Assembly: GCA_947377285.1 (NCBI GenBank)
Contig: CANCFT010000001.1
Span: 124,001-188,000 of the forward strand
From: Bacteriovoracaceae bacterium
GTDB lineage: Bacteria > Bdellovibrionota > Bacteriovoracia > Bacteriovoracales > Bacteriovoracaceae
DNA: 64,000 bases
Direction of reading: 5' to 3'
A model generated the notes under the pieces. It was given only the letters and a program-made list of their open reading frames with translations. It was not told the origin of the DNA and made no database searches. Shown here piece after piece: positions 1-64,000 of this stretch (position 1 is the stretch's first letter; each line of letters opens with the position of its first letter). Made by a program: the position numbers and the translations under genes.

Positions 1-677
1 GAGTCGACAATAATATTGGCCATATCAAATTCGTGAACAAATTGAAACATCGGGTTGTAATCAACTGGCAAAGGAGCATAAGGAGTTTTTAAAAATTGGG
101 TAATTGAATTTTTAATTTGTGGACCGATGATATTGCACGGTCTGAGGACAACAGTTTCAATACTATTTTGATTTTTCCACATCCAGTTCGTACACATTTG
201 ATCCATTTCAACAACATCCCTAAGTTCAGCGTATTTAAAACTTCCGCGCAGAGGGGAATCTTCTTTTAAAAACATAGAATTATCGGAGAGCGCTCCATAG
301 ACGTGATGGGTACTCAAGATTACAACTTTTTTACATTGAAATTTTTGCGCCAGTTCTAAAATTGTATTCGTGCCTACTAAATTGATATCAATTCGCTTAT
401 TAATATTTCCCATTGCTGGAGAGTGACCGAGTCGACCTAAGTGAAGAATCGTATCAAATTGAAACTCCCTAAAAATCTTTTCAAAATTCGTCCGAGTGTA
501 TTTCATTTGTTGATAGGTTAATTGTGGTCTACTTGGCACATTGTCTATATCGCGCGAATCAACACCATGGATTTTAATATTCGAATTTTTTTTTATTAAA
601 AGCTCAGCTGTAATTTTAGCCAAAGCTCCTTGAATACCGATGATTAAAACTGATTTCATTGCAAGTGAGTGGTTCAT
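1..677 (-). CDS. NAD-dependent epimerase/dehydratase family protein (partial, 3' end outside window)
   Basis: This is the N-terminal part (about 225 residues) of an extended short-chain dehydrogenase/reductase that acts on nucleotide sugars or similar substrates; the gene runs off the left edge. A dinucleotide-binding start (VLIIGIQGALA, about residues 10-20) is followed by the LSTHHVYG segment typical of epimerases. The catalytic YxxxK position reads Y149-A-E-L-R, so Arg replaces the usual Lys. The start at 677 overlaps the stop of the upstream acyltransferase gene (TAATG), which implies translational coupling; an internal ATG at 659 lacks a ribosome binding site. The pairing with an acyltransferase suggests a lipid or cell-envelope role, but the substrate cannot be read from the sequence. 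Confidence 0.8.
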   Translation of the reverse strand, partial: MNHSLAMKSVLIIGIQGALAKITAELLIKKNSNIKIHGVDSRDIDNVPSRPQLTYQQMKYTRTNFEKIFREFQFDTILHLGRLGHSPAMGNINKRIDINLVGTNTILELAQKFQCKKVVILSTHHVYGALSDNSMFLKEDSPLRGSFKYAELRDVVEMDQMCTNWMWKNQNSIETVVLRPCNIIGPQIKNSITQFLKTPYAPLPVDYNPMFQFVHEFDMANIIVD

Positions 678-1477
678 TACTTTTTTCTCTTCATAAGTGA
701 GCGTCGGTTTTTAAGACCATTTTGCGTTAATTGTTGAATTTTTTGTTCGATTTCATTTAAATAAAAATCGAGATCTTCATCTAGCGCTTCTGGGCTTAAT
801 CCACTAGGGAGAGAATAAGGTTCTCCAATATAAATGTCTACTGGAGACGGCAAGGGAAATAAATTAGCAGATAGTGGGAAGGCTGGAATTTTAAAAAAAT
901 GGGCTAACTTTTTTAAATGTATCACATAGGGAAAAAATTCTTCAGCACCTACAACAGCGATAGGAAGAATTTCAGATCCAGAAGCGATGGCCATTCTCAA
1001 AAATCCTCTAGTAAAGCGTTGAAGCTTATAGTGATCCTTTGTATTTTTAGCTATTCCTTTTACACCTTCTGGAAAAATTAAAACTGATTCACCTCTTTTA
1101 AGCAAGTTTAGGCAGTTCGTTCTATCTCCTAAGACTGCTCCGCCTTCACTCGACCATCTCCCTAAAAATGGAAGTGAAGTAAGAAATCTCTCGATTAACG
1201 GACGCAATATACGAGGAGAGTCAATTTCGGTAGCAAAGGCCGTACAAATAAGCAATCCATCAATAGGAACTTGACCAGTATGGTTTGAAACGACCATATA
1301 AGGCCGATCTTTAACGTTTTCTTTTCCGTGAACCACAACGTTGAAATAATAATGGTAAAATGGCCATATCACTTTTAAATCCGCGATAGCACGCTTAGGT
1401 TCTAGCCCCCATGGATCACGGTTTTTGGAATACCGAAGACTTAAATCTGCTTCAATTGCTTTAAACTGTTTAAACAT
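677..1477 (-). CDS. Lysophospholipid acyltransferase family protein (PlsC-like)
   Basis: About 266 residues of the glycerolipid acyltransferase superfamily, which transfer acyl groups to lysophospholipids or glycerol phosphate at the inner membrane. Block I reads NHTGQVPIDG: His and Asp are separated by six residues instead of the usual four, as I recall for some branches of the family. Block III is FPEGVKG. There is no obvious signal peptide. ATG at 1477 is chosen, but a TTG at 1483 is better spaced from an AGAGAG sequence and could be the start. The gene is first in a two-gene minus-strand unit with the epimerase, which it overlaps by one base. The family is clear; the substrate is unknown. 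Confidence 0.85.
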   Translation of the reverse strand: MFKQFKAIEADLSLRYSKNRDPWGLEPKRAIADLKVIWPFYHYYFNVVVHGKENVKDRPYMVVSNHTGQVPIDGLLICTAFATEIDSPRILRPLIERFLTSLPFLGRWSSEGGAVLGDRTNCLNLLKRGESVLIFPEGVKGIAKNTKDHYKLQRFTRGFLRMAIASGSEILPIAVVGAEEFFPYVIHLKKLAHFFKIPAFPLSANLFPLPSPVDIYIGEPYSLPSGLSPEALDEDLDFYLNEIEQKIQQLTQNGLKNRRSLMKRKK

Positions 1478-1627
1478 AACCAACTGGATCTCTCTTAAGT
1501 TTGAATACTCATCTAAATAGATCTAAATAGCTTTAATGCTACCAAAAAATTCAATCTTCACAAGGAAGGAGTCAAAAGTTATACTTATTCTATCTTTCGA
1601 CAATATTCTGACTATAGGTTATAACTA

Positions 1628-1984
1628 ATGAAAAAAAATTCAAATTGGAAAGCGAACTTGGACCGCTTGTTTTTTACTTTTCACCAAGAAGTGATTAAGG
1701 CCGGTGTTATTGGAAGGAAACTATTAACTGCTTCAAGAACAAATGCTCACCTTAAAGACACATATGAAGAACTTGGCCGATTATTAGAAAAAGGCATTGA
1801 GTCTGGTGAAATAGAATGGGATTCTGCCAAAGTTAGAGCGCTTCTTCATACTGCCAATGCTTGTAAAAAAGATTTAGAACATCTTGAAAAACAAGTTTAT
1901 AAAATTAAATTTTCAGCAGGCCCAAAAGGTCCTGAAGATATTTCATTACAAATTACTGATAAATCAAAAAAAAATAAAGAATAA
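1628..1984 (+). CDS. Conserved hypothetical protein, 118 aa
   Basis: A small, charged, probably helical cytoplasmic protein with no signal peptide or membrane segment. Residues 40-90 are rich in Glu, Lys, Leu and Ala in a pattern that fits alpha-helical packing, and the last 20 residues are a Lys-rich tail. I do not recognise the family. It starts with ATG behind a weak AGG-containing site. It is convergent with ysxC: the two stop codons abut at 1984/1985 with no spacer. Coding is supported by the open frame, the amino-acid composition and the tight fit between its neighbours; no function is proposed. Confidence 0.65.
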   Translation: MKKNSNWKANLDRLFFTFHQEVIKAGVIGRKLLTASRTNAHLKDTYEELGRLLEKGIESGEIEWDSAKVRALLHTANACKKDLEHLEKQVYKIKFSAGPKGPEDISLQITDKSKKNKE

Positions 1985-2677
1985 TTATTCGTTAGTATCT
2001 TCAACTCTATCCGTTTTTCTAATTTCTAATTCTTCTAGTAAATGTGCAATGATTGCATCTTCGACTTGAGGTAAGCCTTTTTTGCTTTCAGCAGAAGCAA
2101 AATACATTTGGCGAATCCATTTATATTCTTTTGAGAGTGCTGGTTTTAATTTATCTAGCTCTGCTCTTTCTTTTTGGGTTTTCAATTTATCCATTTTGTT
2201 AAAAAGTAAAATGGCATTGCGAGTAATATGTTTTAGAAATTTATGAAACTGTTTATCAGATTCTTGGTTTGGGTGCCTAGCATCTTGGATATTAATTAAC
2301 ATCATTCCTGGCGAGAGATGAGCAAAAAAAGAACCCATTAATTCATCCCAATTTTTCTGCATATCTTTTGAAACTTCAGCGAAACCGTATCCCGGTAAAT
2401 CGATTAAATAAAATGGCGGCAACTCAGATTTTTTTCCATTAAGACTTAATTCGAATTCGAAAATATTTATTTCTCTAGTTCGCCCTGGAGTTTTAGAAAC
2501 TCTAGCCGTTTTAGATCCAAAGAGAGCGTTTATTAGGCTAGATTTTCCAACGTTTGATCTACCAACCATGCTGATCCCTATAATATCTGGATGGCCTGTG
2601 AGCCATTCTTCAAATTGGACAGGATTTGAAATTCCCATTTTGAAACTTGCACTGTGTGGTTTAATTTTGTAGCTCAT
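1985..2677 (-). CDS. ysxC: Ribosome biogenesis GTP-binding protein YsxC/EngB
   Basis: A TRAFAC-class GTPase needed for assembly of the large ribosomal subunit. All G motifs are present: G1 GRSNVGKSS (residues 39-47), G3 DLPGYGF (about 93-99), G4 NKMDK (about 160) and G5 ASAE. The 230-residue length is slightly above the usual 195-210, with a short charged C-terminal extension. The ATG start at 2677 has an AGG-type site upstream. The gene stands alone, convergent with the 118-aa gene and divergent from the sigma-54 activator. Confidence 0.95.
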   Translation of the reverse strand: MSYKIKPHSASFKMGISNPVQFEEWLTGHPDIIGISMVGRSNVGKSSLINALFGSKTARVSKTPGRTREINIFEFELSLNGKKSELPPFYLIDLPGYGFAEVSKDMQKNWDELMGSFFAHLSPGMMLINIQDARHPNQESDKQFHKFLKHITRNAILLFNKMDKLKTQKERAELDKLKPALSKEYKWIRQMYFASAESKKGLPQVEDAIIAHLLEELEIRKTDRVEDTNE

Positions 2678-2745
2678 GAATTGGACCTAGGTTTATTTTT
2701 TGCCTCATAATAGTCTATTTACCACCATTTTGCACTCTATCTCTT

Positions 2746-2761
2746 TGGCATTTGTCTTGAA
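2746..2761 (+). promoter_or_regulatory. Possible sigma-54 (-24/-12) promoter
   Basis: The segment TTGGCATTTGTCTTGAA has GG and GA dinucleotides 10 bases apart. This matches the sigma-54 consensus TGGCAC-N5-TTGC except at the -12 C. It lies about 40 bases before the start of a sigma-54 activator gene, where autoregulation would make sense. The match is imperfect, so this is only a candidate. Confidence 0.3.
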
Positions 2762-2800
2762 GTAGTTGAGCTCTTAAAGAGACATTAACAAGGGGATTTT

Positions 2801-4159
2801 ATGGGAGCTTTGCAGATTGAACGGTCGATAACTCAAACTTTAGAGAGCACTATTGGGCTCAAAGGAGTCCGTGAAGATGATGAATTTATGCTAGATCTCT
2901 TTCAAGACCGTAAACGCACCTATCGTTTAAAACGAACTAAATATAAAATAAAAACATCATCAAAATTTTTATTTGACTTCAAGACTTCTGAAATTTTCCT
3001 TCCTGTTTTTGGAGCACTACCTGCTACTTTTGAGTTGTCACTCATTCAACATACTAGCTCAAAAGAATTTAATGAAAAGTCTCGATATTTAATGAAAAGT
3101 TTAGACAATTCACCTTTTTGCTTGAATGGCGTTTATTGCTTCGAAGCTTATTTAGAGCGAGGTGATATTATAGATATTGGCTTCAATCGAATCCAATTTT
3201 TAAGGCCTAGAACTCATTTAAAAATAAGTGAAGAATCTAATCAATGTCAAAATTTATTAACGGAAGAAATGATAAAAAGTTCTTTGAATATAATGATTGA
3301 AGGGGAGACTGGAACTGGTAAAACAACTCTTGCAAAATCTATTCACGATGAAAGCCTGAGAACAGGGAAGTTTATACATTTAAATTTATCATCATTTGCA
3401 CCTAGTTTGATTGAGTCGGAACTTTTTGGACATGTAAAAGGAGCATTCACTGGCGCCATAAATGAAAAACGTGGTGCTATTTTAGAAGCACACAAAGGCA
3501 CACTTTTTTTAGATGAAATCGATTCATTAAGTACTGAACACCAAACAAAACTTTTATTATTTCTTGATAATCAGCAAGTACGTGCCGTTGGTGGAAGTGT
3601 AAATCATCAAGCTGAAGTAAGGCTAATATTTGCTTCAGGAACGAAGATGGAAAAACTTATTGCCGAAGAAAGAATGCGTAAAGATTTTTATTATAGATTA
3701 ACTTCTGGATTAGTCATTTGTTTAGAAGCGTTGAGAGAAAATTCAAAATTAATTGAAGAGTTGTGTTTAAAGTTTGAAAAAGATCAATACTGTATTATTA
3801 GTGAAGACCTTATTAAATATTATCAAGACTGCCCATGGCCTGGAAATATTCGGCATTTATTATCGCATTTAAATAAAAAGAAAATTTTTAGCAATGGAAA
3901 AAAAATAATTTTAGATCATTTAGACCATGATTTATTAAAAGATCAGTCGGAAGTTTCTAATTTTTCGGCCCATCAATTAAGACCATTAGAAGAAATTAAA
4001 ATGGACTACTGTTTGAATGTATTTATGAAAACTGATAAAAATGTGATGAGAGCTTCAAAACTTTTAGATATAAGCCCGAATACCTTAAAAGCAATGCTCT
4101 TAAATCGTGAAAAGCTATCTCAATCAAGAAGCCATAAGGTAATCGATATAAATTTCTAA
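2801..4159 (+). CDS. Sigma-54-dependent transcriptional activator (AAA+ and Fis-type HTH)
   Basis: A 452-residue enhancer-binding protein that remodels sigma-54 RNA polymerase. The N-terminal 150 residues look like a divergent FHA-type sensor (beta-rich, ending RGDIIDIGFNRI), not a receiver domain. The AAA+ core has Walker A GETGTGKT (about 167-174), the sigma-54 contact loop GAFTGA (about 214-219) and Walker B TLFLDEID (about 237-244). A Fis-like helix-turn-helix lies near residues 412-435 (NVMRASKLLDISPNTLKAML). The ATG follows AAGGGG at good spacing. The 3' end overlaps the convergent FliL-like gene by 36 bases. An FHA sensor would suggest control by a Ser/Thr kinase; the FHA call itself is tentative. 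Confidence 0.9.
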   Translation: MGALQIERSITQTLESTIGLKGVREDDEFMLDLFQDRKRTYRLKRTKYKIKTSSKFLFDFKTSEIFLPVFGALPATFELSLIQHTSSKEFNEKSRYLMKSLDNSPFCLNGVYCFEAYLERGDIIDIGFNRIQFLRPRTHLKISEESNQCQNLLTEEMIKSSLNIMIEGETGTGKTTLAKSIHDESLRTGKFIHLNLSSFAPSLIESELFGHVKGAFTGAINEKRGAILEAHKGTLFLDEIDSLSTEHQTKLLLFLDNQQVRAVGGSVNHQAEVRLIFASGTKMEKLIAEERMRKDFYYRLTSGLVICLEALRENSKLIEELCLKFEKDQYCIISEDLIKYYQDCPWPGNIRHLLSHLNKKKIFSNGKKIILDHLDHDLLKDQSEVSNFSAHQLRPLEEIKMDYCLNVFMKTDKNVMRASKLLDISPNTLKAMLLNREKLSQSRSHKVIDINF

Positions 4160-5266
4160 AATTTTTCCTTCAATAGCATTTTTTTCAAGGAACTGATTGA
4201 GTTCACTTCTAATTTTTTCTTTTATAATCAGTCTTCCTTCTTCTTCTACAGGAAGTTGAGGGAGGACTGGTTCTACATTTGTTGTTAAATAATCTTTGAT
4301 TTCTACTACATGATCTTTTAAGTAAAGAGCGGCATTACGATTTGATGTAAGGGCCGAAAAATCGAGCCATACTTGGCGATTGCGGTGAGTGTCTTCTAAA
4401 AATATTTGTAAATTAATGTCCTCTATCGTTATCATTCTTTCGGCTTGACGGAAGTACACAGGTCTTCCTGGAACAATTTGTTTTAGTGTAATACTTTTAA
4501 TTGGGTGCTCATGACCTATTTCTTTAAAATCAAGATTTAATGTTTTCATCATTTTTTCTGAAAGTGCTTTTTGGTCCTCAGTACTTATTGGCAACTGAGT
4601 AACACTCAGCTCTAAGGCTTCAAGGTTATCATCTAACATTTCTTCCATATGTTCTAAAAATTCTTTTTCTTTGGGGTTTTCAGTTTCTATTTTTACATCA
4701 AGAAAAATTTCATGTTCATGAGCTTCAGCAGTTGCAGCTCCATGGCCACCACCTGCTGAGCCCATATGAACTTCAAATTTATGATTTTTCAATTCAATAT
4801 AGATATCTTCTTCCTGAGACACTGATGCGGGTTTTCTTAATGAAAGTGTACCGATGGCAATTTTATGTGCGTTTTGATATATAACACTAAAAACAATCGT
4901 TAATATAAGACATGATAGTAATGTTGAAATTGACTTTAGTGGGTTAAGTTTTGCGTACTTAAAAGGCTTAGTCATTAAACTTTTTTTATCTGCATTTTTA
5001 AATTCTTCAGAACGCAGGTACATAACAAAAGTGATAATATGACCACGAATGATAGTTGTATAATGAAGAAAATATCCAATAGTTTTTAAGTAAAAAATCG
5101 AAATTTTAGGTTTTAGTTTAGCAATTTTACTAACTAGTATTTTAGGAATTTGAGTGAGAAATTTAATTGCTTCAAAGAGAAAATCAGGAATAATTCCCTT
5201 TAAACTTTCTAAAAGTTTTTCTATTAAGCGGTTAATTGCTTCTTCGATTTTAATTAAAAAATTCAC
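4124..5266 (-). CDS. Membrane protein with FliL-like periplasmic domain
   Basis: A 380-residue protein with one clear transmembrane helix (about 111-131). It is preceded by a roughly 100-residue amphipathic, Lys- and Ile-rich N-terminal region that may lie on the membrane. The region after the helix contains a Gly/His-rich linker (GSAGGGHGAATAEAHEHE, about 168-185). The C-terminal 70 residues (LKDHVVEIKDYL to LEIYIDYLMAS) resemble the end of FliL, the flagellar stator-associated protein: a helix, a regulatory RxxI/L-rich helix and a final beta strand. It is much longer than FliL (about 150-180 aa). The start is GTG behind GGAG. The FliL relationship is an inference from pattern, not from a search. 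Confidence 0.6.
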   Translation of the reverse strand: MNFLIKIEEAINRLIEKLLESLKGIIPDFLFEAIKFLTQIPKILVSKIAKLKPKISIFYLKTIGYFLHYTTIIRGHIITFVMYLRSEEFKNADKKSLMTKPFKYAKLNPLKSISTLLSCLILTIVFSVIYQNAHKIAIGTLSLRKPASVSQEEDIYIELKNHKFEVHMGSAGGGHGAATAEAHEHEIFLDVKIETENPKEKEFLEHMEEMLDDNLEALELSVTQLPISTEDQKALSEKMMKTLNLDFKEIGHEHPIKSITLKQIVPGRPVYFRQAERMITIEDINLQIFLEDTHRNRQVWLDFSALTSNRNAALYLKDHVVEIKDYLTTNVEPVLPQLPVEEEGRLIIKEKIRSELNQFLEKNAIEGKILEIYIDYLMAS

Positions 5267-5481
5267 AATCCATTTCTCCCTACTACAATTATCGGTGAAT
5301 CTTCAAAAGAGATTAGTAAAACTCTTTTGTCCGACTAAATACATCAGTTAAAAACAGCAATTTCAACGTAAAGAAAATCTTGCCTCTCTTCATTTTTAGT
5401 CCCAAGAATTTTATTAAAGAGTGCTAATGCGTCGATGAGATTCGTAAGTGAGTTTGAAGAGTTCAAACGAAAGGAGTGAAT

Positions 5482-6153
5482 ATGAAAAAATCCCCAAAAG
5501 CCACGAACAAATTTATATTATTTGCACTTTTTGGTGCCTGTTTGATTTTAAATACTGGATGCGCTGGATTTTTACCAGATAGAAGCTTTATTGAAGAAAT
5601 GAATCGGGAAAGTGACCCATTCCTGTTAGCAGGAAAAGATTTTCCGGTAGTAAGCGGAGATACCGGGGAAGCCTACAGAAGCCGCGATGAAGTACAAAAA
5701 AGGACTCCCGCAAGTGAGCGCAGCCGAAAACTTCAAAAAGAACAAATGTCGATTAAACAAGAATTAGATCAAAAAGAAGCAGATATTCCTGTTGAGTCAT
5801 TGGAGCAGTATAGCAAAGACAAAAAATTTCTCCCAACAGACTCTGATAAGCTGTATTACTTGAGTTTATCATCAGGAGAAAGGGCCAGTTATATAAGTGT
5901 CAAAAAGCAGGATTTGCAAGACGACCAGGGCAAAGGCCAAGATTTTATACAAAAGCATTCTATTCATAATGGTGAATTATATTTGGGAATGGCAAAACCA
6001 CAGGTTCTTCAAATTTGGGGAAAGCCATCAAAAATAGAAATTGCTGGAAATCCTAAAAATCAAAATGAGCGATGGTCTTTTGTTGAAGATGGGAATGTAA
6101 AACAAATTTATTTCGAGAGTGGAAAGGTTCAAGGATGGGCCCTTGATCTCTAA
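5482..6153 (+). CDS. Outer-membrane-type lipoprotein, 223 aa
   Basis: A lipoprotein with a Lys-rich n-region, a hydrophobic stretch (FILFALFGACLILNTGC) and a lipobox ending in Cys near residue 27. The middle is strongly charged (KRTPASERSRK, EQMSIKQELDQKEAD), probably helical. The C-terminal 60 residues contain GELYLGMAKPQVLQIWGKPS, a pattern like the BamE/SmpA fold (glycine-methionine turn, then WGKP), so a small BamE-like domain is possible. The ATG at 5482 is chosen because AAGGAG lies five bases upstream; a GTG six bases earlier falls inside that site. It lies upstream of yicC and may share its transcript. Confidence 0.8.
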   Translation: MKKSPKATNKFILFALFGACLILNTGCAGFLPDRSFIEEMNRESDPFLLAGKDFPVVSGDTGEAYRSRDEVQKRTPASERSRKLQKEQMSIKQELDQKEADIPVESLEQYSKDKKFLPTDSDKLYYLSLSSGERASYISVKKQDLQDDQGKGQDFIQKHSIHNGELYLGMAKPQVLQIWGKPSKIEIAGNPKNQNERWSFVEDGNVKQIYFESGKVQGWALDL

Positions 6154-6223
6154 ATTAAAAAGTAATATCTTAGGCTTTTTAATAGTATGGTCAGTTTCGG
6201 GCCTTTAGCCTAAGGATAATTTT

Positions 6224-7099
6224 ATGTCAGCTCAATCAATGACGGGCTTTGGTCAATCAGTAGCGGGTTCAAATAATTATGCGGTTTCTGTTGAAATCAA
6301 AAGTGTGAATAACCGATTTAAAGATATTCGATTTAAAATGCCTGGCAGTTTGGGTGGAATTGAAATTGAAATGAAAAAAGAATTAACAGACCTTTTTTCT
6401 AGAGGAACTTTTGATGTCTATGTGAATGTAAAGCGAGCGGAAAATAAAAGCAAATTTGATGATTTAGATGCTGCTAAAATTTCTCAATTTGTTGCCAAGC
6501 TTTCACCTATTTTAAAAAGTAATGGAATTGAACCAAAAGTAAATATGACAGATTTTCTTCGATCTGAATTTTTTGTAGATCAAGATGAAGAAAATCAAAG
6601 CGAGCTTGGTGAACTTGCCTTAAAAGCCTTTAGAGATGCTTTAGGGAATTTAAAAATTTCTCGAGAGTCCGAAGGTGAGAAATTGATCAAGATTTTAATA
6701 AAACACTTAGAATCCTACAAAACCCATTTCGTGATCATAGAAGGAAATGCAGATCATTTTAAATCTAATGTGGAAGAGAAGTTAAAAAAGCGGGTAGACG
6801 ATTATAAAAATCTTATAGAAGTAGACCAAAGTCGATTATTGCAAGAAGTTGTCTTTTATTTAGAAAAAATTGATATTCATGAAGAAATTAATCGCATTCA
6901 TGCCCACTTGGAAAAATTTCAAAATCTACTAAAATCTAATAATGAAGTTGGAAGACAGATCGATTTTATTATTCAGGAATTAAATCGTGAGACCAATACC
7001 ATGGGTTCTAAGTCAACTATGAAAGAAATTTCAGATGCTGTTGTCCAAATGAAAGTGCAATTAGAGAAAATGAGAGAGCAAGGGTTAAATATTGAGTGA
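6224..7099 (+). CDS. yicC: YicC family endoribonuclease
   Basis: A 291-residue YicC-family protein, a family described as bacterial endoribonucleases involved in RNA turnover. The diagnostic N terminus SMTGFGQ is present, as are the central VEIKSVNNRF segment and the C-terminal DUF1732-type region (EEINRIHAHLEKF, then KSNNEVGRQIDFIIQELNRETNTMGSK). Full length for the family. The ATG follows AAGGA. It overlaps gmk by eight bases, the usual yicC-gmk neighbourhood of proteobacteria. A 7-base inverted repeat (CTTAGGC/GCCTAAG) in the leader overlaps the ribosome binding site region. Confidence 0.95.
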   Translation: MSAQSMTGFGQSVAGSNNYAVSVEIKSVNNRFKDIRFKMPGSLGGIEIEMKKELTDLFSRGTFDVYVNVKRAENKSKFDDLDAAKISQFVAKLSPILKSNGIEPKVNMTDFLRSEFFVDQDEENQSELGELALKAFRDALGNLKISRESEGEKLIKILIKHLESYKTHFVIIEGNADHFKSNVEEKLKKRVDDYKNLIEVDQSRLLQEVVFYLEKIDIHEEINRIHAHLEKFQNLLKSNNEVGRQIDFIIQELNRETNTMGSKSTMKEISDAVVQMKVQLEKMREQGLNIE

Positions 7100-7670
7100 T
7101 CAAAAAAGTCCTGGGAAATTAATTGTCATTGTCGCTCCGTCGGGTACGGGGAAGTCGACTATGATAAAAAGGCTGAAAATTGATTTTCCTTCGATTGTCG
7201 AATCTGTGTCCTATACGACTCGACCAATTAGAAAGGGCGAAGTAGATGGCGTGAGTTATTTTTTCATTAATAAAGATGCATTTTTAACGATGAAAGAGAA
7301 TAATGAATTTCTCGAATGGGCCGAAGTCCATGGCAATTTTTATGGAACTTCGAAGAAATTTGTTGAAGAAAGCTTAGCTCAAGGTAAAAATTTACTTTTT
7401 GATTTAGATGTTCAAGGAACTGACTCCATGAAATCTTATTTTAAAAAATTAGCAAATGTCATTTTTATAGCCCCTCCTTCAGTAGACGAATTAGAAAAAC
7501 GACTTCGTTTTAGGGGAACTGAAAACACAGAAATTATTAACCTTCGATTAATGAATGCACAAAAAGAATTACTAAGAAAAAATGATTTTGATTTTTTAAT
7601 ATACAACGATGATATCGAAAAAGCGTATAAACGCCTTTGCGAAATTACAAAAGAAATATTAGGTCGCTAA
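7092..7670 (+). CDS. gmk: Guanylate kinase
   Basis: Phosphorylates GMP to GDP with ATP. Walker A is APSGTGKST (about residues 15-23), the GMP-binding segment is SYTTRPIRKGEVDGVSYFF (about 40-58), and the lid follows (KRLRFRGTENTEII). Its 192 residues are close to the usual length. The start appears to be TTG at 7092: AAGGG lies upstream at suitable spacing and no ATG exists in frame near the conserved N terminus. It overlaps yicC by eight bases, and its TAA overlaps the ATG of the Rel gene. Placing gmk beside the (p)ppGpp synthetase fits purine-nucleotide control, because GDP/GTP are Rel substrates. Confidence 0.95.
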   Translation: MSDQKSPGKLIVIVAPSGTGKSTMIKRLKIDFPSIVESVSYTTRPIRKGEVDGVSYFFINKDAFLTMKENNEFLEWAEVHGNFYGTSKKFVEESLAQGKNLLFDLDVQGTDSMKSYFKKLANVIFIAPPSVDELEKRLRFRGTENTEIINLRLMNAQKELLRKNDFDFLIYNDDIEKAYKRLCEITKEILGR

Positions 7671-9874
7671 TGTACCAAAATTTAGATTTTTCACACGAGC
7701 GCGATCTAACTATCGATGACCTTGTCAGGAGAGTCGAAGCTTATTATCCTGATGCGAATTTCACAATGTTGAGAAAGGCATTCTTATTCGCTGAAAAAGC
7801 CCATCAAGGCCAAAAAAGAAGTTCTGGTGAAGATTATATTATTCATCCGATTAATGTAGCGGCTACATTAATCAGGCTTCATATGGATTTAGATACCATT
7901 ATGGCCGGATTACTTCATGACGTTGTTGAAGACTGTAATGTTAGTCCTGCTGAAATTGAAAAAGAATTTAATGTTGGAGTTGCTGAACTCGTTGTTGGTT
8001 TGACGAAAATTTCTAAAATTAAATTTAAAACTAAAGAAGAATCGCAAATCGAAAATTTCCGAAAGATGGTTGTCGCCATGGCGAAAGATCTTCGGGTTAT
8101 AATTGTTAAACTTGCAGATAGAATGCATAACATGAGAACACTGCAATATGTGTCAGATGAAAAGCAAAAAAAGATCGCCCAAGAAACGTTAGATATTTAT
8201 GTTCCGCTTGCCAGTCGACTTGGGATTAACTCAGTTAAGTCAGAACTAGAAGATTTATGTCTTCGCTTCTTGAAGCCGGAAATTTATTACCGTCTGGCCG
8301 AAAAAGTTTCAATGAAGAAATCAGAGCGTGATAGTTATATCCGCGAAGTTATCACATCAATAAAAGAAAAACTTTTAGAATATTCATTACATGCTGAAGT
8401 AAAGGGTAGACCAAAACATTTTTATTCAATTTATAAAAAAATGACTTCTCGAGGAGTAGATTTTGAACAAGTTCAAGATCTACTAGCTTTCAGGTTAATT
8501 GTTTCAAATATTACAGAATGCTATAAAGCCTTAGGGATTATTCACTCGTCTTTTATTCCAATACCAGGTCGTTTTAAAGATTATATCGCTATTCCTAAAG
8601 TGAATAATTATCAGTCGCTTCACACCGCTGTCATTGGCCCAAGAGCTGAGAGAATTGAAATCCAAATTCGAACAAATGAAATGGATGAAGTTGCAGAAGC
8701 CGGGGTTGCTGCTCATTGGAAATACAAAGAAGGGATGGCCGGTAAATCAGCACCTAAGTTAGATTGGGTACAAGAGTTACTAGAATATAATAAAAATACA
8801 GACAATAATCGCGAATTCTTAGATGTTATAAAAAATGATCTTGATCTTGATGGTGTGTTTGTTTTCACTCCAAAGGGTGATGTGAGAGAGCTGAAGTATG
8901 GAGCTACTCCACTTGATTTTGCCTATGAAATTCACACAGAAGTAGGACATCACTGTGTTGGTGCTAAAATAAATGGAAAGATTGTTCCTTTACGCCATAT
9001 CTTAAAATCTGGTGACTCAATTGAAATTCTAACTTCAAAAACACAATCTCCTTCAAAGGATTGGCTCAATATTGCCAAGAGTTCAAAAGCTCGAAGTAAA
9101 ATTAAGCAATGGTTATTAAAAATTGAACGTGACGACAACCGAGAGCTTGGGAGAGATATTCTCGAAAAGGCATTCAAAGTTTTTGGTACAAGTATTAAAG
9201 CTTTGAAAAAAAATAGTGAATTTAAATATATGTTTGATGAAGAACATATTATTGATGAAGAAGAGCTTTGCGTTCAGGTCGGATCTGGTAAATACACGGC
9301 CAAGCAAGTTTTAGAATATATTCCTTCACTCAAAGATATTGTAGCCAAGCAAGACTTAGGTGACTTAGATAATAAAATTTCCGAAATTGAGTCTTACTCA
9401 AAAACGATGACTAAAAATGTTCGGAAAAAAACTCATTCAGACAATGCCGTAATTGTCGATGGAATGAGTGACGTAATGGTTAGGATGGCGAAATGTTGCA
9501 ATCCAATCCCTGGGGATAGTATTGTTGGTTTTATCACACGTGGACGAGGTATTACTGTTCATACAAGTGAATGTAATAGAGTGGATGCAGAAACACTTGT
9601 TCGAACAATTAAAGTTTCTTGGAACCAAGGTTTTAGTTTTACTCATCCTGTAAGTATCCGAGTTATGACTCAAGATAAGCCTGGAATTCTATCATTGATT
9701 TCAAAAACGATTAACAATGCTGGTATTAATATTCGAAGTGCAATGGCCAAATCTATGCCGGATAGGAAAGGAAGTTTTATCTTTGAAGTCGAAGTTAAAG
9801 ATTATAGTGAATTGTTAAAAACGATTAGTGGAATTGAATCTCTTGATGAAGTAATTTCAGTGACAAGAGTTTAA
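7670..9874 (+). CDS. Bifunctional (p)ppGpp synthetase/hydrolase (RelA/SpoT family)
   Basis: A 734-residue long RSH protein that makes and degrades the stringent-response alarmone. Domains in order: HD hydrolase (HDVVED, residues 83-88), synthetase with GRFKDYIA and YQSLHT (about 297-315; the RxKD form found in bifunctional enzymes), TGS (GVFVFTPKGDVREL, from about 396), a Cys-containing region (MAKCCNPIPGD, about 605) and a C-terminal ACT domain (about 660-734). The ATG at 7670 is chosen because it overlaps the gmk stop (TAATG) and has AGG six bases upstream. Unlike many proteobacteria, no rpoZ lies between gmk and this gene. It ends in a 4-base convergent overlap with the DUF218 gene. Confidence 0.95.
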   Translation: MYQNLDFSHERDLTIDDLVRRVEAYYPDANFTMLRKAFLFAEKAHQGQKRSSGEDYIIHPINVAATLIRLHMDLDTIMAGLLHDVVEDCNVSPAEIEKEFNVGVAELVVGLTKISKIKFKTKEESQIENFRKMVVAMAKDLRVIIVKLADRMHNMRTLQYVSDEKQKKIAQETLDIYVPLASRLGINSVKSELEDLCLRFLKPEIYYRLAEKVSMKKSERDSYIREVITSIKEKLLEYSLHAEVKGRPKHFYSIYKKMTSRGVDFEQVQDLLAFRLIVSNITECYKALGIIHSSFIPIPGRFKDYIAIPKVNNYQSLHTAVIGPRAERIEIQIRTNEMDEVAEAGVAAHWKYKEGMAGKSAPKLDWVQELLEYNKNTDNNREFLDVIKNDLDLDGVFVFTPKGDVRELKYGATPLDFAYEIHTEVGHHCVGAKINGKIVPLRHILKSGDSIEILTSKTQSPSKDWLNIAKSSKARSKIKQWLLKIERDDNRELGRDILEKAFKVFGTSIKALKKNSEFKYMFDEEHIIDEEELCVQVGSGKYTAKQVLEYIPSLKDIVAKQDLGDLDNKISEIESYSKTMTKNVRKKTHSDNAVIVDGMSDVMVRMAKCCNPIPGDSIVGFITRGRGITVHTSECNRVDAETLVRTIKVSWNQGFSFTHPVSIRVMTQDKPGILSLISKTINNAGINIRSAMAKSMPDRKGSFIFEVEVKDYSELLKTISGIESLDEVISVTRV

Positions 9875-10521
9875 CTTACATCTATTGTTGATTTTTGATC
9901 CCAAAACATTAAGAAAATTTTAGTCCGAACTAATTTAAAAGTTTCAATATAGAGAATCTTAATATTTCTTAAGTGTAAATAATTTGAAGGAACTGCAGAG
10001 AAGTAAAATTTAAACTGGTCATCATCTTTAATGAGTGTATCTATAATTTGTTTTATTCTCATGATGTGATAGTCACTTGAGATGATCAAAATTTTATTCA
10101 ATCCACGGTTATTCCGCAAATATTTTAAAGTATTAACAACATTTTCAACGGTATTCCTGGCCGTATAGTCTAAATCAATATGATCGGTTTCGTTTCCTTC
10201 TTTAGTATTGATCAGATTTTTAACGGAGTTTTTTTCATGAACACCAGTTATAAAAATATTTGGTTGCTTAAATTCTTGGGCTTTTTTGATAGCGTATTCA
10301 ATTCTCCCTTGGCCACCTGTAAAGACAACAATCAAATCAGGGGGAGTTTGAACAAAGCTTGTTTTTGCATTTTTTGTTTCATTTCGAGCGTCTAATAAAA
10401 GAATTGAACAGACAAAAGAGTAAGTAACGAAAAACGACACTAAAAGTATCAGAATCCCTTGGAGATGCCGATACATTTTAGTGTTTTTAGATTCAAAGAC
10501 ATACTTACTTTTTAAAATCAT
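9871..10521 (-). CDS. YdcF/SanA-type DUF218 membrane-anchored protein
   Basis: A 216-residue protein with an N-terminal membrane anchor (about 19-45) and a DUF218 domain facing the periplasm. Conserved features are DLIVVFTGGQGRIEYAI (about 64-80), NIFITGV, the TARNTVENV segment (about 122-130) and the strand-helix KILIISSDYHIMRI (about 143-156). DUF218 proteins are linked to envelope polysaccharide or peptidoglycan functions (ElyC, SanA), but the reaction is not known here. It follows ridA by 18 bases and probably belongs to the maeB-ridA unit. Its ribosome binding site is weak; a second Met at residue 16 is possible but has no better site. Confidence 0.85.
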   Translation of the reverse strand: MILKSKYVFESKNTKMYRHLQGILILLVSFFVTYSFVCSILLLDARNETKNAKTSFVQTPPDLIVVFTGGQGRIEYAIKKAQEFKQPNIFITGVHEKNSVKNLINTKEGNETDHIDLDYTARNTVENVVNTLKYLRNNRGLNKILIISSDYHIMRIKQIIDTLIKDDDQFKFYFSAVPSNYLHLRNIKILYIETFKLVRTKIFLMFWDQKSTIDVS

Positions 10522-10539
10522 TTAATACTTTTTTATTCT

Positions 10540-10917
10540 TTATTTTGCTGCAATTACTTCAATTTCTACTAAGCTATCTTTAGGAAGTTTCGAAACTTCA
10601 ATCGTACTACGAGCGGGATAAGGCTCTTTAAAATATTCAATATAAGCCTGGTTAACTTCCGCAAAATTTCCAAGATCAGTAACAAAGATCGATGTCTTAA
10701 TAATGTTATCACGATTAAGCCCAACTGAGCTCAATAGACCATCAATATTTTGCATAATCATTTTCAATTGAGCCGAGAATCCAGTTGCTAGCATCTGAGT
10801 TTTTGGATCTAGCCCAATTTGGCCTGAAAAATAATAAGTACCATTGACACCTACACCTTGAGAGTAGGGACCAATAGCTTCAGGTGCTTTGTCAGTTTTA
10901 ACAATTATTTTGTTCAT
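10540..10917 (-). CDS. ridA: RidA family reactive enamine/imine deaminase
   Basis: A 125-residue protein that hydrolyses reactive 2-aminoacrylate and related imines made by PLP enzymes. The family signature PYPARSTIEV contains the active-site Arg, and the start of the fold (APEAIGPYSQGV) and the strand YYFSGQIGLDP are well kept. The C terminus VEIEVIAAK is typical. Full length. It lies four bases downstream of maeB on the same strand, so the two are cotranscribed. Confidence 0.95.
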   Translation of the reverse strand: MNKIIVKTDKAPEAIGPYSQGVGVNGTYYFSGQIGLDPKTQMLATGFSAQLKMIMQNIDGLLSSVGLNRDNIIKTSIFVTDLGNFAEVNQAYIEYFKEPYPARSTIEVSKLPKDSLVEIEVIAAK

Positions 10918-10921
10918 TTCG

Positions 10922-13252
10922 TTATTCCTTTGCAGTTATTTTTTTATCAGAAAGCATTGCCGAAAGAACACACATATTAACTATTTCAGTTACTGTTGCA
11001 GTTCTAGGTATGATATTGGCCGAATGATTCATTGGAACCAAAATCGGACCAATTGCATTGGCATTGGCTAATTGAGCGAGGAGTTTATAACTAATATTGG
11101 CTGAATTTAATTCTGGGAAAATGAGTATGTCACTAGGCCCATCTAAAGTTGAGAAACTAAAAAGTTTGTCCATTAAATTTTTATTAACGGCAACGTCTGC
11201 TTGAACTTCACCTTCAACTAAAAGATTTGGGTAACGAGTTTTTGTTAATTGAACTGCTCGTTTAACTTTGATGGCTTTTTCATGATCATTTGATCCAAAA
11301 TTAGAATAACTAAGGAATGCAATTCGAGGTTCGCGTTTCATTAATTTTCTAAATAAATCAGCTGTTCCAGCCGCGATTTCACACAACTGATCTTCTGTTG
11401 GTTCAATTTGGACAGCACAGTCAGCAAAAAAGAGAACTCGGTTTTTAAATGTCATAATGAAAATACCAGCTGCACTCTTTTTTTCTTGAGTACCCAGTAC
11501 ATGCATTAATGGAGGAAAACAATCTGCATAGTTTAAAGTAGGGCCTGCGATTACAGCGTCAGCTAAGCCGTGCTTTACCATCATTGATCCAAAATAATTT
11601 TGGTGACTCATTAACTCTTCAGCATGGTAAATAGAGACACCACTTCTTTGTCTTTCTTTTGAATACATTTTTACATAATTTTCAAATTGTTCATGTTTTC
11701 TAGGATTAACCGTTTTAACTTCATCTTTTAAGTTTTCTAAACCAAGCAAATCCATTTTTTTGTGGATAGCTTTTTTTCGGCCTAAAAGAATTGGTTCAAT
11801 TTTATCTTCTTCAACAAGTTGTTTAACTGCGAGAAGAATACGCGTGTTCGTGCCTTCAGCGAATACCATTTTTATTTTTTGTCCACGTTTAGCAACGACT
11901 GTTCCTAATCGATCGCGAAGAGACTTCATAAACTGAGCAGTATTACCCATTCTCCCTTCAAGGGAGCGAGCATAAGCATTGAGATCATCAATTTTTACGC
12001 GAGCAACACCGGAATCCATAGCAGCTTTAGCAACTGCCGGAGTAACTCTTGTTAGTACTCTTGAATCAAATGGTTTTGGGATAAGATAGTTCTTACCAAA
12101 TTTAAAATCTTCACCACTGTATGCAATTTTGACTTCTTCAGGAACTTCTTCCTTCGCTAGGTTTGCAAGAGCGTAAATAGCAGCAAGTTTCATTTGTATA
12201 TTAATTTTAGTCGCTCTCACATCAAGAGCACCACGGAAAATAAAAGGAAAACAAAGGACATTATTAACTTGGTTAGGAAAATCTGAGCGGCCTGTCGCCA
12301 TCAAGGCGTCTGTTCTTACAGCATGAACTTCATGGGGATAAATTTCTGGATCAGGATTGGCCATCGCAAAGATAATTGGATCTTTAGCCATTTCTTTAAC
12401 CATTTCAGCTGATACTAGTCCACGGGCCGAGCAACCAACAAAGGCATCGGCATTTTTAAAAGCGTCAGCAAGTGTTCGGACTTTAGTATCGATAGCAAAT
12501 TCATCTTTGTATTTATTCATTCCTTCTTTGCGACCTTTATAGATTGCTCCGTTAGAATCGCACATGATTAAGTTTTCTCTTGGCAATCCAAGTTCAAAAA
12601 ATAATTTTGCACATGAAATTGCAGCTGCACCAGCACCAGAAAAAACGACTTTTGTTTTTTTAATATCTCTACCGGTAATTTCTAGGGCATTTAAAAAAGC
12701 TGCAGAGCAAATGATCGCAGTTCCATGTTGATCATCGTGAAAAACAGGGATATTCATTTTTTCGATTAACTGAGTTTCAATTTCAAAGCATTCTGGGGCT
12801 TTTATATCTTCAAGGTTAACTCCCCCAAATGTTGGTTCAAGGGCTGCTACGATTTTAATCATTCCTTCAACAGTCGGTTCATTGACTTCGATATCGAAAA
12901 CATCAATGTCTGCAAATTTTTTGAAAAGATTTCCTTTTCCTTCCATAACTGGCTTACCAGCAAGGGCCCCGATATTTCCCAGACCAAGGACCGCTGTCCC
13001 GTTAGAAATAACAGCAACTAAGTTTCCCTTAGAAGTGTATTTATACACAAGCTCTGGGTCTCTTGCGATTTCTAGGCATGGGTAGGCTACTCCAGGGGAA
13101 TAAGCTTTTGCTAAATCGAGAGAAGTTAAGAAAGGTTTTGTAGCGACAACTTCAATTTTCCCAGGCCTACCTTCAGAGTGATAGTCTAGAGCCTGTTGTT
13201 TTTTTTCATCGGCATCTGTGCGTTCGGTGCGATCATTTCGTTGATTACTCAC
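10922..13252 (-). CDS. maeB: NADP-dependent malic enzyme with C-terminal phosphotransacetylase domain (MaeB type)
   Basis: A 776-residue fusion that decarboxylates malate to pyruvate with reduction of NAD(P). Residues 25-430 are the malic enzyme: [15 protein letters not shown], then [25 protein letters not shown], the metal/substrate segment FHDDQHGTA and the nucleotide-binding [13 protein letters not shown]. Residues 445-776 are a phosphate acetyl/butyryltransferase-like domain, thought in this family to be regulatory and not catalytic. The start is probably GTG at 13252, six bases after AAGGA; a TTG at 13258 touches that site. The enzyme supplies pyruvate and NADPH. It heads the operon with ridA and the DUF218 gene. 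Confidence 0.95.
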
Positions 13253-13390
13253 GGTCAATCCTTGGTTAGTTAAGAATGTAAAACGACTGGAATAGGGTAT
13301 GGGAAGATTATTAAAAAGAAAAGGAAATTGCCCTGCGCCAAATTGACTTTGACGCTCGTAGGGACAATTTTATGGGGTATTTAAGAAAAA

Positions 13391-14281
13391 TTAAAATTTC
13401 ATTCCTATTCCAAAATTAAGAATCTTTGCCTGGTAACCAGAAGTTGAGTTATTTGACGAATTTTTATTGGTAGAATACTTAAATTGGAAGGGAAAGTTTT
13501 TTGCAATTGTATAATTTAATCCAAATTCCGCACTGACGAGATTTTGATATTCATCTGCGGTTGTTGTTTTATTTCTAACAACTGTAGAGACAGTTCTGCC
13601 AGAATAGGTTGTGTGCGTGTAACTTCCACTAACAAATAGCTCCAATTCATCATTGGGAGTAAAGCTAAAGAGTATACTTGGGCCATAATAACTGTTTTTA
13701 TAATAAGTTTGCGAAGAATTGTTATTTGCAAAACTAAGTTCAGGGTTAATTAGAAAATTTTTATCGTAGTAATGCTCTAGGCCCGCATTTGCTCCGAGAC
13801 TTAGGTCTTTACGATCAGAAATTTTAGGGTATTTTTTTGAGGTTCCATTTAAACCAATATAGCCTGAAGTTTCTTTATCAAAATCATGAGAATACGAGGT
13901 AGAAAGTCTTCCACCGGTATTATCACTGGTTGAATCTGTACTCACGATTCCAGAACCATTATAAACTTGTTTGAAAACATTTACGGTATAATCTAGTGCT
14001 TTGGTTTGCTTATATTGTAAACTTAAATCCATAGAATAATTATCATTGGCAGTTTGGGATTTATATTTTTCCGTTTTGCCTCGTAATTTAATTTTGAAAC
14101 TATCATCTTTAGTTTGAATATAACCACCAAGACTATTAAATGTATCGCTTGTGGGGCTGTTGCTGGTTAGGTTTACGTTGTCAGTTGATGAGTGTTGAAC
14201 ATCAGCTTTAAAACTAAAATTCCAGGCATTGGCTTGGTTAACTGTAGAGAAGAGTATTGTTGCGAGCATTACTTTTTTCAT
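13391..14281 (-). CDS. Secreted outer-membrane beta-barrel protein, 296 aa
   Basis: The signal peptide (residues 1-19, ending QANA) is followed by alternating hydrophobic/polar strands with aromatic ends, and the last residue is Phe (FGIGMKF), the usual sorting signal for outer-membrane barrels. Repeated motifs such as TKDDSFKIKLRGKTEKY, YDKNFLINPELSF and DELELFVSGSYTHTTY fit antiparallel strands, perhaps 12-14. The composition is rich in Ser, Thr, Asn and Tyr. It lies 39 bases after the DUF3106-like gene with no terminator between, so it may be the last gene of the ECF sigma operon. AAGGATG lies before the ATG. The family is not recognised. Confidence 0.8.
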   Translation of the reverse strand: MKKVMLATILFSTVNQANAWNFSFKADVQHSSTDNVNLTSNSPTSDTFNSLGGYIQTKDDSFKIKLRGKTEKYKSQTANDNYSMDLSLQYKQTKALDYTVNVFKQVYNGSGIVSTDSTSDNTGGRLSTSYSHDFDKETSGYIGLNGTSKKYPKISDRKDLSLGANAGLEHYYDKNFLINPELSFANNNSSQTYYKNSYYGPSILFSFTPNDELELFVSGSYTHTTYSGRTVSTVVRNKTTTADEYQNLVSAEFGLNYTIAKNFPFQFKYSTNKNSSNNSTSGYQAKILNFGIGMKF

Positions 14282-14320
14282 TTTACATCCTTGTTATTTG
14301 AAAAATATTAAAATTTTAGA

Positions 14321-14863
14321 TTAGGGTTTTTGTGCTGGCCCTGTATTCGGACGTTTTTCATCTTTTTTATCAGCACGCCGTTCTTCTCTTCGTTCATCTT
14401 TTCTTTCTTCCCGTCTTTCTACCCGTCTTTCTTCCCGTCTGTCTTCTCTTTGATCATCTCGTCGATCAACGATACCATGCTCTTTTACGGCATCCCGAAT
14501 TTTTCTTAATCGATCTTCTTGTTCTGATGGACTTAGTTTATTAATTTCTTCAAATCTTTTTTTAATTTTCTCCTGAACTTCAACAGGTTGCTGTTTAAAT
14601 TTTTTAAATGCTTCTCTTATTTTTTCTTTTTTTTCTATTGGAAGTTTTTTGAAGTCATTATAGCGTTCAATTAATATTTTTTTTTGCTCACTTGTCATTG
14701 ATGAATATTCTTTGAAACGATTTCGCAATTCTTGTTTTTCAGAAACCGAAAGTTTTTCCCAACTTTGTTTGTTTTGATTTAAGTTATTATTACTTTCTGC
14801 CAATGCAAAGTTTAGTGAGGTTAACAAAAAAAATAAAAATAACAATATGGTTAAATGTCTCAT
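14321..14863 (-). CDS. DUF3106-like secreted protein with Arg/Glu-rich tail
   Basis: A 180-residue exported protein (signal peptide about 1-22, ending NFALA). Residues 28-125 hold short repeated helices of the type SEKQELRNRFKEY, TSEQKKILIERY and PIEKKEKIREAF, which match the DUF3106 pattern (W/L-x-L-x-x-x-E/Q-R-x-x-L/I units). Residues 128-172 are a low-complexity tail of alternating DR, ER, EERR and DKK. The start overlaps the upstream stop (ATGA). Similar charged tails occur in the divergent gene at 16221. A periplasmic chaperone-like or cation-buffering role is possible but unproven. Confidence 0.8.
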   Translation of the reverse strand: MRHLTILLFLFFLLTSLNFALAESNNNLNQNKQSWEKLSVSEKQELRNRFKEYSSMTSEQKKILIERYNDFKKLPIEKKEKIREAFKKFKQQPVEVQEKIKKRFEEINKLSPSEQEDRLRKIRDAVKEHGIVDRRDDQREDRREERRVERREERKDERREERRADKKDEKRPNTGPAQKP

Positions 14864-15120
14864 TGTTTTTTCTCCTGACTAAAGTCAGTGCTTTTGAAAG
14901 CGTTGTCATCTTGTAGTTTTATTTGTTCTTCACTACTAGTCGTCCGTGAAATTTTTTTAAAATTAATAGGATTTTCTAGTTTTATTAAATCCAAATTTTG
15001 ATAAAAATCTAAATTCTTAATGATCTCGGCATCTAATTCAATATTTGAAATTTCCCCAGCTCCAAGAGCTAAGTTTTGATAAAATATAAAGACCATAACT
15101 AATAAAGTTGAGAAATTCAT
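14860..15120 (-). CDS. Small exported protein in ECF sigma operon, 86 aa
   Basis: A short protein with an N-terminal hydrophobic signal (about 1-20, FSTLLVMVFIFYQNLALGA) and an acidic, Asn/Leu-rich remainder. I do not recognise it. It overlaps the genes on both sides by four bases (ATGA junctions), which strongly supports translation. Its place between the probable anti-sigma protein and the DUF3106-like protein suggests a part in signal sensing in the periplasm, but this is only inferred from position. Confidence 0.7.
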   Translation of the reverse strand: MNFSTLLVMVFIFYQNLALGAGEISNIELDAEIIKNLDFYQNLDLIKLENPINFKKISRTTSSEEQIKLQDDNAFKSTDFSQEKKQ

Positions 15121-15452
15121 TTAGTACCTTCAATTTTTTTCCATTCATTTTCACTTAAAACTGAAGCATCTGCCATCATTTCAATTGAGTTAAAATTAAG
15201 AATCATTTCAGGGGACTCATTAATAACTTGTTTATTAAAATTTTGTTGATGATTAAAATATCCACTTATGGTTAAAAAAACGATTAAGCACGTAGTGAAG
15301 CCGCTTGCTAGATACAACCATTCTGCATGATTTTTATGAGATTGTAATTTTTCAGAAGCAAGCAATAATATTTTCTGATCAAGACTTTTTGGCGGTCCTT
15401 GAATTAATTTTTCACGGAGAGATTTATAAAAAATGTCATATGTATGGTTCAT
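15117..15452 (-). CDS. Probable anti-sigma factor, single-pass membrane protein
   Basis: A 111-residue protein with a cytoplasmic N-terminal part of about 45 residues, one transmembrane helix (about 53-73, YLASGFTTCLIVFLTISGYF) and a roughly 35-residue periplasmic tail. This topology and its position directly after an ECF sigma gene (4-base ATGA overlap) are typical of anti-sigma factors. No zinc-binding HxxxCxxC (ZAS) motif is visible, so it belongs to another class or uses only a short sigma-binding helix. The function is inferred mainly from context. Confidence 0.65.
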   Translation of the reverse strand: MNHTYDIFYKSLREKLIQGPPKSLDQKILLLASEKLQSHKNHAEWLYLASGFTTCLIVFLTISGYFNHQQNFNKQVINESPEMILNFNSIEMMADASVLSENEWKKIEGTK

Positions 15453-16054
15453 AGATGTCCCCCTCTTTTAAAACAATCGAGAAGTTTATCCTTAGTTCGA
15501 AATAGAATTGATTTAATAGCACCAACTTTTAAACCTGAAAGGTCTGATATTTCTTGATTGCTTAATTCTGACTGAATATGAAGTAATACAATTTCCTTTT
15601 GATCAATTGGTAATTCATCAATACATAGTTGAAGCTGTTTTTGAGTAACTTTTTGTAAGATTATCATTTCGGCACTTTCCAATGAAGCTTCAAAGACTTC
15701 TTCACCATCTTCATTAACTAGGCAGTCAAAAGAATTTTTCATCTTATGATCAACAGTTCTCCAGTGATCACGTATTGTATTTTTAGCTATCGTCCAAAGC
15801 CAAGTCTTTAACTTGCTTTCAAATCGATAACTCTTGTTTTTATTTATGACCTTTATAAAGGTGTCCTGAAGGAGTTCCTCGGCAATAACTGAGTTGGTTA
15901 GTCCTCTAAAGTAGCTATATAAGGGGGACTTGTACCTTGAATACAATTCATTAAAAGCCAGTGAGTTATCTTGTTGAATTAACATCATAATTTCCTCATC
16001 ACTCATAGAGACGTAAGACGAGGAGAAAAGTTTCTTGAATATTTTTAATGACAT
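15449..16054 (-). CDS. ECF RNA polymerase sigma factor (RpoE-like)
   Basis: A 201-residue sigma-70-family factor with regions 2 and 4 only. Region 2 reads FNELYSRYKSPLYSYFRG, then AEELLQDTFIKVI and FESKLKTWLWTIAKNTIRDHWR (about 32-100). Region 4 (about 130-195) has LCIDELPIDQKEIVLLH and the helix-turn-helix LSNQEISDLSGLKVGAIKSILFRTKDKL. It is the first gene of a five-gene minus-strand unit. The divergent gene at 16221 has an ECF-type promoter, which makes it the likely target. No clear copy of that promoter faces this gene, so autoregulation is not evident. Confidence 0.95.
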   Translation of the reverse strand: MSLKIFKKLFSSSYVSMSDEEIMMLIQQDNSLAFNELYSRYKSPLYSYFRGLTNSVIAEELLQDTFIKVINKNKSYRFESKLKTWLWTIAKNTIRDHWRTVDHKMKNSFDCLVNEDGEEVFEASLESAEMIILQKVTQKQLQLCIDELPIDQKEIVLLHIQSELSNQEISDLSGLKVGAIKSILFRTKDKLLDCFKRGGHL

Positions 16055-16102
16055 CCTAACATACTAGAATCTCTTTAAAAAAAAAGAAAGGTCATTTTTT
16101 TT

Positions 16103-16130
16103 GAAACTTTTCTACCTAGCTTTTCGTCTA
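16103..16130 (+). promoter_or_regulatory. ECF-type (sigma-E-like) promoter
   Basis: The -35 element GAAACT (16103-16108) and -10 element CGTCTA (16125-16130) are 16 bases apart. This is very close to the sigma-E class consensus (GGAACTT, about 16 bases, GTCTAA). It points towards the gene at 16221 and lies beside the ECF sigma factor gene. Transcription would begin near 16137. Confidence 0.7.
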
Positions 16131-16220
16131 AGTAGCAGTGAGCTTCAAGTAATGAAGCATAATTTATTTTTAACAAAAAGCTCTAAATATCCGACGAGCT
16201 AAAAAAACAAAGGAGATCCT

Positions 16221-16892
16221 ATGAAGTTTGCATTATTGCTTTTAACTGTTTCATTATTTAGTACTTATTCATTTGCTCAAGATACAGCAACAACTGCAGT
16301 TGTAGAAACTGCAACGACAACTCCTGCTCCTGCGGTAACAGAACCAGCGGTACCAGCAAAAGCTCCTGTTGCTTCAACCGAAGTTACAGACGGTAATAAA
16401 GGAGATCCTAAAGTTGTTAAAATGCTTGAAGATAAATTTAAAATGACAGCTGAAGAAATTGCAAAATACCGTGCTGATAAATTTGGTTATGGGCAAATAA
16501 TGTTGATGGAAGAGTTATCAAAAGCTTCTGGTAAAAGTATGGATGAGGTTGTGGCATTATTTAAAGACAAAAAAAATGTCAAAGATGTAGCTACGGAGCT
16601 TAAATTAACAAAAGAAGACATGGATAAAATTAGAAAAGACATGAAGCCACTTCGCGAAGAACGCAAAGACAGAAAAGATGATAAGAAAGAAGATAAAAAA
16701 GAAGGCAAGGAAGATAGAAAGGATAAAAAAGAAGATCGTAAAGAAGATCGTAAAGAAGACCGAAAAGAAGACCGTCGAGAAGATAGACGTGAAGAAAGAA
16801 GAGAAGAAAGACGTGAAGAACGTAAAGAAGAAAGAAAAGACGATAGAAAAGAAGACAGAAAAGAAGACAGACCTGCGCCAGCAAGAAGATAA
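16221..16892 (+). CDS. Exported protein with Lys/Arg/Asp/Glu-rich tail, probable ECF sigma target
   Basis: A 223-residue protein. A signal peptide (1-19, ending SFAQ) is followed by a Thr/Ala/Pro-rich linker (about 20-57) and a small helical domain (about 60-140; DPKVVKMLEDKF, ELSKASGKSMDEVVALF, VATELKLTKEDMDKI). The low-complexity tail from about 145 on consists of KED, RED and REERR units and ends RPAPARR. The middle recalls small helical domains with two helix-turn units, but I cannot name the family. A good ribosome binding site (AAAGGAGATCC) precedes the ATG. The tail resembles that of the DUF3106-like protein of the divergent operon, which suggests a shared envelope-stress role. Confidence 0.8.
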   Translation: MKFALLLLTVSLFSTYSFAQDTATTAVVETATTTPAPAVTEPAVPAKAPVASTEVTDGNKGDPKVVKMLEDKFKMTAEEIAKYRADKFGYGQIMLMEELSKASGKSMDEVVALFKDKKNVKDVATELKLTKEDMDKIRKDMKPLREERKDRKDDKKEDKKEGKEDRKDKKEDRKEDRKEDRKEDRREDRREERREERREERKEERKDDRKEDRKEDRPAPARR

Positions 16893-16925
16893 TTCCAGGC
16901 CAGGTTAAATAACTTTAAACGACAG

Positions 16926-16963
16926 GGAGGGCCATTTGGGGAAACTCAATGGCCCTCCTTTTT
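16926..16963 (+). terminator. Rho-independent terminator
   Basis: An 11-base perfect stem (GGAGGGCCATT / AATGGCCCTCC) with an 11-base loop is followed by TTTTT. It ends the transcript of the gene at 16221 and separates it from the TPP riboswitch unit. Confidence 0.9.
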
Positions 16964-17002
16964 GATTGCATATTGTTTGGGTTATCGTTACCATTTATTT
17001 AA

Positions 17003-17094
17003 ATAACCTAGGGGTGGTTGACTTACTTTGTATGTCGATCTGAGAAAATACCCTCGAACCTGTTCCAGGATAATGCCTGCGAAGGAAAGGATAA
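17003..17094 (+). promoter_or_regulatory. TPP riboswitch (THI element)
   Basis: The conserved THI-box segments occur in order: AGGGGTGG (17010-17017), CTGAGA (from 17040), ACCCTCGAACCTG (17049-17061) and GGATAATGCCTGCGAAGGAAAGG (17068-17090; GGATAATGCC and GCGAAGG are the key parts). The closing stem can pair CCT near 17007-17009 with AGG near 17088-17090. That AGG is also the likely ribosome binding site for the ykoE start at 17103, so TPP binding would block translation. No separate terminator hairpin is seen between aptamer and gene. Confidence 0.92.
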
Positions 17095-17102
17095 CTATCA
17101 AT

Positions 17103-17681
17103 ATGAAGACTATTATTCCTCTTTTTAAATCACTTACAATTTTTGAAATCGTCTTAACTACTGTAGTTGCAGTTGCTCTGGGAGTTTCATTTTGGGGATG
17201 GACTTTTGTTTACGAAATTGCCAAACCATTTCTAAAAGTTGCAGGTTTAAGTTATCTAGTCGCTGGCTTCTGGATATTTTCATCGGTTTTTTTAGCTCAA
17301 ATTGTTCAAAAGCCGGGGATTGCACTTATTGCTTCAATCATTGCAGCCTTCATTGAAAGTTTATTAACCCACTGGGGAATCATGTCGGTACTCTGGGGAA
17401 TCGTTCAGGGCCTTGGTGCAGAAGTTATTTTTATGGTTTTTCTCTATAGAAAATGGAACTTAAAAGTTATGCTTCTTGCTTCAGGAATGTCTGCAATCTT
17501 TAGCTATTTACTAGATTTTAGTCTTTATGATTATAAAAATTTAAGCCTTGGCTTCAATGGGATTCAAGTCATCACATTTATATTTTCTTCTTGTTTATTA
17601 GCAGGTTATTTAAGTGAAATTGTGTCGAAGAGATTGGTAAAACTCGGATTACTTGATCAGTTTTTAATTGCAAAAAAATAA
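17103..17681 (+). CDS. ykoE: YkoE family thiamine/HMP ECF transporter S component
   Basis: A 192-residue integral membrane protein, the substrate-binding subunit of an energy-coupling-factor importer for thiamine or its pyrimidine precursor (HMP). About six hydrophobic segments are visible. YkoE traits are SFWGWTFVYE (about 29-38), the loop VQKPGIALIASIIAAFIESLL (about 68-88) and WGIVQGLGAEVIFMVFLYR (about 98-116). The ATG at 17103 is chosen because any earlier in-frame start would lie inside the TPP riboswitch. It is first in a three-gene unit with its ATPase and T component. The riboswitch makes thiamine-related transport nearly certain. Confidence 0.93.
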   Translation: MKTIIPLFKSLTIFEIVLTTVVAVALGVSFWGWTFVYEIAKPFLKVAGLSYLVAGFWIFSSVFLAQIVQKPGIALIASIIAAFIESLLTHWGIMSVLWGIVQGLGAEVIFMVFLYRKWNLKVMLLASGMSAIFSYLLDFSLYDYKNLSLGFNGIQVITFIFSSCLLAGYLSEIVSKRLVKLGLLDQFLIAKK

Positions 17682-17695
17682 TTTTTTGGAGATCT

Positions 17696-19060
17696 ATGTT
17701 TTCGATAGGTCCTTTTGAGTATAAATTTAAAAATCAAACGAAAAAAATATTTTGTGATTCGTCTATCACGATAGCCAATAATGACTTGGTTTTAATAACA
17801 GGTCCTTCTGGATCGGGCAAAAGCACATTATTGCAAATGTTAAAAGGGATAATACCTGAATATACTACAGGTCAATTTACAGGGACCATTCTTTATAACG
17901 ACCAACCACTTTTTGGAGTTTTTTTTAAAAAGAATTTATCTGAAATTGTATTCCTCTTTCAAAATCCATTTTCGCAACTCATATATCCCAAAGTCGCGGA
18001 AGAATTTTTCTTTTCTATGGAAAATTTTAATTTCACTAAAGAAAAAATGCTTCAAAAGAAAAATGAATTTGAGAATAGCTTTCGTTTAAAAAATCTTTGG
18101 AATAAAAAAACGATCGATCTATCTCATGGAGAGTGTCAAAGGCTAGTCTTATCTTCACTTTTGGCGATTGAGCCTCAAGTTCTTCTTCTTGATGAGCCCA
18201 CTGCTTTTTTAGATCCTGAAGCTAGAGCTGATTTTTATCATTGGTTAAATAAAATCAAAGGTAAACAAACGATCATCATTGTTGATCATCATCTAAATGA
18301 AATTTTACCACTAGCAGATAAAATAATAAATGTTAGCTTGGATGGACTAGTTACATCTTCTTTAATTTCAATACAGAGAGAACCTGGATTTGTACAAGCA
18401 ATTAAACTTCCATCGCTACAAAAGTCAACACCTACGATGCTGGAACTAAGAAAGATTAATTTTCATTATTCTGACCAAAAAACATTGCTTAAGAATATTT
18501 CCATTACAGCCAGTAATGGAAATATTCTTGTTATCCGTGGTAAAAATGGAAATGGAAAAAGTACCATATTTAAAATAATTGCCGGATTAATAAAACCTAT
18601 AAGTGGATCCATGAAAATTTGGCAAAATGAGAAAGAGTTACCTTTTAAAAAATTTTCCAAAGAAGTAGGGTTTATTTTTCAAAATTCAGAATCACATTTT
18701 TTTTATGATACAATTGCAGAAGAGCTAGCAAAAATTGAAAATAGAAAAGAGATGGATACTTTGTTGGATTCATTTTTTTATAATATCGAATTGTCGCGTT
18801 CTCCTTTTCTGCTCTCAGAAGGAGAAAAGCGTCGCCTCACTATTTTGATGACTGTTTTTCTTAAAAAAAACATTTTACTCTATGATGAACCCACTTTTGG
18901 CCAGGATCAAGAATCAATCACTAAGATAAAAGAATTGATAAATTACTTAAGAGAATCAGGTAAAATTCAAATTATTATTTCACACGATGAGGAATTTATT
19001 CAGTCACTTAATGCTAAAGTCTTTGACCTCAGAGACGGTGAGCTAGTGGAAAATATATGA
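17696..19060 (+). CDS. ykoD: ECF transporter duplicated ATPase (YkoD type)
   Basis: A 454-residue protein with two fused ABC ATPase domains that powers the YkoE importer. Domain 1 has Walker A GPSGSGKST (about 39-47), Q-loop FLFQNP, signature LSHGE and Walker B VLLLDEPTAFLD. Domain 2 has Walker A GKNGNGKST (about 281-289), signature LSEGE and Walker B ILLYDEPTFGQD. This is the YkoD arrangement, in which both ATPases lie on one chain. The ATG follows GGAG. The gene overlaps the T-component gene by four bases. Confidence 0.92.
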   Translation: MFSIGPFEYKFKNQTKKIFCDSSITIANNDLVLITGPSGSGKSTLLQMLKGIIPEYTTGQFTGTILYNDQPLFGVFFKKNLSEIVFLFQNPFSQLIYPKVAEEFFFSMENFNFTKEKMLQKKNEFENSFRLKNLWNKKTIDLSHGECQRLVLSSLLAIEPQVLLLDEPTAFLDPEARADFYHWLNKIKGKQTIIIVDHHLNEILPLADKIINVSLDGLVTSSLISIQREPGFVQAIKLPSLQKSTPTMLELRKINFHYSDQKTLLKNISITASNGNILVIRGKNGNGKSTIFKIIAGLIKPISGSMKIWQNEKELPFKKFSKEVGFIFQNSESHFFYDTIAEELAKIENRKEMDTLLDSFFYNIELSRSPFLLSEGEKRRLTILMTVFLKKNILLYDEPTFGQDQESITKIKELINYLRESGKIQIIISHDEEFIQSLNAKVFDLRDGELVENI

Positions 19061-19788
19061 TTGAAACTGAAACACGAGAATATATTCACTCTTGGTATTT
19101 ACTTCTTATTACTACTTTTTCTTTGTTTTTTTTATTAATAAATCGTCATTTGATTTTTGATTTTCCAATAGTTATCGTATCTTTTTTTTATTTTTTTAAA
19201 AATGGATTTCAACTTTCTCGATTTGCTAAAGTATCCCTTTATGCATTTTTCTTTAGTTTTGGTTTTTTTGCGCTCAGTGTTCTTTATCCAGCAAAAGAAT
19301 TACGGACAGGTGATATATTTCATTTATATCATTTTCAATTTTATCAAGCGTCGATTGAGTTGGCCTTTGGCACCTTTATTCGATTATTTTTTATTTCAAC
19401 CGTTTCAATGTCTTCAGGAATAGTGATAAATTATACGAAGGTTGTACTTCATTTAATTGTTCATAAAGGATTAAAACTTATATGGGGATATCCTATGCTC
19501 CTCGCAATGAACTCAATTGTTCTATTTAAACATGAATACGAACGTATTCGAATTAATGCAAAATTAAGAGATCTCCCTTTTCGGGATAGAATTATACTTT
19601 TTTTCCCATTGCTGGTCTTTGCCATCAGGCATTCTCAAAGAGGAGCATTGGCCTTAGTAACTAGGGGATTGAGTGACAAAAAAAGCTTTTATTTTTCTTA
19701 TGATTTATCTAATTTGGATAGGTTGAGACTCTTGGGCTATATGGCGATCTATTTATTTATTGTTTGCATAGCAATTATTTTTCGATAG
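19057..19788 (+). CDS. ykoC: ECF transporter T component (YkoC/CbiQ type)
   Basis: A 243-residue membrane coupling protein with about five hydrophobic segments. It carries the cytoplasmic coupling-helix pattern of EcfT: INAKLRDLPFRDRI (about 165-178) and ALVTRGLS (about 198-205), the latter matching the conserved Ala-x-x-x-Arg-Gly motif that docks into the ATPases. It starts inside the ykoD stop (ATGA). With ykoE and ykoD it forms a complete importer. No YkoF (HMP-binding) gene is nearby. Confidence 0.9.
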   Translation: MIETETREYIHSWYLLLITTFSLFFLLINRHLIFDFPIVIVSFFYFFKNGFQLSRFAKVSLYAFFFSFGFFALSVLYPAKELRTGDIFHLYHFQFYQASIELAFGTFIRLFFISTVSMSSGIVINYTKVVLHLIVHKGLKLIWGYPMLLAMNSIVLFKHEYERIRINAKLRDLPFRDRIILFFPLLVFAIRHSQRGALALVTRGLSDKKSFYFSYDLSNLDRLRLLGYMAIYLFIVCIAIIFR

Positions 19789-19797
19789 TCTAAATCT

Positions 19798-20742
19798 ATG
19801 ACGATTACTCAGATTGAATATATTTTAGCCGTTGAAAAATATCACCATTTTGGAAAAGCAGCAAAAGCGTGTGCTGTTTCTCAACCGACACTAAGTATGC
19901 AACTACAAAAAGCAGAAGAAGAAATAGGATTAGTTCTTTTTGATCGCTCTAAAAACCCAATTGTTACTACGGATGAAGGTCAAAGAATTATTGATCAAGC
20001 TCGATTGGTTTTAAGAGAATATAAGAAAATATTTTTCATATTAGATGCTTCAAAGGATGAAGTTCGCGGTGATTTTCGACTTGGAGTTATTCCAACACTT
20101 GCACCCTATGTGATTCCATTATTTGCAGGGGCCTTTGTTAAAAAATTTCCGAAAGTAAATCTCACAATTGAAGAATTTAAGACAGAAGAAATCATCGAAC
20201 TCTTAAGTGTTGATGATTTAGATGCTGGTATTTTAGTGACACCGTTATTAGGTGAAAATCTTATAGAAAGAGTTTTATTTCATGAGCCTTTTTCAGTTTT
20301 TGCTTCAAAAAATCATCCACTTTTAAGAAAATCAAAAATAAAAGATAAGGATTTAGACACGACTGACGTTTGGTTACTTAACGAAGGCCATTGTTTTCGT
20401 CAGCAGGTATTAAATCTATGCAAAATTTCAAAAAATACAGGTCTTCATGACAATTTAAAATTTGAAAGTGGAAATCTCGAAACATTGAAAAACATGGTGC
20501 TCCATAGCCAAGGATACACTTTGCTCCCTGAACTTGCTGTCTTGAATTTATCTAGTGCAGAAAAATTGCATGTTAGATCATTTCAAAGTCCAGTTCCAAC
20601 TAGAGAAGTTTCACTTGTTCACAACCGGATATTTCTAAAAGAAAAAATTATTACAGCGCTAGAAGAATCTATTATTGAAAATATTCCAGAGTCCCTAACT
20701 TCATTAAAAAAGAAAAACTATGAAGTTATTAGTATAAATTAA
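19798..20742 (+). CDS. oxyR: Hydrogen-peroxide sensor, LysR family OxyR
   Basis: A 314-residue LysR-type regulator. The N-terminal winged helix-turn-helix (FGKAAKACAVSQPTLSMQLQ, about 18-37) and VLFDRSK are typical. The redox pair lies in EGHCFRQQVLNLC, with Cys199 and Cys208, the same positions as in E. coli OxyR; peroxide forms a disulfide between these residues and switches on antioxidant genes. A Cys at residue 25 sits in the DNA-binding domain. It starts nine bases after ykoC without a clear ribosome binding site. No catalase or peroxiredoxin gene is adjacent, so its targets lie elsewhere. It converges on argS. Confidence 0.92.
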   Translation: MTITQIEYILAVEKYHHFGKAAKACAVSQPTLSMQLQKAEEEIGLVLFDRSKNPIVTTDEGQRIIDQARLVLREYKKIFFILDASKDEVRGDFRLGVIPTLAPYVIPLFAGAFVKKFPKVNLTIEEFKTEEIIELLSVDDLDAGILVTPLLGENLIERVLFHEPFSVFASKNHPLLRKSKIKDKDLDTTDVWLLNEGHCFRQQVLNLCKISKNTGLHDNLKFESGNLETLKNMVLHSQGYTLLPELAVLNLSSAEKLHVRSFQSPVPTREVSLVHNRIFLKEKIITALEESIIENIPESLTSLKKKNYEVISIN

Positions 20743-20750
20743 TTTGTAAT

Positions 20751-22550
20751 TTACATTTTTTCTGGTGGTGTAATCCCTAGAAGGTATAATCCCTTTTTTA
20801 ATGTATTTCCAAACGCATTTAGCAGTGCCAATCGAGCAGCTCTTAAATCTTCGGTTTCAGCTTTCATAACTGAGACCTCGTTGTAAAAACGATTGTAAGC
20901 TTTACAGGTGAAAAAGAGATGATTGGCTATAGTTGAGGGTTTATAATTTTCACATGCATATAATACCGTTTGATTAAAATCATAAAGATGTCTCATCAAA
21001 TCTCTTTCAGATTCATGCACTAATAAGTCTAAGTGAGCTAAAGATAACTCAACTCCAAGTTCTTTTGCTTTTATAAGAATTGATTGTGTTCGGGCGTAGC
21101 TATACATTAAGTAAGGTCCAGAATTTCCTTCAAATGAAACCCATTCTTTTGGATCAAAGACAATTTCTTTATTCGGATCTGCTTGAAGCATCCCGTATTT
21201 TATTGCTCCAACAGCTAATTTATGAGCGGTATCTTCAAGACGAGCATTGTCCCATTCATCTTTGTATTTTTCGAGATAAATTTTAACTTCATCTACTACG
21301 ATATTAATGAGCTGTAGAAAGGTAATTGAATTTCCTGCACGTGAGGACATTTTTCCTTCTGGTCTTACAACTAATCCATATGATAAATGATAACATTTTT
21401 TAGCTTGTTCAAAACCCATTTGCTCTAGAGCATAAAAAAGTTGTTTGAAGTGAAAAATTTGTTCACTACCAACGACATAGATCGAACGATCGATATCAAA
21501 ATCATTAAACTTAACTCTAGCTAAGGCCAAATCTTTAGTAACATAGGGTGTAGAGCCATCAGATTTTCTCGCCATAAAAAAGCCAAGTTTTTTATCTGAC
21601 ATGTCAAAGCCGAAAGCACCATTATCCTCAACAAATAAACTTTTAGCAATATACTCATCAACAATCTGTTGAGATGCAACACTTACTTCCGATTCATAAA
21701 AATAATGTTCAAAATGAACATCGAGCCAATTATAAATGCGGCTAAAATCATCTAAGCAATACTGGCGAGTAATTTTCCAACTTTCATAATACTTACCAGA
21801 TTTATTTTCGATAGCTTTTAAGATGGCAGAAATTTCAATGTTATATTGAATTTTCTTTTCATCGTCTGCATCTTTGAGTTTAGAGTTTGCTTCAACATAG
21901 CGCTGACCTAACCATTCTGCTTTGTTTTCAACTTTTTCGGTTAATGGCTCTCCCGTATAGTGTTCAACTGCCCATAAACATTTTGCAATATGAGTACCTT
22001 CGTCACCAATATAGTTGACAGGAATTACATTAAAACCATTGTATGCAAAAATGCGACATAAGCTATCACCTAAGCAAACATTTCGCCCATGCCCAACATG
22101 GAACTCTTTATGAGTATTTGGTTGTGAAAATTCAATCATAACTTTTGTTTTGTTATTTGTTGAATGACTACTTAAAAGTTTATATCCTTCACCGTTTATT
22201 AATAAAGGAATGATGTTTTTTGAAACTTCTTTTTGATTCGTAAAAATATTTAAGAAAGCGCCTTTAAGAATAACACTTCCGATCCAAGGATTTGATGAGG
22301 CATCGAGTTCTCTCTTTAGTTCTTCGGCCATTTGGTTAGGAATTTTTTTTAATGCTTTTGCAAATCGGAAACAAGGTAGTGCGTAGTCTCCAAGCGATTT
22401 CTCTGGCGGCTGTTCTAGAGCTTTAAAACAGACAAGTAAATCAATATCTGGAGGAAGTGTGCCTTCAGCAACAACTGCTAATGCTTTATAAAGGGATTCG
22501 GCCAAAGAACATTTTGCAGGGTCATATAAATAATTTTCAAGCTGATTCAC
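20751..22550 (-). CDS. argS: Arginyl-tRNA synthetase
   Basis: A 599-residue class I aminoacyl-tRNA synthetase. The HIGH motif reads HVGHGRN (about 153-159) after SQPNTHKEF, and the KMSKS equivalent is GKMSSRAGN (about 400-408), as expected for ArgS. The additional N-terminal domain and the C-terminal DALR-type anticodon domain (about 475-599) are present. The start is GTG at 22550, eight bases after GGGGG. OsmC-like and membrane-protein genes lie immediately upstream on the same strand, so the three may be cotranscribed. Confidence 0.96.
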   Translation of the reverse strand: MNQLENYLYDPAKCSLAESLYKALAVVAEGTLPPDIDLLVCFKALEQPPEKSLGDYALPCFRFAKALKKIPNQMAEELKRELDASSNPWIGSVILKGAFLNIFTNQKEVSKNIIPLLINGEGYKLLSSHSTNNKTKVMIEFSQPNTHKEFHVGHGRNVCLGDSLCRIFAYNGFNVIPVNYIGDEGTHIAKCLWAVEHYTGEPLTEKVENKAEWLGQRYVEANSKLKDADDEKKIQYNIEISAILKAIENKSGKYYESWKITRQYCLDDFSRIYNWLDVHFEHYFYESEVSVASQQIVDEYIAKSLFVEDNGAFGFDMSDKKLGFFMARKSDGSTPYVTKDLALARVKFNDFDIDRSIYVVGSEQIFHFKQLFYALEQMGFEQAKKCYHLSYGLVVRPEGKMSSRAGNSITFLQLINIVVDEVKIYLEKYKDEWDNARLEDTAHKLAVGAIKYGMLQADPNKEIVFDPKEWVSFEGNSGPYLMYSYARTQSILIKAKELGVELSLAHLDLLVHESERDLMRHLYDFNQTVLYACENYKPSTIANHLFFTCKAYNRFYNEVSVMKAETEDLRAARLALLNAFGNTLKKGLYLLGITPPEKM

Positions 22551-22560
22551 GAATGGCCCC

Positions 22561-23007
22561 CTAAGAGTGAATGTTTACAATTGATTTGATAGAATTAGCA
22601 ATAAAGCAATTTCGGTGTGCTTTTTCATGAAGAGATTTTAATTGTTCGGCTGTAGGTTTTTTTTCTCCACCAAATATAATAACGGGATTTAAGTCGATTA
22701 TAGTAATCGCTAATCTTCCTTCTTCATTTTTTTCGAGATGAGCTCTTGCAAGATCTTCGTAATTTTCAATTATATATCCTGACTTAGAGGCAACTGCTAA
22801 AAAAGTTAACATGTGACAACTGGCCAAAGCAGACACAAGGAGCTCCTCTGGGTTTGACATATCCGCATTCCCTAAATAATCAGGAGCAGCTGAATTATTT
22901 AAAGTTTGATTTCCGCTAAATATAATAGTGTGGTTGCGATTTAAGAGCTCATAAGTAAATTCGCTTGTTCGCTTCCACTTGAGATCGATTTGAAATGTTT
23001 GCCCCAT
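22561..23007 (-). CDS. OsmC family protein (peroxide/thiol reductase type)
   Basis: A 148-residue OsmC/Ohr-fold protein that reduces organic hydroperoxides. The two active-site cysteines are present in SALASCHMLTFL (about 61-72) and AHRNCFIANSI (about 131-141). The GSGK-type start and the NPEELLVSALASCH helix are typical of the OsmC subfamily with YhfA-like spacing. It lies 10 bases before argS and nine bases after a membrane-protein gene on the same strand. A peroxide-related gene near oxyR is of interest, though no OxyR site was identified. Confidence 0.9.
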   Translation of the reverse strand: MGQTFQIDLKWKRTSEFTYELLNRNHTIIFSGNQTLNNSAAPDYLGNADMSNPEELLVSALASCHMLTFLAVASKSGYIIENYEDLARAHLEKNEEGRLAITIIDLNPVIIFGGEKKPTAEQLKSLHEKAHRNCFIANSIKSIVNIHS

Positions 23008-23015
23008 AATATTTC

Positions 23016-23450
23016 CTATTCTTTTACTTTAAACTCAGCTTCAATTGTTGTCCCTTCAAAAGTAGAAAATTTTTGAGGAGCATTTTTCATTTTGCGGCTT
23101 ATTGCAAATTTTTCAGATGACTCACCACCTAAGGCAATTAACCAAGCAAAGACTACGAGCATAGGATTTGTTGTCCAGTATGAAACAGTTGCAAGTATGG
23201 CGACTAAAATTCGAGGAGCAAAGAAAAAGCCTAGCCACCAAATAAACCCACCGAACTCTATTGATCCTAATAAAAAACCAGAGATGAATAAAGTTAAGCG
23301 AGGAAAAATAGCGATTGAAAATAAAAATATCCAACCATGTTTAGTAAAATAATCAATTTTACCAAAATGCAGATCAGTATAATTAAAAAGTATGGTAGTT
23401 ACTGCAGAGAGTATAAAAAAAAGAATAATAATTTTAACTAATGTTTTCAT
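23016..23450 (-). CDS. Small integral membrane protein, 144 aa
   Basis: It has an N-terminal helix (about 5-24), two further hydrophobic stretches (about 40-65 and 68-85) and a fourth (about 88-108), followed by a Lys-rich cytoplasmic-type tail. Motifs such as GWIFLFSIAIFPRLTLF and WWLGFFFAPRILVAILAT are well defined, but I do not recognise the family. It lies directly upstream of the OsmC gene and on the same strand, so it is likely first in the unit leading to argS. Confidence 0.7.
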   Translation of the reverse strand: MKTLVKIIILFFILSAVTTILFNYTDLHFGKIDYFTKHGWIFLFSIAIFPRLTLFISGFLLGSIEFGGFIWWLGFFFAPRILVAILATVSYWTTNPMLVVFAWLIALGGESSEKFAISRKMKNAPQKFSTFEGTTIEAEFKVKE

Positions 23451-23644
23451 TTTTGACTCAGTTACTTTTAATTTTAATTTTAGTAATTATAACAACTTTC
23501 ATTCAACAAGCGTGCCCATTTAATTATTTTTTGTTGTGGATAACTTTATAAAATACTCTATCAAAGCGGTTGGTAATTAGGAATAAAAAACAATTTTTTA
23601 TTCGTTAGTCTTGACGTTATTGGCTTCAACCTCACCTTTAGATT

Positions 23645-26059
23645 ATGAAAACAACAATACTTACTAACATTGAACAATTTATACCAACCTTGGTCCTTAA
23701 AAATACAGTGCTTTTTCCTAACGTAGCGCTGCCAGTTTTGATTTCCAAAACTGTCGGACTGAATGCCATTCACCGGGCGCTCAATGCGGATAAAGACAAA
23801 CTTTTTATAGCGATCACCTTAAAAGAAGGAGTTCAGATAGAGCGCGCAACGCCATCTGACTTCTACAAAGTAGGAACTCTGTGCACAATTGAGCGCATTG
23901 AGAAAAATGATAAAGGGGAGACTATAGCCTATGTTAAGTCTCTTCAGCGCTTTAGAACTGTTCAAATTCAATTTGAAGAAGCTTTTGGGACTTGGGCCGC
24001 AAGAGGTGAACCTGTTCCAGATATAATGGATCTAGATGCTCCGACAGAAATTGCACTTTTGCGGAGTCTAAAGGATATTTCGATTGAAATACTTACAAGT
24101 TTAAATGCTTCAAGTGAATTTAAAAAAACACTTGGTCTGTTTGAGAGTGCCGCTGATTTTACAAATTTAGCGGCACAAAATTTACCGCTTATTATTGAAA
24201 AGAAACAGGAGATTTTAGAAATAGCTTCAGTGAAGGCCCGCGCTTTAAAAGTTTTAGAATTATTAGTTGAACAACGTGAAATGATAAAAGTAAATAATGA
24301 GATGGGAGTAAAGATTTCAGAAAAGACTAGTAAAGCCTATAGAGAAGCAATACTGCGTGAACAATTAAAAGCCATTAAAGAAGAATTAGGTGACGATGTT
24401 GGTAGCAGCGTTGTAGGTGCTCAAGGTGAGAAACTTACTTTAAAAGAGCGGATACTCGAAGCAAAACTTCCTTCAGATGTAGAAAAAATTGCACTCGAGC
24501 AATTAAATCGTTATGAAACGATGGGGGCTCAAAATGCTGAATCGAATATCATCAAAACATATTTAGAATTAATTCTTGATTTGCCTTGGAACGATACAGT
24601 CGCAGAGGAAATAAATCTTGATACCGCTCAAGCCATCTTAGACAAAGAGCATTTTGGGTTAGATAAAATAAAAAAGCATATAGTTCAGCATTTAGCTGTG
24701 ATGAAATTATCTCCCAATAAGAAAGGATCCATTCTTTTATTTGTTGGTCCACCTGGGGTTGGGAAAACGTCGCTTGGACAAAGTATTGCAAAAGCATTAG
24801 GACGAAAATTTGTCCGAGCGTCTTTAGGTGGAGTCCGAGATGATTCGGAAATCAGAGGACACCGAAGGACTTATATTGGAGCCATGCCAGGACGAATTAT
24901 CGAAGGGATTAAGCGCGCTAAAGAAAAAAATGCCGTATTTATGTTAGATGAAATTGATAAATTAAGCCGAGGCTATGGTGGAGATCCCGCGGCCGCATTA
25001 CTAGAAGTATTGGACCCAGAACAAAATTCAACTTTTATGGATCATTACTTAGATGTCGCTTTTGATTTATCTAAAGTCTTTTTTATTGCAACTGCAAACT
25101 CATTAGATTCAATTCCTGCTCCCTTACTTGATCGTATGGAAATAGTTCAGTTGAGTGGCTATACAACGGACGAAAAACTTCACATTGCCATTAACCATTT
25201 ATTGCCTAAGCAACTTAAAGAACATGGATTAGATCAAGATAAAGTTTTATTGAGTGAAGACATTTTAAAAATGATTGTTAATGATTACACACGAGAAGCT
25301 GGAGTTCGGGACTTACAAAGAAAAATTGCAAAAGTACTACGGACTGTTTCGGAAAAAGTTGTTCGAGCGTCTGATACCGGACAAGTTGTTATTTCCGCTG
25401 ACGAAGTCGAGGAAGTTCTTGGTTTTAATAAAAATTCGTTTGAATTGGCCCAGTCGACTTCACTTCCTGGAGTTGTCACTGGATTAGCTTGGACTCCTGT
25501 TGGTGGTGATATTCTATTTATTGAGTCCCTGATGATGCCTGGAACTGGAAAGATACAATTAACAGGAAAGTTAGGTGAAGTTATGAGTGAGTCTGCTCAT
25601 ATTGGTTTATCTTTAGTGAGATCAAAACTTTCATCAATGTTACCTGGATTTAATTTTTCTCAAACAGATTTTCACATTCACGTTCCCTCTGGTTCAATTC
25701 CAAAAGATGGGCCAAGTGCAGGTATAACAATCTTTACGGCCTTGTGTTCGCTCGTTTTGGGAAAAGCTGTAGATTCGAAATTGGCAATGACTGGAGAAAT
25801 TACCTTAAGAGGGGCGGTGATGCCAGTTGGTGGTATTAAAGAAAAAATGATTGCTGCCCACCGAGCTGGTATCAAGAGAATCATTCTATCTAAGAAAAAT
25901 GAAAAAGACTTAAGGGAGTTGCCTGAGATTGTTAAAAAAGAAATGGATTTTTATTTTATAGAAAATATAAATGAATTATTAAATTACGTTTTCGGTAAAA
26001 TACAAACGCCGTATTTTTCAGAAACTATGTTATCTGGCCCAGATGATTTACTTTTATAA
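23645..26059 (+). CDS. lon: ATP-dependent protease Lon
   Basis: An 804-residue LonA protease that degrades damaged and regulatory proteins. The N-terminal substrate domain covers residues 10-205 (VLKNTVLFPNVALPVLIS). The AAA+ domain has Walker A GPPGVGKTS (about 368-376) and Walker B AVFMLDEIDKL. The C-terminal Ser-Lys protease has catalytic Ser in PKDGPSAGIT (about 684-693) and Lys in VGGIKEKMIAAH (about 727-738). Full length. A 9-base DnaA-box-like sequence (TGTGGATAA, 23535-23543) occurs about 100 bases upstream, and an AT-rich leader precedes the ATG. Its own transcript; convergent with the gene at 26116. Confidence 0.97.
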   Translation: MKTTILTNIEQFIPTLVLKNTVLFPNVALPVLISKTVGLNAIHRALNADKDKLFIAITLKEGVQIERATPSDFYKVGTLCTIERIEKNDKGETIAYVKSLQRFRTVQIQFEEAFGTWAARGEPVPDIMDLDAPTEIALLRSLKDISIEILTSLNASSEFKKTLGLFESAADFTNLAAQNLPLIIEKKQEILEIASVKARALKVLELLVEQREMIKVNNEMGVKISEKTSKAYREAILREQLKAIKEELGDDVGSSVVGAQGEKLTLKERILEAKLPSDVEKIALEQLNRYETMGAQNAESNIIKTYLELILDLPWNDTVAEEINLDTAQAILDKEHFGLDKIKKHIVQHLAVMKLSPNKKGSILLFVGPPGVGKTSLGQSIAKALGRKFVRASLGGVRDDSEIRGHRRTYIGAMPGRIIEGIKRAKEKNAVFMLDEIDKLSRGYGGDPAAALLEVLDPEQNSTFMDHYLDVAFDLSKVFFIATANSLDSIPAPLLDRMEIVQLSGYTTDEKLHIAINHLLPKQLKEHGLDQDKVLLSEDILKMIVNDYTREAGVRDLQRKIAKVLRTVSEKVVRASDTGQVVISADEVEEVLGFNKNSFELAQSTSLPGVVTGLAWTPVGGDILFIESLMMPGTGKIQLTGKLGEVMSESAHIGLSLVRSKLSSMLPGFNFSQTDFHIHVPSGSIPKDGPSAGITIFTALCSLVLGKAVDSKLAMTGEITLRGAVMPVGGIKEKMIAAHRAGIKRIILSKKNEKDLRELPEIVKKEMDFYFIENINELLNYVFGKIQTPYFSETMLSGPDDLLL

Positions 26060-26065
26060 GAATGA

Positions 26066-26098
26066 CGGCAAGTACGATTGTTTTCAATGCACTTGCCG
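26066..26098. terminator. Possible hairpin between convergent genes
   Basis: Inverted repeat CGGCAAGT / ACTTGCCG with a 17-base loop lies seven bases after the lon stop. Neither strand shows a T-run after it, so it is at best a weak or bidirectional terminator. Confidence 0.4.
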
Positions 26099-26115
26099 GA
26101 ATATTCTCTATAGTA

Positions 26116-26628
26116 TTATTTCATGAGTAAATTTTTTATTCCTACAGATCCCAAAATCATAACCTTATTAGTTTGAATAAATATTTGTTTAATTATTTTT
26201 CCACGGTTAAGCAGGGCCCAGCCATTTTTTTCTTTAGATAGAGAAATGTCATATGTTTTTCGTGTTCCATTGGCCCCATTGTATAGGGTATCAATTGTAA
26301 TGATCCCTCCTTGGTCTTCATCAAAGTTATTACTTTTAAGTTTTAAAACTATATAGTCTTCTCTTTTTTCAAGAATCATTCCGGCATCTTCAAGAACATG
26401 AAAATCAAGTGTTTCCCTTGAAAGCTTTTTTTCATTTAAATAAACTTCTTTGTAAAATTTAGTAATTGTTCTACTTCCTTCAGTTGAATCAATAATGAGT
26501 TTATAAGTATTTTTACTTTCATCATTGCTAATTGTCGCGAGTGTTTGCTCGTCTGCTTGTGTAATATTGGCAAAAATTGTAAGGGCGATAGTAAATGAAA
26601 GGGCAAAGAATTTTTTAGAGTTTAGCAT
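26116..26628 (-). CDS. Exported hypothetical protein, 170 aa
   Basis: A signal peptide (about 1-25, KKFFALSFTIALTIFANITQA) is followed by a beta-rich domain with many alternating hydrophobic residues (YKLIIDSTEGSRTITKF, GGIITIDTLYNGANGTRKTY). I do not recognise it. The ATG at 26628 is chosen because GGAGAAG lies eight bases upstream; a longer in-frame extension would add a non-signal-like N terminus. It is convergent with lon. The upstream region carries a 10-base direct repeat (see findings). Confidence 0.7.
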   Translation of the reverse strand: MLNSKKFFALSFTIALTIFANITQADEQTLATISNDESKNTYKLIIDSTEGSRTITKFYKEVYLNEKKLSRETLDFHVLEDAGMILEKREDYIVLKLKSNNFDEDQGGIITIDTLYNGANGTRKTYDISLSKEKNGWALLNRGKIIKQIFIQTNKVMILGSVGIKNLLMK

Positions 26629-26845
26629 TTTTGACTTCTCCGAAATCGATAATGATGAAGGCAATTGTGCATGGTGCGTGCCAGCTTTTTTGGGCAATTG
26701 TGGAGTTATTAAGTCACTTAAAATGAAGTTTTTGGTGCCATAGCGCTACCATTTCTGAGTCATTTGAGTTTTTTGTCTATGTTTTGGTATAACTAAAGAT
26801 TTCACTATTTTTGCCAACTTGTCTTTTTGAGGTTAGTTTCAATTC

Positions 26846-27325
26846 ATGACTGATGAAAGTAATCCCAAGCCGATAGATGTAAGTAAAATCAACCTTGAAT
26901 TGATGAAGCTCAAGGTTACAGATATGCCATCGATCTTAGAATATGCACATACTGTTGGTGGTTTTGCGATCACTCCAACTAATGAAGGCCAAATTAAAAG
27001 TCACGCTCGAGAAGCAATGAAAGAGCAAACAGAAGAACAACTCAATTTAATTTTTGAACAAATGAAAACTCTTGCTCGGCAAGTTCAAGATATTAAAAAA
27101 CGCGTCTATATTTCTGACCTTATTTATAACGTTGAAATGACTTTCACTCCAGTTATTGGGAAGCAATATTATTTATATGAATTAGTTAATGGCAAAAGAT
27201 TTATTTCACTTATTTCTCCAAAAGAATGGGGAGAGAAAATGAATGACCACAAATATATTGCGGAAGTAAGGCTTAATGCTGACCACACCTGGAAAATTAT
27301 TCATTCTTCTATTGAAATTGGATAA
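26846..27325 (+). CDS. DUF2452 family protein
   Basis: A 159-residue cytoplasmic protein that matches the DUF2452 pattern. It has LEYAHTVGGFAITP (about 32-45), the conserved helix EAMKEQTEEQLNLIFEQMKTLA (about 57-78), the segment RVYISDLIYNVEMTFTPVIGK (about 88-108) and the YYLYELVNGKRFISLISPKEWG strand-turn (about 110-131). The function of this family is not known. The start follows a GAGG-containing site. It stands alone between a divergent exported protein and the histidine kinase. Confidence 0.8.
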   Translation: MTDESNPKPIDVSKINLELMKLKVTDMPSILEYAHTVGGFAITPTNEGQIKSHAREAMKEQTEEQLNLIFEQMKTLARQVQDIKKRVYISDLIYNVEMTFTPVIGKQYYLYELVNGKRFISLISPKEWGEKMNDHKYIAEVRLNADHTWKIIHSSIEIG

Positions 27326-27448
27326 TCAAAAAATCAATAACACTTATTCATAATTACAATTAAATATTTCCCGATACATTTTATTCATTATAAATGGCCG
27401 TCATTTTGCTTTTATTTTAAATAATATTAGAGTTTTTCAAGGGAAAAA

Positions 27449-29026
27449 ATGGAACCAGAAAATAGTAACTTGACTCCCGAAATTCGAAAACTTAAATTTA
27501 CGAGTCAATATAATTCAAATTTTAGTTCTTTAGTTGAAGAACTAGATACGGGCGTTATCATTCATGATTCTACAACTAAAATTATCTATGCAAATCGCTC
27601 TGCTTCAAACTTGTTAGGTATAAATAGAGATAAACTTAATGGACTTTATGCAGCTGATCCAAGTTGGCATTTTCTCAGAGAAGATAAAACGATAATGCCC
27701 ATAGAAGAGTATCCGGTAAGTAGAGTCTGTTTTACTAAATTGCCCATTAGAAATTTGATAATTGGGACTATGAATCAAGGAGCTGCAAAACCTAAATGGG
27801 TACTATGTAACGCCAATCCCGAAATCGATAAAATGGGAAATTTAACTGAAATTATTATTAATTTTAATGATATTACTCAAGAAAAATTACTCAAAGATGA
27901 ATTGGCCGAATTAAATATTTTATTTAAAGCAGCTTTAAGCCAAACCCAAGCAGGGATTGTTATAGCAGATGCTCCATCTGGTAAACTGCGATATCTCAAT
28001 CAAGCAGGTTTTATGATGAGGGGAGGGAAGTCGAACGAAAGAATTGAAGATTTTGATATAAATAAATTATTTTCATTATGGAAATTTATGCAAATAGATG
28101 GCAAATCAGTTACCAATGATGATTTGCCGCTTGTATGGGCGATGAAAAATGGCAAAGCGATCAGTAAAGAGCTTCTATTGCGGCAAAAAAATTTGGAAGA
28201 TAGAATTGTATGGTCAAATGCTTCACCCGTTTTTCGAGCAGATGGAACTATTATGGCATCAATTGCAGTCTTCTTTGATATTTCGGAAAGACATGAAATA
28301 GAAAAAAATTTACTTGAGTCTAAAATTAATGCAGAAAAAACAGCCTTAGTTAAAACGCGTTTTATTGATGTAGCTGCACATGAACTTAGAACTCCTGTAA
28401 CTGCATTTTCTTTATTATTGCAATTAACTCAAAAACAATTAGAAAATGGCAAAGCAGTAGATATTAAAACACTTAAAAAACTTCGAGGTCAAGTTGATCG
28501 AATTTCCAATTTGGTTGTCGATTTGCTTGATGTTTCAAGATTAGAAAGAGGTCGAGTCACTTTAATAAAAGAGAGTAAAAATATAATTGATGTTATAAAT
28601 GATTGTGTTGAAGAATTAAAATTACGAGATCCAAGCCGAAAAATTGAATTTATAAAACCAAAAAATCCCATTATTGTTGATTTTGATGCCTTAAGAATTT
28701 CTCAGGTTATTTCTAATCTTTTAGAAAATTCAAGAAAGTATACTCCAAAAGATTTACCAATTAATGTCTCTATAGAAATATATCCAGAATTCATACGCGT
28801 AAAAGTCAAAGATATGGGGCCAGGCATATCAGCTCAGCAACAGGCAGAACTATTCACACCATTCACTCGAGGAATCCATGAAGCCTCTAACCGTTCAGAA
28901 GGGCTTGGTTTGGGACTTTATATTTGCAGTGAAATCATCAAACTTCATCATGGATCTATCAGAGTAGAGAGTCAAATAAATCAAGGGAGTACCTTTTACT
29001 TTGATTTACCCATAGATAAAAATTAG
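27449..29026 (+). CDS. PAS-domain sensor histidine kinase, cytoplasmic
   Basis: A 525-residue kinase without transmembrane segments. It has two PAS domains (about 25-145 and 150-285; GVIIHDSTTKIIYANRSA and GIVIADAPSGKLRYLN mark their starts), a HisKA dimerisation helix with H-box AAHELRTPVT (phosphorylated His about 311) and an HATPase domain with N-box SNLLENSRKY, DMGPGIS and SEGLGLGLYI (about 420-510). The lack of membrane helices suggests sensing of an internal signal such as redox or a small ligand. No response regulator is adjacent, so it is an orphan kinase. AAGGGAAAAA precedes the ATG. Confidence 0.93.
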   Translation: MEPENSNLTPEIRKLKFTSQYNSNFSSLVEELDTGVIIHDSTTKIIYANRSASNLLGINRDKLNGLYAADPSWHFLREDKTIMPIEEYPVSRVCFTKLPIRNLIIGTMNQGAAKPKWVLCNANPEIDKMGNLTEIIINFNDITQEKLLKDELAELNILFKAALSQTQAGIVIADAPSGKLRYLNQAGFMMRGGKSNERIEDFDINKLFSLWKFMQIDGKSVTNDDLPLVWAMKNGKAISKELLLRQKNLEDRIVWSNASPVFRADGTIMASIAVFFDISERHEIEKNLLESKINAEKTALVKTRFIDVAAHELRTPVTAFSLLLQLTQKQLENGKAVDIKTLKKLRGQVDRISNLVVDLLDVSRLERGRVTLIKESKNIIDVINDCVEELKLRDPSRKIEFIKPKNPIIVDFDALRISQVISNLLENSRKYTPKDLPINVSIEIYPEFIRVKVKDMGPGISAQQQAELFTPFTRGIHEASNRSEGLGLGLYICSEIIKLHHGSIRVESQINQGSTFYFDLPIDKN

Positions 29027-29100
29027 GACATTTCTATTTGCATATATGTAAATATTACCTTGGTTCTATGAACTTTTTGGACTTAGTTCATAATGGGTAA

Positions 29101-31062
29101 ATGATAATTAAATTTAATAAATTAATCGTTTTATTTATATGCATTTTAGTTACATCGCCAATTTGTAATGCTGGCTTATTGTCATTTTTAACACCTGCCA
29201 AAATTATCCAACAGGTAAAATCGAGTGTGGCTAAAGCTAAAATTCAACAAGAAATCCAGATTTTAGATACGAGTATAATTGATGGTATTGGGCAAGGAAT
29301 AAAATTTAAGTATGACAGTGAGCCTTCATACGTCGACCAATATTATACACGCATAGACCAGTACTCTATTTTGACAGATGTTAATATTGGAACACTTGCT
29401 GGAGCTGATTTAACTCCATTTCATTTTTCAATTTCAAAAGGCTCAGACATTACTTTTGCCAGACAATTTAACTCTCAACTTGATTCCCTCGTCGCTCTTC
29501 CTTATACACCGGCCAACATTCCCTTTACGGCCGACCAAATGAAAAATCTTAAAGTTGGTGATTTTGTGGGATTTACGACAACACTAAATTTAATCACTAG
29601 TATAAATACCGTTCTACCTTCAGGGGCAGTTAATTTATCCTTGGGAGCTTATGCACTTTTACAAGGTCAGTTTATGATTCATTTATTTAAAATGAGTGAA
29701 TCAAATTTTAGAGTAAAAATTATTGCTTTAAATACTCAACGACGTGGAATAGATGCTGTTCTTGATATTTTTGGAGCTACTATTCTTAATAAGGCAAAAC
29801 AGATTTCTGTATTAGGTGGAAAAATCGCAAGCGTTGTAGATATTTCTCCACTCGTTTTTGGAGCATCAAAAGATCGAACGAACTTAGTTATGTTTGATTA
29901 TATTTTTAACTCTAAAGATAAGCGGGCAATTGAAGCTTATAATAATTTTTCTATTAGAAAAGTTATGTTTAAAGACATCAGTTTAGTTAATCCTTTTAAT
30001 GGTTTTGATAAAGTAGATGAAAATATATTATCTGATTTAACTGAGGTTGATTCTATTGCCAGTGAAGATTTAAATAAACCTAACGGTGAGAAGGGCGTTG
30101 AAAGAATTTTTTCAGGTGAGAACAAGTCAGAGACAAAAGGAAATAATTTAAATTTTAAATTTAGCGTAGTTAATGTAAATAAAGGATCCACTTTTACACA
30201 AAACAAAATTAAAACAACTGATAAATTTAATAATACTGATCATTTTTTGTTTGATTCTTATTCAACTCAAACTAAATGGGGATGGTTTTTTGATTTTTTT
30301 GGTTTTGAAAATAATATGTATTCGAATCTTTTATTTAAGGCAGATGAAGCGTTTCAGCCTGTTGAATTTGCCGAACTGGTTTTTTCGAGAGAAATTAAAA
30401 TTAAACAACTTACAGAGAAAAATTATAAAAACTTGAAAGATCATGTTTATCAAGTTTTACCAGAGAATATTTATAATAAAATTGAATGGAAAAAGATCGA
30501 TTTTTCAAAAGAAACTATTGTAAACGGATTTTTTAAAAATCAAGTTTCTTTTACTCACGACGCTCTTTTTGCCATACCTAGTTTATCACAGCAAGAGGTC
30601 TATTATATTCTTGTTAATATATTAAAAGATATCCCGCGCCCCTCAACACCACCACAAGTTGAAAACAACAATACTAAGGGATTTGTTTACCGATCTAGCA
30701 ATTGGACAGATGATTATGAACAAGAAATTCAATTAATCGCAACTGCGATATCTATTTTTCTAGATAATAATCGTTCAACACTAGAGCGCTATAATGAATT
30801 TTTAAAACTTAGAGACACCGAAATCTGGAGAGCGATAGCTCCAAAATTTTTCTTAACAGTTATTCCAGAAGAGTCACTTGAAAAAAGTGTTCGTTATGAA
30901 TTAATTTTTGAAGCTAAAGGAGTTGACTCTCTCCGTTTTAAGCATGGTGTTGTAAGTGAAGGTGAACTCTATAAAAATTTATTATATATCCAAAGCATTT
31001 TAAGTAACCGTTCATTTGATTTAAGATTTTATACGAACGATAATGGAAGTTTTCAAAATTAA
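29101..31062 (+). CDS. Large exported protein of unknown function, 653 aa
   Basis: A signal peptide (1-24, ending CNA) is followed by a long soluble region without recognised domains. Visible parts are an N-terminal alpha/beta segment with KVGDFVGFTTTLNLITS (about 158-174), a Ser/Thr/Asn-rich charged middle (about 340-385, including ENKSETKGNN), an aromatic-rich part (KWGWFFDFFGFENNMYSN, about 392-409) and a helical C-terminal third. I do not recognise the family. It stands between a histidine kinase and an esterase gene on the same strand, without clear coupling. Exported; outer-membrane or extracellular location cannot be decided. Confidence 0.7.
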   Translation: MIIKFNKLIVLFICILVTSPICNAGLLSFLTPAKIIQQVKSSVAKAKIQQEIQILDTSIIDGIGQGIKFKYDSEPSYVDQYYTRIDQYSILTDVNIGTLAGADLTPFHFSISKGSDITFARQFNSQLDSLVALPYTPANIPFTADQMKNLKVGDFVGFTTTLNLITSINTVLPSGAVNLSLGAYALLQGQFMIHLFKMSESNFRVKIIALNTQRRGIDAVLDIFGATILNKAKQISVLGGKIASVVDISPLVFGASKDRTNLVMFDYIFNSKDKRAIEAYNNFSIRKVMFKDISLVNPFNGFDKVDENILSDLTEVDSIASEDLNKPNGEKGVERIFSGENKSETKGNNLNFKFSVVNVNKGSTFTQNKIKTTDKFNNTDHFLFDSYSTQTKWGWFFDFFGFENNMYSNLLFKADEAFQPVEFAELVFSREIKIKQLTEKNYKNLKDHVYQVLPENIYNKIEWKKIDFSKETIVNGFFKNQVSFTHDALFAIPSLSQQEVYYILVNILKDIPRPSTPPQVENNNTKGFVYRSSNWTDDYEQEIQLIATAISIFLDNNRSTLERYNEFLKLRDTEIWRAIAPKFFLTVIPEESLEKSVRYELIFEAKGVDSLRFKHGVVSEGELYKNLLYIQSILSNRSFDLRFYTNDNGSFQN

Positions 31063-31173
31063 TATTGAAATGCTAACCAAATCATAATAAATGTGGTCAA
31101 ACTTGTGCTCAAGAGCAGTGCGCTAAATTAAAAGAAATATTAATCTGGTGAATAAATTCATATTGAGCTAATC

Positions 31174-31192
31174 TCCCCCAAAATCTGGGGGA
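31174..31192 (+). promoter_or_regulatory. Hairpin covering the ribosome binding site of the esterase gene
   Basis: A perfect six-base stem TCCCCC / GGGGGA with loop AAAATCT lies eight bases before the ATG at 31201. The right arm GGGGGA is the only strong Shine-Dalgarno candidate, so the stem would hide it. This may act as a thermosensor-like or ligand-free translational gate; it could also be chance. Confidence 0.5.
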
Positions 31193-31200
31193 AGCACAAT

Positions 31201-32577
31201 ATGAAAATTAGATTGATAACTGCACTTGTGGGAATGATTGTATCATTGAATAATTTTGCAATTGATCACTCTAAATTTTCCATTTCAGGAATTTCTTCTG
31301 GTGGATTTATGGCCGATCAAATGGCGACGATCTACTCTTCTGAATTCTCAGGAGTAGGAACTGTTGCCGGTGGATTTTATTATTGTGCCGAAGACTATCT
31401 GCCTGCAAAAATTAAAGCCGATTCAAATACAATTGGTGCAAGTAATCTTTTTCTATTTGAACCTTCAAACCAAATTATAACTGATACTTTAAATCCATTT
31501 GTTATTTTAACAGGAGTTAATCCAGGATCGTGGTTTGCTCCTCAAAAAGGCAATCCAATTTATCAAGCAGTTGGTGTCTGCATGGGCGGGACAAAAAAAG
31601 CCAAGCTGCCAACAGAGTATTTGAAATCAAATGAAGCAAGTCATCTCATAGACCCACTTTTTAATTTAAGAAATCAAAAGGCTTTTATTTATCATGGTAA
31701 ATCTGATTCTGTTTTAAATTTTAAAATGCAAGACCTGTTGAAAAGTTTTTTTCTTTCGGTCGGAGTAAAGGCCAATAATATTGCAGTTTACACGGGATCT
31801 GGAAGCCATAATTTCCCTACAGATCGACAAGACGGTATTCCCTGTGGGAAAGAGCAAGTGCCTTATGTTGCCAAATGCAATTTCGATTTAGCAGGAAAAT
31901 TGTTAGGTCATTTAGTTGATAATAACCTAGTGCGTGCTGATTTTAATAAAGACCATATTTATTTAGTTGATCAAAATATAAATTTCGTCAATGTAGATAA
32001 ATCTCAAGAATCGGAATGGGTAACTCCAGTTCCAAGCATAGCCCCCTATGGTTATCTTTATGCAAATGATAAGTGCTTAAATGATCCTGTTTCATGTCAT
32101 CTTCATATTGCTCTTCACGGTTGTAAAATGACTGATAATTATAGTGAAGATTTTCAAACTCAATATCAAAATCAAGTTAGTAGTTTTCGAATTGTTAGGA
32201 TGAGGTCGAGAAAAAATTCAGTTTTCCCAATCCCCAATTTTCCGGGAATTCCATTCACTCTACCATCTATAGAAGACAAAATATCTCAATATGGTCTCTT
32301 AAAATTTGTACTAGATTCTGGTTATATAAACTATGCTGAACAAAATGATGTAATGATTCTTTTTCCTCAAGCTTGGATTAGCGAAAACAATTACCCCTAT
32401 AACCCGAAAGGCTGTTGGGATTGGTTTGGGTGGACAGGGGAGAACTATGCAACGAATACTGGCTCCGAAGCGAGTTGGATGATTCATTTTATTCATTCAA
32501 TTGCTAAAAACCCAAAATCTCATCTAATGAATTCAAAACCCAAATTTGATCTGGTCGAAAAGAATTTTCCTCGTTAA
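31201..32577 (+). CDS. Exported poly(3-hydroxybutyrate) depolymerase-like esterase
   Basis: A 458-residue serine hydrolase with a signal peptide (about 1-20). The lipase box is G30-I-S32-S-G34 very near the mature N terminus, the arrangement of the circularly permuted type of PHB depolymerase. The same type also has GKSDSVL (Asp, about 168), TGSGSHNFPTD (His, about 201) and the downstream C/D pattern CHLHIALHGC (about 299-308), all present. A C-terminal WDWFGWTGENY segment (about 403-413) may bind substrate. Degradation of PHB or related polyesters, perhaps from prey or dead cells, is the likely role. The ribosome binding site lies in a hairpin. Confidence 0.85.
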   Translation: MKIRLITALVGMIVSLNNFAIDHSKFSISGISSGGFMADQMATIYSSEFSGVGTVAGGFYYCAEDYLPAKIKADSNTIGASNLFLFEPSNQIITDTLNPFVILTGVNPGSWFAPQKGNPIYQAVGVCMGGTKKAKLPTEYLKSNEASHLIDPLFNLRNQKAFIYHGKSDSVLNFKMQDLLKSFFLSVGVKANNIAVYTGSGSHNFPTDRQDGIPCGKEQVPYVAKCNFDLAGKLLGHLVDNNLVRADFNKDHIYLVDQNINFVNVDKSQESEWVTPVPSIAPYGYLYANDKCLNDPVSCHLHIALHGCKMTDNYSEDFQTQYQNQVSSFRIVRMRSRKNSVFPIPNFPGIPFTLPSIEDKISQYGLLKFVLDSGYINYAEQNDVMILFPQAWISENNYPYNPKGCWDWFGWTGENYATNTGSEASWMIHFIHSIAKNPKSHLMNSKPKFDLVEKNFPR

Positions 32578-32610
32578 GCTTTAAGTAATAATCTGGCGAA
32601 TAGGTGATTT

Positions 32611-32943
32611 ATGAAATTGAGTTTAATTTTATGCTTAGTGATATTTCCATGTCTGTTATTTTCCGAAGAAGTAACTTTCTTTTTTTCTAAACCGGATTAC
32701 CTAACACCGGCCATGGTAGTCATTCAAAACAAATGCTTCACATGTCACTCGGGTCCATGGAAAAATTATAAAACATCACAACAATGGGTTGATTCCGGTC
32801 TTGTGAAACCGTCAGATTTTCGTGGTTCTCAAATAATTTATTCTTTAAGAAACTTCGGTGGTGATATGCCAATGAATCCAAAATTCATAGTATCTAATTC
32901 CGAATTAAGGATTCTTAAGAGATGGATTAATTCTATAAATTAA
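32611..32943 (+). CDS. Small exported cytochrome c-like protein
   Basis: A 110-residue protein with a signal peptide (about 1-18) and one heme-binding motif C42-F-T-C45-H46. The distal Met is probably in GDMPMNPKF (about 85-93), and the last helix ELRILKRWINSIN fits class I cytochromes c. It carries one heme and may pass electrons in the periplasm. It follows the esterase gene by 33 bases and could share its transcript. Its partner is not known. Confidence 0.85.
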   Translation: MKLSLILCLVIFPCLLFSEEVTFFFSKPDYLTPAMVVIQNKCFTCHSGPWKNYKTSQQWVDSGLVKPSDFRGSQIIYSLRNFGGDMPMNPKFIVSNSELRILKRWINSIN

Positions 32944-32954
32944 TCCATAAAGTT

Positions 32955-33884
32955 TTATTGATAAGTATCGTTCATTTCTTCATCTAATTGAGTTGAATAA
33001 GGTGCATTTTGTTCAAATTCATTATTTGAAAATTTAATTATATTATTAAATATAATTTGAGTTGAATTTGGAAAATGCTCAATCGTAATTCCTTCAATCT
33101 CAAGTTGCTTAAGTTGCTTGTGAAGTTTTTTTAAAGTCATTTCAATTTCTCCAAATTCTCGAGCGTGAGGTAATTTGGGAGTATCTCTCATGGCCGCTTC
33201 AACACCATTAGACTTGGCCATTTTCACAAAGTTTTTAATCTCTCTTACAGGAAGAGATTTAACATGGTGTAGAGATTTTTTTTGATCTTCTTTGTTAAGT
33301 TTTACAATTTCATTAGTTTGACTTATAGATAATTCGCCTTTTTGGCGTGCCTCTTTTACATCTTTAGAAGCTTGCTCGTCTCGGTTGATAGCTTCATGAA
33401 TTTGTTTGGGTGATAAACCTGTTTTCGCAGAGACAATGTTAAGAAATTTTTCAGCAGGGAGAGTGACTTTTTTCTTTTTTATTTCATTTTCTTCATCATT
33501 GTCTTGAACATTATTTTCAATATAACTATTTTCTTCAATTGGATTGAGTGACTGATAAATTTCTTTTGCACGTCTCAAGTGACCTTCAACTTCAATCTTA
33601 CTTAAATCTTTTCGAACTAGATTTTCATCAATGGAAATTAACTCTTTTTCAAGTTCACCTTTGTCGATTACGACCACAGGGGCTTCTGTAAAGCCCAGAT
33701 TTAAGAGGGCCTGAAAGCGTCTTGCACCTGCAAGAATAACGTTGTCGGTTGAAATAACAAGTGGAGCTATGAGCCCGACTGTTTGTATAGATTTTTCTAA
33801 GTCGGTAACATCTGTCCCTAACCTTAAATAGGTGTTTGTTGCTTTTAGTTCTTTCAGTTTTCTTATTTCTGCTTGTATTTGCAC
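32955..33884 (-). CDS. ParB/Spo0J-like partition or transcription protein (orphan)
   Basis: A 309-residue protein with a ParB N-terminal nuclease/CTPase-type domain: LEKSIQTVGLIAPLVI (about 29-44), the conserved GARRFQALLNLG (about 53-64; usually GERRWRA) and ENLVRKDLSKIE (about 86-97). A helix-turn-helix (TGLSPKQIHEAINRDEQ, about 155-171) follows. The C terminus from 190 on is variable. No parA gene is adjacent, so it is not a standard partition operon. The start is GTG behind GGAG. It is divergent from the small Met/Lys-rich exported protein at 34112. A chromosomal or plasmid ParB homologue with a changed role is likely. Confidence 0.8.
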   Translation of the reverse strand: MQIQAEIRKLKELKATNTYLRLGTDVTDLEKSIQTVGLIAPLVISTDNVILAGARRFQALLNLGFTEAPVVVIDKGELEKELISIDENLVRKDLSKIEVEGHLRRAKEIYQSLNPIEENSYIENNVQDNDEENEIKKKKVTLPAEKFLNIVSAKTGLSPKQIHEAINRDEQASKDVKEARQKGELSISQTNEIVKLNKEDQKKSLHHVKSLPVREIKNFVKMAKSNGVEAAMRDTPKLPHAREFGEIEMTLKKLHKQLKQLEIEGITIEHFPNSTQIIFNNIIKFSNNEFEQNAPYSTQLDEEMNDTYQ

Positions 33885-34111
33885 TGCGCAGGTCTCCAGA
33901 TTGTTTTATTGTAATGTGTCTCGCTAGCATGAAGAACGAAGGACCTATTGTCAGGTTAAATTTACTTAAATTCTTTAACATCTTCCTATTTTTAAGATTA
34001 CAAGAAGTTATGAGTTGCTTATATAAGTTGAATTTTCTTGATTGCTTCTTTACTCGAATCAAAGTTTCAGGCCAATCTGATATTAACGAAAACTTTGAAA
34101 AGGAGAGAACA

Positions 34112-34366
34112 ATGAAAAAATCACTTAATACACTTTTAACAGCATTTATTTTATTAGCTGTAAATATTCCAATCACTTTTTCAGCCGATATGGATATGGA
34201 TCAAATGAAAACATTGAAGAAGGAATGTATGGATAAGAATAACGATAATAAAATGTGTCACGCAGAAGTTATGAAAAACTGTGAAGAAAAAATGAGTAAA
34301 AAAGAATGTTCAAAAATGATGAAGAAGATGCGTAAAGAAATGAAGAATGAAATGAAAAAGAAATGA
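34112..34366 (+). CDS. Small Met/Lys/Cys-rich exported protein, 84 aa
   Basis: A short protein with signal peptide (1-25, ending TFSA) and a mature part rich in Met, Lys, Glu and Cys (five Cys: KECMDK, KMCHAEV, KNCEEK, KKECSKM). The repeated Met and Cys recall periplasmic copper- or metal-binding proteins, but no known motif is present. The ATG at 34112 follows AAAGGAGAGAAC; longer in-frame starts lack both site and signal-peptide sense. A hairpin at 34377-34408 follows the gene. Confidence 0.75.
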   Translation: MKKSLNTLLTAFILLAVNIPITFSADMDMDQMKTLKKECMDKNNDNKMCHAEVMKNCEEKMSKKECSKMMKKMRKEMKNEMKKK

Positions 34367-34376
34367 AATTAGGAAA

Positions 34377-34408
34377 AATATAGACTCGATGAATGCCGAG
34401 TCTATATT
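34377..34408 (-). terminator. Terminator hairpin between convergent genes
   Basis: A 12-base perfect stem (AATATAGACTCG / CGAGTCTATATT) with an 8-base loop lies between the exported protein and the methyltransferase. On the minus strand it is followed by a T-rich stretch (TTTTTCC), so it fits the methyltransferase transcript; on the plus strand the tail is CCCTAAC, so its use there is doubtful. Confidence 0.75.
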
Positions 34409-34410
34409 CC

Positions 34411-35109
34411 CTAACTATTACTCTGTAATAAAAAATAATCATTATATCTATTAATAATTTTAAATTCACTTCTTTTACAAATATCTTCAATTTCTTGAGT
34501 ACTATAGCGACTTACATGGGTGTAAAACGATTTTCGATTAAACAATATCTTTAAAATGGGGCTGATAAATGTATACACACTCATGTAAAATAAATTATAG
34601 GCGAGAAATCCTAAAGTCATTTTGTCTTGGACTGCAAATTGAACAAGAAAAAAAGCATTTGGCTTTAAAGAGTCATGAACATTTTTCATTGACTGCAAGC
34701 AAAGGTGAGCAGGTATATGAAAAAAAGTTTCCAAACAATAAGCGCCATCGAAATTTTGATGACCTTTCATTTCTACCAGGTCGTGCTTTTCTAAAAGGCA
34801 ATTTGTAATTTTCCGTTCATCTATATTTTTTTTTGCACGAATTAATACTTCATTAGAAATATCGACTCCAGTTACATTATATTTTCTTGAGCAAAATGCA
34901 ATTGCAAATCGTGCTGCCGGGCCTACTCCTATGTCTAATATTTTACTATTTTCTGGAAGTGTTTTTATAAAGTCTGTTGCGATGGTATTAACTACTTTAT
35001 CTGTGTTGGCATTCATTTTTTTTACACTATAGCCTGTTCCTAAAATGACACCGACATCACTATGATCTTTAGTCTTTTCATTCCAAATTTCTTCTCCCCA
35101 GTTTTTCAT
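34411..35109 (-). CDS. SAM-dependent methyltransferase, class I
   Basis: A 232-residue Rossmann-fold methyltransferase. Motif I ILDIGVGPAARFA (about 57-69), motif II VTGVDIS (about 79-85), the post-motif II LLEKHDLVEM and GAYCLETFFHI are present, and the C-terminal half has the usual strand-helix order. The ATG at 35109 is chosen because CGAGGA lies about seven bases upstream; the earlier ATG at 35136 has no site. The substrate is unknown. It sits between a terminator and a DUF1304 gene on the same strand. Confidence 0.85.
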   Translation of the reverse strand: MKNWGEEIWNEKTKDHSDVGVILGTGYSVKKMNANTDKVVNTIATDFIKTLPENSKILDIGVGPAARFAIAFCSRKYNVTGVDISNEVLIRAKKNIDERKITNCLLEKHDLVEMKGHQNFDGAYCLETFFHIPAHLCLQSMKNVHDSLKPNAFFLVQFAVQDKMTLGFLAYNLFYMSVYTFISPILKILFNRKSFYTHVSRYSTQEIEDICKRSEFKIINRYNDYFLLQSNS

Positions 35110-35140
35110 GACTTTTCCTCGAATTACTTTATACATTTTT

Positions 35141-35518
35141 TTAGAAATTTAAAACGGCCATATACCCTAAAAAAGCTGGCAGAGACTGCAGAATCGCAGC
35201 TGAATATTTTTTAGGAGATGATATATAAAGTACGATGCCTGCCCCTGTAATAAGTAATAAAATAAATTCAGCTAAAACTTTTCCTGATTCAATATTGTTT
35301 CTACTAAAAAGAAAAAGAGAAAAAAAAAGTCCAAATGCTAAAAAAAGATTATAGAAGCCTTGATTGAATGCCCACACTTTCACTATTAAGCCTTGGTCGT
35401 CATTTAATCCAAACCTTTTTAATGTTTGTTTATTCATAAAGTCGATGCTCTCAATTTTAAAAAATAGACAATGTAAAATTGCAGTTATTGAGATTAAAAT
35501 CATTGCTAAAATTTTCAT
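35141..35518 (-). CDS. DUF1304 family membrane protein
   Basis: A 125-residue protein with four predicted membrane helices. It matches the DUF1304 pattern in AFNQGFYNLFLAFGLFF (about 49-65) and the C-terminal AAILQSLPAFLGYMAVL (about 107-123). The function is unknown. It lies upstream of the methyltransferase on the same strand with a 31-base gap, so the two may be an operon. Confidence 0.85.
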   Translation of the reverse strand: MKILAMILISITAILHCLFFKIESIDFMNKQTLKRFGLNDDQGLIVKVWAFNQGFYNLFLAFGLFFSLFLFSRNNIESGKVLAEFILLLITGAGIVLYISSPKKYSAAILQSLPAFLGYMAVLNF

Positions 35519-35614
35519 ATACTAAAAATATCATCAACAGTTTGCCAAAGTCTAACACTAAAGATGTTTAATTTTATTCGATTGTCATTTTTTGAAGTTT
35601 GAATTCTATATGAA

Positions 35615-35641
35615 TAAAAAAGCCCCGAATGAATCGAGGCT
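35615..35641 (-). terminator. Rho-independent terminator of the SWIB gene
   Basis: Stem AGCCCCGA / TCGAGGCT (one mismatched base) with loop ATGAA lies just after the SWIB gene. On the minus strand it is followed by TTTTTT, the standard terminator form. Confidence 0.85.
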
Positions 35642-35677
35642 GTATTTTAAATATGTACTTTAATTCATATTGATTTT

Positions 35678-36004
35678 TTATTCAATATTAGCACCAACGA
35701 CAGATGCTAATTGAAGCATGCTGATCGTTTGTCCAAGTTTTAAGCCTGTAAAGTCTGTTACTTTGCCAGAAGATTTACTAGTAACTTTTGTCGCATTAAA
35801 AAGTTTTAAAAGTGTATCATCAGCTACAATGTATTTTCCTGCACCTTCTGCTTTTCCATTTTCAGTTTTAGCTTGTAGTTTATTTTCTTTAATATAATCC
35901 CAAAATTTTTGAGTAATTACAGTTCTTGGAAGTTCAACAGCTCCGCAAAATGCAGCTAGATCCGTTTTTAGTTTTACTGGTTTGTTTAATCCGACTTCTG
36001 ACAT
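35678..36004 (-). CDS. SWIB/MDM2 domain protein
   Basis: A 108-residue protein consisting of one SWIB domain. Typical features are the ELPRTVITQKFWDYIKENKLQ segment (about 24-44) and KYIVADDTLLKLFNA (about 57-71). SWIB domains are best known from chlamydial and eukaryotic chromatin proteins and occur in a few other bacteria, including Bdellovibrio-like and chlamydial groups. Expected to bind DNA or protein partners; the role in this organism is unknown. It is a single gene with its own terminator. Confidence 0.9.
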   Translation of the reverse strand: MSEVGLNKPVKLKTDLAAFCGAVELPRTVITQKFWDYIKENKLQAKTENGKAEGAGKYIVADDTLLKLFNATKVTSKSSGKVTDFTGLKLGQTISMLQLASVVGANIE

Positions 36005-36488
36005 GTTCGTTTCCTTTAGTTGTGTGTTTAGACATTAGTATTGAATATTTTATTGAACTTTACGATAGCAATTTAACGGAGAATTTTAATTTAATAAGAA
36101 TAGTGATGTAAATTTGAAAAAATGAAAAAAAACTTTGAATAATCGAGGATTTTTCTTTTAACTTGGGTATACCCATTTGGATAGACTATGGTGGTAATTC
36201 ACTTATAAATATTAGCAGTTTAGCTCAACTCCTTAAGAGTTTTTCATACTATTCATCCTATTTAATGGACACACCCGGCCAAGTTTAACCCAAACGGTTA
36301 ATTTTTGTATTGTTTTTAAGGATTGGTGAATTTTCATTAAGATTTTTCCTAGAGTTTTAGAGTGAGCCTAATTGGATTTCTGGCTAAAAGCATAAACACC
36401 TTAATCCCCAATACCTAATTATCTCGATGTTTAGCTCTATTTAAATTCAAGAGGTTAACAAATCTAAATACACTTCCCTTAAATAGGG
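36005..36488. other. Intergenic region with palindromes
   Basis: About 480 bases without a supported gene. It contains the perfect 12-base palindrome TGGGTATACCCA (36164-36175) and a 6-base inverted repeat TTAACC-CAAAC-GGTTAA (36285-36301), the latter followed by TTTTT. These might be an operator and a weak terminator. No RNA gene is recognised. Confidence 0.4.
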
Positions 36489-36505
36489 TAATTATAGTAT
36501 AATTA
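36489..36505 (+). promoter_or_regulatory. Palindromic operator candidate for brnT/brnA
   Basis: A perfect 8-base inverted repeat TAATTATA-G-TATAATTA lies immediately before the brnT start. It contains a TATAAT -10-like element at 36498-36503. The BrnA antitoxin of this family binds its own promoter, so this is a likely binding site; binding has not been shown here. Confidence 0.55.
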
Positions 36506-36512
36506 CTTATAA

Positions 36513-36797
36513 TTGATTAAGTTCGATTGGGACCCAAATAAAGCAAAATCAAATCTCAAAAAACATGGTATTTCGTTTGAAGAAGCTTCTACCATATTTT
36601 CCACTGAACAAGTTAGGGTGTTCGTTGATGATGCTAACTCAACGATGGACGAAGAAAGACTCGTTGCGCTGGGATACAGTTCACATAATAGAATTTTAAC
36701 AGTAATTCATTGTTACAAAGAAGATGATGAAGTTATTCGAATTATTTCAGCAAGTAAAGTTACGAAACAAGAGAAAAATTTCTTTGAAGGAGAATAG
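36513..36797 (+). CDS. brnT: BrnT family type II toxin (ribonuclease)
   Basis: A 94-residue BrnT-fold toxin. Conserved FDWDPNKAKSNLKKHGISFEEA (about 4-25) and VIRIISASKVTKQE (about 76-89) match the family, in which toxins are RNases that stop growth. The usual RIISARKAT reads RIISASKVT, so one family Arg is a Ser here. The start is TTG at 36513, without an upstream ribosome binding site but only about 10 bases after a TATAAT box, so leaderless translation is possible. The antitoxin gene follows after one base. Confidence 0.88.
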   Translation: MIKFDWDPNKAKSNLKKHGISFEEASTIFSTEQVRVFVDDANSTMDEERLVALGYSSHNRILTVIHCYKEDDEVIRIISASKVTKQEKNFFEGE

Positions 36798-36798
36798 T

Positions 36799-37023
36799 AT
36801 GAAGAAAAATTATGATTTTTCTAAAATGCAGGAAGTAAAACCAAACTACCTTAAAAAATTGAAACAACAAGTAACGATTAAATTAGATTCACAAGTCGTT
36901 GAATATTTCAAATCACTTTCAGATAAAGTTGAAATCCCTTATCAAACTCTCATCAATCTTTACTTAAAAGATTGTGCTGAATCAAAGAAAAAATTGAGAC
37001 TTAAATGGGACAAAATTGCTTAG
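36799..37023 (+). CDS. brnA: BrnA family antitoxin
   Basis: A 74-residue antitoxin of the BrnA/CopG-like class. A short disordered N-terminal part (about 1-25) is followed by the ribbon-helix-helix core VTIKLDSQVVEYFKSLSDK and PYQTLINLYLKDC (about 31-62), which binds DNA and blocks the toxin. The C terminus LRLKWDKIA fits the family. The ATG at 36799 follows GGAG at good spacing, one base after the brnT stop. The gene order toxin-antitoxin is as in brnTA operons. Confidence 0.88.
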   Translation: MKKNYDFSKMQEVKPNYLKKLKQQVTIKLDSQVVEYFKSLSDKVEIPYQTLINLYLKDCAESKKKLRLKWDKIA

Positions 37024-37032
37024 TGTGAAAAT

Positions 37033-37530
37033 ATGAAGAATATTATAAACCTTTATGCTGATCAAAATTTAATATTTCAAAAATGGACTCATGGAAAATA
37101 TTCCTGTGATTCTGCGGAAATTGGATCACTTTGGAACACTCAAAAGCTTGGCTTTCATATTGAAAGTCTTGATCCAGGCGCCTTTTCGTGTCCTTACCAT
37201 TATCATCATCAAGAGGAGGAACTTTTTATTGCTCTGAAAGGTTGTGCGACTGTGAGGCAAGACGATGAGTTCTATGAAATTAAAGAAGGAGATTTGGTCT
37301 GGTTTAAAACTGGTTCAGCCCACCAATTTTATAATCATACAGATTCACCTTTTCTTTTCTTTGCTCTTTCAAATAAATCTGAAAATGAAGTCTGTGAATA
37401 TCCTGATTCAAAGAAAAGATGGTCTAGAAAAGATAAAAAACTTTTACAAAATAATGTAGAAGTAAGCGATTACTTCTTGGATGAAGAGAATCCTAATTTG
37501 CAATGGCCTGAGCATTTAATTAAAAAATGA
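37033..37530 (+). CDS. Cupin-domain protein
   Basis: A 165-residue single-cupin protein. Metal ligands appear in the cupin 1 motif PYHYHHQEEELFIALKGCATV (about 55-75) and the cupin 2 motif DLVWFKTGSAHQFYNH (about 89-104). Such proteins bind metal ions and often small substrates; the exact role is unknown. It lies nine bases after brnA and may be cotranscribed with the toxin-antitoxin pair. The C-terminal tail is acidic and partly disordered. Confidence 0.85.
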   Translation: MKNIINLYADQNLIFQKWTHGKYSCDSAEIGSLWNTQKLGFHIESLDPGAFSCPYHYHHQEEELFIALKGCATVRQDDEFYEIKEGDLVWFKTGSAHQFYNHTDSPFLFFALSNKSENEVCEYPDSKKRWSRKDKKLLQNNVEVSDYFLDEENPNLQWPEHLIKK

Positions 37531-37595
37531 TTTTTGTCTGGATTAAAACCTAATGGTTGAGATGGTCTTGAAATTACATGAAATGCCTGTCTTCC

Positions 37596-37630
37596 AGCTT
37601 AAAAAAAATAAAGGCCAGGTTTTTTAAGCT
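37596..37630 (+). terminator. Possible terminator after the cupin gene
   Basis: Perfect 11-base inverted repeat AGCTTAAAAAA / TTTTTTAAGCT with a 13-base loop, about 65 bases after the cupin stop. The stem is AT-rich and carries its own T-run, so it could work in either direction. The rest of 37531-37740 holds no supported feature; a short repeat (accagaccaa, twice) lies at about 37718-37739. Confidence 0.4.
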
Positions 37631-37754
37631 TGTCTTTTGAGCAGTGATGCTTGAAGGGCAACCTGCTTTATTTTGGTCAAAATATGTGTGGTACTCCCAA
37701 CGAAAAATGGGGATACACCAGACCAAACCAGACCAAAAGTTTTTAGGCAAAAAA

Positions 37755-37778
37755 AAAGCCTCTGAAAACAGAGGCTTT
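37755..37778 (-). terminator. Terminator of the tRNA-Lys/tRNA-Glu transcript
   Basis: Perfect stem AAAGCCTCTG / CAGAGGCTTT with loop AAAA. On the minus strand it is followed by nine T residues, so it ends transcription just after the tRNA-Glu gene. Confidence 0.92.
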
Positions 37779-37786
37779 AATTAATT

Positions 37787-37864
37787 TGGTACACCCATGG
37801 GGATTCGAACCCCAGTCGCCGCCGTGAAAAGGCAGTGTCCTAGGCCGGGCTAGACGATGGGTGC
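37787..37864 (-). tRNA. tRNA-Glu (anticodon UUC)
   Basis: A 78-base gene with encoded CCA. The acceptor stem is GCACCCA/TGGGTGT, the anticodon loop CTTTTCA carries TTC, and the T arm has GGTTCGAATCC. It is typical for bacterial tRNA-Glu (TCTAGCCCGGCCTAGGA in the D region). It is second in a two-tRNA unit. Confidence 0.96.
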
Positions 37865-37906
37865 ATATTTGTATGCGTTATCTTCTAAATACTCGGCATT
37901 CGAAAA

Positions 37907-37983
37907 TGGTGATCTCTCTGCGACTCGAACGCAGGACCCTCTCCTTAAAAGGGAGATGCTCTAACCAACTGAGCTAAGAGACC
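37907..37983 (-). tRNA. tRNA-Lys (anticodon UUU)
   Basis: A 77-base gene with encoded CCA. The acceptor stem is GGTCTCT/AGAGATC, the D arm AGCTCAGTTGGTTAGAGC, the anticodon stem TCTCC/GGAGA with loop CTTTTAA (anticodon TTT, A at position 37), and the T arm GCGTTCGAGTCGC. It is first in the transcript, close behind its promoter. Confidence 0.97.
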
Positions 37984-38007
37984 AAACTTGTTTCGAAAGT
38001 GAGATTC

Positions 38008-38036
38008 AAAATAAAGTTCTTGGCCTTTTTTGTCAA
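38008..38036 (-). promoter_or_regulatory. Sigma-70 promoter of the tRNA-Lys/tRNA-Glu unit
   Basis: On the minus strand, -35 TTGACA (38031-38036) and -10 TATTTT (38008-38013) are 17 bases apart. Transcription would start near 38000, about 18 bases before tRNA-Lys. Confidence 0.8.
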
Positions 38037-38087
38037 TTAAAAAGTTTAAAAATATTATGAAATCTTTTCTCAGCTCATTTTAATGAC

Positions 38088-39452
38088 TTGAAAAGCAATA
38101 CCGCGCGTTCTATGTTCGTCGACATGAAAAATGTAATTATCAATGAAACTCCCAATGAAACACCTGAAAACGTAAGCAAGCGCGTTGCCCTTCACACGCT
38201 TGGTTGTCGCCTTAATATGTCTGAAACAGGCTCTATTGCTCAAGGCTTTAAAGACCGGGGATACGATATTGTCGATTTTGGTGAATCGGCCGATGTGGTT
38301 TTTATCAATACTTGTACTGTTACTGATGCTGCAGACTCAACTTGTAGAAACCTCATTAGAAAAGCACATGCTTCTAGTCCAGAGGGAAAAATCGTCGTCG
38401 CTGGCTGTTACGCTCAGATGGAGCCGGAGAAAATCTCTGGGATGCAAGGGGTAGATCTAGTTCTTGGTAACTCAGAAAAATATAAAGTGTTCGATTATCT
38501 AGATGAAGAAGGCGAAAACCAAATTCATGTCGATAAGTCTGCTGAATTTTTTGGTGCAGCGACAACCACTGCCGATTCCCACACCCGGGCTTTCTTGAAA
38601 ATCCAAGATGGATGTAATTATATTTGTTCGTTTTGCATTATTCCGTTTGCTAGAGGGCGCTCGCGGGCGATCTCGGTAGCTGAAGCCGTCTCAGAGGCTA
38701 AAAAACTCGTTTCTAGCGGTTTTAAGGAAATAGTCCTGACTGGTGTGAATATTGGTGAATATGAGCATTCATCGGGCGAAAAACTCCACGATTTAGTCGC
38801 AAGTCTTTTAGCGATCGATGGATTAGAGAGATTTCGTTTATCAAGCGTTGAGCCAAACACCATTACAGACGAGCTTATAGAGGTTTTGAAATCATCGCCT
38901 AAAGTTCAAGATCATTTTCATATTCCATTACAAAGTGGTGATGATGAGATTCTTAAAGGGATGCGACGAAAATATAGCGTTGCTGACTATAAACGGATTA
39001 TCAATAAACTGATGGCCGCTTTTCCAAATGCTGGAATTGGTGCCGATATGATTGTCGGTTTCCCTGGGGAAACCAAAGAACAATTTGAAAACACATTTAA
39101 TCTTGCTAAAGAATTACCACTGACTCATTTTCATGTATTTCCTTATTCAAAAAGAAAAAATACGACTGCTGCAAAGATGGAAAATCATATTCATCACGCA
39201 GAGAAAAAACAACGTGTAAAGTCACTGTTAATGTTTGGGGATGCCAAGTTGAATTTATTCACCGAAGATCAAGTTGGAAAAAGAACCAAAGTACTTTTTG
39301 AACGACGAAATAAACATGGATTTTTCGAAGGCTATTCAACTAATTATATCCGCGTTCAAGTTCAAACTGACTTAGATTTATCAAATCAGATTTGTGATGT
39401 TTACCTCTCAGGAATGGAGAATGGAAAACTGATCGGCGAGATCATTCAATAA
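38088..39452 (+). CDS. mtaB: tRNA t6A37 methylthiotransferase MtaB
   Basis: A radical-SAM enzyme of about 454 residues that converts t6A37 to ms2t6A37. The N-terminal UPF0004 domain has HTLGCRLNMSE (about 36-46) and INTCTVTDAADST and VAGCYAQ, giving the three Cys of the auxiliary cluster. The radical-SAM motif is DGCNYICSFCIIPFARG (about 174-190; CxxxCxxC). The C-terminal TRAM domain covers about 390-454. The MtaB-type GCRLN and IPFARG match YqeV/MtaB rather than MiaB or RimO. The start is uncertain: TTG at 38088, or ATG at 38112 or 38124; none has a clear ribosome binding site. Its known substrate, tRNA-Lys(UUU), is encoded next to it. Confidence 0.9.
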   Translation: MKSNTARSMFVDMKNVIINETPNETPENVSKRVALHTLGCRLNMSETGSIAQGFKDRGYDIVDFGESADVVFINTCTVTDAADSTCRNLIRKAHASSPEGKIVVAGCYAQMEPEKISGMQGVDLVLGNSEKYKVFDYLDEEGENQIHVDKSAEFFGAATTTADSHTRAFLKIQDGCNYICSFCIIPFARGRSRAISVAEAVSEAKKLVSSGFKEIVLTGVNIGEYEHSSGEKLHDLVASLLAIDGLERFRLSSVEPNTITDELIEVLKSSPKVQDHFHIPLQSGDDEILKGMRRKYSVADYKRIINKLMAAFPNAGIGADMIVGFPGETKEQFENTFNLAKELPLTHFHVFPYSKRKNTTAAKMENHIHHAEKKQRVKSLLMFGDAKLNLFTEDQVGKRTKVLFERRNKHGFFEGYSTNYIRVQVQTDLDLSNQICDVYLSGMENGKLIGEIIQ

Positions 39453-39456
39453 TTGT

Positions 39457-40005
39457 TTACGGATAAATAATTATTTTTGTTGGAATGCTTACTAACGAAT
39501 AAATTTCGTCAATTTCAGCATCTGTCACTGAGATACAGCCATTTGTCCAATCGTAATTACCAAGGCCTGCTCTAATAACTTCATTACTTGAACTGTCTAA
39601 GTTTACAGTTTTTAACCAACCTTGCATTTGGTTAAAATTATTTGGATAGCCATGGAGCATGATGTTGCCGCCCGGTGGTTTTCCAGCAAGCTTAGCATTT
39701 ATAATATCTTGTGTTTTTGGATAACTGATATGAAACGCTTTATGAAATTTTGAATCTGGATTTTTGTAATCAAGAGAATAAGTTCCTTCAGGCGTTTTAT
39801 TATCTCCCTCGAATTTTTTAGTACCTTCTGGATTTAGTCCCAACATGATCTTATATGTCTTAAGAATATGATTATCGTCGTCTAAAAGTTCAAGTCTTCT
39901 CTCACTTTTAAATACTCTAAGTAGCTTAACTGGTTCAATAGCATAAACTTGGCCAGTCATTGCTAGGATAATACTAGTGAGGAAGAGTTTGTGTAATGTG
40001 TTCAT
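39457..40005 (-). CDS. Exported L,D-transpeptidase (YkuD domain)
   Basis: A 182-residue protein with a signal peptide (1-22, ending VYA) and a YkuD catalytic domain. The active-site region reads NIMLHGYPN (about 130-138) and WTNGCISVTDAE (about 159-170), holding the conserved His and catalytic Cys. YkuD enzymes make or remodel 3-3 crosslinks or attach lipoprotein or D-amino acids to peptidoglycan. It is a single gene, convergent with mtaB. A second, similar enzyme lies at 60809. In predatory relatives, such enzymes modify the prey wall. Confidence 0.9.
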   Translation of the reverse strand: MNTLHKLFLTSIILAMTGQVYAIEPVKLLRVFKSERRLELLDDDNHILKTYKIMLGLNPEGTKKFEGDNKTPEGTYSLDYKNPDSKFHKAFHISYPKTQDIINAKLAGKPPGGNIMLHGYPNNFNQMQGWLKTVNLDSSSNEVIRAGLGNYDWTNGCISVTDAEIDEIYSLVSIPTKIIIYP

Positions 40006-40116
40006 AATGTAAATACTATTGCAATTTAGTTCCAGCTCAAAATAGTAACTATTCGGTGTGAAGTTTTTACATGTTTTAGGTTTGATTTTCGGGTTCTTTC
40101 AATCTAAATTTTTAAG

Positions 40117-41580
40117 ATGGAAAATCGACAAAATATCATTACAACAATTAACGACAAACGCTATGAAATTGAAGGGGATAAGGCCTTTATGCCTTTAGGT
40201 TCTTTTTTGCGGCAGGAAATCAACTTAACAGGAACTAAAATTGTTTGTGCCGAAGGCGATTGTGGGGCCTGTACAATTTTATTGGCACGAGATGTAGGAA
40301 GTGACGGCAAACTCCTATTCAAAACGGTTAATTCTTGCATTCTACCAGTCTACCTAATAGACGGAGCTCATGTTTTAACAGTTGAGGGCCTAAAGATTTC
40401 AGAAACGGAACTTCATCCAGTACAGCAAGCAATGGCAGATTGTAATGGAGCTCAATGTGGTTATTGCACACCTGGATTTATTTGTGCGATGGCCGGAATG
40501 GCCGAAAAACTTAAAAGCGAAAATAAAGAAATCACTGAAAAAAGAACGAAGAATTTTCTCACAGGAAATCTTTGTCGATGCACTGGCTACAAGCCGATAT
40601 TAGAAGCAGCTGCCAGCTTAGATTTATCTAGGACAGAATATCTTAAAGATAGATTTCACAATCCTACTTGGCTTCTAGAGATGAAAAAAATTAAAAGTAT
40701 GCCTATGAATATGGATTTCACGGGGAAAAAAATTAAACATAATATTTTTCTACCAGTAAGTCTTGAACAAGCACTCTTTGCGAAAAAGGCAGATCCAGAA
40801 CTTCGACTTATTGGTGGTTCAACCGATATTGGAGTAGTCGTGAATAAAGGGCGCCTGACGACTCCTAAAACTATGGCCCTATATCATATTGATCAATTGA
40901 AAAAAATCTCTCATGATCAAGAGTTCATTGAAGTGGGAGCTACGGTTACTCTTTCAGAATTTGAAGATTATATTGAAAGCTTTATTCCTGAAATAAATAA
41001 GATGCTACATATTTTTGCTTCCCCTCAAATTAAGAATCAAGCGACCTTAGTAGGCAATGTGGTTAACGGCTCTCCGATCGCTGATACCATTCCTTTTTTA
41101 ATGGTGAGTGATTCTATCGTCGTGCTTCAAAGTATAAAGGGAAAGCGTGAAGTTTTAATGAGTAAGTTTTATCTTGGTTATAAAAAATTAGATATACGAC
41201 CAGACGAGATTGTTGTCGCAGTTAAAATACCACGACTAAAAAAATCGGAGCAACTTCGTCTCTATAAAGTATCAATGAGAAAAGATTTAGATATTTCTGC
41301 AGTTACTTTTGCAGGAATTGTAGAAGTTGAAAATAACAAAGTTTTAAGTGCTCGCTTTTGTCTCGGCGGAGTTGCTGCCACCGTCATTCGCTTAAATGAA
41401 ATTGAATCTAGCGTTGTTGGAGAGGATTTTACCAAAGAAGTTTTTGTTAATTTAGGAAAAACACTATCTCAATATATTTCGCCATTGTCAGATCTTAGGG
41501 CCAGTAAGCTTTACCGGATGAAAGTTGCAGAGAATTTCTTTGTCAAATTTCAAGCAGAAGTTTCAAGTGGGGTAGTGTGA
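40117..41580 (+). CDS. xdhA: Xanthine dehydrogenase small subunit (2Fe-2S and FAD)
   Basis: A 487-residue protein that takes electrons from the molybdenum subunit to NAD. The N-terminal domain holds two 2Fe-2S clusters with Cys in AEGDCGACTILL (about 46-57), QCGYCTPGFICAMAG (about 112-126) and NLCRCTGY (about 151-158). The FAD-binding domain (about 205-375) has LIGGSTDIGVVVNKG and NQATLVGNVVNGSPIAD. The C-terminal CO-dehydrogenase flavoprotein-type domain closes it. It overlaps xdhB (TGATG). The first gene of an xdhABC operon, with its own leader. Confidence 0.93.
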   Translation: MENRQNIITTINDKRYEIEGDKAFMPLGSFLRQEINLTGTKIVCAEGDCGACTILLARDVGSDGKLLFKTVNSCILPVYLIDGAHVLTVEGLKISETELHPVQQAMADCNGAQCGYCTPGFICAMAGMAEKLKSENKEITEKRTKNFLTGNLCRCTGYKPILEAAASLDLSRTEYLKDRFHNPTWLLEMKKIKSMPMNMDFTGKKIKHNIFLPVSLEQALFAKKADPELRLIGGSTDIGVVVNKGRLTTPKTMALYHIDQLKKISHDQEFIEVGATVTLSEFEDYIESFIPEINKMLHIFASPQIKNQATLVGNVVNGSPIADTIPFLMVSDSIVVLQSIKGKREVLMSKFYLGYKKLDIRPDEIVVAVKIPRLKKSEQLRLYKVSMRKDLDISAVTFAGIVEVENNKVLSARFCLGGVAATVIRLNEIESSVVGEDFTKEVFVNLGKTLSQYISPLSDLRASKLYRMKVAENFFVKFQAEVSSGVV

Positions 41581-43907
41581 TGAGTGTAGGGAAAAATATA
41601 CGTCACGATTCTGCTATATCACACGTGACAGGAGAGAGCATTTTTATCGATGACAGGGTCATGCTTAAATCTGAAGTTTTAGTAGGAGTACTTGGTTGTC
41701 CTATCTCTGCTGGTAAAATTAAAAATATTGATTACAGTGAAGCCCTTAAAGTTGATGGTATCTTGGGCGTTTTTACTGCCAAAGATTTTCCGCATAATCA
41801 GTGGGGAACGATTGTTTCGGATCAGCCAATTTTAGTTGATGAAATAATTGGCTATATAGACGAGCCGCTGTGTTTAATCGCCGGCATAAATGATGAAGTG
41901 ATTGCTCGTGCTCGGAAATTAATAAAGATTGAGGTTGTTGAGAGCACACCATTACTATCAATTGATGAAGCTTTGGCCGCTGATAAATTTATTTGTAGAG
42001 CGACACCTTTCAAACGAGGGAATGTTGAACTAGCATTTAAAAATTCCCCGCATTTATTAAAAGGAGTTTTTGAATGTGGTGGCCAGGAACATTTTTATAT
42101 GGAGTCGCAAGCAAGTATTGCTTATCCATTAGAAAATGGTCAAATGGAAATTCATTCATCTTCTCAGCATCCAACTGAAACTCAACATGTTGTCGCCCAC
42201 GCACTTAACTTAGATTTTTCTCAAGTTGTTTGTGTGGTGAAACGTATGGGCGGGGGCTTTGGTGGCAAAGAAAGCCAGGCCGCTCATTTTGCTGCGATGG
42301 CCGCATTAGTGGCCTATAAATTAAAGCGCCCCGCTCGACTTGTCCTTACTAAAGACGACGACATGATGATGACGGGAAAACGTCATCCTTGTAAAAATTC
42401 ATATGAAGTTGGGTTTGATGAACATGGAAAAATCTTAGCCTTTAAAACTCAAATTTATGTCAATGGCGGAGCCTATACCGATTTAACACCTTCGATATTA
42501 GACCGAGCGATGTTTCACGTTGATGGTTGTTATTATTTTGAAAACTGTTTAATTGAAGGAGCGGCCCTTCGCACTAACCAACATTCTAATACCGCCTTTA
42601 GAGGTTTTGGCGGACCTCAAGGCAATATGACGATTGAAAGTGTGATTGAGGATATGGCCAATTTTTTAAAAATTGATAGTTATGAAATTCGTAAACTTAA
42701 CCTTTATGGAGTAGAAGATCGCAATTTTACGCCTTATAATCAATTAGTAGATAATAATGTCTTACCAGAAATTTTTGAAAAGCTTTGCATTAGTTCTGAT
42801 TATAAAAAATTAGTTCAAGAGGTAAAAAAATTTAATCTTGGCCTAACAGGAAGGCTCCGTGGGCTTTCGATGACTGGATGTAAATTTGGGATTGCTTTTA
42901 CTGCTAAACATCTCAATCAAGGAAATGCTTTAGTTAATGTTCATCTCGATGGGACCGTGCAAGTTTCAACCGGGGCCACAGAGATGGGGCAAGGGGTGAA
43001 TACTAAAATGCAACAAATTGCTTCTAAAGCATTTGGTATAAGTCCATCAAAAATTGTGATGATGCCGACTTCAACGGAAAAAAATCATAATACTTCTCCA
43101 ACAGCAGCTTCGAGTGGAGCCGATATTAACGGAGCGGCCACATTGCTGGCCTGTGAGAAAATAATAGCGCGTTTGAAGTGGATTGCTCATTGGCATTTTT
43201 CTGGTTTTGTCACAAATGACAAAACTGAGTTTCCAGTGTTTGTTGTGGGAAATGTAAATACAGATCATATTGTTTTTGAACACGAGATGGTTCAAGATCT
43301 GCATTCTGGTAAGAGTTTAACTTGGGTTGAAATATTAAAACTAGCATATTTTAATCGCGTTTCTCTGGGGGACTATGCCTTTTTTAAAACCGAAGGATTG
43401 GGTTTTGATAAAAAAACCTCAACAGGGAAAGCATTTAATTATTTTACCAATGGTGCAGCGGTTTCATTAATAGAAATAGATGAATTTACTGGAGAGTTAA
43501 AAGTTTTACGCACAGATATTTTGATGGACTTAGGGCGCTCAATTAATCCAGGAGTTGATCAAGGTCAGGTATCAGGGGCCTTTATCCAGGGAATGGGATG
43601 GGTTACGACTGAAAATCTTTTCTATCACCAAAACGGAAAACTTTTATCACATTCTCCAACGACTTATAAGATTCCAAATATACAAGATACACCTAGAATT
43701 TTTAATATCGAGCTTTTAGAAAATAATACGAATACTCAAAATATTATGCGCTCCAAAGCAGTTGGAGAGCCTCCGTTGCTTCTAGGAGCTAGTGTGTGGA
43801 TGGCGGTGAAGAATGCTTTGAGTTTTAGAAGTAAATCGATGCTACCGAGGATTACTAGTCCTGCGACCAATGAAGTTATTTTAATGGAGCTTGCCCGCTA
43901 TGAATGA
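41580..43907 (+). CDS. xdhB: Xanthine dehydrogenase molybdenum-binding subunit
   Basis: A 775-residue subunit that oxidises hypoxanthine and xanthine to uric acid at a molybdopterin centre. Typical segments are GGQEHFYMESQA (about 165-176), KRMGGGFGGKES (about 221-232), TNQHSNTAFRGFGGPQGN (about 335-352, with the substrate-binding Arg), GATEMGQGVNTK and AVGEPPLLLGA (about 720-730, with the catalytic Glu). The ATG at 41580 is chosen because it overlaps the xdhA stop; an in-frame GTG three bases earlier is also possible. It overlaps xdhC by eight bases. Confidence 0.94.
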   Translation: MSVGKNIRHDSAISHVTGESIFIDDRVMLKSEVLVGVLGCPISAGKIKNIDYSEALKVDGILGVFTAKDFPHNQWGTIVSDQPILVDEIIGYIDEPLCLIAGINDEVIARARKLIKIEVVESTPLLSIDEALAADKFICRATPFKRGNVELAFKNSPHLLKGVFECGGQEHFYMESQASIAYPLENGQMEIHSSSQHPTETQHVVAHALNLDFSQVVCVVKRMGGGFGGKESQAAHFAAMAALVAYKLKRPARLVLTKDDDMMMTGKRHPCKNSYEVGFDEHGKILAFKTQIYVNGGAYTDLTPSILDRAMFHVDGCYYFENCLIEGAALRTNQHSNTAFRGFGGPQGNMTIESVIEDMANFLKIDSYEIRKLNLYGVEDRNFTPYNQLVDNNVLPEIFEKLCISSDYKKLVQEVKKFNLGLTGRLRGLSMTGCKFGIAFTAKHLNQGNALVNVHLDGTVQVSTGATEMGQGVNTKMQQIASKAFGISPSKIVMMPTSTEKNHNTSPTAASSGADINGAATLLACEKIIARLKWIAHWHFSGFVTNDKTEFPVFVVGNVNTDHIVFEHEMVQDLHSGKSLTWVEILKLAYFNRVSLGDYAFFKTEGLGFDKKTSTGKAFNYFTNGAAVSLIEIDEFTGELKVLRTDILMDLGRSINPGVDQGQVSGAFIQGMGWVTTENLFYHQNGKLLSHSPTTYKIPNIQDTPRIFNIELLENNTNTQNIMRSKAVGEPPLLLGASVWMAVKNALSFRSKSMLPRITSPATNEVILMELARYE

Positions 43908-44688
43908 AGATTTTTTAACTGAGTTGGCTAAATTAAAAGAAACAGGTGTTGCTTGTGTTGTTGTGACTTTAGTTAATGTCAGAGGAAGTGCTCCGCAAGA
44001 AATAGGTGCGAGAATTATAGTGGGTAGCAAAGGATTGCTTTATGGAACCGTTGGTGGTGGAAAAGTTGAAACGAAAGCAATTGCCGAAGCGTTTAAATTA
44101 CTTTTATCTGAAAGCAAACATCTCTATGTTGATTGGAATTTGCAGACTGATGTGGGGATGACTTGTGGAGGTGTGGTTGGCTTTTATTTTGAAAAAATTC
44201 TTCCACTTTCAAATTGGAAAATTGCAGTGTTTGGCGCTGGGCATGTCGCGCAGGAGTTAATTAGACTGTTGGTAAAATTAGATTGTGATATTACTTGTGT
44301 AGATCCAAGGAATGAATGGTTAGATAAAATCCCTGATCATTTTAGGCTAAAAAAAATTCAGACAAATGAGATGAAGTCAGTTTTGATAACTCTTGCACCT
44401 TCAACTTTTATAGCTTCAATGACGATGGGACATGCTTTTGATCAGCCTATTTTACTTGAAGCGATGACTAAGTTTAAATTTCCTTATATTGGGGTGATTG
44501 GAAGTGATTCGAAGGCCAAAATATTAAAGGAGGAGTTGAAAAAAAATGGAGTGAGTGAAACTTTGTTGCTAGAACTGCATTGTCCAATTGGAGAATCATT
44601 TGGCAATAATTCACCAGCTGAAATCGGCATAAGTATTGTGGCTCAGTTAATAAAAAATAGAGATAAAATTTATGCGATTAGATATTAG
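43900..44688 (+). CDS. xdhC: Xanthine dehydrogenase accessory protein XdhC
   Basis: A 262-residue chaperone that inserts the sulfurated molybdenum cofactor into XdhB. The N-terminal part has VRGSAPQEIGARIIV and GTVGGGKVE (about 28-63); the C-terminal Rossmann-like part has VFGAGHVAQEL (about 108-118), YIGVIGSDSK (about 193-202) and the PIG-SFGNNSPAEIGISI end. The ATG at 43900 follows GGAG and overlaps xdhB. No molybdopterin-biosynthesis genes are in this window. It converges on the 120-aa gene, overlapping it by 11 bases. Confidence 0.92.
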   Translation: MNEDFLTELAKLKETGVACVVVTLVNVRGSAPQEIGARIIVGSKGLLYGTVGGGKVETKAIAEAFKLLLSESKHLYVDWNLQTDVGMTCGGVVGFYFEKILPLSNWKIAVFGAGHVAQELIRLLVKLDCDITCVDPRNEWLDKIPDHFRLKKIQTNEMKSVLITLAPSTFIASMTMGHAFDQPILLEAMTKFKFPYIGVIGSDSKAKILKEELKKNGVSETLLLELHCPIGESFGNNSPAEIGISIVAQLIKNRDKIYAIRY

Positions 44689-45040
44689 CGTCTTCCAGAC
44701 TAAGTGTTTCAATATTTGCATCTTGAGCATACTCTTCCATTTTTTCTTCATTATAAAGACGCTTTCCTTTTGGAAGTATTACTCTATAAACCGGAGGAGC
44801 GTTTAGATCCCCATTGCTTTTTTCTAGAACAATGACTGCTTTTTCTGGATGAGACAGACTTGCCGGTTCACCCGATTCAACTTCTTCAATTTTTATTTTA
44901 TTTTTAAAATCAATTTTTTTGGCTTCTGTTAATTGATTAGCTGGTAATTTATGTCCATCAAAATAAAAATGAGCAACTGCAACTGATAATGCTGAAATGA
45001 TTATTGAATTTCTCAATGTTTTATATTTTTTAAAAATCAT
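44678..45040 (-). CDS. Small N-terminally anchored protein, last gene of the motor-like operon
   Basis: A 120-residue protein with a short hydrophobic N-terminal segment (about 11-27, SIIISALSVAVAHFYF) that acts as a signal anchor or signal peptide. The remainder is charged and contains PEKAVIVLEKSNGDLNAPPVYRV (a strand pair). I do not recognise it. It starts four bases after the giant lipoprotein gene with a GGTGG-type site, so it is the last gene of that operon. It may help export or hold the giant protein, but there is no direct evidence. Confidence 0.65.
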   Translation of the reverse strand: MIFKKYKTLRNSIIISALSVAVAHFYFDGHKLPANQLTEAKKIDFKNKIKIEEVESGEPASLSHPEKAVIVLEKSNGDLNAPPVYRVILPKGKRLYNEEKMEEYAQDANIETLSLEDANI

Positions 45041-45044
45041 ATAA

Positions 45045-48000
45045 TTACCACCATTTTTTTACCATTCGCACGTCGTGCCCGTCTCGTTCAGCAATATACA
45101 AGTTTCCATTAGAGTCGAAAGCGAGACCCGCTGGACTGGCTAAACTTATACTTGTAGCAGCGATTCCTTCTTCTTCCTGGTTTTCTTGAGTGTATCCATG
45201 GGCGATATAAACACCTGGGTTTCTACCAAATCTCGTATAAGTCGTTCCTGTTTGGTCATCACGGTTAAAACATATAACATTATGATTTGCCGAATTTGAA
45301 TTTGCATTACTTGAGTAATTAAAATCTCCCCCAGATGAAAAACAAATTTGAGTATCAAACGCTGCCAAGTCAGCACCGTGAATATCGGCTGCTGTGTAGA
45401 TCGTTTTAATTTCGCCCGGATTTATTGTCACTCCGAAAATTGTCACGGCCGAAGAATATTGATTTATATATCGTATCTTCGTAGCAGTTGATGTCGTTTG
45501 ATCCAAAATAAATAAGTTCCCAGAAGTAGAGTATGGAGATCTTGGGTCTGCAACAACAGCGGTTGGTAAATTAAACCGCACAGAAGAATTTGTATACGCA
45601 AGCCCAGCTCCGTTTGCAGTACCAGATGTTCCACAGAGACCTGAGAAAGTGGACATGTTGCCGTTTACATCAAGTTTAATAATACAGTGCTGATTTGTAT
45701 CGGCAAAATAAAGGTTAGTTCCATCAGTTGTTATACCTTGAGGGTTTTGCAAGCGTGCTGTCGGATCTGTACCAGTCGTCGCAGTTGCATTCCATGCTCC
45801 ACAGCCATTGATATAATTTCCAGCAATTGTCTGAACAGCATTAGAGTAGACTGAGACTCCAAAAATAGTTTGAGTTGAAGTTAGTGTATTCCAAGCGCGA
45901 TAAAGGCAGTTACTCGATTGGTTATCACCAAAAATAATATGATTTTGATAATTAACAATATTTCGAGGTCCTTGCATTCCAAGTGCCGTCGGATCAGCTT
46001 GAGAAGTATTAGCGTTACCGTTTCCGTTAGAGATATAAGAGTCAATGCGACCTGTGTTTAAATTGAGTGCGCGAATTTTGTAATTATAAAAATCTGAAAC
46101 TAAGAGTTTACCTGAGTTTGGTTCAAAATAAAGATTCATCGGTTGGTTGAACTGAACATTCTCAGATGATGTACCACCATTACCAGCATAACCAGGCTTT
46201 CTGTCAAAACCTAAATCATCTGCTACTGTCCCATTGGCAGTGCTTAAATCGAGAGAGCGAACGCGGAAGTTGGCGTAATCTGAGACGTAAAGCTTATTAC
46301 CAAAAGCGAACATTCCTGAAGGAGTATTGACGTAACAAGCATTACCACCGGCACTTGTACATGGCATATAATAAGCAGCTGTACCACCACCTGGAACGTT
46401 ACCACTACCATTCCAAATGACGTTCATCGAATAGCTAGGCACAATCGAGTTTCCAAAAGTGACAGAACCGGCAGTATTATTAAGATAAGCAATGCGAGAC
46501 TGATTATACTCTGAAACAAAAATACCATTAAGTGTAGAGCCACTTAAATTAAGTTCAACTTGCAACCATCCACCATTAAATCTAGCTGATGCGTAGGCAT
46601 TGGCCGCTGGAGCTGAAGTGATAGCACCCGCAGTGATTACTCCACCTGTAGTAAAATTGGTACAAGCTGTGGCATTGGCACCATTAATTCCGGCGATTGT
46701 GACCGTGCTACTGGCAGGAAGAGTTACTGCCCCATAAAAATAATTAGTTTTAGCAGTTGCTGTTAAGTTTATGGCCTTAACTTTACAATGGCTCGAATCA
46801 GTCACATAGAGAATATTATTGGTTGCATCTAATTTTAACCCGAGAGGAGCGACGAACATATTTGTACCGCCATAAGCGTTCGTTCCATCAGAGGATCCTG
46901 AAACAATAATCCCAGCAGTTGATGCATTATATCCGGATACAATACTGGCAGTCCAAAGCGAAGGTGTGGCATTTGTTGTATCGATGGATTTAACAGTATT
47001 ACTTCCCGAGCATGCAACGTAGAGAAGTTTAGTCGTACTATTATAAGCTAACCCTCTAGGTGTTGCACAATATGTTCCGTTAAGAGCGATAGTTCCATTC
47101 GAATTGTAAACTGAAGTGTTAGTGTTTACGTTTGTCATGATAACAGTTACGGTTCCGGAGCTATCAAGCATTAAAATACGGTTGTTACTTTCTTCAGCAA
47201 TAAAGAGTCTTTGATTTAGATAATCCCAAGCAATTCCGCGTGGGTTATTGAGAGGAAAATCATTCCAAGCTGTGCCCGTCGTTCCGGTTCCGGTTTGTCC
47301 AACTCCCATTACTGCTTTAAGAACTCCTGCACCAATTGTTTGGCCTAAAATACTTATTGATCCAGCAGTTTTATTATAAAACCAAACAGAATGAGTCATA
47401 TCATCATTAAAGAAATATGAAGAGGTCGCAGTACCGGCCGCAGTTGTATACCCACTTATAAATTGTGGACGAATCATTGTTGCAGAAGGATTAGTCGCAG
47501 GAATGATATTACTTGAACGTCCTGGGCGACCAATAATTGTACATGCTTTTCCAGCACCCATATTATTACAAATATCAGAGAAGTAGTTTACGTTGAGTGT
47601 CCAGGTTTGAGTGGCCGTCTCTTTTCCATCGCTAACTTGTAGGACAATTGTGTTATCACCAATTCGTGCAGCGGTCGGAGTAAATGTTAAAGTGGACGAG
47701 CTACCAACTGTAGAAACACTGGCATTAGCGTTTCCTGCTTGAACAGTTGTACCATTAAGTAACCAAGTCACGGCCATGGTGTCACCGTTAGCATCTGAAA
47801 AACTTCCACTAAAATTAATGACAGTATTAATATTAACTTTTGGAGTTGTACTTGCGGGACTCAGTGATGCAAGTACTGGAGGAGCATTTTTAATGATATT
47901 AAAAGTTTTAGATTGATTTGAATCAGAATCATTAACTTTAACAACTAAAGTATGTGCACCTGTAGAAAGTGAAGCTGCTGTTATAGTCGTATAGTCAGAA

Positions 48001-51000
48001 GTTGAAGAAGCGAGAACTGATCCGTCTAATTTCCATTCATAAGCTAATGGTGCTTTACCGGTAGCATTGATGTTAAAAATTTGGCTTCCAGTGCTTAAAA
48101 CATTAATCGGATCAGTAGAAGGCGAGTATGCATTGATAGCGACGATTGTTGGGTTGACAACTGTGACCGTCCAAGTCTTAGAGGTCGTTTCATACCCATC
48201 AAAAACATCAACCTTGATAGTTTGAACACCAACTTCTAAACAAGTCGGCGAATAAGTGGTCTTAGCTAACGACTGAGTAGAGCTATTGACTAAATTTGTA
48301 GCGGTGCTGTCGCCATTGATGTACCAAGTAATCGACATGATATCATTATCAGCATCAGATATATAAGATTGTAAAACTTGGGAACTCGATCCACAGTTAA
48401 GAGTTGTGCCGGTTAAAGCAGGTGAGAAAGTTAAACCGGATGGTGGAACTGCCGGCGACGAATTTTTTCTCACAGTAAAGACGTGAGAGTCTGATGATGA
48501 ACCATTTGTTGCAGCAGCAGTTAATTCATATAGCCCACCAGCGATTGTTGAACCCACTAAGTTGTAGAATGGAACACTTCCTGATTGAAGTGTAGTTGTT
48601 ACAGCTGTAGTTAAATTTTTAAGTAAAAAGCTGTAGGTAACATTGGCATCTGAAGTAGCTAAAGCGACTGCAAAAGTTGTCGTTTGGGCACTTGTTAAAA
48701 TAGTCGGATTACTGGCAGGTAAAAAACTAGTTATATGCACAGCTATTGGTGTTGCAATCGTAATTGACCATGTCACAGATACTGTCTCAAAACCATCACT
48801 AACAATTGCTTTTACTACACGTGTCCCTGAAATAGCACAGCTTGGGTTAAAAGAGACCTGAGCTCTATTTCCCGAATTTTGTGTAGTGATAAAAGCAGAA
48901 GGAGCATCATCAACATACCACGTATAAGAAAGAGTATCCCCATTTGCATCAAACATATCTGCATATAAAGTTAAAGGTGCAGTTCCACAGTTTACAGTTG
49001 TTCCTGAAAGCGCAGGGGAGAACGCTGAGACAGTAGGTGCCGCATTTTTTCTTATATTAAAAGTGTGAGTGGCCGATGAAGTAGCATTGCTTGCAGTTAC
49101 TTTTAATGTATGCGTGCTTGTGCTCAAACTTGATCCAGCTAAATTATAATATGTCCTATGGTCATTTTGAACAGTTGTTGAGTTGTCTAACACAAAAGTA
49201 TAGTTTGCAGTTGTATCTGGATTTACAAGAGTTACACCAAATGTCGCTGAAGTTGTACCAGTTAAAACTGTAGGATCAGATGTTGGTGTCGTATCAGAAA
49301 TTAAAATATTAATAGGAGCTGTTACGTATACTGTCCAGGTTTGGCTTGTAATTTCATGGCCATCATTTAAATCCAAGCGGATTGAATTGATTCCAGTTTG
49401 AGTGCAATCTGGATGGTAGTTTAGTGAGGCAATATTATTGGCAGTGTCGTTAGACGCTGTTGCCGTTGTGTTACCAAAACTAATTAATGAATTATTAAAA
49501 TACCATTTGATAGAAACAGAATCAGCTAAATTTGCATCAGCATATAGTGCAGAGATTGATACACTTCCCAAACTACAGGCAAGATTACTTCCTGTAAGCG
49601 TTGGGGTAAATGAGACTATACTTGGAGGAGCATTAACATTAATTGTAAAAGTGTGAGTGTCAGATGAGGTCACGTTACTAGCTGTGACTTTTAAAATATG
49701 AGTTCCAGCCGATAAAGAACTTGTTGATAAAGTATAAAATGGATTTGTTCCAGTTTGAAGTGTCGTTGTATTATCTAGTAAGAATGCGTAGTTCGCCGAA
49801 GCATCTGCGTTGAGAAGACTTACCCCAAAAGTTGAAGTCACGTTAGAAGTTACATTCGTCGGCTCAGTTGTTGGTGTGTAAGAATTAATCGCAATTACAA
49901 TGGCGGGATTATAAACAGTGACAGTCCAAGTTTTTGTCGTAGTTTCAAAGCCATCATTAACATTTACTTTAATTGTTCTTACTCCAACGTCAGCACAAGT
50001 TGGTGTAAACGTAACTTTAGCTAAAGATTGAGTTGAAGCAGTTACCATGCTACTAGCAGAAGTTGAGCCATCAAGTGTCCAAGTAACACTCATTGTATCT
50101 GAGTCAGCATCTGTTATTGTAGATTGGAAAATTTGTGTACTAGCACCACAACTCATTGTTAACCCTGTTAAGGCCGGCGAAAAAGATCCTGCGGTTGGTG
50201 GTACTTCTGGAGCTGTGTTTTTTCTTATTGAATAGACATGTGAATCGTTTGAAGTAGCGTTACTAGCTTTTGCCGTTAACTGATAAGTGCCAGCAGCTAA
50301 TGATGAACCTGTTAAATCATAAAATGGGCTTACGCCTGACTGAAGCGTCGTCGTAATTCCGCTAGTCATATTTTTTAGTGTAAAAGCATAAGTTACATTT
50401 ACATCATTAGTAACTAAAGATAATCCGAAAGTTGTAGTCGAAGTATTTGTTACAATGATTGGAGTCGTCGCTGGAGAATAAGAAGCGATTTGGATTGTCA
50501 CTGGTGTAACAACAGCTACTCCCCAAGAAACAGTTGTTGATTCATACCCATCGCTCACGATTACTTTTATAACTTTATTCCCAGCAATTGCGCAATTAGG
50601 ACTGAAAGTAGTCTGTGCTCTATTTCCAGAGTTTCCTGGAGTTAAATATCCAGATGGAGCATCGTCAACAAACCAAGTATAAGTCAAAGTATCACTATTA
50701 GCATCTGTCATGTCTGCATAAAGTGTAATCGGAGCTGATCCACAAACTAAACTCGTTCCTGTTGCAGCTGGAGAAAATGCCGAGACCACTGGCGGAGCAT
50801 TTTTTCTAATATTAAAAGTATGTATATCGCTTGAGTTGGAATTGCTGGCCGTAACCTTTAATGTATGAGTTCCTGCCAATAACGAAGAACCAGACATATT
50901 GTAAAATGTTCTATGATCATTTTGAACAGAAATAGCATTGTCTAAAACAAAGTTAAAATTAGCTGTTGAATCTGCTGTTTGAAGTGTTACTCCAAAAGTA

Positions 51001-53549
51001 GAAGTCGTTGAACTAGTCAAGACGGTAGGATCAACCGTAGGAGTACTGTCAGAAATATGAATTGTAATTGGTGCTGTGACGTAAACAGTCCACGTTTGAG
51101 AAGTAATTTCATGCCCATCATTTAAATCAACTCTAAGAAGATTAATTCCAGTTTGAGTACAATCGGGATGAAAGTTTAATAAAGCAATATTATTACTTGT
51201 ATCATTTGTTGCTGTTGCCGTTGAGTTTCCAAAACTAACGAGTGAATTATTCAAATACCATTTAATTGAAACAGTATCTGTTAAGTTTGCATCTGCATAA
51301 AGCATTGAGAGGTTTGCATTATTAAGTCCACAACCCAAACTTGTTCCTGTTAATGTTGGTGTGAATGATACAACCGATGGAGGTGCATTGATGACGAGAT
51401 TGAAAGTATGAGTGTCTGAAGAAGTAACATTACTTGCAGTCACTTTTAAAGTATGAGCACCAGTTGCGATCGCACCACTTGCTAAGTTATAGAAAGGATT
51501 TACTCCGCTCTGAAGAACAATTGTGTTGTCTAATAAAAAACTGTAATTAGCTGAAGGATCCGCAGTCGCAAGGGTGACTCCCAATGTAGCTGAAGTTGTT
51601 GAGTTAAGGTAGATTGGATCTGCCGTTGGTGTGAATGAGTTGATCGCAATAACAATCGAAGGATTGTAAACCGTAATAGTCCAAGTCTTAGTTGTAATTT
51701 CATGGCCGTCATTGACTTCTAATCGAATCGTTTTGACTCCAATATCACTACAGCTAGGTGTATAAGTCGCTTTTGCTAAACTTTGATTAGAGGAGTTAAC
51801 AAGATTAGTTGCACCACTTGTTCCATCAAGAAACCATGTGCTTGTCATCGTTTCACTGTCCGGGTCTGAAATATAAGACTGAAAAATTAATGAAGGCGTA
51901 TTACAATTTAAAGTTGTGCCAGTTAAAGTCGGTGAAAAAGTTAATGGTGAAGGCGGAACAAGTGGAGGTGAATTTTTACGAACAGTAAAAACATGCACAT
52001 CTGAAGAAGTTCCATTAGAAGCGGTAACTGTTAGCTCATAAGTTGCAGCCGCAAGAGTAGAACCAACTAAATCATAAAATGGAGTTGTTCCATTTTGAAG
52101 AGTTGACGTAGCTGCCGTTTGAAGATTTTTTAAAGAAAAATTATAAATAACTCCGACATCTGACGGTGATAGTGAAACAGCAAAAGTTGTTGTTGTTGCA
52201 TTTGTTAAAATTGTTGGACTTGCAGTTGGTGAAAAACTTGAAATGTGTATTGCCACTGGAGTAACTACTGATATGGCCCAAGTGACAGTAGTCGATTCAA
52301 ATCCATCACTCACTAAAACTTTAACAACTCTATTTCCTGAAATAGAGCAGCTTGGGTTAAAAATTGCTGAAGCATGGTTTCCAGAGTTACCTGGAGTGAT
52401 ATAGGTAGAAGTTGCTTCGTCTACAGTCCAAGTATAGGACAATGTATCCGAGTTTAAATCAAACATGTCTGCATAAAGAGTAATGGGAGCAGATCCACAA
52501 CTTAAAGTTGTCCCTGACAAAGCAGGAGAGTAAGCCGTGGCAGTCGGTGGTGAATTCTTTCGAATATTAAAAGTATGAGAGTCGGTAGAGTTTGCATTAC
52601 TTGCAATGACTTTTAAAGTGTGATTTCCAGGGCTCAATGCTGAACCTAAAATATTTGTATATGACCGAGAGTCGTTTTGGACAGGTATTGTATTATCTAA
52701 AATAAAATTAAACATTGCCGTCGAGTCGGCATTTTGAAGTGTCACACCAAAAGTTGCACTGGTTACACCAGTTAGTACTGTTGGGTCAGTTGTCGGAATT
52801 GAATCAGAAATATGGATCGTTATTGGTGCAATGACATTAATGGTCCATGTCTTGGTGGTAATTTCATGACCATCATCTAAGTCCAAACGAATAAAATTAA
52901 TTCCATTTAAGGTACAATCTGGATGAATGTTTAATAAAGCAACATGGTTTGCGGGATCGTTCGTGACTGTCGCATTTGTATTTCCAAAATTGACTTGATT
53001 ATTATTTAGATACCATTTAATAGTCACAGAGTCAGAAACGTCTGCATCAGAATAGATTACAGAAAGATTTGAATTATTTACTGCACATGCCAGTGTTGTA
53101 CCTGTGAGGGTTGGTGTGAAAGAAGTGACAACAGTAGGTGAGTTAACATTTATATTAAATGTATGATGGTCTGTTGAGATTGAGTTCGTTGCAGTTACAA
53201 CTAAAACATGTGAGCCTGGGGTTAATGAACTAGTTGAAAGGTTATAAAATGGATTAATACCACTTTGAAGAGCGATATTATTATCTAAAAGAAAAGTATA
53301 GTTAATAGAAGAATCAGTTTCAGCTAAAGTAATACCAAAAGTTTCTGTAACATTAGATGCAAGATTTACTGGATCAAGGGCCGGAGTAAAAGTACTGATT
53401 GAAACATGAACTGGGTTAACTACACTATCAGGTGTAACGACAGCATCTAATCCACCAAATTTTCCGCCGGAGGCTTTACATGAAACTAATACAAGCAGCA
53501 TTATATTGAATGCCCACTTGATTAGAAATTTTAATTTAGAAACCTTCAT
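45045..53549 (-). CDS. Giant repetitive lipoprotein: Ig-like super-repeats and NHL-type C-terminal region
   Basis: About 2834 residues. A lipoprotein signal ends at Cys24 (MLLVLVSC). Residues 48-1985 hold ten units of about 195 residues; each has two Ig-like beta domains marked by IxSFTPTxDP, THTFNI and TPTLTG-like strands, DGHEITxxTW. Units fall into types A, B and C repeated three times (period 585 residues), plus a last divergent unit. Nine units carry two Cys in the second domain (about 50-60 residues apart), probably a disulfide; the last lacks them. Residues 1990-2834 have repeated NPRGIAWD, LFIAEESNNRIL, LYVTDSSHCKVKAI and LYIAERDGHDVRMV patterns, typical of NHL-type propellers. ATG at 53549 is chosen over TTG at 53561. 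Likely on the cell surface. Confidence 0.85.
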   Translation of the reverse strand: MKVSKLKFLIKWAFNIMLLVLVSCKASGGKFGGLDAVVTPDSVVNPVHVSISTFTPALDPVNLASNVTETFGITLAETDSSINYTFLLDNNIALQSGINPFYNLSTSSLTPGSHVLVVTATNSISTDHHTFNINVNSPTVVTSFTPTLTGTTLACAVNNSNLSVIYSDADVSDSVTIKWYLNNNQVNFGNTNATVTNDPANHVALLNIHPDCTLNGINFIRLDLDDGHEITTKTWTINVIAPITIHISDSIPTTDPTVLTGVTSATFGVTLQNADSTAMFNFILDNTIPVQNDSRSYTNILGSALSPGNHTLKVIASNANSTDSHTFNIRKNSPPTATAYSPALSGTTLSCGSAPITLYADMFDLNSDTLSYTWTVDEATSTYITPGNSGNHASAIFNPSCSISGNRVVKVLVSDGFESTTVTWAISVVTPVAIHISSFSPTASPTILTNATTTTFAVSLSPSDVGVIYNFSLKNLQTAATSTLQNGTTPFYDLVGSTLAAATYELTVTASNGTSSDVHVFTVRKNSPPLVPPSPLTFSPTLTGTTLNCNTPSLIFQSYISDPDSETMTSTWFLDGTSGATNLVNSSNQSLAKATYTPSCSDIGVKTIRLEVNDGHEITTKTWTITVYNPSIVIAINSFTPTADPIYLNSTTSATLGVTLATADPSANYSFLLDNTIVLQSGVNPFYNLASGAIATGAHTLKVTASNVTSSDTHTFNLVINAPPSVVSFTPTLTGTSLGCGLNNANLSMLYADANLTDTVSIKWYLNNSLVSFGNSTATATNDTSNNIALLNFHPDCTQTGINLLRVDLNDGHEITSQTWTVYVTAPITIHISDSTPTVDPTVLTSSTTSTFGVTLQTADSTANFNFVLDNAISVQNDHRTFYNMSGSSLLAGTHTLKVTASNSNSSDIHTFNIRKNAPPVVSAFSPAATGTSLVCGSAPITLYADMTDANSDTLTYTWFVDDAPSGYLTPGNSGNRAQTTFSPNCAIAGNKVIKVIVSDGYESTTVSWGVAVVTPVTIQIASYSPATTPIIVTNTSTTTFGLSLVTNDVNVTYAFTLKNMTSGITTTLQSGVSPFYDLTGSSLAAGTYQLTAKASNATSNDSHVYSIRKNTAPEVPPTAGSFSPALTGLTMSCGASTQIFQSTITDADSDTMSVTWTLDGSTSASSMVTASTQSLAKVTFTPTCADVGVRTIKVNVNDGFETTTKTWTVTVYNPAIVIAINSYTPTTEPTNVTSNVTSTFGVSLLNADASANYAFLLDNTTTLQTGTNPFYTLSTSSLSAGTHILKVTASNVTSSDTHTFTINVNAPPSIVSFTPTLTGSNLACSLGSVSISALYADANLADSVSIKWYFNNSLISFGNTTATASNDTANNIASLNYHPDCTQTGINSIRLDLNDGHEITSQTWTVYVTAPINILISDTTPTSDPTVLTGTTSATFGVTLVNPDTTANYTFVLDNSTTVQNDHRTYYNLAGSSLSTSTHTLKVTASNATSSATHTFNIRKNAAPTVSAFSPALSGTTVNCGTAPLTLYADMFDANGDTLSYTWYVDDAPSAFITTQNSGNRAQVSFNPSCAISGTRVVKAIVSDGFETVSVTWSITIATPIAVHITSFLPASNPTILTSAQTTTFAVALATSDANVTYSFLLKNLTTAVTTTLQSGSVPFYNLVGSTIAGGLYELTAAATNGSSSDSHVFTVRKNSSPAVPPSGLTFSPALTGTTLNCGSSSQVLQSYISDADNDIMSITWYINGDSTATNLVNSSTQSLAKTTYSPTCLEVGVQTIKVDVFDGYETTSKTWTVTVVNPTIVAINAYSPSTDPINVLSTGSQIFNINATGKAPLAYEWKLDGSVLASSTSDYTTITAASLSTGAHTLVVKVNDSDSNQSKTFNIIKNAPPVLASLSPASTTPKVNINTVINFSGSFSDANGDTMAVTWLLNGTTVQAGNANASVSTVGSSSTLTFTPTAARIGDNTIVLQVSDGKETATQTWTLNVNYFSDICNNMGAGKACTIIGRPGRSSNIIPATNPSATMIRPQFISGYTTAAGTATSSYFFNDDMTHSVWFYNKTAGSISILGQTIGAGVLKAVMGVGQTGTGTTGTAWNDFPLNNPRGIAWDYLNQRLFIAEESNNRILMLDSSGTVTVIMTNVNTNTSVYNSNGTIALNGTYCATPRGLAYNSTTKLLYVACSGSNTVKSIDTTNATPSLWTASIVSGYNASTAGIIVSGSSDGTNAYGGTNMFVAPLGLKLDATNNILYVTDSSHCKVKAINLTATAKTNYFYGAVTLPASSTVTIAGINGANATACTNFTTGGVITAGAITSAPAANAYASARFNGGWLQVELNLSGSTLNGIFVSEYNQSRIAYLNNTAGSVTFGNSIVPSYSMNVIWNGSGNVPGGGTAAYYMPCTSAGGNACYVNTPSGMFAFGNKLYVSDYANFRVRSLDLSTANGTVADDLGFDRKPGYAGNGGTSSENVQFNQPMNLYFEPNSGKLLVSDFYNYKIRALNLNTGRIDSYISNGNGNANTSQADPTALGMQGPRNIVNYQNHIIFGDNQSSNCLYRAWNTLTSTQTIFGVSVYSNAVQTIAGNYINGCGAWNATATTGTDPTARLQNPQGITTDGTNLYFADTNQHCIIKLDVNGNMSTFSGLCGTSGTANGAGLAYTNSSVRFNLPTAVVADPRSPYSTSGNLFILDQTTSTATKIRYINQYSSAVTIFGVTINPGEIKTIYTAADIHGADLAAFDTQICFSSGGDFNYSSNANSNSANHNVICFNRDDQTGTTYTRFGRNPGVYIAHGYTQENQEEEGIAATSISLASPAGLAFDSNGNLYIAERDGHDVRMVKKWW
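48144..53408 (-). repeat. Three tandem 1755-bp super-repeats inside the giant lipoprotein gene
   Basis: Matching points such as GTAATTTCATG occur at 49348, 51103 and 52858, exactly 1755 bases (585 codons) apart. The copies are about 51654-53408, 49899-51653 and 48144-49898. Each codes for units A, B and C. They have diverged at the nucleotide level, so the duplication is not recent. Confidence 0.85.
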
Positions 53550-53564
53550 ATATTTTTCCAACGT

Positions 53565-54125
53565 TTAGAATCCTATTATCAAGCCAACTAAAATATTCAT
53601 TTCAGAGGCACTTGCATCTGAAGCACCTGTATATGTATTCATTTTAACCTCTGTTTTCATTGTATACTTAGGATTGATGTATTTCTCGCAACCTAATGAA
53701 AATCCAAAGCCAGCATAGGATGTCTTGGCAGACTGGAATTGCCTCTGATTAAAGGCAATTCCAACATAGGGTTTATAAAAATCATGGACTTCGATTGATT
53801 TGTTGTTAACTTCGACTTTATCGTTACTTGAAAAGTTTAGTGGAAAATAGTTTACTCCTATTTTGGGGCCATATGCGTAGTCACCACCAATAATACTCGT
53901 CATAGTAAAACTATATCCAAGATTCATTTCAAAGTGATCTTTAAACGAAACTAGATATGACGCCTCATAAGTACCAAGACCTGAAAGTGATACAGTTTTA
54001 CCAGAAACTTTTGCTGAATAAGAATACATCCCAAACATAAGGTCATATTTTCCAGCATAGGAATTAGTACTTAATAAAAAAATGCTGACTGCAATTAAAC
54101 TATGCAGCTTGCGAGTTATTGTCAT
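53565..54125 (-). CDS. Outer-membrane beta-barrel protein, about 186 aa
   Basis: A signal peptide (about 1-24, ending SYAG) is followed by an eight-strand-like pattern of alternating aromatic and polar residues (KYDLMFGMYSYSAKV, HFEMNLGYSFTMTS, KIGVNYFPLNF, YAGFGFSLGCEKYI) ending in Phe (LVGLIIGF), as in small OMPs. It overlaps the 3' end of the motor-like gene; the ATG at 54125 is chosen, and one at 54134 is possible but too close to its AAGGA. It precedes the giant lipoprotein gene by 15 bases and may anchor or export it. The family is not recognised. Confidence 0.75.
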   Translation of the reverse strand: MTITRKLHSLIAVSIFLLSTNSYAGKYDLMFGMYSYSAKVSGKTVSLSGLGTYEASYLVSFKDHFEMNLGYSFTMTSIIGGDYAYGPKIGVNYFPLNFSSNDKVEVNNKSIEVHDFYKPYVGIAFNQRQFQSAKTSYAGFGFSLGCEKYINPKYTMKTEVKMNTYTGASDASASEMNILVGLIIGF

Positions 54126-55824
54126 TATTATCATCTTCCTTATCTTTTTTATTTGTATTATTTTTATTCATACTTTTTGATAACATGAGCTGGTGAAATC
54201 TTTTTCCCATTTCTTCTCTTAATTCAATTTGCTCTTTTGCAGAAACTGGATTTTCATCAAGTTGTTTTAAGTAGCTTGAAAAAAGGTATTTTTTCTTTTC
54301 ATCGAGTTCATTCGTAATTCTTTTCAAGTAATCCCTGGGAGAATTGATAACAACTGTTGCCCAATCAGACAGATCAAATTGAGAAAAAATTTCTTTAAAA
54401 TCTTCTGGTTCAGCTTTTAAAACTGCATAAAATGGAGGTCTGAGATTGTGAATAGGAGATTCTGAACTTAGAGATTCATAAATATCTTCTTCATCTTTTA
54501 TAGAGGTTGTTCTTAAGTAATCAACCAATTCCAAATCTTTTTTATATTCATCTATTGATTTAAAACTAAAGTATGGTTTTAATTGAAGTGTTCGTTCTAC
54601 ATAGTCTGCTAACTTATCTTCATCTTCCATTGCCGAATATTCTTTTGATTCTAAAATACGCGCCCAACCTCCAGGGAATGCTTTTTTTGCTGTAGGAACA
54701 GAAAAGGCTTTAGGCATATGACCTAATATTGTGAAGGATTCTTCGGCCGGAATTTGTTTTAAAAATAATGGAGCTTCATCTCCTAATCGCCATACTTGAA
54801 CTAGTAGTTCTTCCCATTTTTCTGAGCCGGTAGCATTTCGGCTACGAAGCATTTTTTCCACCGCTAAAAAACAATCCATATCTACCGAGGCAGCTTCAAC
54901 ATAACCTCGAAACCATTTTTCAGATCTTCCTCTGAAAAAGACTTTTTGCTGATGTTTTCTTGGCATTTCAAAAACAAATGCTCCAAATGAACTTAAAGAT
55001 TTTTCAGATAATTCTTCTAAGATGAGAAGATCTGAAAGTAATGGAAAAATCGGAGCATTGATAACACCATGAAGTTTTTCTTTTAGCATATCAGCTGCAC
55101 GCAAGCTGTCTTTAAAGTTTATATCTCCGTTTACTTTTGAATTTACTAACCCACTAGCTTGGAAAGTTGATTTTCCTCCACTTGCATGTGCTCTGGCCGG
55201 CATTCCTGCTGTTGCAGATGAACTTGTTGATGCAGGGGCCGAAGCACTTGCTGGAGCACCATGGTGCTTTACTCCAAAACGTAGGATAACAAATAGACCA
55301 CCAAAAGTAATAAGGGCCATACCAGCAATGAAATAGTAAAGAGAGTAGTCTTTCGACTCAGTTGTTGGTTTTGCCACAAAAGCTTTTCTATCAATTGTGA
55401 TGCTATCTCTACCCGGAATTAATTTTAATTGCTCATAGAGTTTTTCTTTTAAATCACTTAATTCAAAATCAGTTGTATTGTTTGGAACTTCAACTTTTAT
55501 AGTTGCTTTTTTAATTCTTGAAAGTAGTAAAACCATTGGGGTATCCAAAACATCCCATTCGTCACCAACTTCATCTTCACTATAGAAATAGGGAAGTTGT
55601 TCACTTTTAACTCCAGCATTTCTTCTAAGAGGTTCTACATCTACATTGACGTAAACTGGCCCTGTCGGAATTCTCTGTTGGAGGAAAGTCATTGCCTGTT
55701 TTGAAATCAACATTTCAACTTCGATAACTTTTGGGTGTTTGCCCATCGCTTGGTCTTGCGCCCAAGAAGCTACAGATGTAAATAAAGTCGAAATTAAAAA
55801 AAGATAAAAAATAATTTTTTTCAT
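54100..55824 (-). CDS. FliF/FliG-like membrane protein (possible motor rotor)
   Basis: A 574-residue protein. A signal peptide (1-22) is followed by a periplasmic domain (about 23-160) with PGRDSITIDRKAF (about 137-149), which resembles the ring-building segment of FliF/YscJ. One transmembrane helix lies at about 161-182, then an Ala/Ser/Pro/Gly-rich linker (about 189-220). The cytoplasmic part (about 225-545) resembles FliG in LLSDLLILEELSE and, near the end, AEPEDFKEIFSQFDLSDWATVVI and FSSYLKQLDENPVSA, the FliG C-terminal domain pattern. An acidic/Asn tail ends it. It starts inside the motB stop (ATGA). The FliF/FliG relationship is my inference from pattern and context, not from a search. 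Confidence 0.6.
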   Translation of the reverse strand: MKKIIFYLFLISTLFTSVASWAQDQAMGKHPKVIEVEMLISKQAMTFLQQRIPTGPVYVNVDVEPLRRNAGVKSEQLPYFYSEDEVGDEWDVLDTPMVLLLSRIKKATIKVEVPNNTTDFELSDLKEKLYEQLKLIPGRDSITIDRKAFVAKPTTESKDYSLYYFIAGMALITFGGLFVILRFGVKHHGAPASASAPASTSSSATAGMPARAHASGGKSTFQASGLVNSKVNGDINFKDSLRAADMLKEKLHGVINAPIFPLLSDLLILEELSEKSLSSFGAFVFEMPRKHQQKVFFRGRSEKWFRGYVEAASVDMDCFLAVEKMLRSRNATGSEKWEELLVQVWRLGDEAPLFLKQIPAEESFTILGHMPKAFSVPTAKKAFPGGWARILESKEYSAMEDEDKLADYVERTLQLKPYFSFKSIDEYKKDLELVDYLRTTSIKDEEDIYESLSSESPIHNLRPPFYAVLKAEPEDFKEIFSQFDLSDWATVVINSPRDYLKRITNELDEKKKYLFSSYLKQLDENPVSAKEQIELREEMGKRFHQLMLSKSMNKNNTNKKDKEDDNNDNNSQAA

Positions 55825-56540
55825 AGTACACTCTGTTCGTTATCGTGCTTAATAATTAAAATAACAGTTCTTGAAATATCTTGAAGTTCAATTCCGGAGA
55901 GCTCTTTTAGTTTTGCAGGAGTCATTAGAGATTGAATTTTATTCATTTCTCCATAGCCAGCTAGTTCTAATTTTTCAAGTGGGATACCAGCTCTTTGTAG
56001 AGTTCTCAAAGCAGCGAGTGCTCTTAGAGCGGAAAGTTCCATATTGTCGAGGTATCGATGTCCATTTTTGACAGGGCGTTTATCTGTAAACGCTTTAATG
56101 CTTATTTTGTATAATCCAGCATAAGGAACAAATTTTTGAGCAAATTCTTTTAATGTTTCTTGTCCTTCAGCATTAGGTTCAATCTCTGCAGTTTTAAAAA
56201 AATTCATTTTATCAAAAGTAACCAACATTCTATCGTCAATTTTAGTAATTTTAGCATTTTTTAATAAATCAAACTTTGGAGCATCATCTAATTTTTTTCC
56301 GAGACCATTTTTTTCATTAATTGGGGGAGTAATCTTTTTATTATCAATTTCAAATATTTTAAAACTAGAGATGAGATGATCATCTAGTTTATCTTTTTGA
56401 TCTTTTTTAAAATCAGTAGAAAAGAAAATAACAAAAAAGCTAAGTAATAATGTAATCATATCACCATAACTAATTGCCCATAGTTCATCATTTTCTTGTT
56501 CTTCGTGTGAATGTTGAGCCAGTTTTTTACTCAATCCCAT
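55821..56540 (-). CDS. MotB-like stator subunit
   Basis: A 239-residue protein with one N-terminal membrane helix containing the ion-binding Asp27 in ISYGDMITLLLSFFVIFFS (about 23-41), as in MotB. The plug-type segment follows, then a C-terminal OmpA-like peptidoglycan-binding domain (about 115-225; FFKTAEIEPNAEGQETL, ELSALRALAALRTLQRAGI, LELAGYG). It anchors to the cell wall and conducts protons or sodium with MotA. It lies 25 bases after motA. It overlaps the FliF/FliG-like gene by four bases. Confidence 0.9.
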   Translation of the reverse strand: MGLSKKLAQHSHEEQENDELWAISYGDMITLLLSFFVIFFSTDFKKDQKDKLDDHLISSFKIFEIDNKKITPPINEKNGLGKKLDDAPKFDLLKNAKITKIDDRMLVTFDKMNFFKTAEIEPNAEGQETLKEFAQKFVPYAGLYKISIKAFTDKRPVKNGHRYLDNMELSALRALAALRTLQRAGIPLEKLELAGYGEMNKIQSLMTPAKLKELSGIELQDISRTVILIIKHDNEQSVL

Positions 56541-56565
56541 ATAATCCCATTTTAAATTTATTCAC

Positions 56566-57372
56566 TTAAGCTGCTTGTGCTTCTTCTTCGTTTTCATTGC
56601 CGGAAGCTTTCATAGCATTCATAAAATTAATTTTTACTTTTTCATCACCTAAATAAGAGTTAAAAGTTTCCTGACACTCAATTAAGTTATAATTTTCTTT
56701 GACCATCAAAACAGTTTTAATGGCAACTTCTACTAATTCTTCATCTGCTTTGAGTTTTTCTAAAATAGCTTCAGAAATTGGGTTTAAGACTAAGTTTGAA
56801 AGTAGAAGTCCATAAAATGTAGCAACAAGTGCAACGGCCATTCTTACGCCGGTTTCTTTTGGGTCAGCTCCGGCCGATATCCCTTTCATTAAATGGATAA
56901 GTCCCAAAACGGTTCCACCTAACCCAAAAGCAGGAGGGTATTTCGCGCATCTTTTTATCCAAGAAGAAATTGATGTTATTGTTTTTTTATAAGCTAAGTA
57001 ACGATCAGCTAATATATCTTCAATTTTTTCTTTATCAAAACCCAATTCGATCATTTCGAAACCGTCTACAACGATTTTATCTTCTATTTTTGATATTTTA
57101 CTGTCAGGAAGGGCTCGTTCTGAAACCGCACGAAAGCATCTTTGAACAAATTTAAGTTTGTTTTTTTTCATTCCAAAAAGATAAGTAATGAAATTTGATA
57201 ACAAAATTTTTGTTTTGATTTTTGGTCTGGTAATTATAAGGACTGATACTGTTCCAAAAAAGACAACTGAAAAAGCAACAAAGTCCCAATAGTTTGAAGC
57301 ACCTTGCTTTAAATGCATGGAGGCGGCCACGAGACCCCCAACGGCAAATAAAAAACCAACTATAAAGTTCAT
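56566..57372 (-). CDS. MotA-like stator subunit
   Basis: A 268-residue membrane protein with four membrane helices (about 2-20, 31-48, 145-165, 178-198). A cytoplasmic loop of about 95 residues (50-143) contains basic and acidic residues (RCFRAVSERALPD, RYLAYKK) of the kind that contact the rotor. The MotA-type prolines are seen in KYPPAFGLGGTVLGL (Pro146/147) and SNLVLNPISEAIL (Pro198). It overlaps the PEGA/TPR lipoprotein gene by four bases. It lacks the long tail of Zorya ZorA, so a defence role is unlikely. Confidence 0.9.
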   Translation of the reverse strand: MNFIVGFLFAVGGLVAASMHLKQGASNYWDFVAFSVVFFGTVSVLIITRPKIKTKILLSNFITYLFGMKKNKLKFVQRCFRAVSERALPDSKISKIEDKIVVDGFEMIELGFDKEKIEDILADRYLAYKKTITSISSWIKRCAKYPPAFGLGGTVLGLIHLMKGISAGADPKETGVRMAVALVATFYGLLLSNLVLNPISEAILEKLKADEELVEVAIKTVLMVKENYNLIECQETFNSYLGDEKVKINFMNAMKASGNENEEEAQAA

Positions 57373-58001
57373 TGCACTTCTCCTGATTGAGATTTAACAA
57401 GATTTTGAATTCTCTCAACAATTATTTTTCTTTCTGCATTTTGCGGATTTAAACTCATGGCACGGTTATAGTTCTTTAGAGCTTTGGCAAATTTCTTTTG
57501 TAGGTAATAAATATTACCTAAGTAATCATAGCCAACGCTAACAGAAGGATACTGTTCAATGAAATTGAGCATCACTGTTTCTGCTTCTGGTAATTGCTTT
57601 GATTGAATAAGTCCATTGGCCCTGGCAATTGCATTGGCTACTTTTTCTTGAGTAATGGATTGCTCGCCTACGTTTTGGACTGTCTCATCTTTTTTAAGTT
57701 GAATATTTACAGAAATATCACTGCCTAGAGTTGACTTCATTAACACAATTTCATTTTCAAGATAGCCATCTTTTTTAATTCTGATTTGTGTATAACGATT
57801 TGTACTTTTATAGACATCACTTTCATTGCTCGTCAGAGGAGTCTTTCCCAAAGAAGTAACTATGCCAGTGGATTCAACAACACTTACTTCTGCGTCACTT
57901 GGAGTTGATTGAAATTTAACTGTTGAAGAAGTCGAACATGCAGATAACAAATTCATTGCAATTAAAAATAGATATAATTTGAGAACCCGAGATTTGAACA
58001 T
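57369..58001 (-). CDS. Lipoprotein with PEGA-like and TPR domains
   Basis: A 210-residue lipoprotein (lipobox LLSAC, Cys about 22). A PEGA-like beta domain (about 28-105; VKFQSTPSDAEVSV, GKTPLTS, IRIKKDGYLEN) is followed by a TPR-type helical part (about 120-205; VSVGYDYLGNIYYLQKKFAKALKNYNRAMSLNP). PEGA domains bind surface or wall polymers, and TPRs serve as docking sites. It is the first gene of the motor-like operon, behind the sigma-28-like promoter, and overlaps motA (ATGA). Confidence 0.88.
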   Translation of the reverse strand: MFKSRVLKLYLFLIAMNLLSACSTSSTVKFQSTPSDAEVSVVESTGIVTSLGKTPLTSNESDVYKSTNRYTQIRIKKDGYLENEIVLMKSTLGSDISVNIQLKKDETVQNVGEQSITQEKVANAIARANGLIQSKQLPEAETVMLNFIEQYPSVSVGYDYLGNIYYLQKKFAKALKNYNRAMSLNPQNAERKIIVERIQNLVKSQSGEVQ

Positions 58002-58044
58002 TTGCTTCTTCCTTGAAGTGACTGACTTAAGAGTATTCAGTTCT

Positions 58045-58072
58045 CTATCGGAGGGATGTCCTTTAAACTTGA
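58045..58072 (-). promoter_or_regulatory. Sigma-28 (FliA)-like promoter
   Basis: On the minus strand, TCAAGTTT (58065-58072) and TCCGATAG (58045-58052) are 12 bases apart. The consensus is TAAAGTTT, 11 bases, GCCGATAA: seven and six of eight bases match, with one extra base of spacing. It lies about 45 bases before the PEGA/TPR lipoprotein start. A 12-base AT palindrome (AATAAATTTATT, 58086-58097) lies just upstream. Confidence 0.5.
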
Positions 58073-58121
58073 TTTTGATCTTGAGAATAAATTTATTTTA
58101 ATTGAGGGGAAAAAAAGTTCA

Positions 58122-58982
58122 CTATTTATGTAAGAAAAAATATTGGAAAACAAAAAGACTTCCGTCAGCTATTGCAATAAAAGCAAAAACATATTTAAGT
58201 GTTTTAGAATGTAATTTCTGACCAAGAAAAGGGGCTAAGCGAGCTCCAAAAACACACCCAAGACCTGTGAAAGCAGCGATATCCCAAGGAAGCCCACCTA
58301 AGACAAATTGATGAATTAGGGCCAAATAAATTGAATTCACAGCTAAGAGTATAACTCCAAGTGCAATACTCAAGCTTATTTGTACTTGATACAAAACCAT
58401 TAAAAAGGCACTAACAATTTCTCCCTCTCCAATGGCCACCCAACCAGTGATTAAACCACCAACAAAAGCTGCGAAGGCTAAATAGATTTTATCTTTTAAT
58501 TGAAAACGTAATTCCGTAACGCCATTTTCATTTTTAATTTTTGTTGAAATTAATGTAATAATTCCAATGGAAATTGAAATTGGACCAAAAAAAAGTTTAA
58601 TTAATAAGGGTGAAGGGTGAACAATGAGAGAACTAACTGTGCTCCCAAGTAATAAAGAAGGAATGGTAATTAAAAATAAAATCTTAGGTATTTTTTGTCG
58701 AGAATACCAACCAATCGCACCACTCGTCATCCCAAAACATTGACTAGTCAATGCTACTTTCAAACTGACTACAGGATCGAGATGGAAAATAAACATCATT
58801 GCTGGTATAAAGATGATTCCCCCTCCAACTGCCGATATATTTCCTAGAAGTGCGCCCGCAAAGCCAATAAGAATCATTGGCCAATTCGATTGAAAAAGTT
58901 CAATTGGTTTAGAAGCAAGTGAAAAGTAGAAAGCAAGCCAAACAATGACGAAGACCACTAACCAAATAGACCAATATTTCAT
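58122..58982 (-). CDS. TauE/SafE family sulfite exporter-like membrane protein
   Basis: A 286-residue protein with eight or nine membrane helices. The TauE/SafE hallmark is seen in GALLGNISAVGGGIIFIPAMM (about 41-61) and again in the repeat GGLITGWVAIGEGEIVSAFLM (about 177-197). The family exports anions such as sulfite or organosulfonates; the substrate here is unknown. It follows the NqrB-like gene by 17 bases on the same strand. Confidence 0.9.
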   Translation of the reverse strand: MKYWSIWLVVFVIVWLAFYFSLASKPIELFQSNWPMILIGFAGALLGNISAVGGGIIFIPAMMFIFHLDPVVSLKVALTSQCFGMTSGAIGWYSRQKIPKILFLITIPSLLLGSTVSSLIVHPSPLLIKLFFGPISISIGIITLISTKIKNENGVTELRFQLKDKIYLAFAAFVGGLITGWVAIGEGEIVSAFLMVLYQVQISLSIALGVILLAVNSIYLALIHQFVLGGLPWDIAAFTGLGCVFGARLAPFLGQKLHSKTLKYVFAFIAIADGSLFVFQYFFLHK

Positions 58983-58999
58983 TTTATTTGCTTTAATTA

Positions 59000-59827
59000 T
59001 TATACCGATTGTAATTTTCGAGCTTTGTTAATCGAGTAATGAAATAAATCTTTTAAGCAATAATAGGATCCACATAAAATAAATAAAGAGAAAATTTGAG
59101 CATATTTATTTTGATTTATTCTAAAAATAGCTTCTAATCCAGCGAGCATAATTCCAAAAATAATTTGCTCTGGAACTTCAACTGGAGTTGTTCGCGGATC
59201 GGTGAGCATGTAAAATGCAAAAAGAAAGAAGGCAGGTCCTGTTAATGGCATTAAGTTCCAAGTCAAACTTTCTTGGTAGAAGTAAGTTCGAATGAACGCA
59301 AAAAGAATGAATGAAAAAATATATGAGATAACAATTGGTGGTTTTTTTACACGGAAAATAATAAAAGTTCCAAGTGCAATAACAACACCCACCAACCATC
59401 CATATCCACCCCAACGACCACTTATAATCGTCATTTTTGAATCAAAGAACAAAACACCACAGACAAGTCCAAAATTATTCGGGTTAAAAATATGTTTGCC
59501 GTTGACCACAAGGAAATGTTTTGAAGTTATGCCAATAAAAACAAGTAGCGGATACATCCACAGATTGGGAGAATCACATAATAAAAAAATACCAAACGAG
59601 CTGATGAGACCACTCAAGGGAAACATCGATACTTTTTTATAAAATCGAAGATATAAATAATCTAAAAGGATAGCAGTTGAAAGAGTTAAAATTAATTCGC
59701 TTGCGGTTCTTCCATATGAGGGTGTGACAATTGAATAAATTGAAAATGACATTAAAAAGATAAATCCAAAGGCCCGAGTGTCTTGAAAAATTTTTCTAAT
59801 CACAATAGATCCCGTCTTTTTCGTCAT
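59000..59827 (-). CDS. NqrB/RnfD-like membrane protein (orphan)
   Basis: A 275-residue protein with about eight membrane helices. The NQR2/RnfD/RnfE family motif appears as GKHIFNPNNFGLV (about 110-122) and FYMLTDPRTTPVEVPEQ (about 205-221). In complete complexes such subunits bind FMN and transport ions, but no other nqr or rnf gene lies nearby, and no clear flavin-linking S(T)GAT motif is seen. A stand-alone role, as proposed for UnbU-like relatives, is possible. It lies between a membrane protein and TauE on the same strand. Confidence 0.75.
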   Translation of the reverse strand: MTKKTGSIVIRKIFQDTRAFGFIFLMSFSIYSIVTPSYGRTASELILTLSTAILLDYLYLRFYKKVSMFPLSGLISSFGIFLLCDSPNLWMYPLLVFIGITSKHFLVVNGKHIFNPNNFGLVCGVLFFDSKMTIISGRWGGYGWLVGVVIALGTFIIFRVKKPPIVISYIFSFILFAFIRTYFYQESLTWNLMPLTGPAFFLFAFYMLTDPRTTPVEVPEQIIFGIMLAGLEAIFRINQNKYAQIFSLFILCGSYYCLKDLFHYSINKARKLQSV

Positions 59828-59884
59828 ATAGTAAGTCTAATAAAATTCTATTTCACTTAGCAATTGTTGTCTAGCGGTCAAGAT

Positions 59885-60784
59885 TTAAGGTTTTTTAGAG
59901 CGATTGACATGGTTCATGGCCACTTTAATCATTTTAGATAATTGAGTTAGACCTTTTTTTTCTAAATATAGTGTCATCTTTTCGATGGGAAATCTTCTTG
60001 TAAAATAAAATATGATAAAACCAAATCCGATTGGCCTAAGTAGGCCCCAAATTATTTCGACACGAGGTGAATGTGAAAAATAGAAAAAGAGACAAGTCAG
60101 CATGAGAGAAAAAATAAAGAGTGGGCTTAACAGATCTCGAAGTGCTAAATATGCATAGGTTGATTTGTCTATCGATCTTGGAGGTTTTATTGATTGAGAT
60201 AATGAAAATTTATTTTGTATTGTTTCAAATTGCACATCTGTTAATCGTAATATGTAGATCGAAAGACCATAGCAAAATAGTAATTTCAAGAGAAGAGATC
60301 CTATCAAAAAACTTAAAATATAATGGTCAGCATTGGGGAAAAATTTATGTATTTCTCCAAGGAAATGTTCAGCAATAGTAATACTCCGATTCCCAAAAAG
60401 TACCCAAAGAAATAAAAGAGGTTGTACAAAAGCCCATAAGCTAGAAAAAGCCACCGCGAGAAAAAGTCCAAAATAATTAATTCCTCCCAAGAAAATGCCA
60501 AAAGAATACATGACACCTTGAGCAGCAATGGCAAGCATTGGGGTGAGCTTTTTTCCAGAAGGTGAAAGGCTTTTTAATATGGAAGAAATGATGGAAATTT
60601 TAAGTGCAGCAGTTCTTGATTTTAATTTGAAAGTTGACCTTGTTAAAATAGTGATTTGATTGACCGAAAGGATATGACCACTTAAAGGAATTTTAAATGT
60701 ATGGAGTAGACTGCCAAGACCAAGTTCAACTATGGATATTGTAGCAGCTACTTTTCCAATTTCATTAATTTCATCATTATTCAT
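59885..60784 (-). CDS. Integral membrane protein, 299 aa, unknown
   Basis: About six hydrophobic segments (50-70, 82-128, 150-178, 215-235, 240-260). The N-terminal part has GSLLHTFKIPLSGHILSVNQITIL (Pro-Leu-Ser-Gly-His and Asn-Gln motifs) and a segment LTPMLAIAAQGVMYSFGIFLGG, which resembles small-substrate membrane carriers, perhaps ECF S components, but the match is weak. I do not recognise the family. It lies between a YkuD gene and the NqrB-like gene on the same strand. Confidence 0.65.
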   Translation of the reverse strand: MNNDEINEIGKVAATISIVELGLGSLLHTFKIPLSGHILSVNQITILTRSTFKLKSRTAALKISIISSILKSLSPSGKKLTPMLAIAAQGVMYSFGIFLGGINYFGLFLAVAFSSLWAFVQPLLFLWVLFGNRSITIAEHFLGEIHKFFPNADHYILSFLIGSLLLKLLFCYGLSIYILRLTDVQFETIQNKFSLSQSIKPPRSIDKSTYAYLALRDLLSPLFIFSLMLTCLFFYFSHSPRVEIIWGLLRPIGFGFIIFYFTRRFPIEKMTLYLEKKGLTQLSKMIKVAMNHVNRSKKP

Positions 60785-60808
60785 AAGAATTTGTAGATCA
60801 TTTTCTTC

Positions 60809-61306
60809 TTAATGAAAAATAGTAATTGGAATAGGTATATCAATTGAGTCAAATATTTCCAACATTTCATCATCTTCAACAGCAATGCAACCAGCTGTCC
60901 AATTAATCAATTTAATCAGACCAATTCTTTTTAGAAATTGGAAAAAGGGTTTAGGGTAATTAGGAAGCCCATGAATCATTATGTCTCCCCCTGGGTCAAC
61001 ACCTGCTTCAGCGGCGGCTCTTTGATCATTTTCGTTTGGATAGGAAAGATGAATTGATTTAAAAAAATGTGATTGAGCGTTTTTTTCATCAAGAAAATAC
61101 TGGCCTTCGGGAACTAAATTATCTCCCTTTTGTCTTTTTGGGGCAATACCACCTCTTCCGAGCATTACTCGGTAAGATTTTATAATTTTACCTTGAAATA
61201 AAAAGTTCATTTGATGCTTAGTTTTAAAAACTTGAACTTCATCTATTTCAAAGGCCTGCAATAAAGTATGGTGAAAAATAAAAATGAGGGATAAAAATAT
61301 TTTCAT
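60809..61306 (-). CDS. Exported L,D-transpeptidase (YkuD domain), second copy
   Basis: A 165-residue protein with a signal peptide (about 1-18) and a YkuD domain. The active site reads GGDIMIHGLPNYP (about 106-118) and WTAGCIAVEDDEM (about 138-150), with the conserved His and catalytic Cys. It is similar in layout to the enzyme at 39457 (GxxPEGxYxLD, HxSYPxxxD blocks). It acts on peptidoglycan in the periplasm or, in predators, perhaps on the prey wall. Confidence 0.9.
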   Translation of the reverse strand: MKIFLSLIFIFHHTLLQAFEIDEVQVFKTKHQMNFLFQGKIIKSYRVMLGRGGIAPKRQKGDNLVPEGQYFLDEKNAQSHFFKSIHLSYPNENDQRAAAEAGVDPGGDIMIHGLPNYPKPFFQFLKRIGLIKLINWTAGCIAVEDDEMLEIFDSIDIPIPITIFH

Positions 61307-61373
61307 TAACTAAGAATATCAAATTTATCTATTTTGTCTGAGCTATGATTTAATTGCCGATTAATTGGGGAGG

Positions 61374-63817
<2,444 letters not shown>

Positions 63818-64000
63818 TTATTTTGCCTTCACTTCATTGAGTAAATTATTATTTTTGAAAAATTCATTGATTTGGAATACTGCCATTTCACCAACGCGGA
63901 ATTGGGCTTCTTCTGTAGAGGCTCCAACATGTGGAGACATCACCAAATTTGAAAGTTCTAAAAGTTTTGAATCAGTTGGAAGAGGTTCAACTGCAAAAAC
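63818..64000 (-). CDS. D-2-hydroxyacid dehydrogenase, SerA-like (partial, N-terminal part outside window)
   Basis: The last 60 residues of a dehydrogenase that continues beyond the right edge. VFAVEPLPTDSKLLEL and MSPHVGASTEEAQFRVGE match the end of the catalytic region of phosphoglycerate dehydrogenase-type enzymes; the His in SPHVGAST is the catalytic one. The C terminus ends soon after (NEVKAK), so no ACT domain is present. It lies three bases before purA on the same strand. Confidence 0.85.
   Translation of the reverse strand, partial: VFAVEPLPTDSKLLELSNLVMSPHVGASTEEAQFRVGEMAVFQINEFFKNNNLLNEVKAK

Follow-up and report, generated by a model that had tools for sequence, protein, structure and literature searches.

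The window analysed here is a 64,000-nucleotide stretch of contig CANCFT010000001.1 from a Bacteriovoracaceae bacterium. According to its list of open reading frames (ORFs), it contains seven tightly packed minus-strand genes between positions 44678 and 58001 (Table 1), where an earlier sequence-only reading had placed an operon. From upstream to downstream, the TPR lipoprotein gene and motA overlap by 4 nt, motA and motB are 25 nt apart, and motB overlaps by 4 nt the gene of a 574-residue protein with FliF-like and FliG-like parts, hereafter the fusion protein. The fusion and barrel genes overlap by 35 nt, and gaps of 3 and 4 nt precede the giant lipoprotein gene and the last gene. Adjacent genes had been said to overlap or to lie within 25 bases; this describes the three overlaps and three gaps, with the nuance that the 35-nt overlap shrinks if a later start is used. 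Pfam searches of 17 window proteins, seven from the operon and ten surrounding it, revealed no flagellar export, rod, hook or filament gene. Promoter and terminator scans gave fewer sites than in shuffled sequences, a plasmid tblastn search gave no match, and Rfam and ARAGORN returned only two tRNAs, both outside the operon.

Table 1 Genes of the operon, in order of transcription
Feature	Position	Strand	Evidence
TPR lipoprotein, 210 aa, PEGA-like N-terminal part	57369..58001	-	TPR_2 38.6 bits; lipobox LLSAC by eye
MotA-type stator subunit, 268 aa	56566..57372	-	MotA_ExbB 67.4 bits; four membrane helices by eye; C-terminal end ...EEEAQAA
MotB-type stator subunit, plug and OmpA-like peptidoglycan-binding domain, Asp27	55821..56540	-	MotB_plug 40.9 bits, OmpA 38.9 bits
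One-piece FliF/FliG-like protein, 574 aa	54100..55824	-	AlphaFold model, Foldseek, hhalign, family profile
Small outer-membrane beta-barrel, 189 aa	53565..54134	-	AlphaFold model and Foldseek
Giant lipoprotein, 2838 aa, Ig-like and NHL repeats	45045..53561	-	NHL 58.3 bits (Pfam)
Anchored protein, 120 aa, without known domain	44678..45040	-	ORF list, Pfam scan

The gene-order survey that the sequence-only reading had called for shows that the arrangement is conserved. Loci were fetched by MotA from named genomes, keeping the best 80 of 190; a fusion ORF of at least 500 residues is present in 59 of these 80. Among these 59, motB lies directly upstream of the fusion gene in 56, the TPR protein gene is found within four genes upstream in 52, and motA lies within three genes in 58, a count that is largely by construction because the loci were fetched by MotA. 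Within the same best 80 of 190, the barrel gene follows within two genes in 43 of the 46 loci with enough sequence, and a giant protein of the same family is present in 28 of the 30 loci of at least 18 kb. The set conserved in relatives is TPR protein, MotA, MotB, fusion protein, barrel and giant lipoprotein. Chance packing of the genes is excluded by this conserved order and was dropped as an explanation. The small anchored protein of the earlier reading corresponds to the 120-residue ORF; it has weak matches in two close relatives (two of five relatives' regions) and was matched in one locus among the best 80 of 190.

The fusion protein is composed of a signal peptide, a domain resembling FliF RBM3 (residues ca 31-147), a membrane helix (ca 161-188), a disordered linker and a FliG-like helical part (240-570). 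In its AlphaFold model (mean pLDDT 84.5), a helix-strand-(insert)-strand-helix-strand unit precedes the membrane helix, so that this family, named type A, has a ring-building-motif fold ahead of a membrane helix as in FliF/SctJ. The model shows a single RBM-like domain and one internal membrane helix; RBM1, RBM2 and the first membrane helix of FliF are absent. A Foldseek search of the PDB returned FliG, FliF or MS/C-ring chains as all of the top 22 matches, including the FliF RBM3/collar, with modest E-values (best 4e-3, none below 0.001). Using hhalign, the periplasmic part of the family matches FliF 357-429 (E 3.5e-5) and the cytoplasmic part matches FliG 126-331 (E 5.4e-4), with probabilities of 72% and 30%; the crossed pairs, used as controls, were clean (E 0.29 and 0.17). 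The family profile also matches FliG_C structures (E 3.8e-4). Structure and profile comparisons thus bear out the FliF-like periplasmic and FliG-like cytoplasmic halves that had been read from the sequence. Pfam FliG_C is matched by 29 of 56 type-A members (best 1.2e-6). The window protein alone gives 14.1 bits to FliG_C, below the cut-off, and nothing above a Pfam or NCBIfam cut-off; the lone phmmer match among PDB sequences was an antibody chain (E 0.39), which is meaningless.

Position 510 of the fusion protein aligns with a torque-helix arginine of FliG and is Lys or Arg in 55 of 56 members. This basic residue is the only one of the FliG charges that is widely kept in the family. The FliM-binding EHPQ motif, present in 17 of 18 FliG proteins, was found in none of the fusion proteins inspected (0/56 type A and, in the sister types described below, 0/30 type B, 0/5 type C and 0/2 type D).

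MotA and MotB both have Pfam matches, and the catalytic Asp27 of MotB, already seen to be kept, is invariant in 19 aligned sequences. The best NCBIfam match of the operon MotA is MotP (81.2 bits, below the cut-off of that model). More generally, its best matches are flagellar PomA/MotP-type models, and it stands apart from TolQ-like proteins in a tree whose MotA grouping follows the type of fusion protein. The FliG-contacting charges R90 and E98 of E. coli MotA could not be placed in the operon MotA.

On the surface side, the TPR assignment of the first lipoprotein stands, with a lipobox in 46 of 70 relatives. PEGA, also claimed, is not matched by Pfam at E≤1 in the lipoprotein of the window; it exceeds the cut-off (20.8 bits) in one relative, at 21.0 bits, and reaches 15.0 bits in another, so "PEGA-like" is a fair label. 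The 189-residue barrel alone gives nothing above a Pfam or NCBIfam cut-off, and its identification as a small outer-membrane barrel is borne out by an AlphaFold model with a signal helix and barrel strands (pLDDT 92.8) that Foldseek matches to Ail, NspA, OmpA, OmpX and OmpW. The giant Ig/NHL lipoprotein has the predicted character, with an NHL match over the cut-off and a lipobox, found by eye, ending at Cys28; translation probably begins at an ATG four codons into the ORF. Its Ig-like repeats show a higher-order period of 585 residues at 55% identity, the NHL repeats are C-terminal, and NCBIfam tandem-95 scores 57.3 bits (cut-off 90). The C-terminal part is conserved in relatives of 998-2340 residues, with a lipobox in 31 of 39.

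Two proteins of type-A loci mostly end in alanine, namely MotA (59 of 76) and the fusion protein (54 of 55; AA in the window). This is rare in the other parts, MotB (1/70), TPR protein (1/70), barrel (0/54) and giant protein (0/39), and in other ORFs (26/498). The tails are not universal, being found in 5 of 15 type-B MotA and in neither of two type-D fusion proteins. Such ends on MotA and the fusion protein, in contrast to the other parts, suggest regulated proteolysis in type A.

Type-A fusion proteins occur in 69 of 368 Bdellovibrionota genomes, and three sister types, B, C and D, were found in the phylum. Type C was counted in 26 genomes at a threshold of at least 186 bits; a broader FliG-like tally (304/368) was set aside as mixing type C with FliG-length frames (ca 340-360 residues) and other FliG-like proteins. 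As to Pfam, type A matches FliG by profile only; a type-C and a type-D protein pass the cut-offs for both FliG_M and FliG_C. Type C matches FliG across 263 columns (96%) and type A across 510 columns (97%). A type-C neighbourhood contains proteins of 2058 and 1769 residues, and the smaller of the two carries fn3 and FG-GAP repeats. The match of type B to FliF is not significant (E 0.011). One genome, G098 (94% complete), holds two type-B loci and has no FlhA, no full-length FliF and no FliG match. The machine thus seems not to need a flagellum, and type B seems not to be confined to flagellated genomes, on the strength of this one genome.

A type-C system is also found in a 3,782,950-bp genome, presumably that of Bdellovibrio bacteriovorus HD100, and the fusion protein there exceeds the Pfam cut-offs for FliG_M and FliG_C. 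Going by map position, the MotAB2 pair (bd3021/bd3020) is presumably the stator of this system. No FliG_C match lies near the first motAB pair of this genome, at 0.129 Mb. The gene set is a defined candidate motor with a counterpart in the genome taken as that of the model predator, and one of the three "flagellar" stator pairs of B. bacteriovorus may be misassigned.

Many genomes of the phylum carry related sets, and one of these genomes seemingly lacks flagella, so that the gene set is probably an undescribed molecular motor; we found no such motor in print in the open-licence PMC literature. We consider it fairly likely that the operon codes for a complete ion-driven motor separate from the flagellum, in which MotA moves a FliF/FliG ring and force reaches the giant lipoprotein, with gliding or contact-dependent surface movement as the likely output. 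MotA and MotB would form the stator, anchored to peptidoglycan via MotB. The fusion protein would oligomerise by its RBM3-like domain into an inner-membrane ring bearing its own FliG-like track, so that MS ring and C-ring torque surface would be one polypeptide. MotA would turn or step this ring, whose periplasmic face could transmit force to the TPR lipoprotein, the small barrel and the giant surface lipoprotein, which may grip prey or a surface. The alanine tails, at cytoplasmic C-termini, would probably mark the motor for removal by a protease at a life-cycle stage. The non-flagellar motor of the sequence-only reading thus gains support from the G098 loci, and neither outcome named there as refuting, a missing structural match to FliF or FliG or a missing co-occurrence in relatives, was obtained; a role in gliding or prey contact, or in moving the giant lipoprotein, is inferred. 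With its giant adhesin, this independent rotor-stator machine is perhaps the gliding motor of the phylum. If true, this would show that a rotor of FliG type and a ring of FliF type can operate apart from the flagellum as a single polypeptide, which bears on flagellar motor construction and evolution. A wider proposal, which we offer tentatively, is a new class of rotary motor in which MS ring and rotor are one protein, occurring as several Bdellovibrionota types including that of B. bacteriovorus (with MotAB2 as stator). It would drive a giant repeat-built adhesin, be the missing gliding or prey-contact motor and be switched off via alanine-tail proteolysis.

The same parts could instead make an energised envelope machine of Ton-, Tol- or Gld-like type that serves to export, fold, position or retract the giant lipoprotein without moving the cell. 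The constant partners are indeed the giant protein and the small barrel, and type-B loci carry additional secreted proteins (by eye). In relatives, the giant gene frequently runs divergently or lies on the opposite strand, so that its product may be a client. However, Ton- or Tol-type systems do not, to our knowledge, need a FliG-like torque track and ring domain, and Pfam found no known export family among nine window proteins scanned. We regard such a machine as unlikely.

A flagellar accessory role is quite unlikely in our view. Here, the fusion protein would form an alternative or additional ring of a (possibly sheathed) flagellar motor, MotAB would be extra stators tuned to viscosity or sheath, and lipoproteins and barrel would dress the sheath. 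Type A does live with flagella, since FlhA is found in 67 of 69 type-A genomes (251 of 299 others; tallied by hand), and a flagellin gene lies ca 3 kb from the operon, on the other strand, in one of 20 type-A neighbourhoods (L066). In B. bacteriovorus, all three motAB pairs reportedly contribute to swimming, according to a 2011 study. Ordinary FliF, FliG and flagellar-type MotAB are nevertheless encoded elsewhere in the window's genome, which also has TolQ/TolR-type clusters (by eye). The lack of EHPQ in 93 of 93 fusion proteins and of RBM1, RBM2 and the first membrane helix also argues against this role, and the stator-duplicate reading is lowered by the type-B loci of G098. In the accessible part of one study, the three B. 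bacteriovorus pairs are all treated as flagellar stators, and MotAB2 is presented as a standalone gene pair, the adjoining fusion, barrel and giant proteins not appearing there (PMC11323537). FliL-Bd1076 bound MotB3 and not MotA2 or MotB2, a weak counterargument because the same assay also missed MotA-MotB pairs (PMC11323537).

Finally, a degenerate flagellar remnant, or an MgtE-like protein sharing only the helical superfold of FliG, was already disfavoured and is highly improbable: individual type-A scores to FliG are weak, MgtE_N is matched by 10 of 56 type-A members (best 0.001) and, over the cut-off, by a type-D protein that also matches FliG, but type-C and type-D proteins pass the FliG cut-offs, 70 of 71 type-A match rows have no internal stop, the operon is conserved, and the other half matches FliF, with the halves in flagellar order.

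Compared with known systems, the proposed motor shares with the flagellar motor MotA and MotB with plug and OmpA-like domain, an RBM3-like domain ahead of a membrane helix, and FliG-like middle and C-terminal parts with the basic torque-helix residue. Unlike the flagellar motor, it unites the FliF and FliG parts in a single chain lacking RBM1, RBM2, the first membrane helix and EHPQ. It has a barrel and a giant lipoprotein, the window proteins scanned include none for flagellar export or the hook, and two sister loci lie in a genome where flagellar genes were not detected. AglRQS of the Myxococcus Glt system is TolQ/TolR-like, whereas the operon has MotAB of flagellar type and no TolQ/TolR-type AglR, AglQ or AglS. 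We know of no FliG-type rotor in AglRQS/Glt and of no FliG/FliF ring in GldLM/T9SS. As described in the accessible part of one source, the likeness to AglRQS/Glt lies in a MotAB-like motor, which drives gliding in Myxococcus (PMC13104615). According to the same part, GldLM of Bacteroidota is not homologous to MotAB but resembles the proposed machine in being a rotary motor that is driven by ions and coupled to surface adhesins (PMC13104615).

The 574-aa product of the MotAB operon had been read from sequence as a FliF-like periplasmic half joined to a FliG-like cytoplasmic half, and both structural and profile comparisons uphold this. An AlphaFold2 model computed from 56 aligned family members has a mean pLDDT of 84.5. 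Its N-terminal part comprises a signal helix, helix 31-51, strand 58-65, an insert, strand 104-114, helix 119-132 and strand 140-147, an order that we take to be that of ring-building motifs. The insert carries the invariant L77, P78 and W90 and presumably sits where RBM3 of FliF has its collar. Next come a membrane helix at 161-188 and a disordered linker, which leads to a part built of helical repeats (240-570). In a Foldseek search of 350,542 PDB chains, the top 22 places all went to chains of flagellar FliG, FliF or the MS/C-ring (E 4e-3 to 0.17, none below 0.001), including FliF RBM3/collar and full-length FliG; some of the C-ring entries give no chain name beyond that of the complex. OsmC-type folds appear from place 23. 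Profile comparison aligned the periplasmic half with FliF 357-429 (E 3.5e-5, probability 72%), presumably the segment directly ahead of the second membrane helix of FliF, and the cytoplasmic half with FliG 126-331 (E 5.4e-4, probability 30%). Crossed controls with the halves swapped gave E-values of 0.29 and 0.17. When the profile of this family, hereafter type A, was compared with PDB sequences, FliG_C structures ranked first (E 3.8e-4). Scanned singly at a permissive limit of 10, 29 of the 56 type-A members match Pfam FliG_C, the best at 1.2e-6; the window member is absent among the matches shown in that scan and scores 14.1 bits against FliG_C, below the cut-off.

ORF calling recovered the seven minus-strand frames, with their overlaps, where the sequence-only reading had placed them, and Pfam agreed with its assignments of MotA, MotB, TPR and NHL, recognising a plug and an OmpA domain in MotB. 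Scanned singly, the small outer-membrane barrel and the 574-aa protein stay below all family cut-offs in Pfam and NCBIfam. The last gene (120 aa) has weak matches in the regions of two of five relatives. No flagellar family was found among ten window proteins flanking the operon (the next four at lower and the next six at higher coordinates). Xanthine-dehydrogenase-type genes point at the operon, with an 11-base overlap with its last gene. The genome (3.45 Mb, 68 contigs) encodes elsewhere FliF (568-aa frame), FliG (353-aa frame) and flagellar-type MotAB, so the operon is not its sole motor set. It also encodes two stand-alone FliG_C-like proteins, and similar short proteins are present in other genomes of the family.

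The gene order was expected to be kept in relatives, and it is in two sets that share genomes: wide regions from 20 hand-chosen genomes out of the 69 with type A, and the best 80 of 190 relatives in a MotA-alignment scan of named genomes. The latter are MAG-titled, from Bdellovibrionota lineages or unplaced 'Proteobacteria' or 'bacterium', plus one Streptomyces griseus title; this contig (L133) carries a typical Bdellovibrionota operon and is surely mislabelled. All 20 regions encode the fusion protein, MotA, the TPR protein and the barrel, while 19 encode MotB and 19 the giant protein (by profile); the one missing MotB was masked by the ORF filter, behind an opposite frame. Among the best 80 loci, 59 have a fusion ORF of at least 500 aa, with MotB directly upstream in 56 and, in 52, the TPR protein upstream at a distance of no more than four genes. 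Where enough sequence is available, the barrel lies at most two genes downstream (43 of 46 of these loci), and the giant protein is found in 28 of the 30 loci of at least 18 kb. A lipobox pattern occurs in 31/39 giant and 46/70 TPR proteins versus 78/498 other ORFs. The giant gene is often divergent from or upstream of the motor genes, and is therefore a constant partner and not a fixed operon member. Type A is patchy: of 14 genomes in the genus to which the window belongs, 4 have it.

Sister types of the fusion protein were also found. Of 368 Bdellovibrionota genomes, 65 have type B. The window's own genome has a type-B locus, which is cut by a contig end. Additional rows of 350-370-aa frames in type-B genomes are probably FliG. 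Type C was drawn from FliG_C matches in 580-585-aa frames of complete genomes, and its profile scores at least 186 bits in 26 of the 368. One type-C protein exceeds the Pfam cut-offs for FliG_M (32.0 vs 25) and FliG_C (40.2 vs 23.3); its FliG_N match (25.5 vs 25) covers the same residues as FliG_M and was left uncounted. Type D (about 750 aa) exceeds those for FliG_M, FliG_C and also MgtE_N. Further 700-900-aa frames are seen among the type-C profile matches. In profile comparisons, types A, B and C align mutually over 455-510 columns at 93-97%; the match between type C and FliG spans 263 columns at 96%. Type B matches FliG weakly (0.0012) and FliF not significantly (0.011), and is counted as a family member because it matches types A and C. 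About 134 of the 368 genomes carry one or more of types A, B and C (hand tally).

Coordinates of the operon, related loci and neighbouring genes
Feature	Coordinates	Strand	Description
MotAB operon	window 44678-58001	-	seven genes
Xanthine-dehydrogenase-type genes	window 40117-44688	+	FAD and [2Fe-2S] subunit, molybdopterin subunit, XdhC
Type-B locus, window's genome	L020 (G000:C61:1-4985)		TPR/PEGA-like protein, 674-aa fusion protein, MotA, MotB, start of another secreted protein
FliG_C-like protein, window's genome	L272:4922-5350 (C39)		142 aa, 67 bits
FliG_C-like protein, window's genome	L273:5916-6344 (C30)		142 aa, 58 bits
Flagellin gene near type A	L066:3500-4348	-	about 3 kb from operon, opposite strand
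Type-D FliG-like proteins	L311:7480-9729, L313:7958-10255		749-765 aa; adjoin MotA with AA tail; other families of the phylum
Type-C locus	2.913-2.920 Mb		in 3,782,950-bp genome

Asp27 of MotB is invariant in 19 aligned sequences. The E. coli FliG torque-helix residues behind our comparison are named in the excerpt of PMC12505986 used here; we carried them to the fusion protein ourselves, through a T. maritima alignment. In the FliG-aligned torque helix of the 56 members, a basic residue occupies position 510 in 55 and E position 517 in 29; none of the four commonest residues at 518 is acidic. For R90 and E98, the charged residues of MotA, no equivalent positions could be assigned. In the MotA tree, sequences group by fusion type (support A 62/98, B 100/96, C 83/98, D 100/99), separate from the flagellar-type (two) and TolQ-like (three) rows and from one further row; long branches leave the placement of this last row, and of one of the TolQ-like rows, unsure.

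Alanine tails were counted in complete ORFs of at least 120 aa from 80 type-A-centred loci (best 80 of 190 relatives), that is, in related, non-independent sequences. A C-terminal Ala ends 59/76 MotA and 54/55 fusion proteins (AA in 44 and 37), 1/70 MotB, 1/70 TPR proteins, 0/54 barrels, 0/39 giants and 26/498 other ORFs (AA in 9). Outside type A, the counts are 27/30 (B), 4/5 (C) and 0/2 (D) for fusion proteins, 5/15 (B), 5/5 (C) and 2/2 (D) for MotA, and 0/18 for FliG. The tails are confined to the two proteins with expected cytoplasmic C-termini, whose ends are otherwise poorly conserved. C-terminal AA is a ClpX-type signal.

FlhA is found in 318/368 genomes, 67/69 with type A versus 251/299 others (hand tally); type A therefore goes with flagellated genomes. 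In one of the 20 regions, L066, a Pfam scan of the operon's neighbours found a flagellin gene. The FliM-binding EHPQ motif is carried by 0/93 fusion proteins versus 17/18 FliG. The case without flagellar markers at high completeness is one genome, G098 (94% complete). It has no match to FlhA or to the type-C profile, which elsewhere finds FliG-length frames and matches 304/368 genomes overall, and its FliF search gave only a partial 27-bit match, in a 500-aa frame (control FliFs, 183-203 bits). Each of its two type-B loci encodes MotA, MotB, a TPR/PEGA-like protein, a fusion protein and a giant protein (1566 and 1777 aa, lipobox by eye). At one locus, a neighbouring protein matches a beta-barrel family below threshold (26.8 vs 28.7 bits); no barrel was recognised at the other. 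Four more type-B genomes without FlhA match are 66-88% complete, with FliF in one. In three genomes of genus g55 without FlhA match (G096, G098, G099), a frame of 435-500 aa matches FliF weakly and in part (26-31 bits), and may be another ring protein.

The type-C locus lies in a genome that we take to be B. bacteriovorus HD100. It encodes the fusion protein, a 325-aa protein, a 194-aa barrel-like protein, a TPR/PEGA-like lipoprotein, MotB and MotA (lipoboxes judged by eye). Farther upstream on the same strand are proteins of 407, 469 and 390 aa and giants of 2058 and 1769 aa. The latter contains fn3 and ten FG-GAP stretches (Pfam), a propeller-type repeat, whereas type-A giants have Ig-like and NHL repeats. 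From map position, this MotAB should be bd3021/bd3020 (motA2/motB2). In 2011, each of the three B. bacteriovorus MotAB pairs was reportedly found to contribute to motility, which speaks against a non-flagellar role. The excerpt of PMC11323537 used here handles bd3021/bd3020, as motA2/motB2, as flagellar; there, FliL-Bd1076 bound MotB3 but neither MotA2 nor MotB2; MotA-MotB pairs likewise escaped this assay.

The operon holds the components of a stator-rotor pair together with those of an assembly for the envelope and surface. As a predicted function, the most economical is a small motor, in which MotAB would drive the one-piece ring and the driven ring would act on the giant adhesin. According to PMC13104615 (section 8), Bdellovibrio glides without flagella or pili, by machinery still to be identified, so the need for a candidate motor is real. 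TolQ/TolR-type clusters, which do occur in the window's genome (by eye), are competitors for the role of gliding motor. On contig C9 (L021, L022), two such clusters, Agl-like by eye, precede secreted proteins of 933 and 1008 aa. At L018, another such cluster comes immediately after the gene for the giant lipoprotein. The open-licence literature searched yielded no description of a non-flagellar FliF/FliG fusion paired with MotAB. The putative fusion-protein motor lacks several of the tested defining features of the flagellum and the tested defining features of Agl systems, and we therefore rate it a new kind of system.
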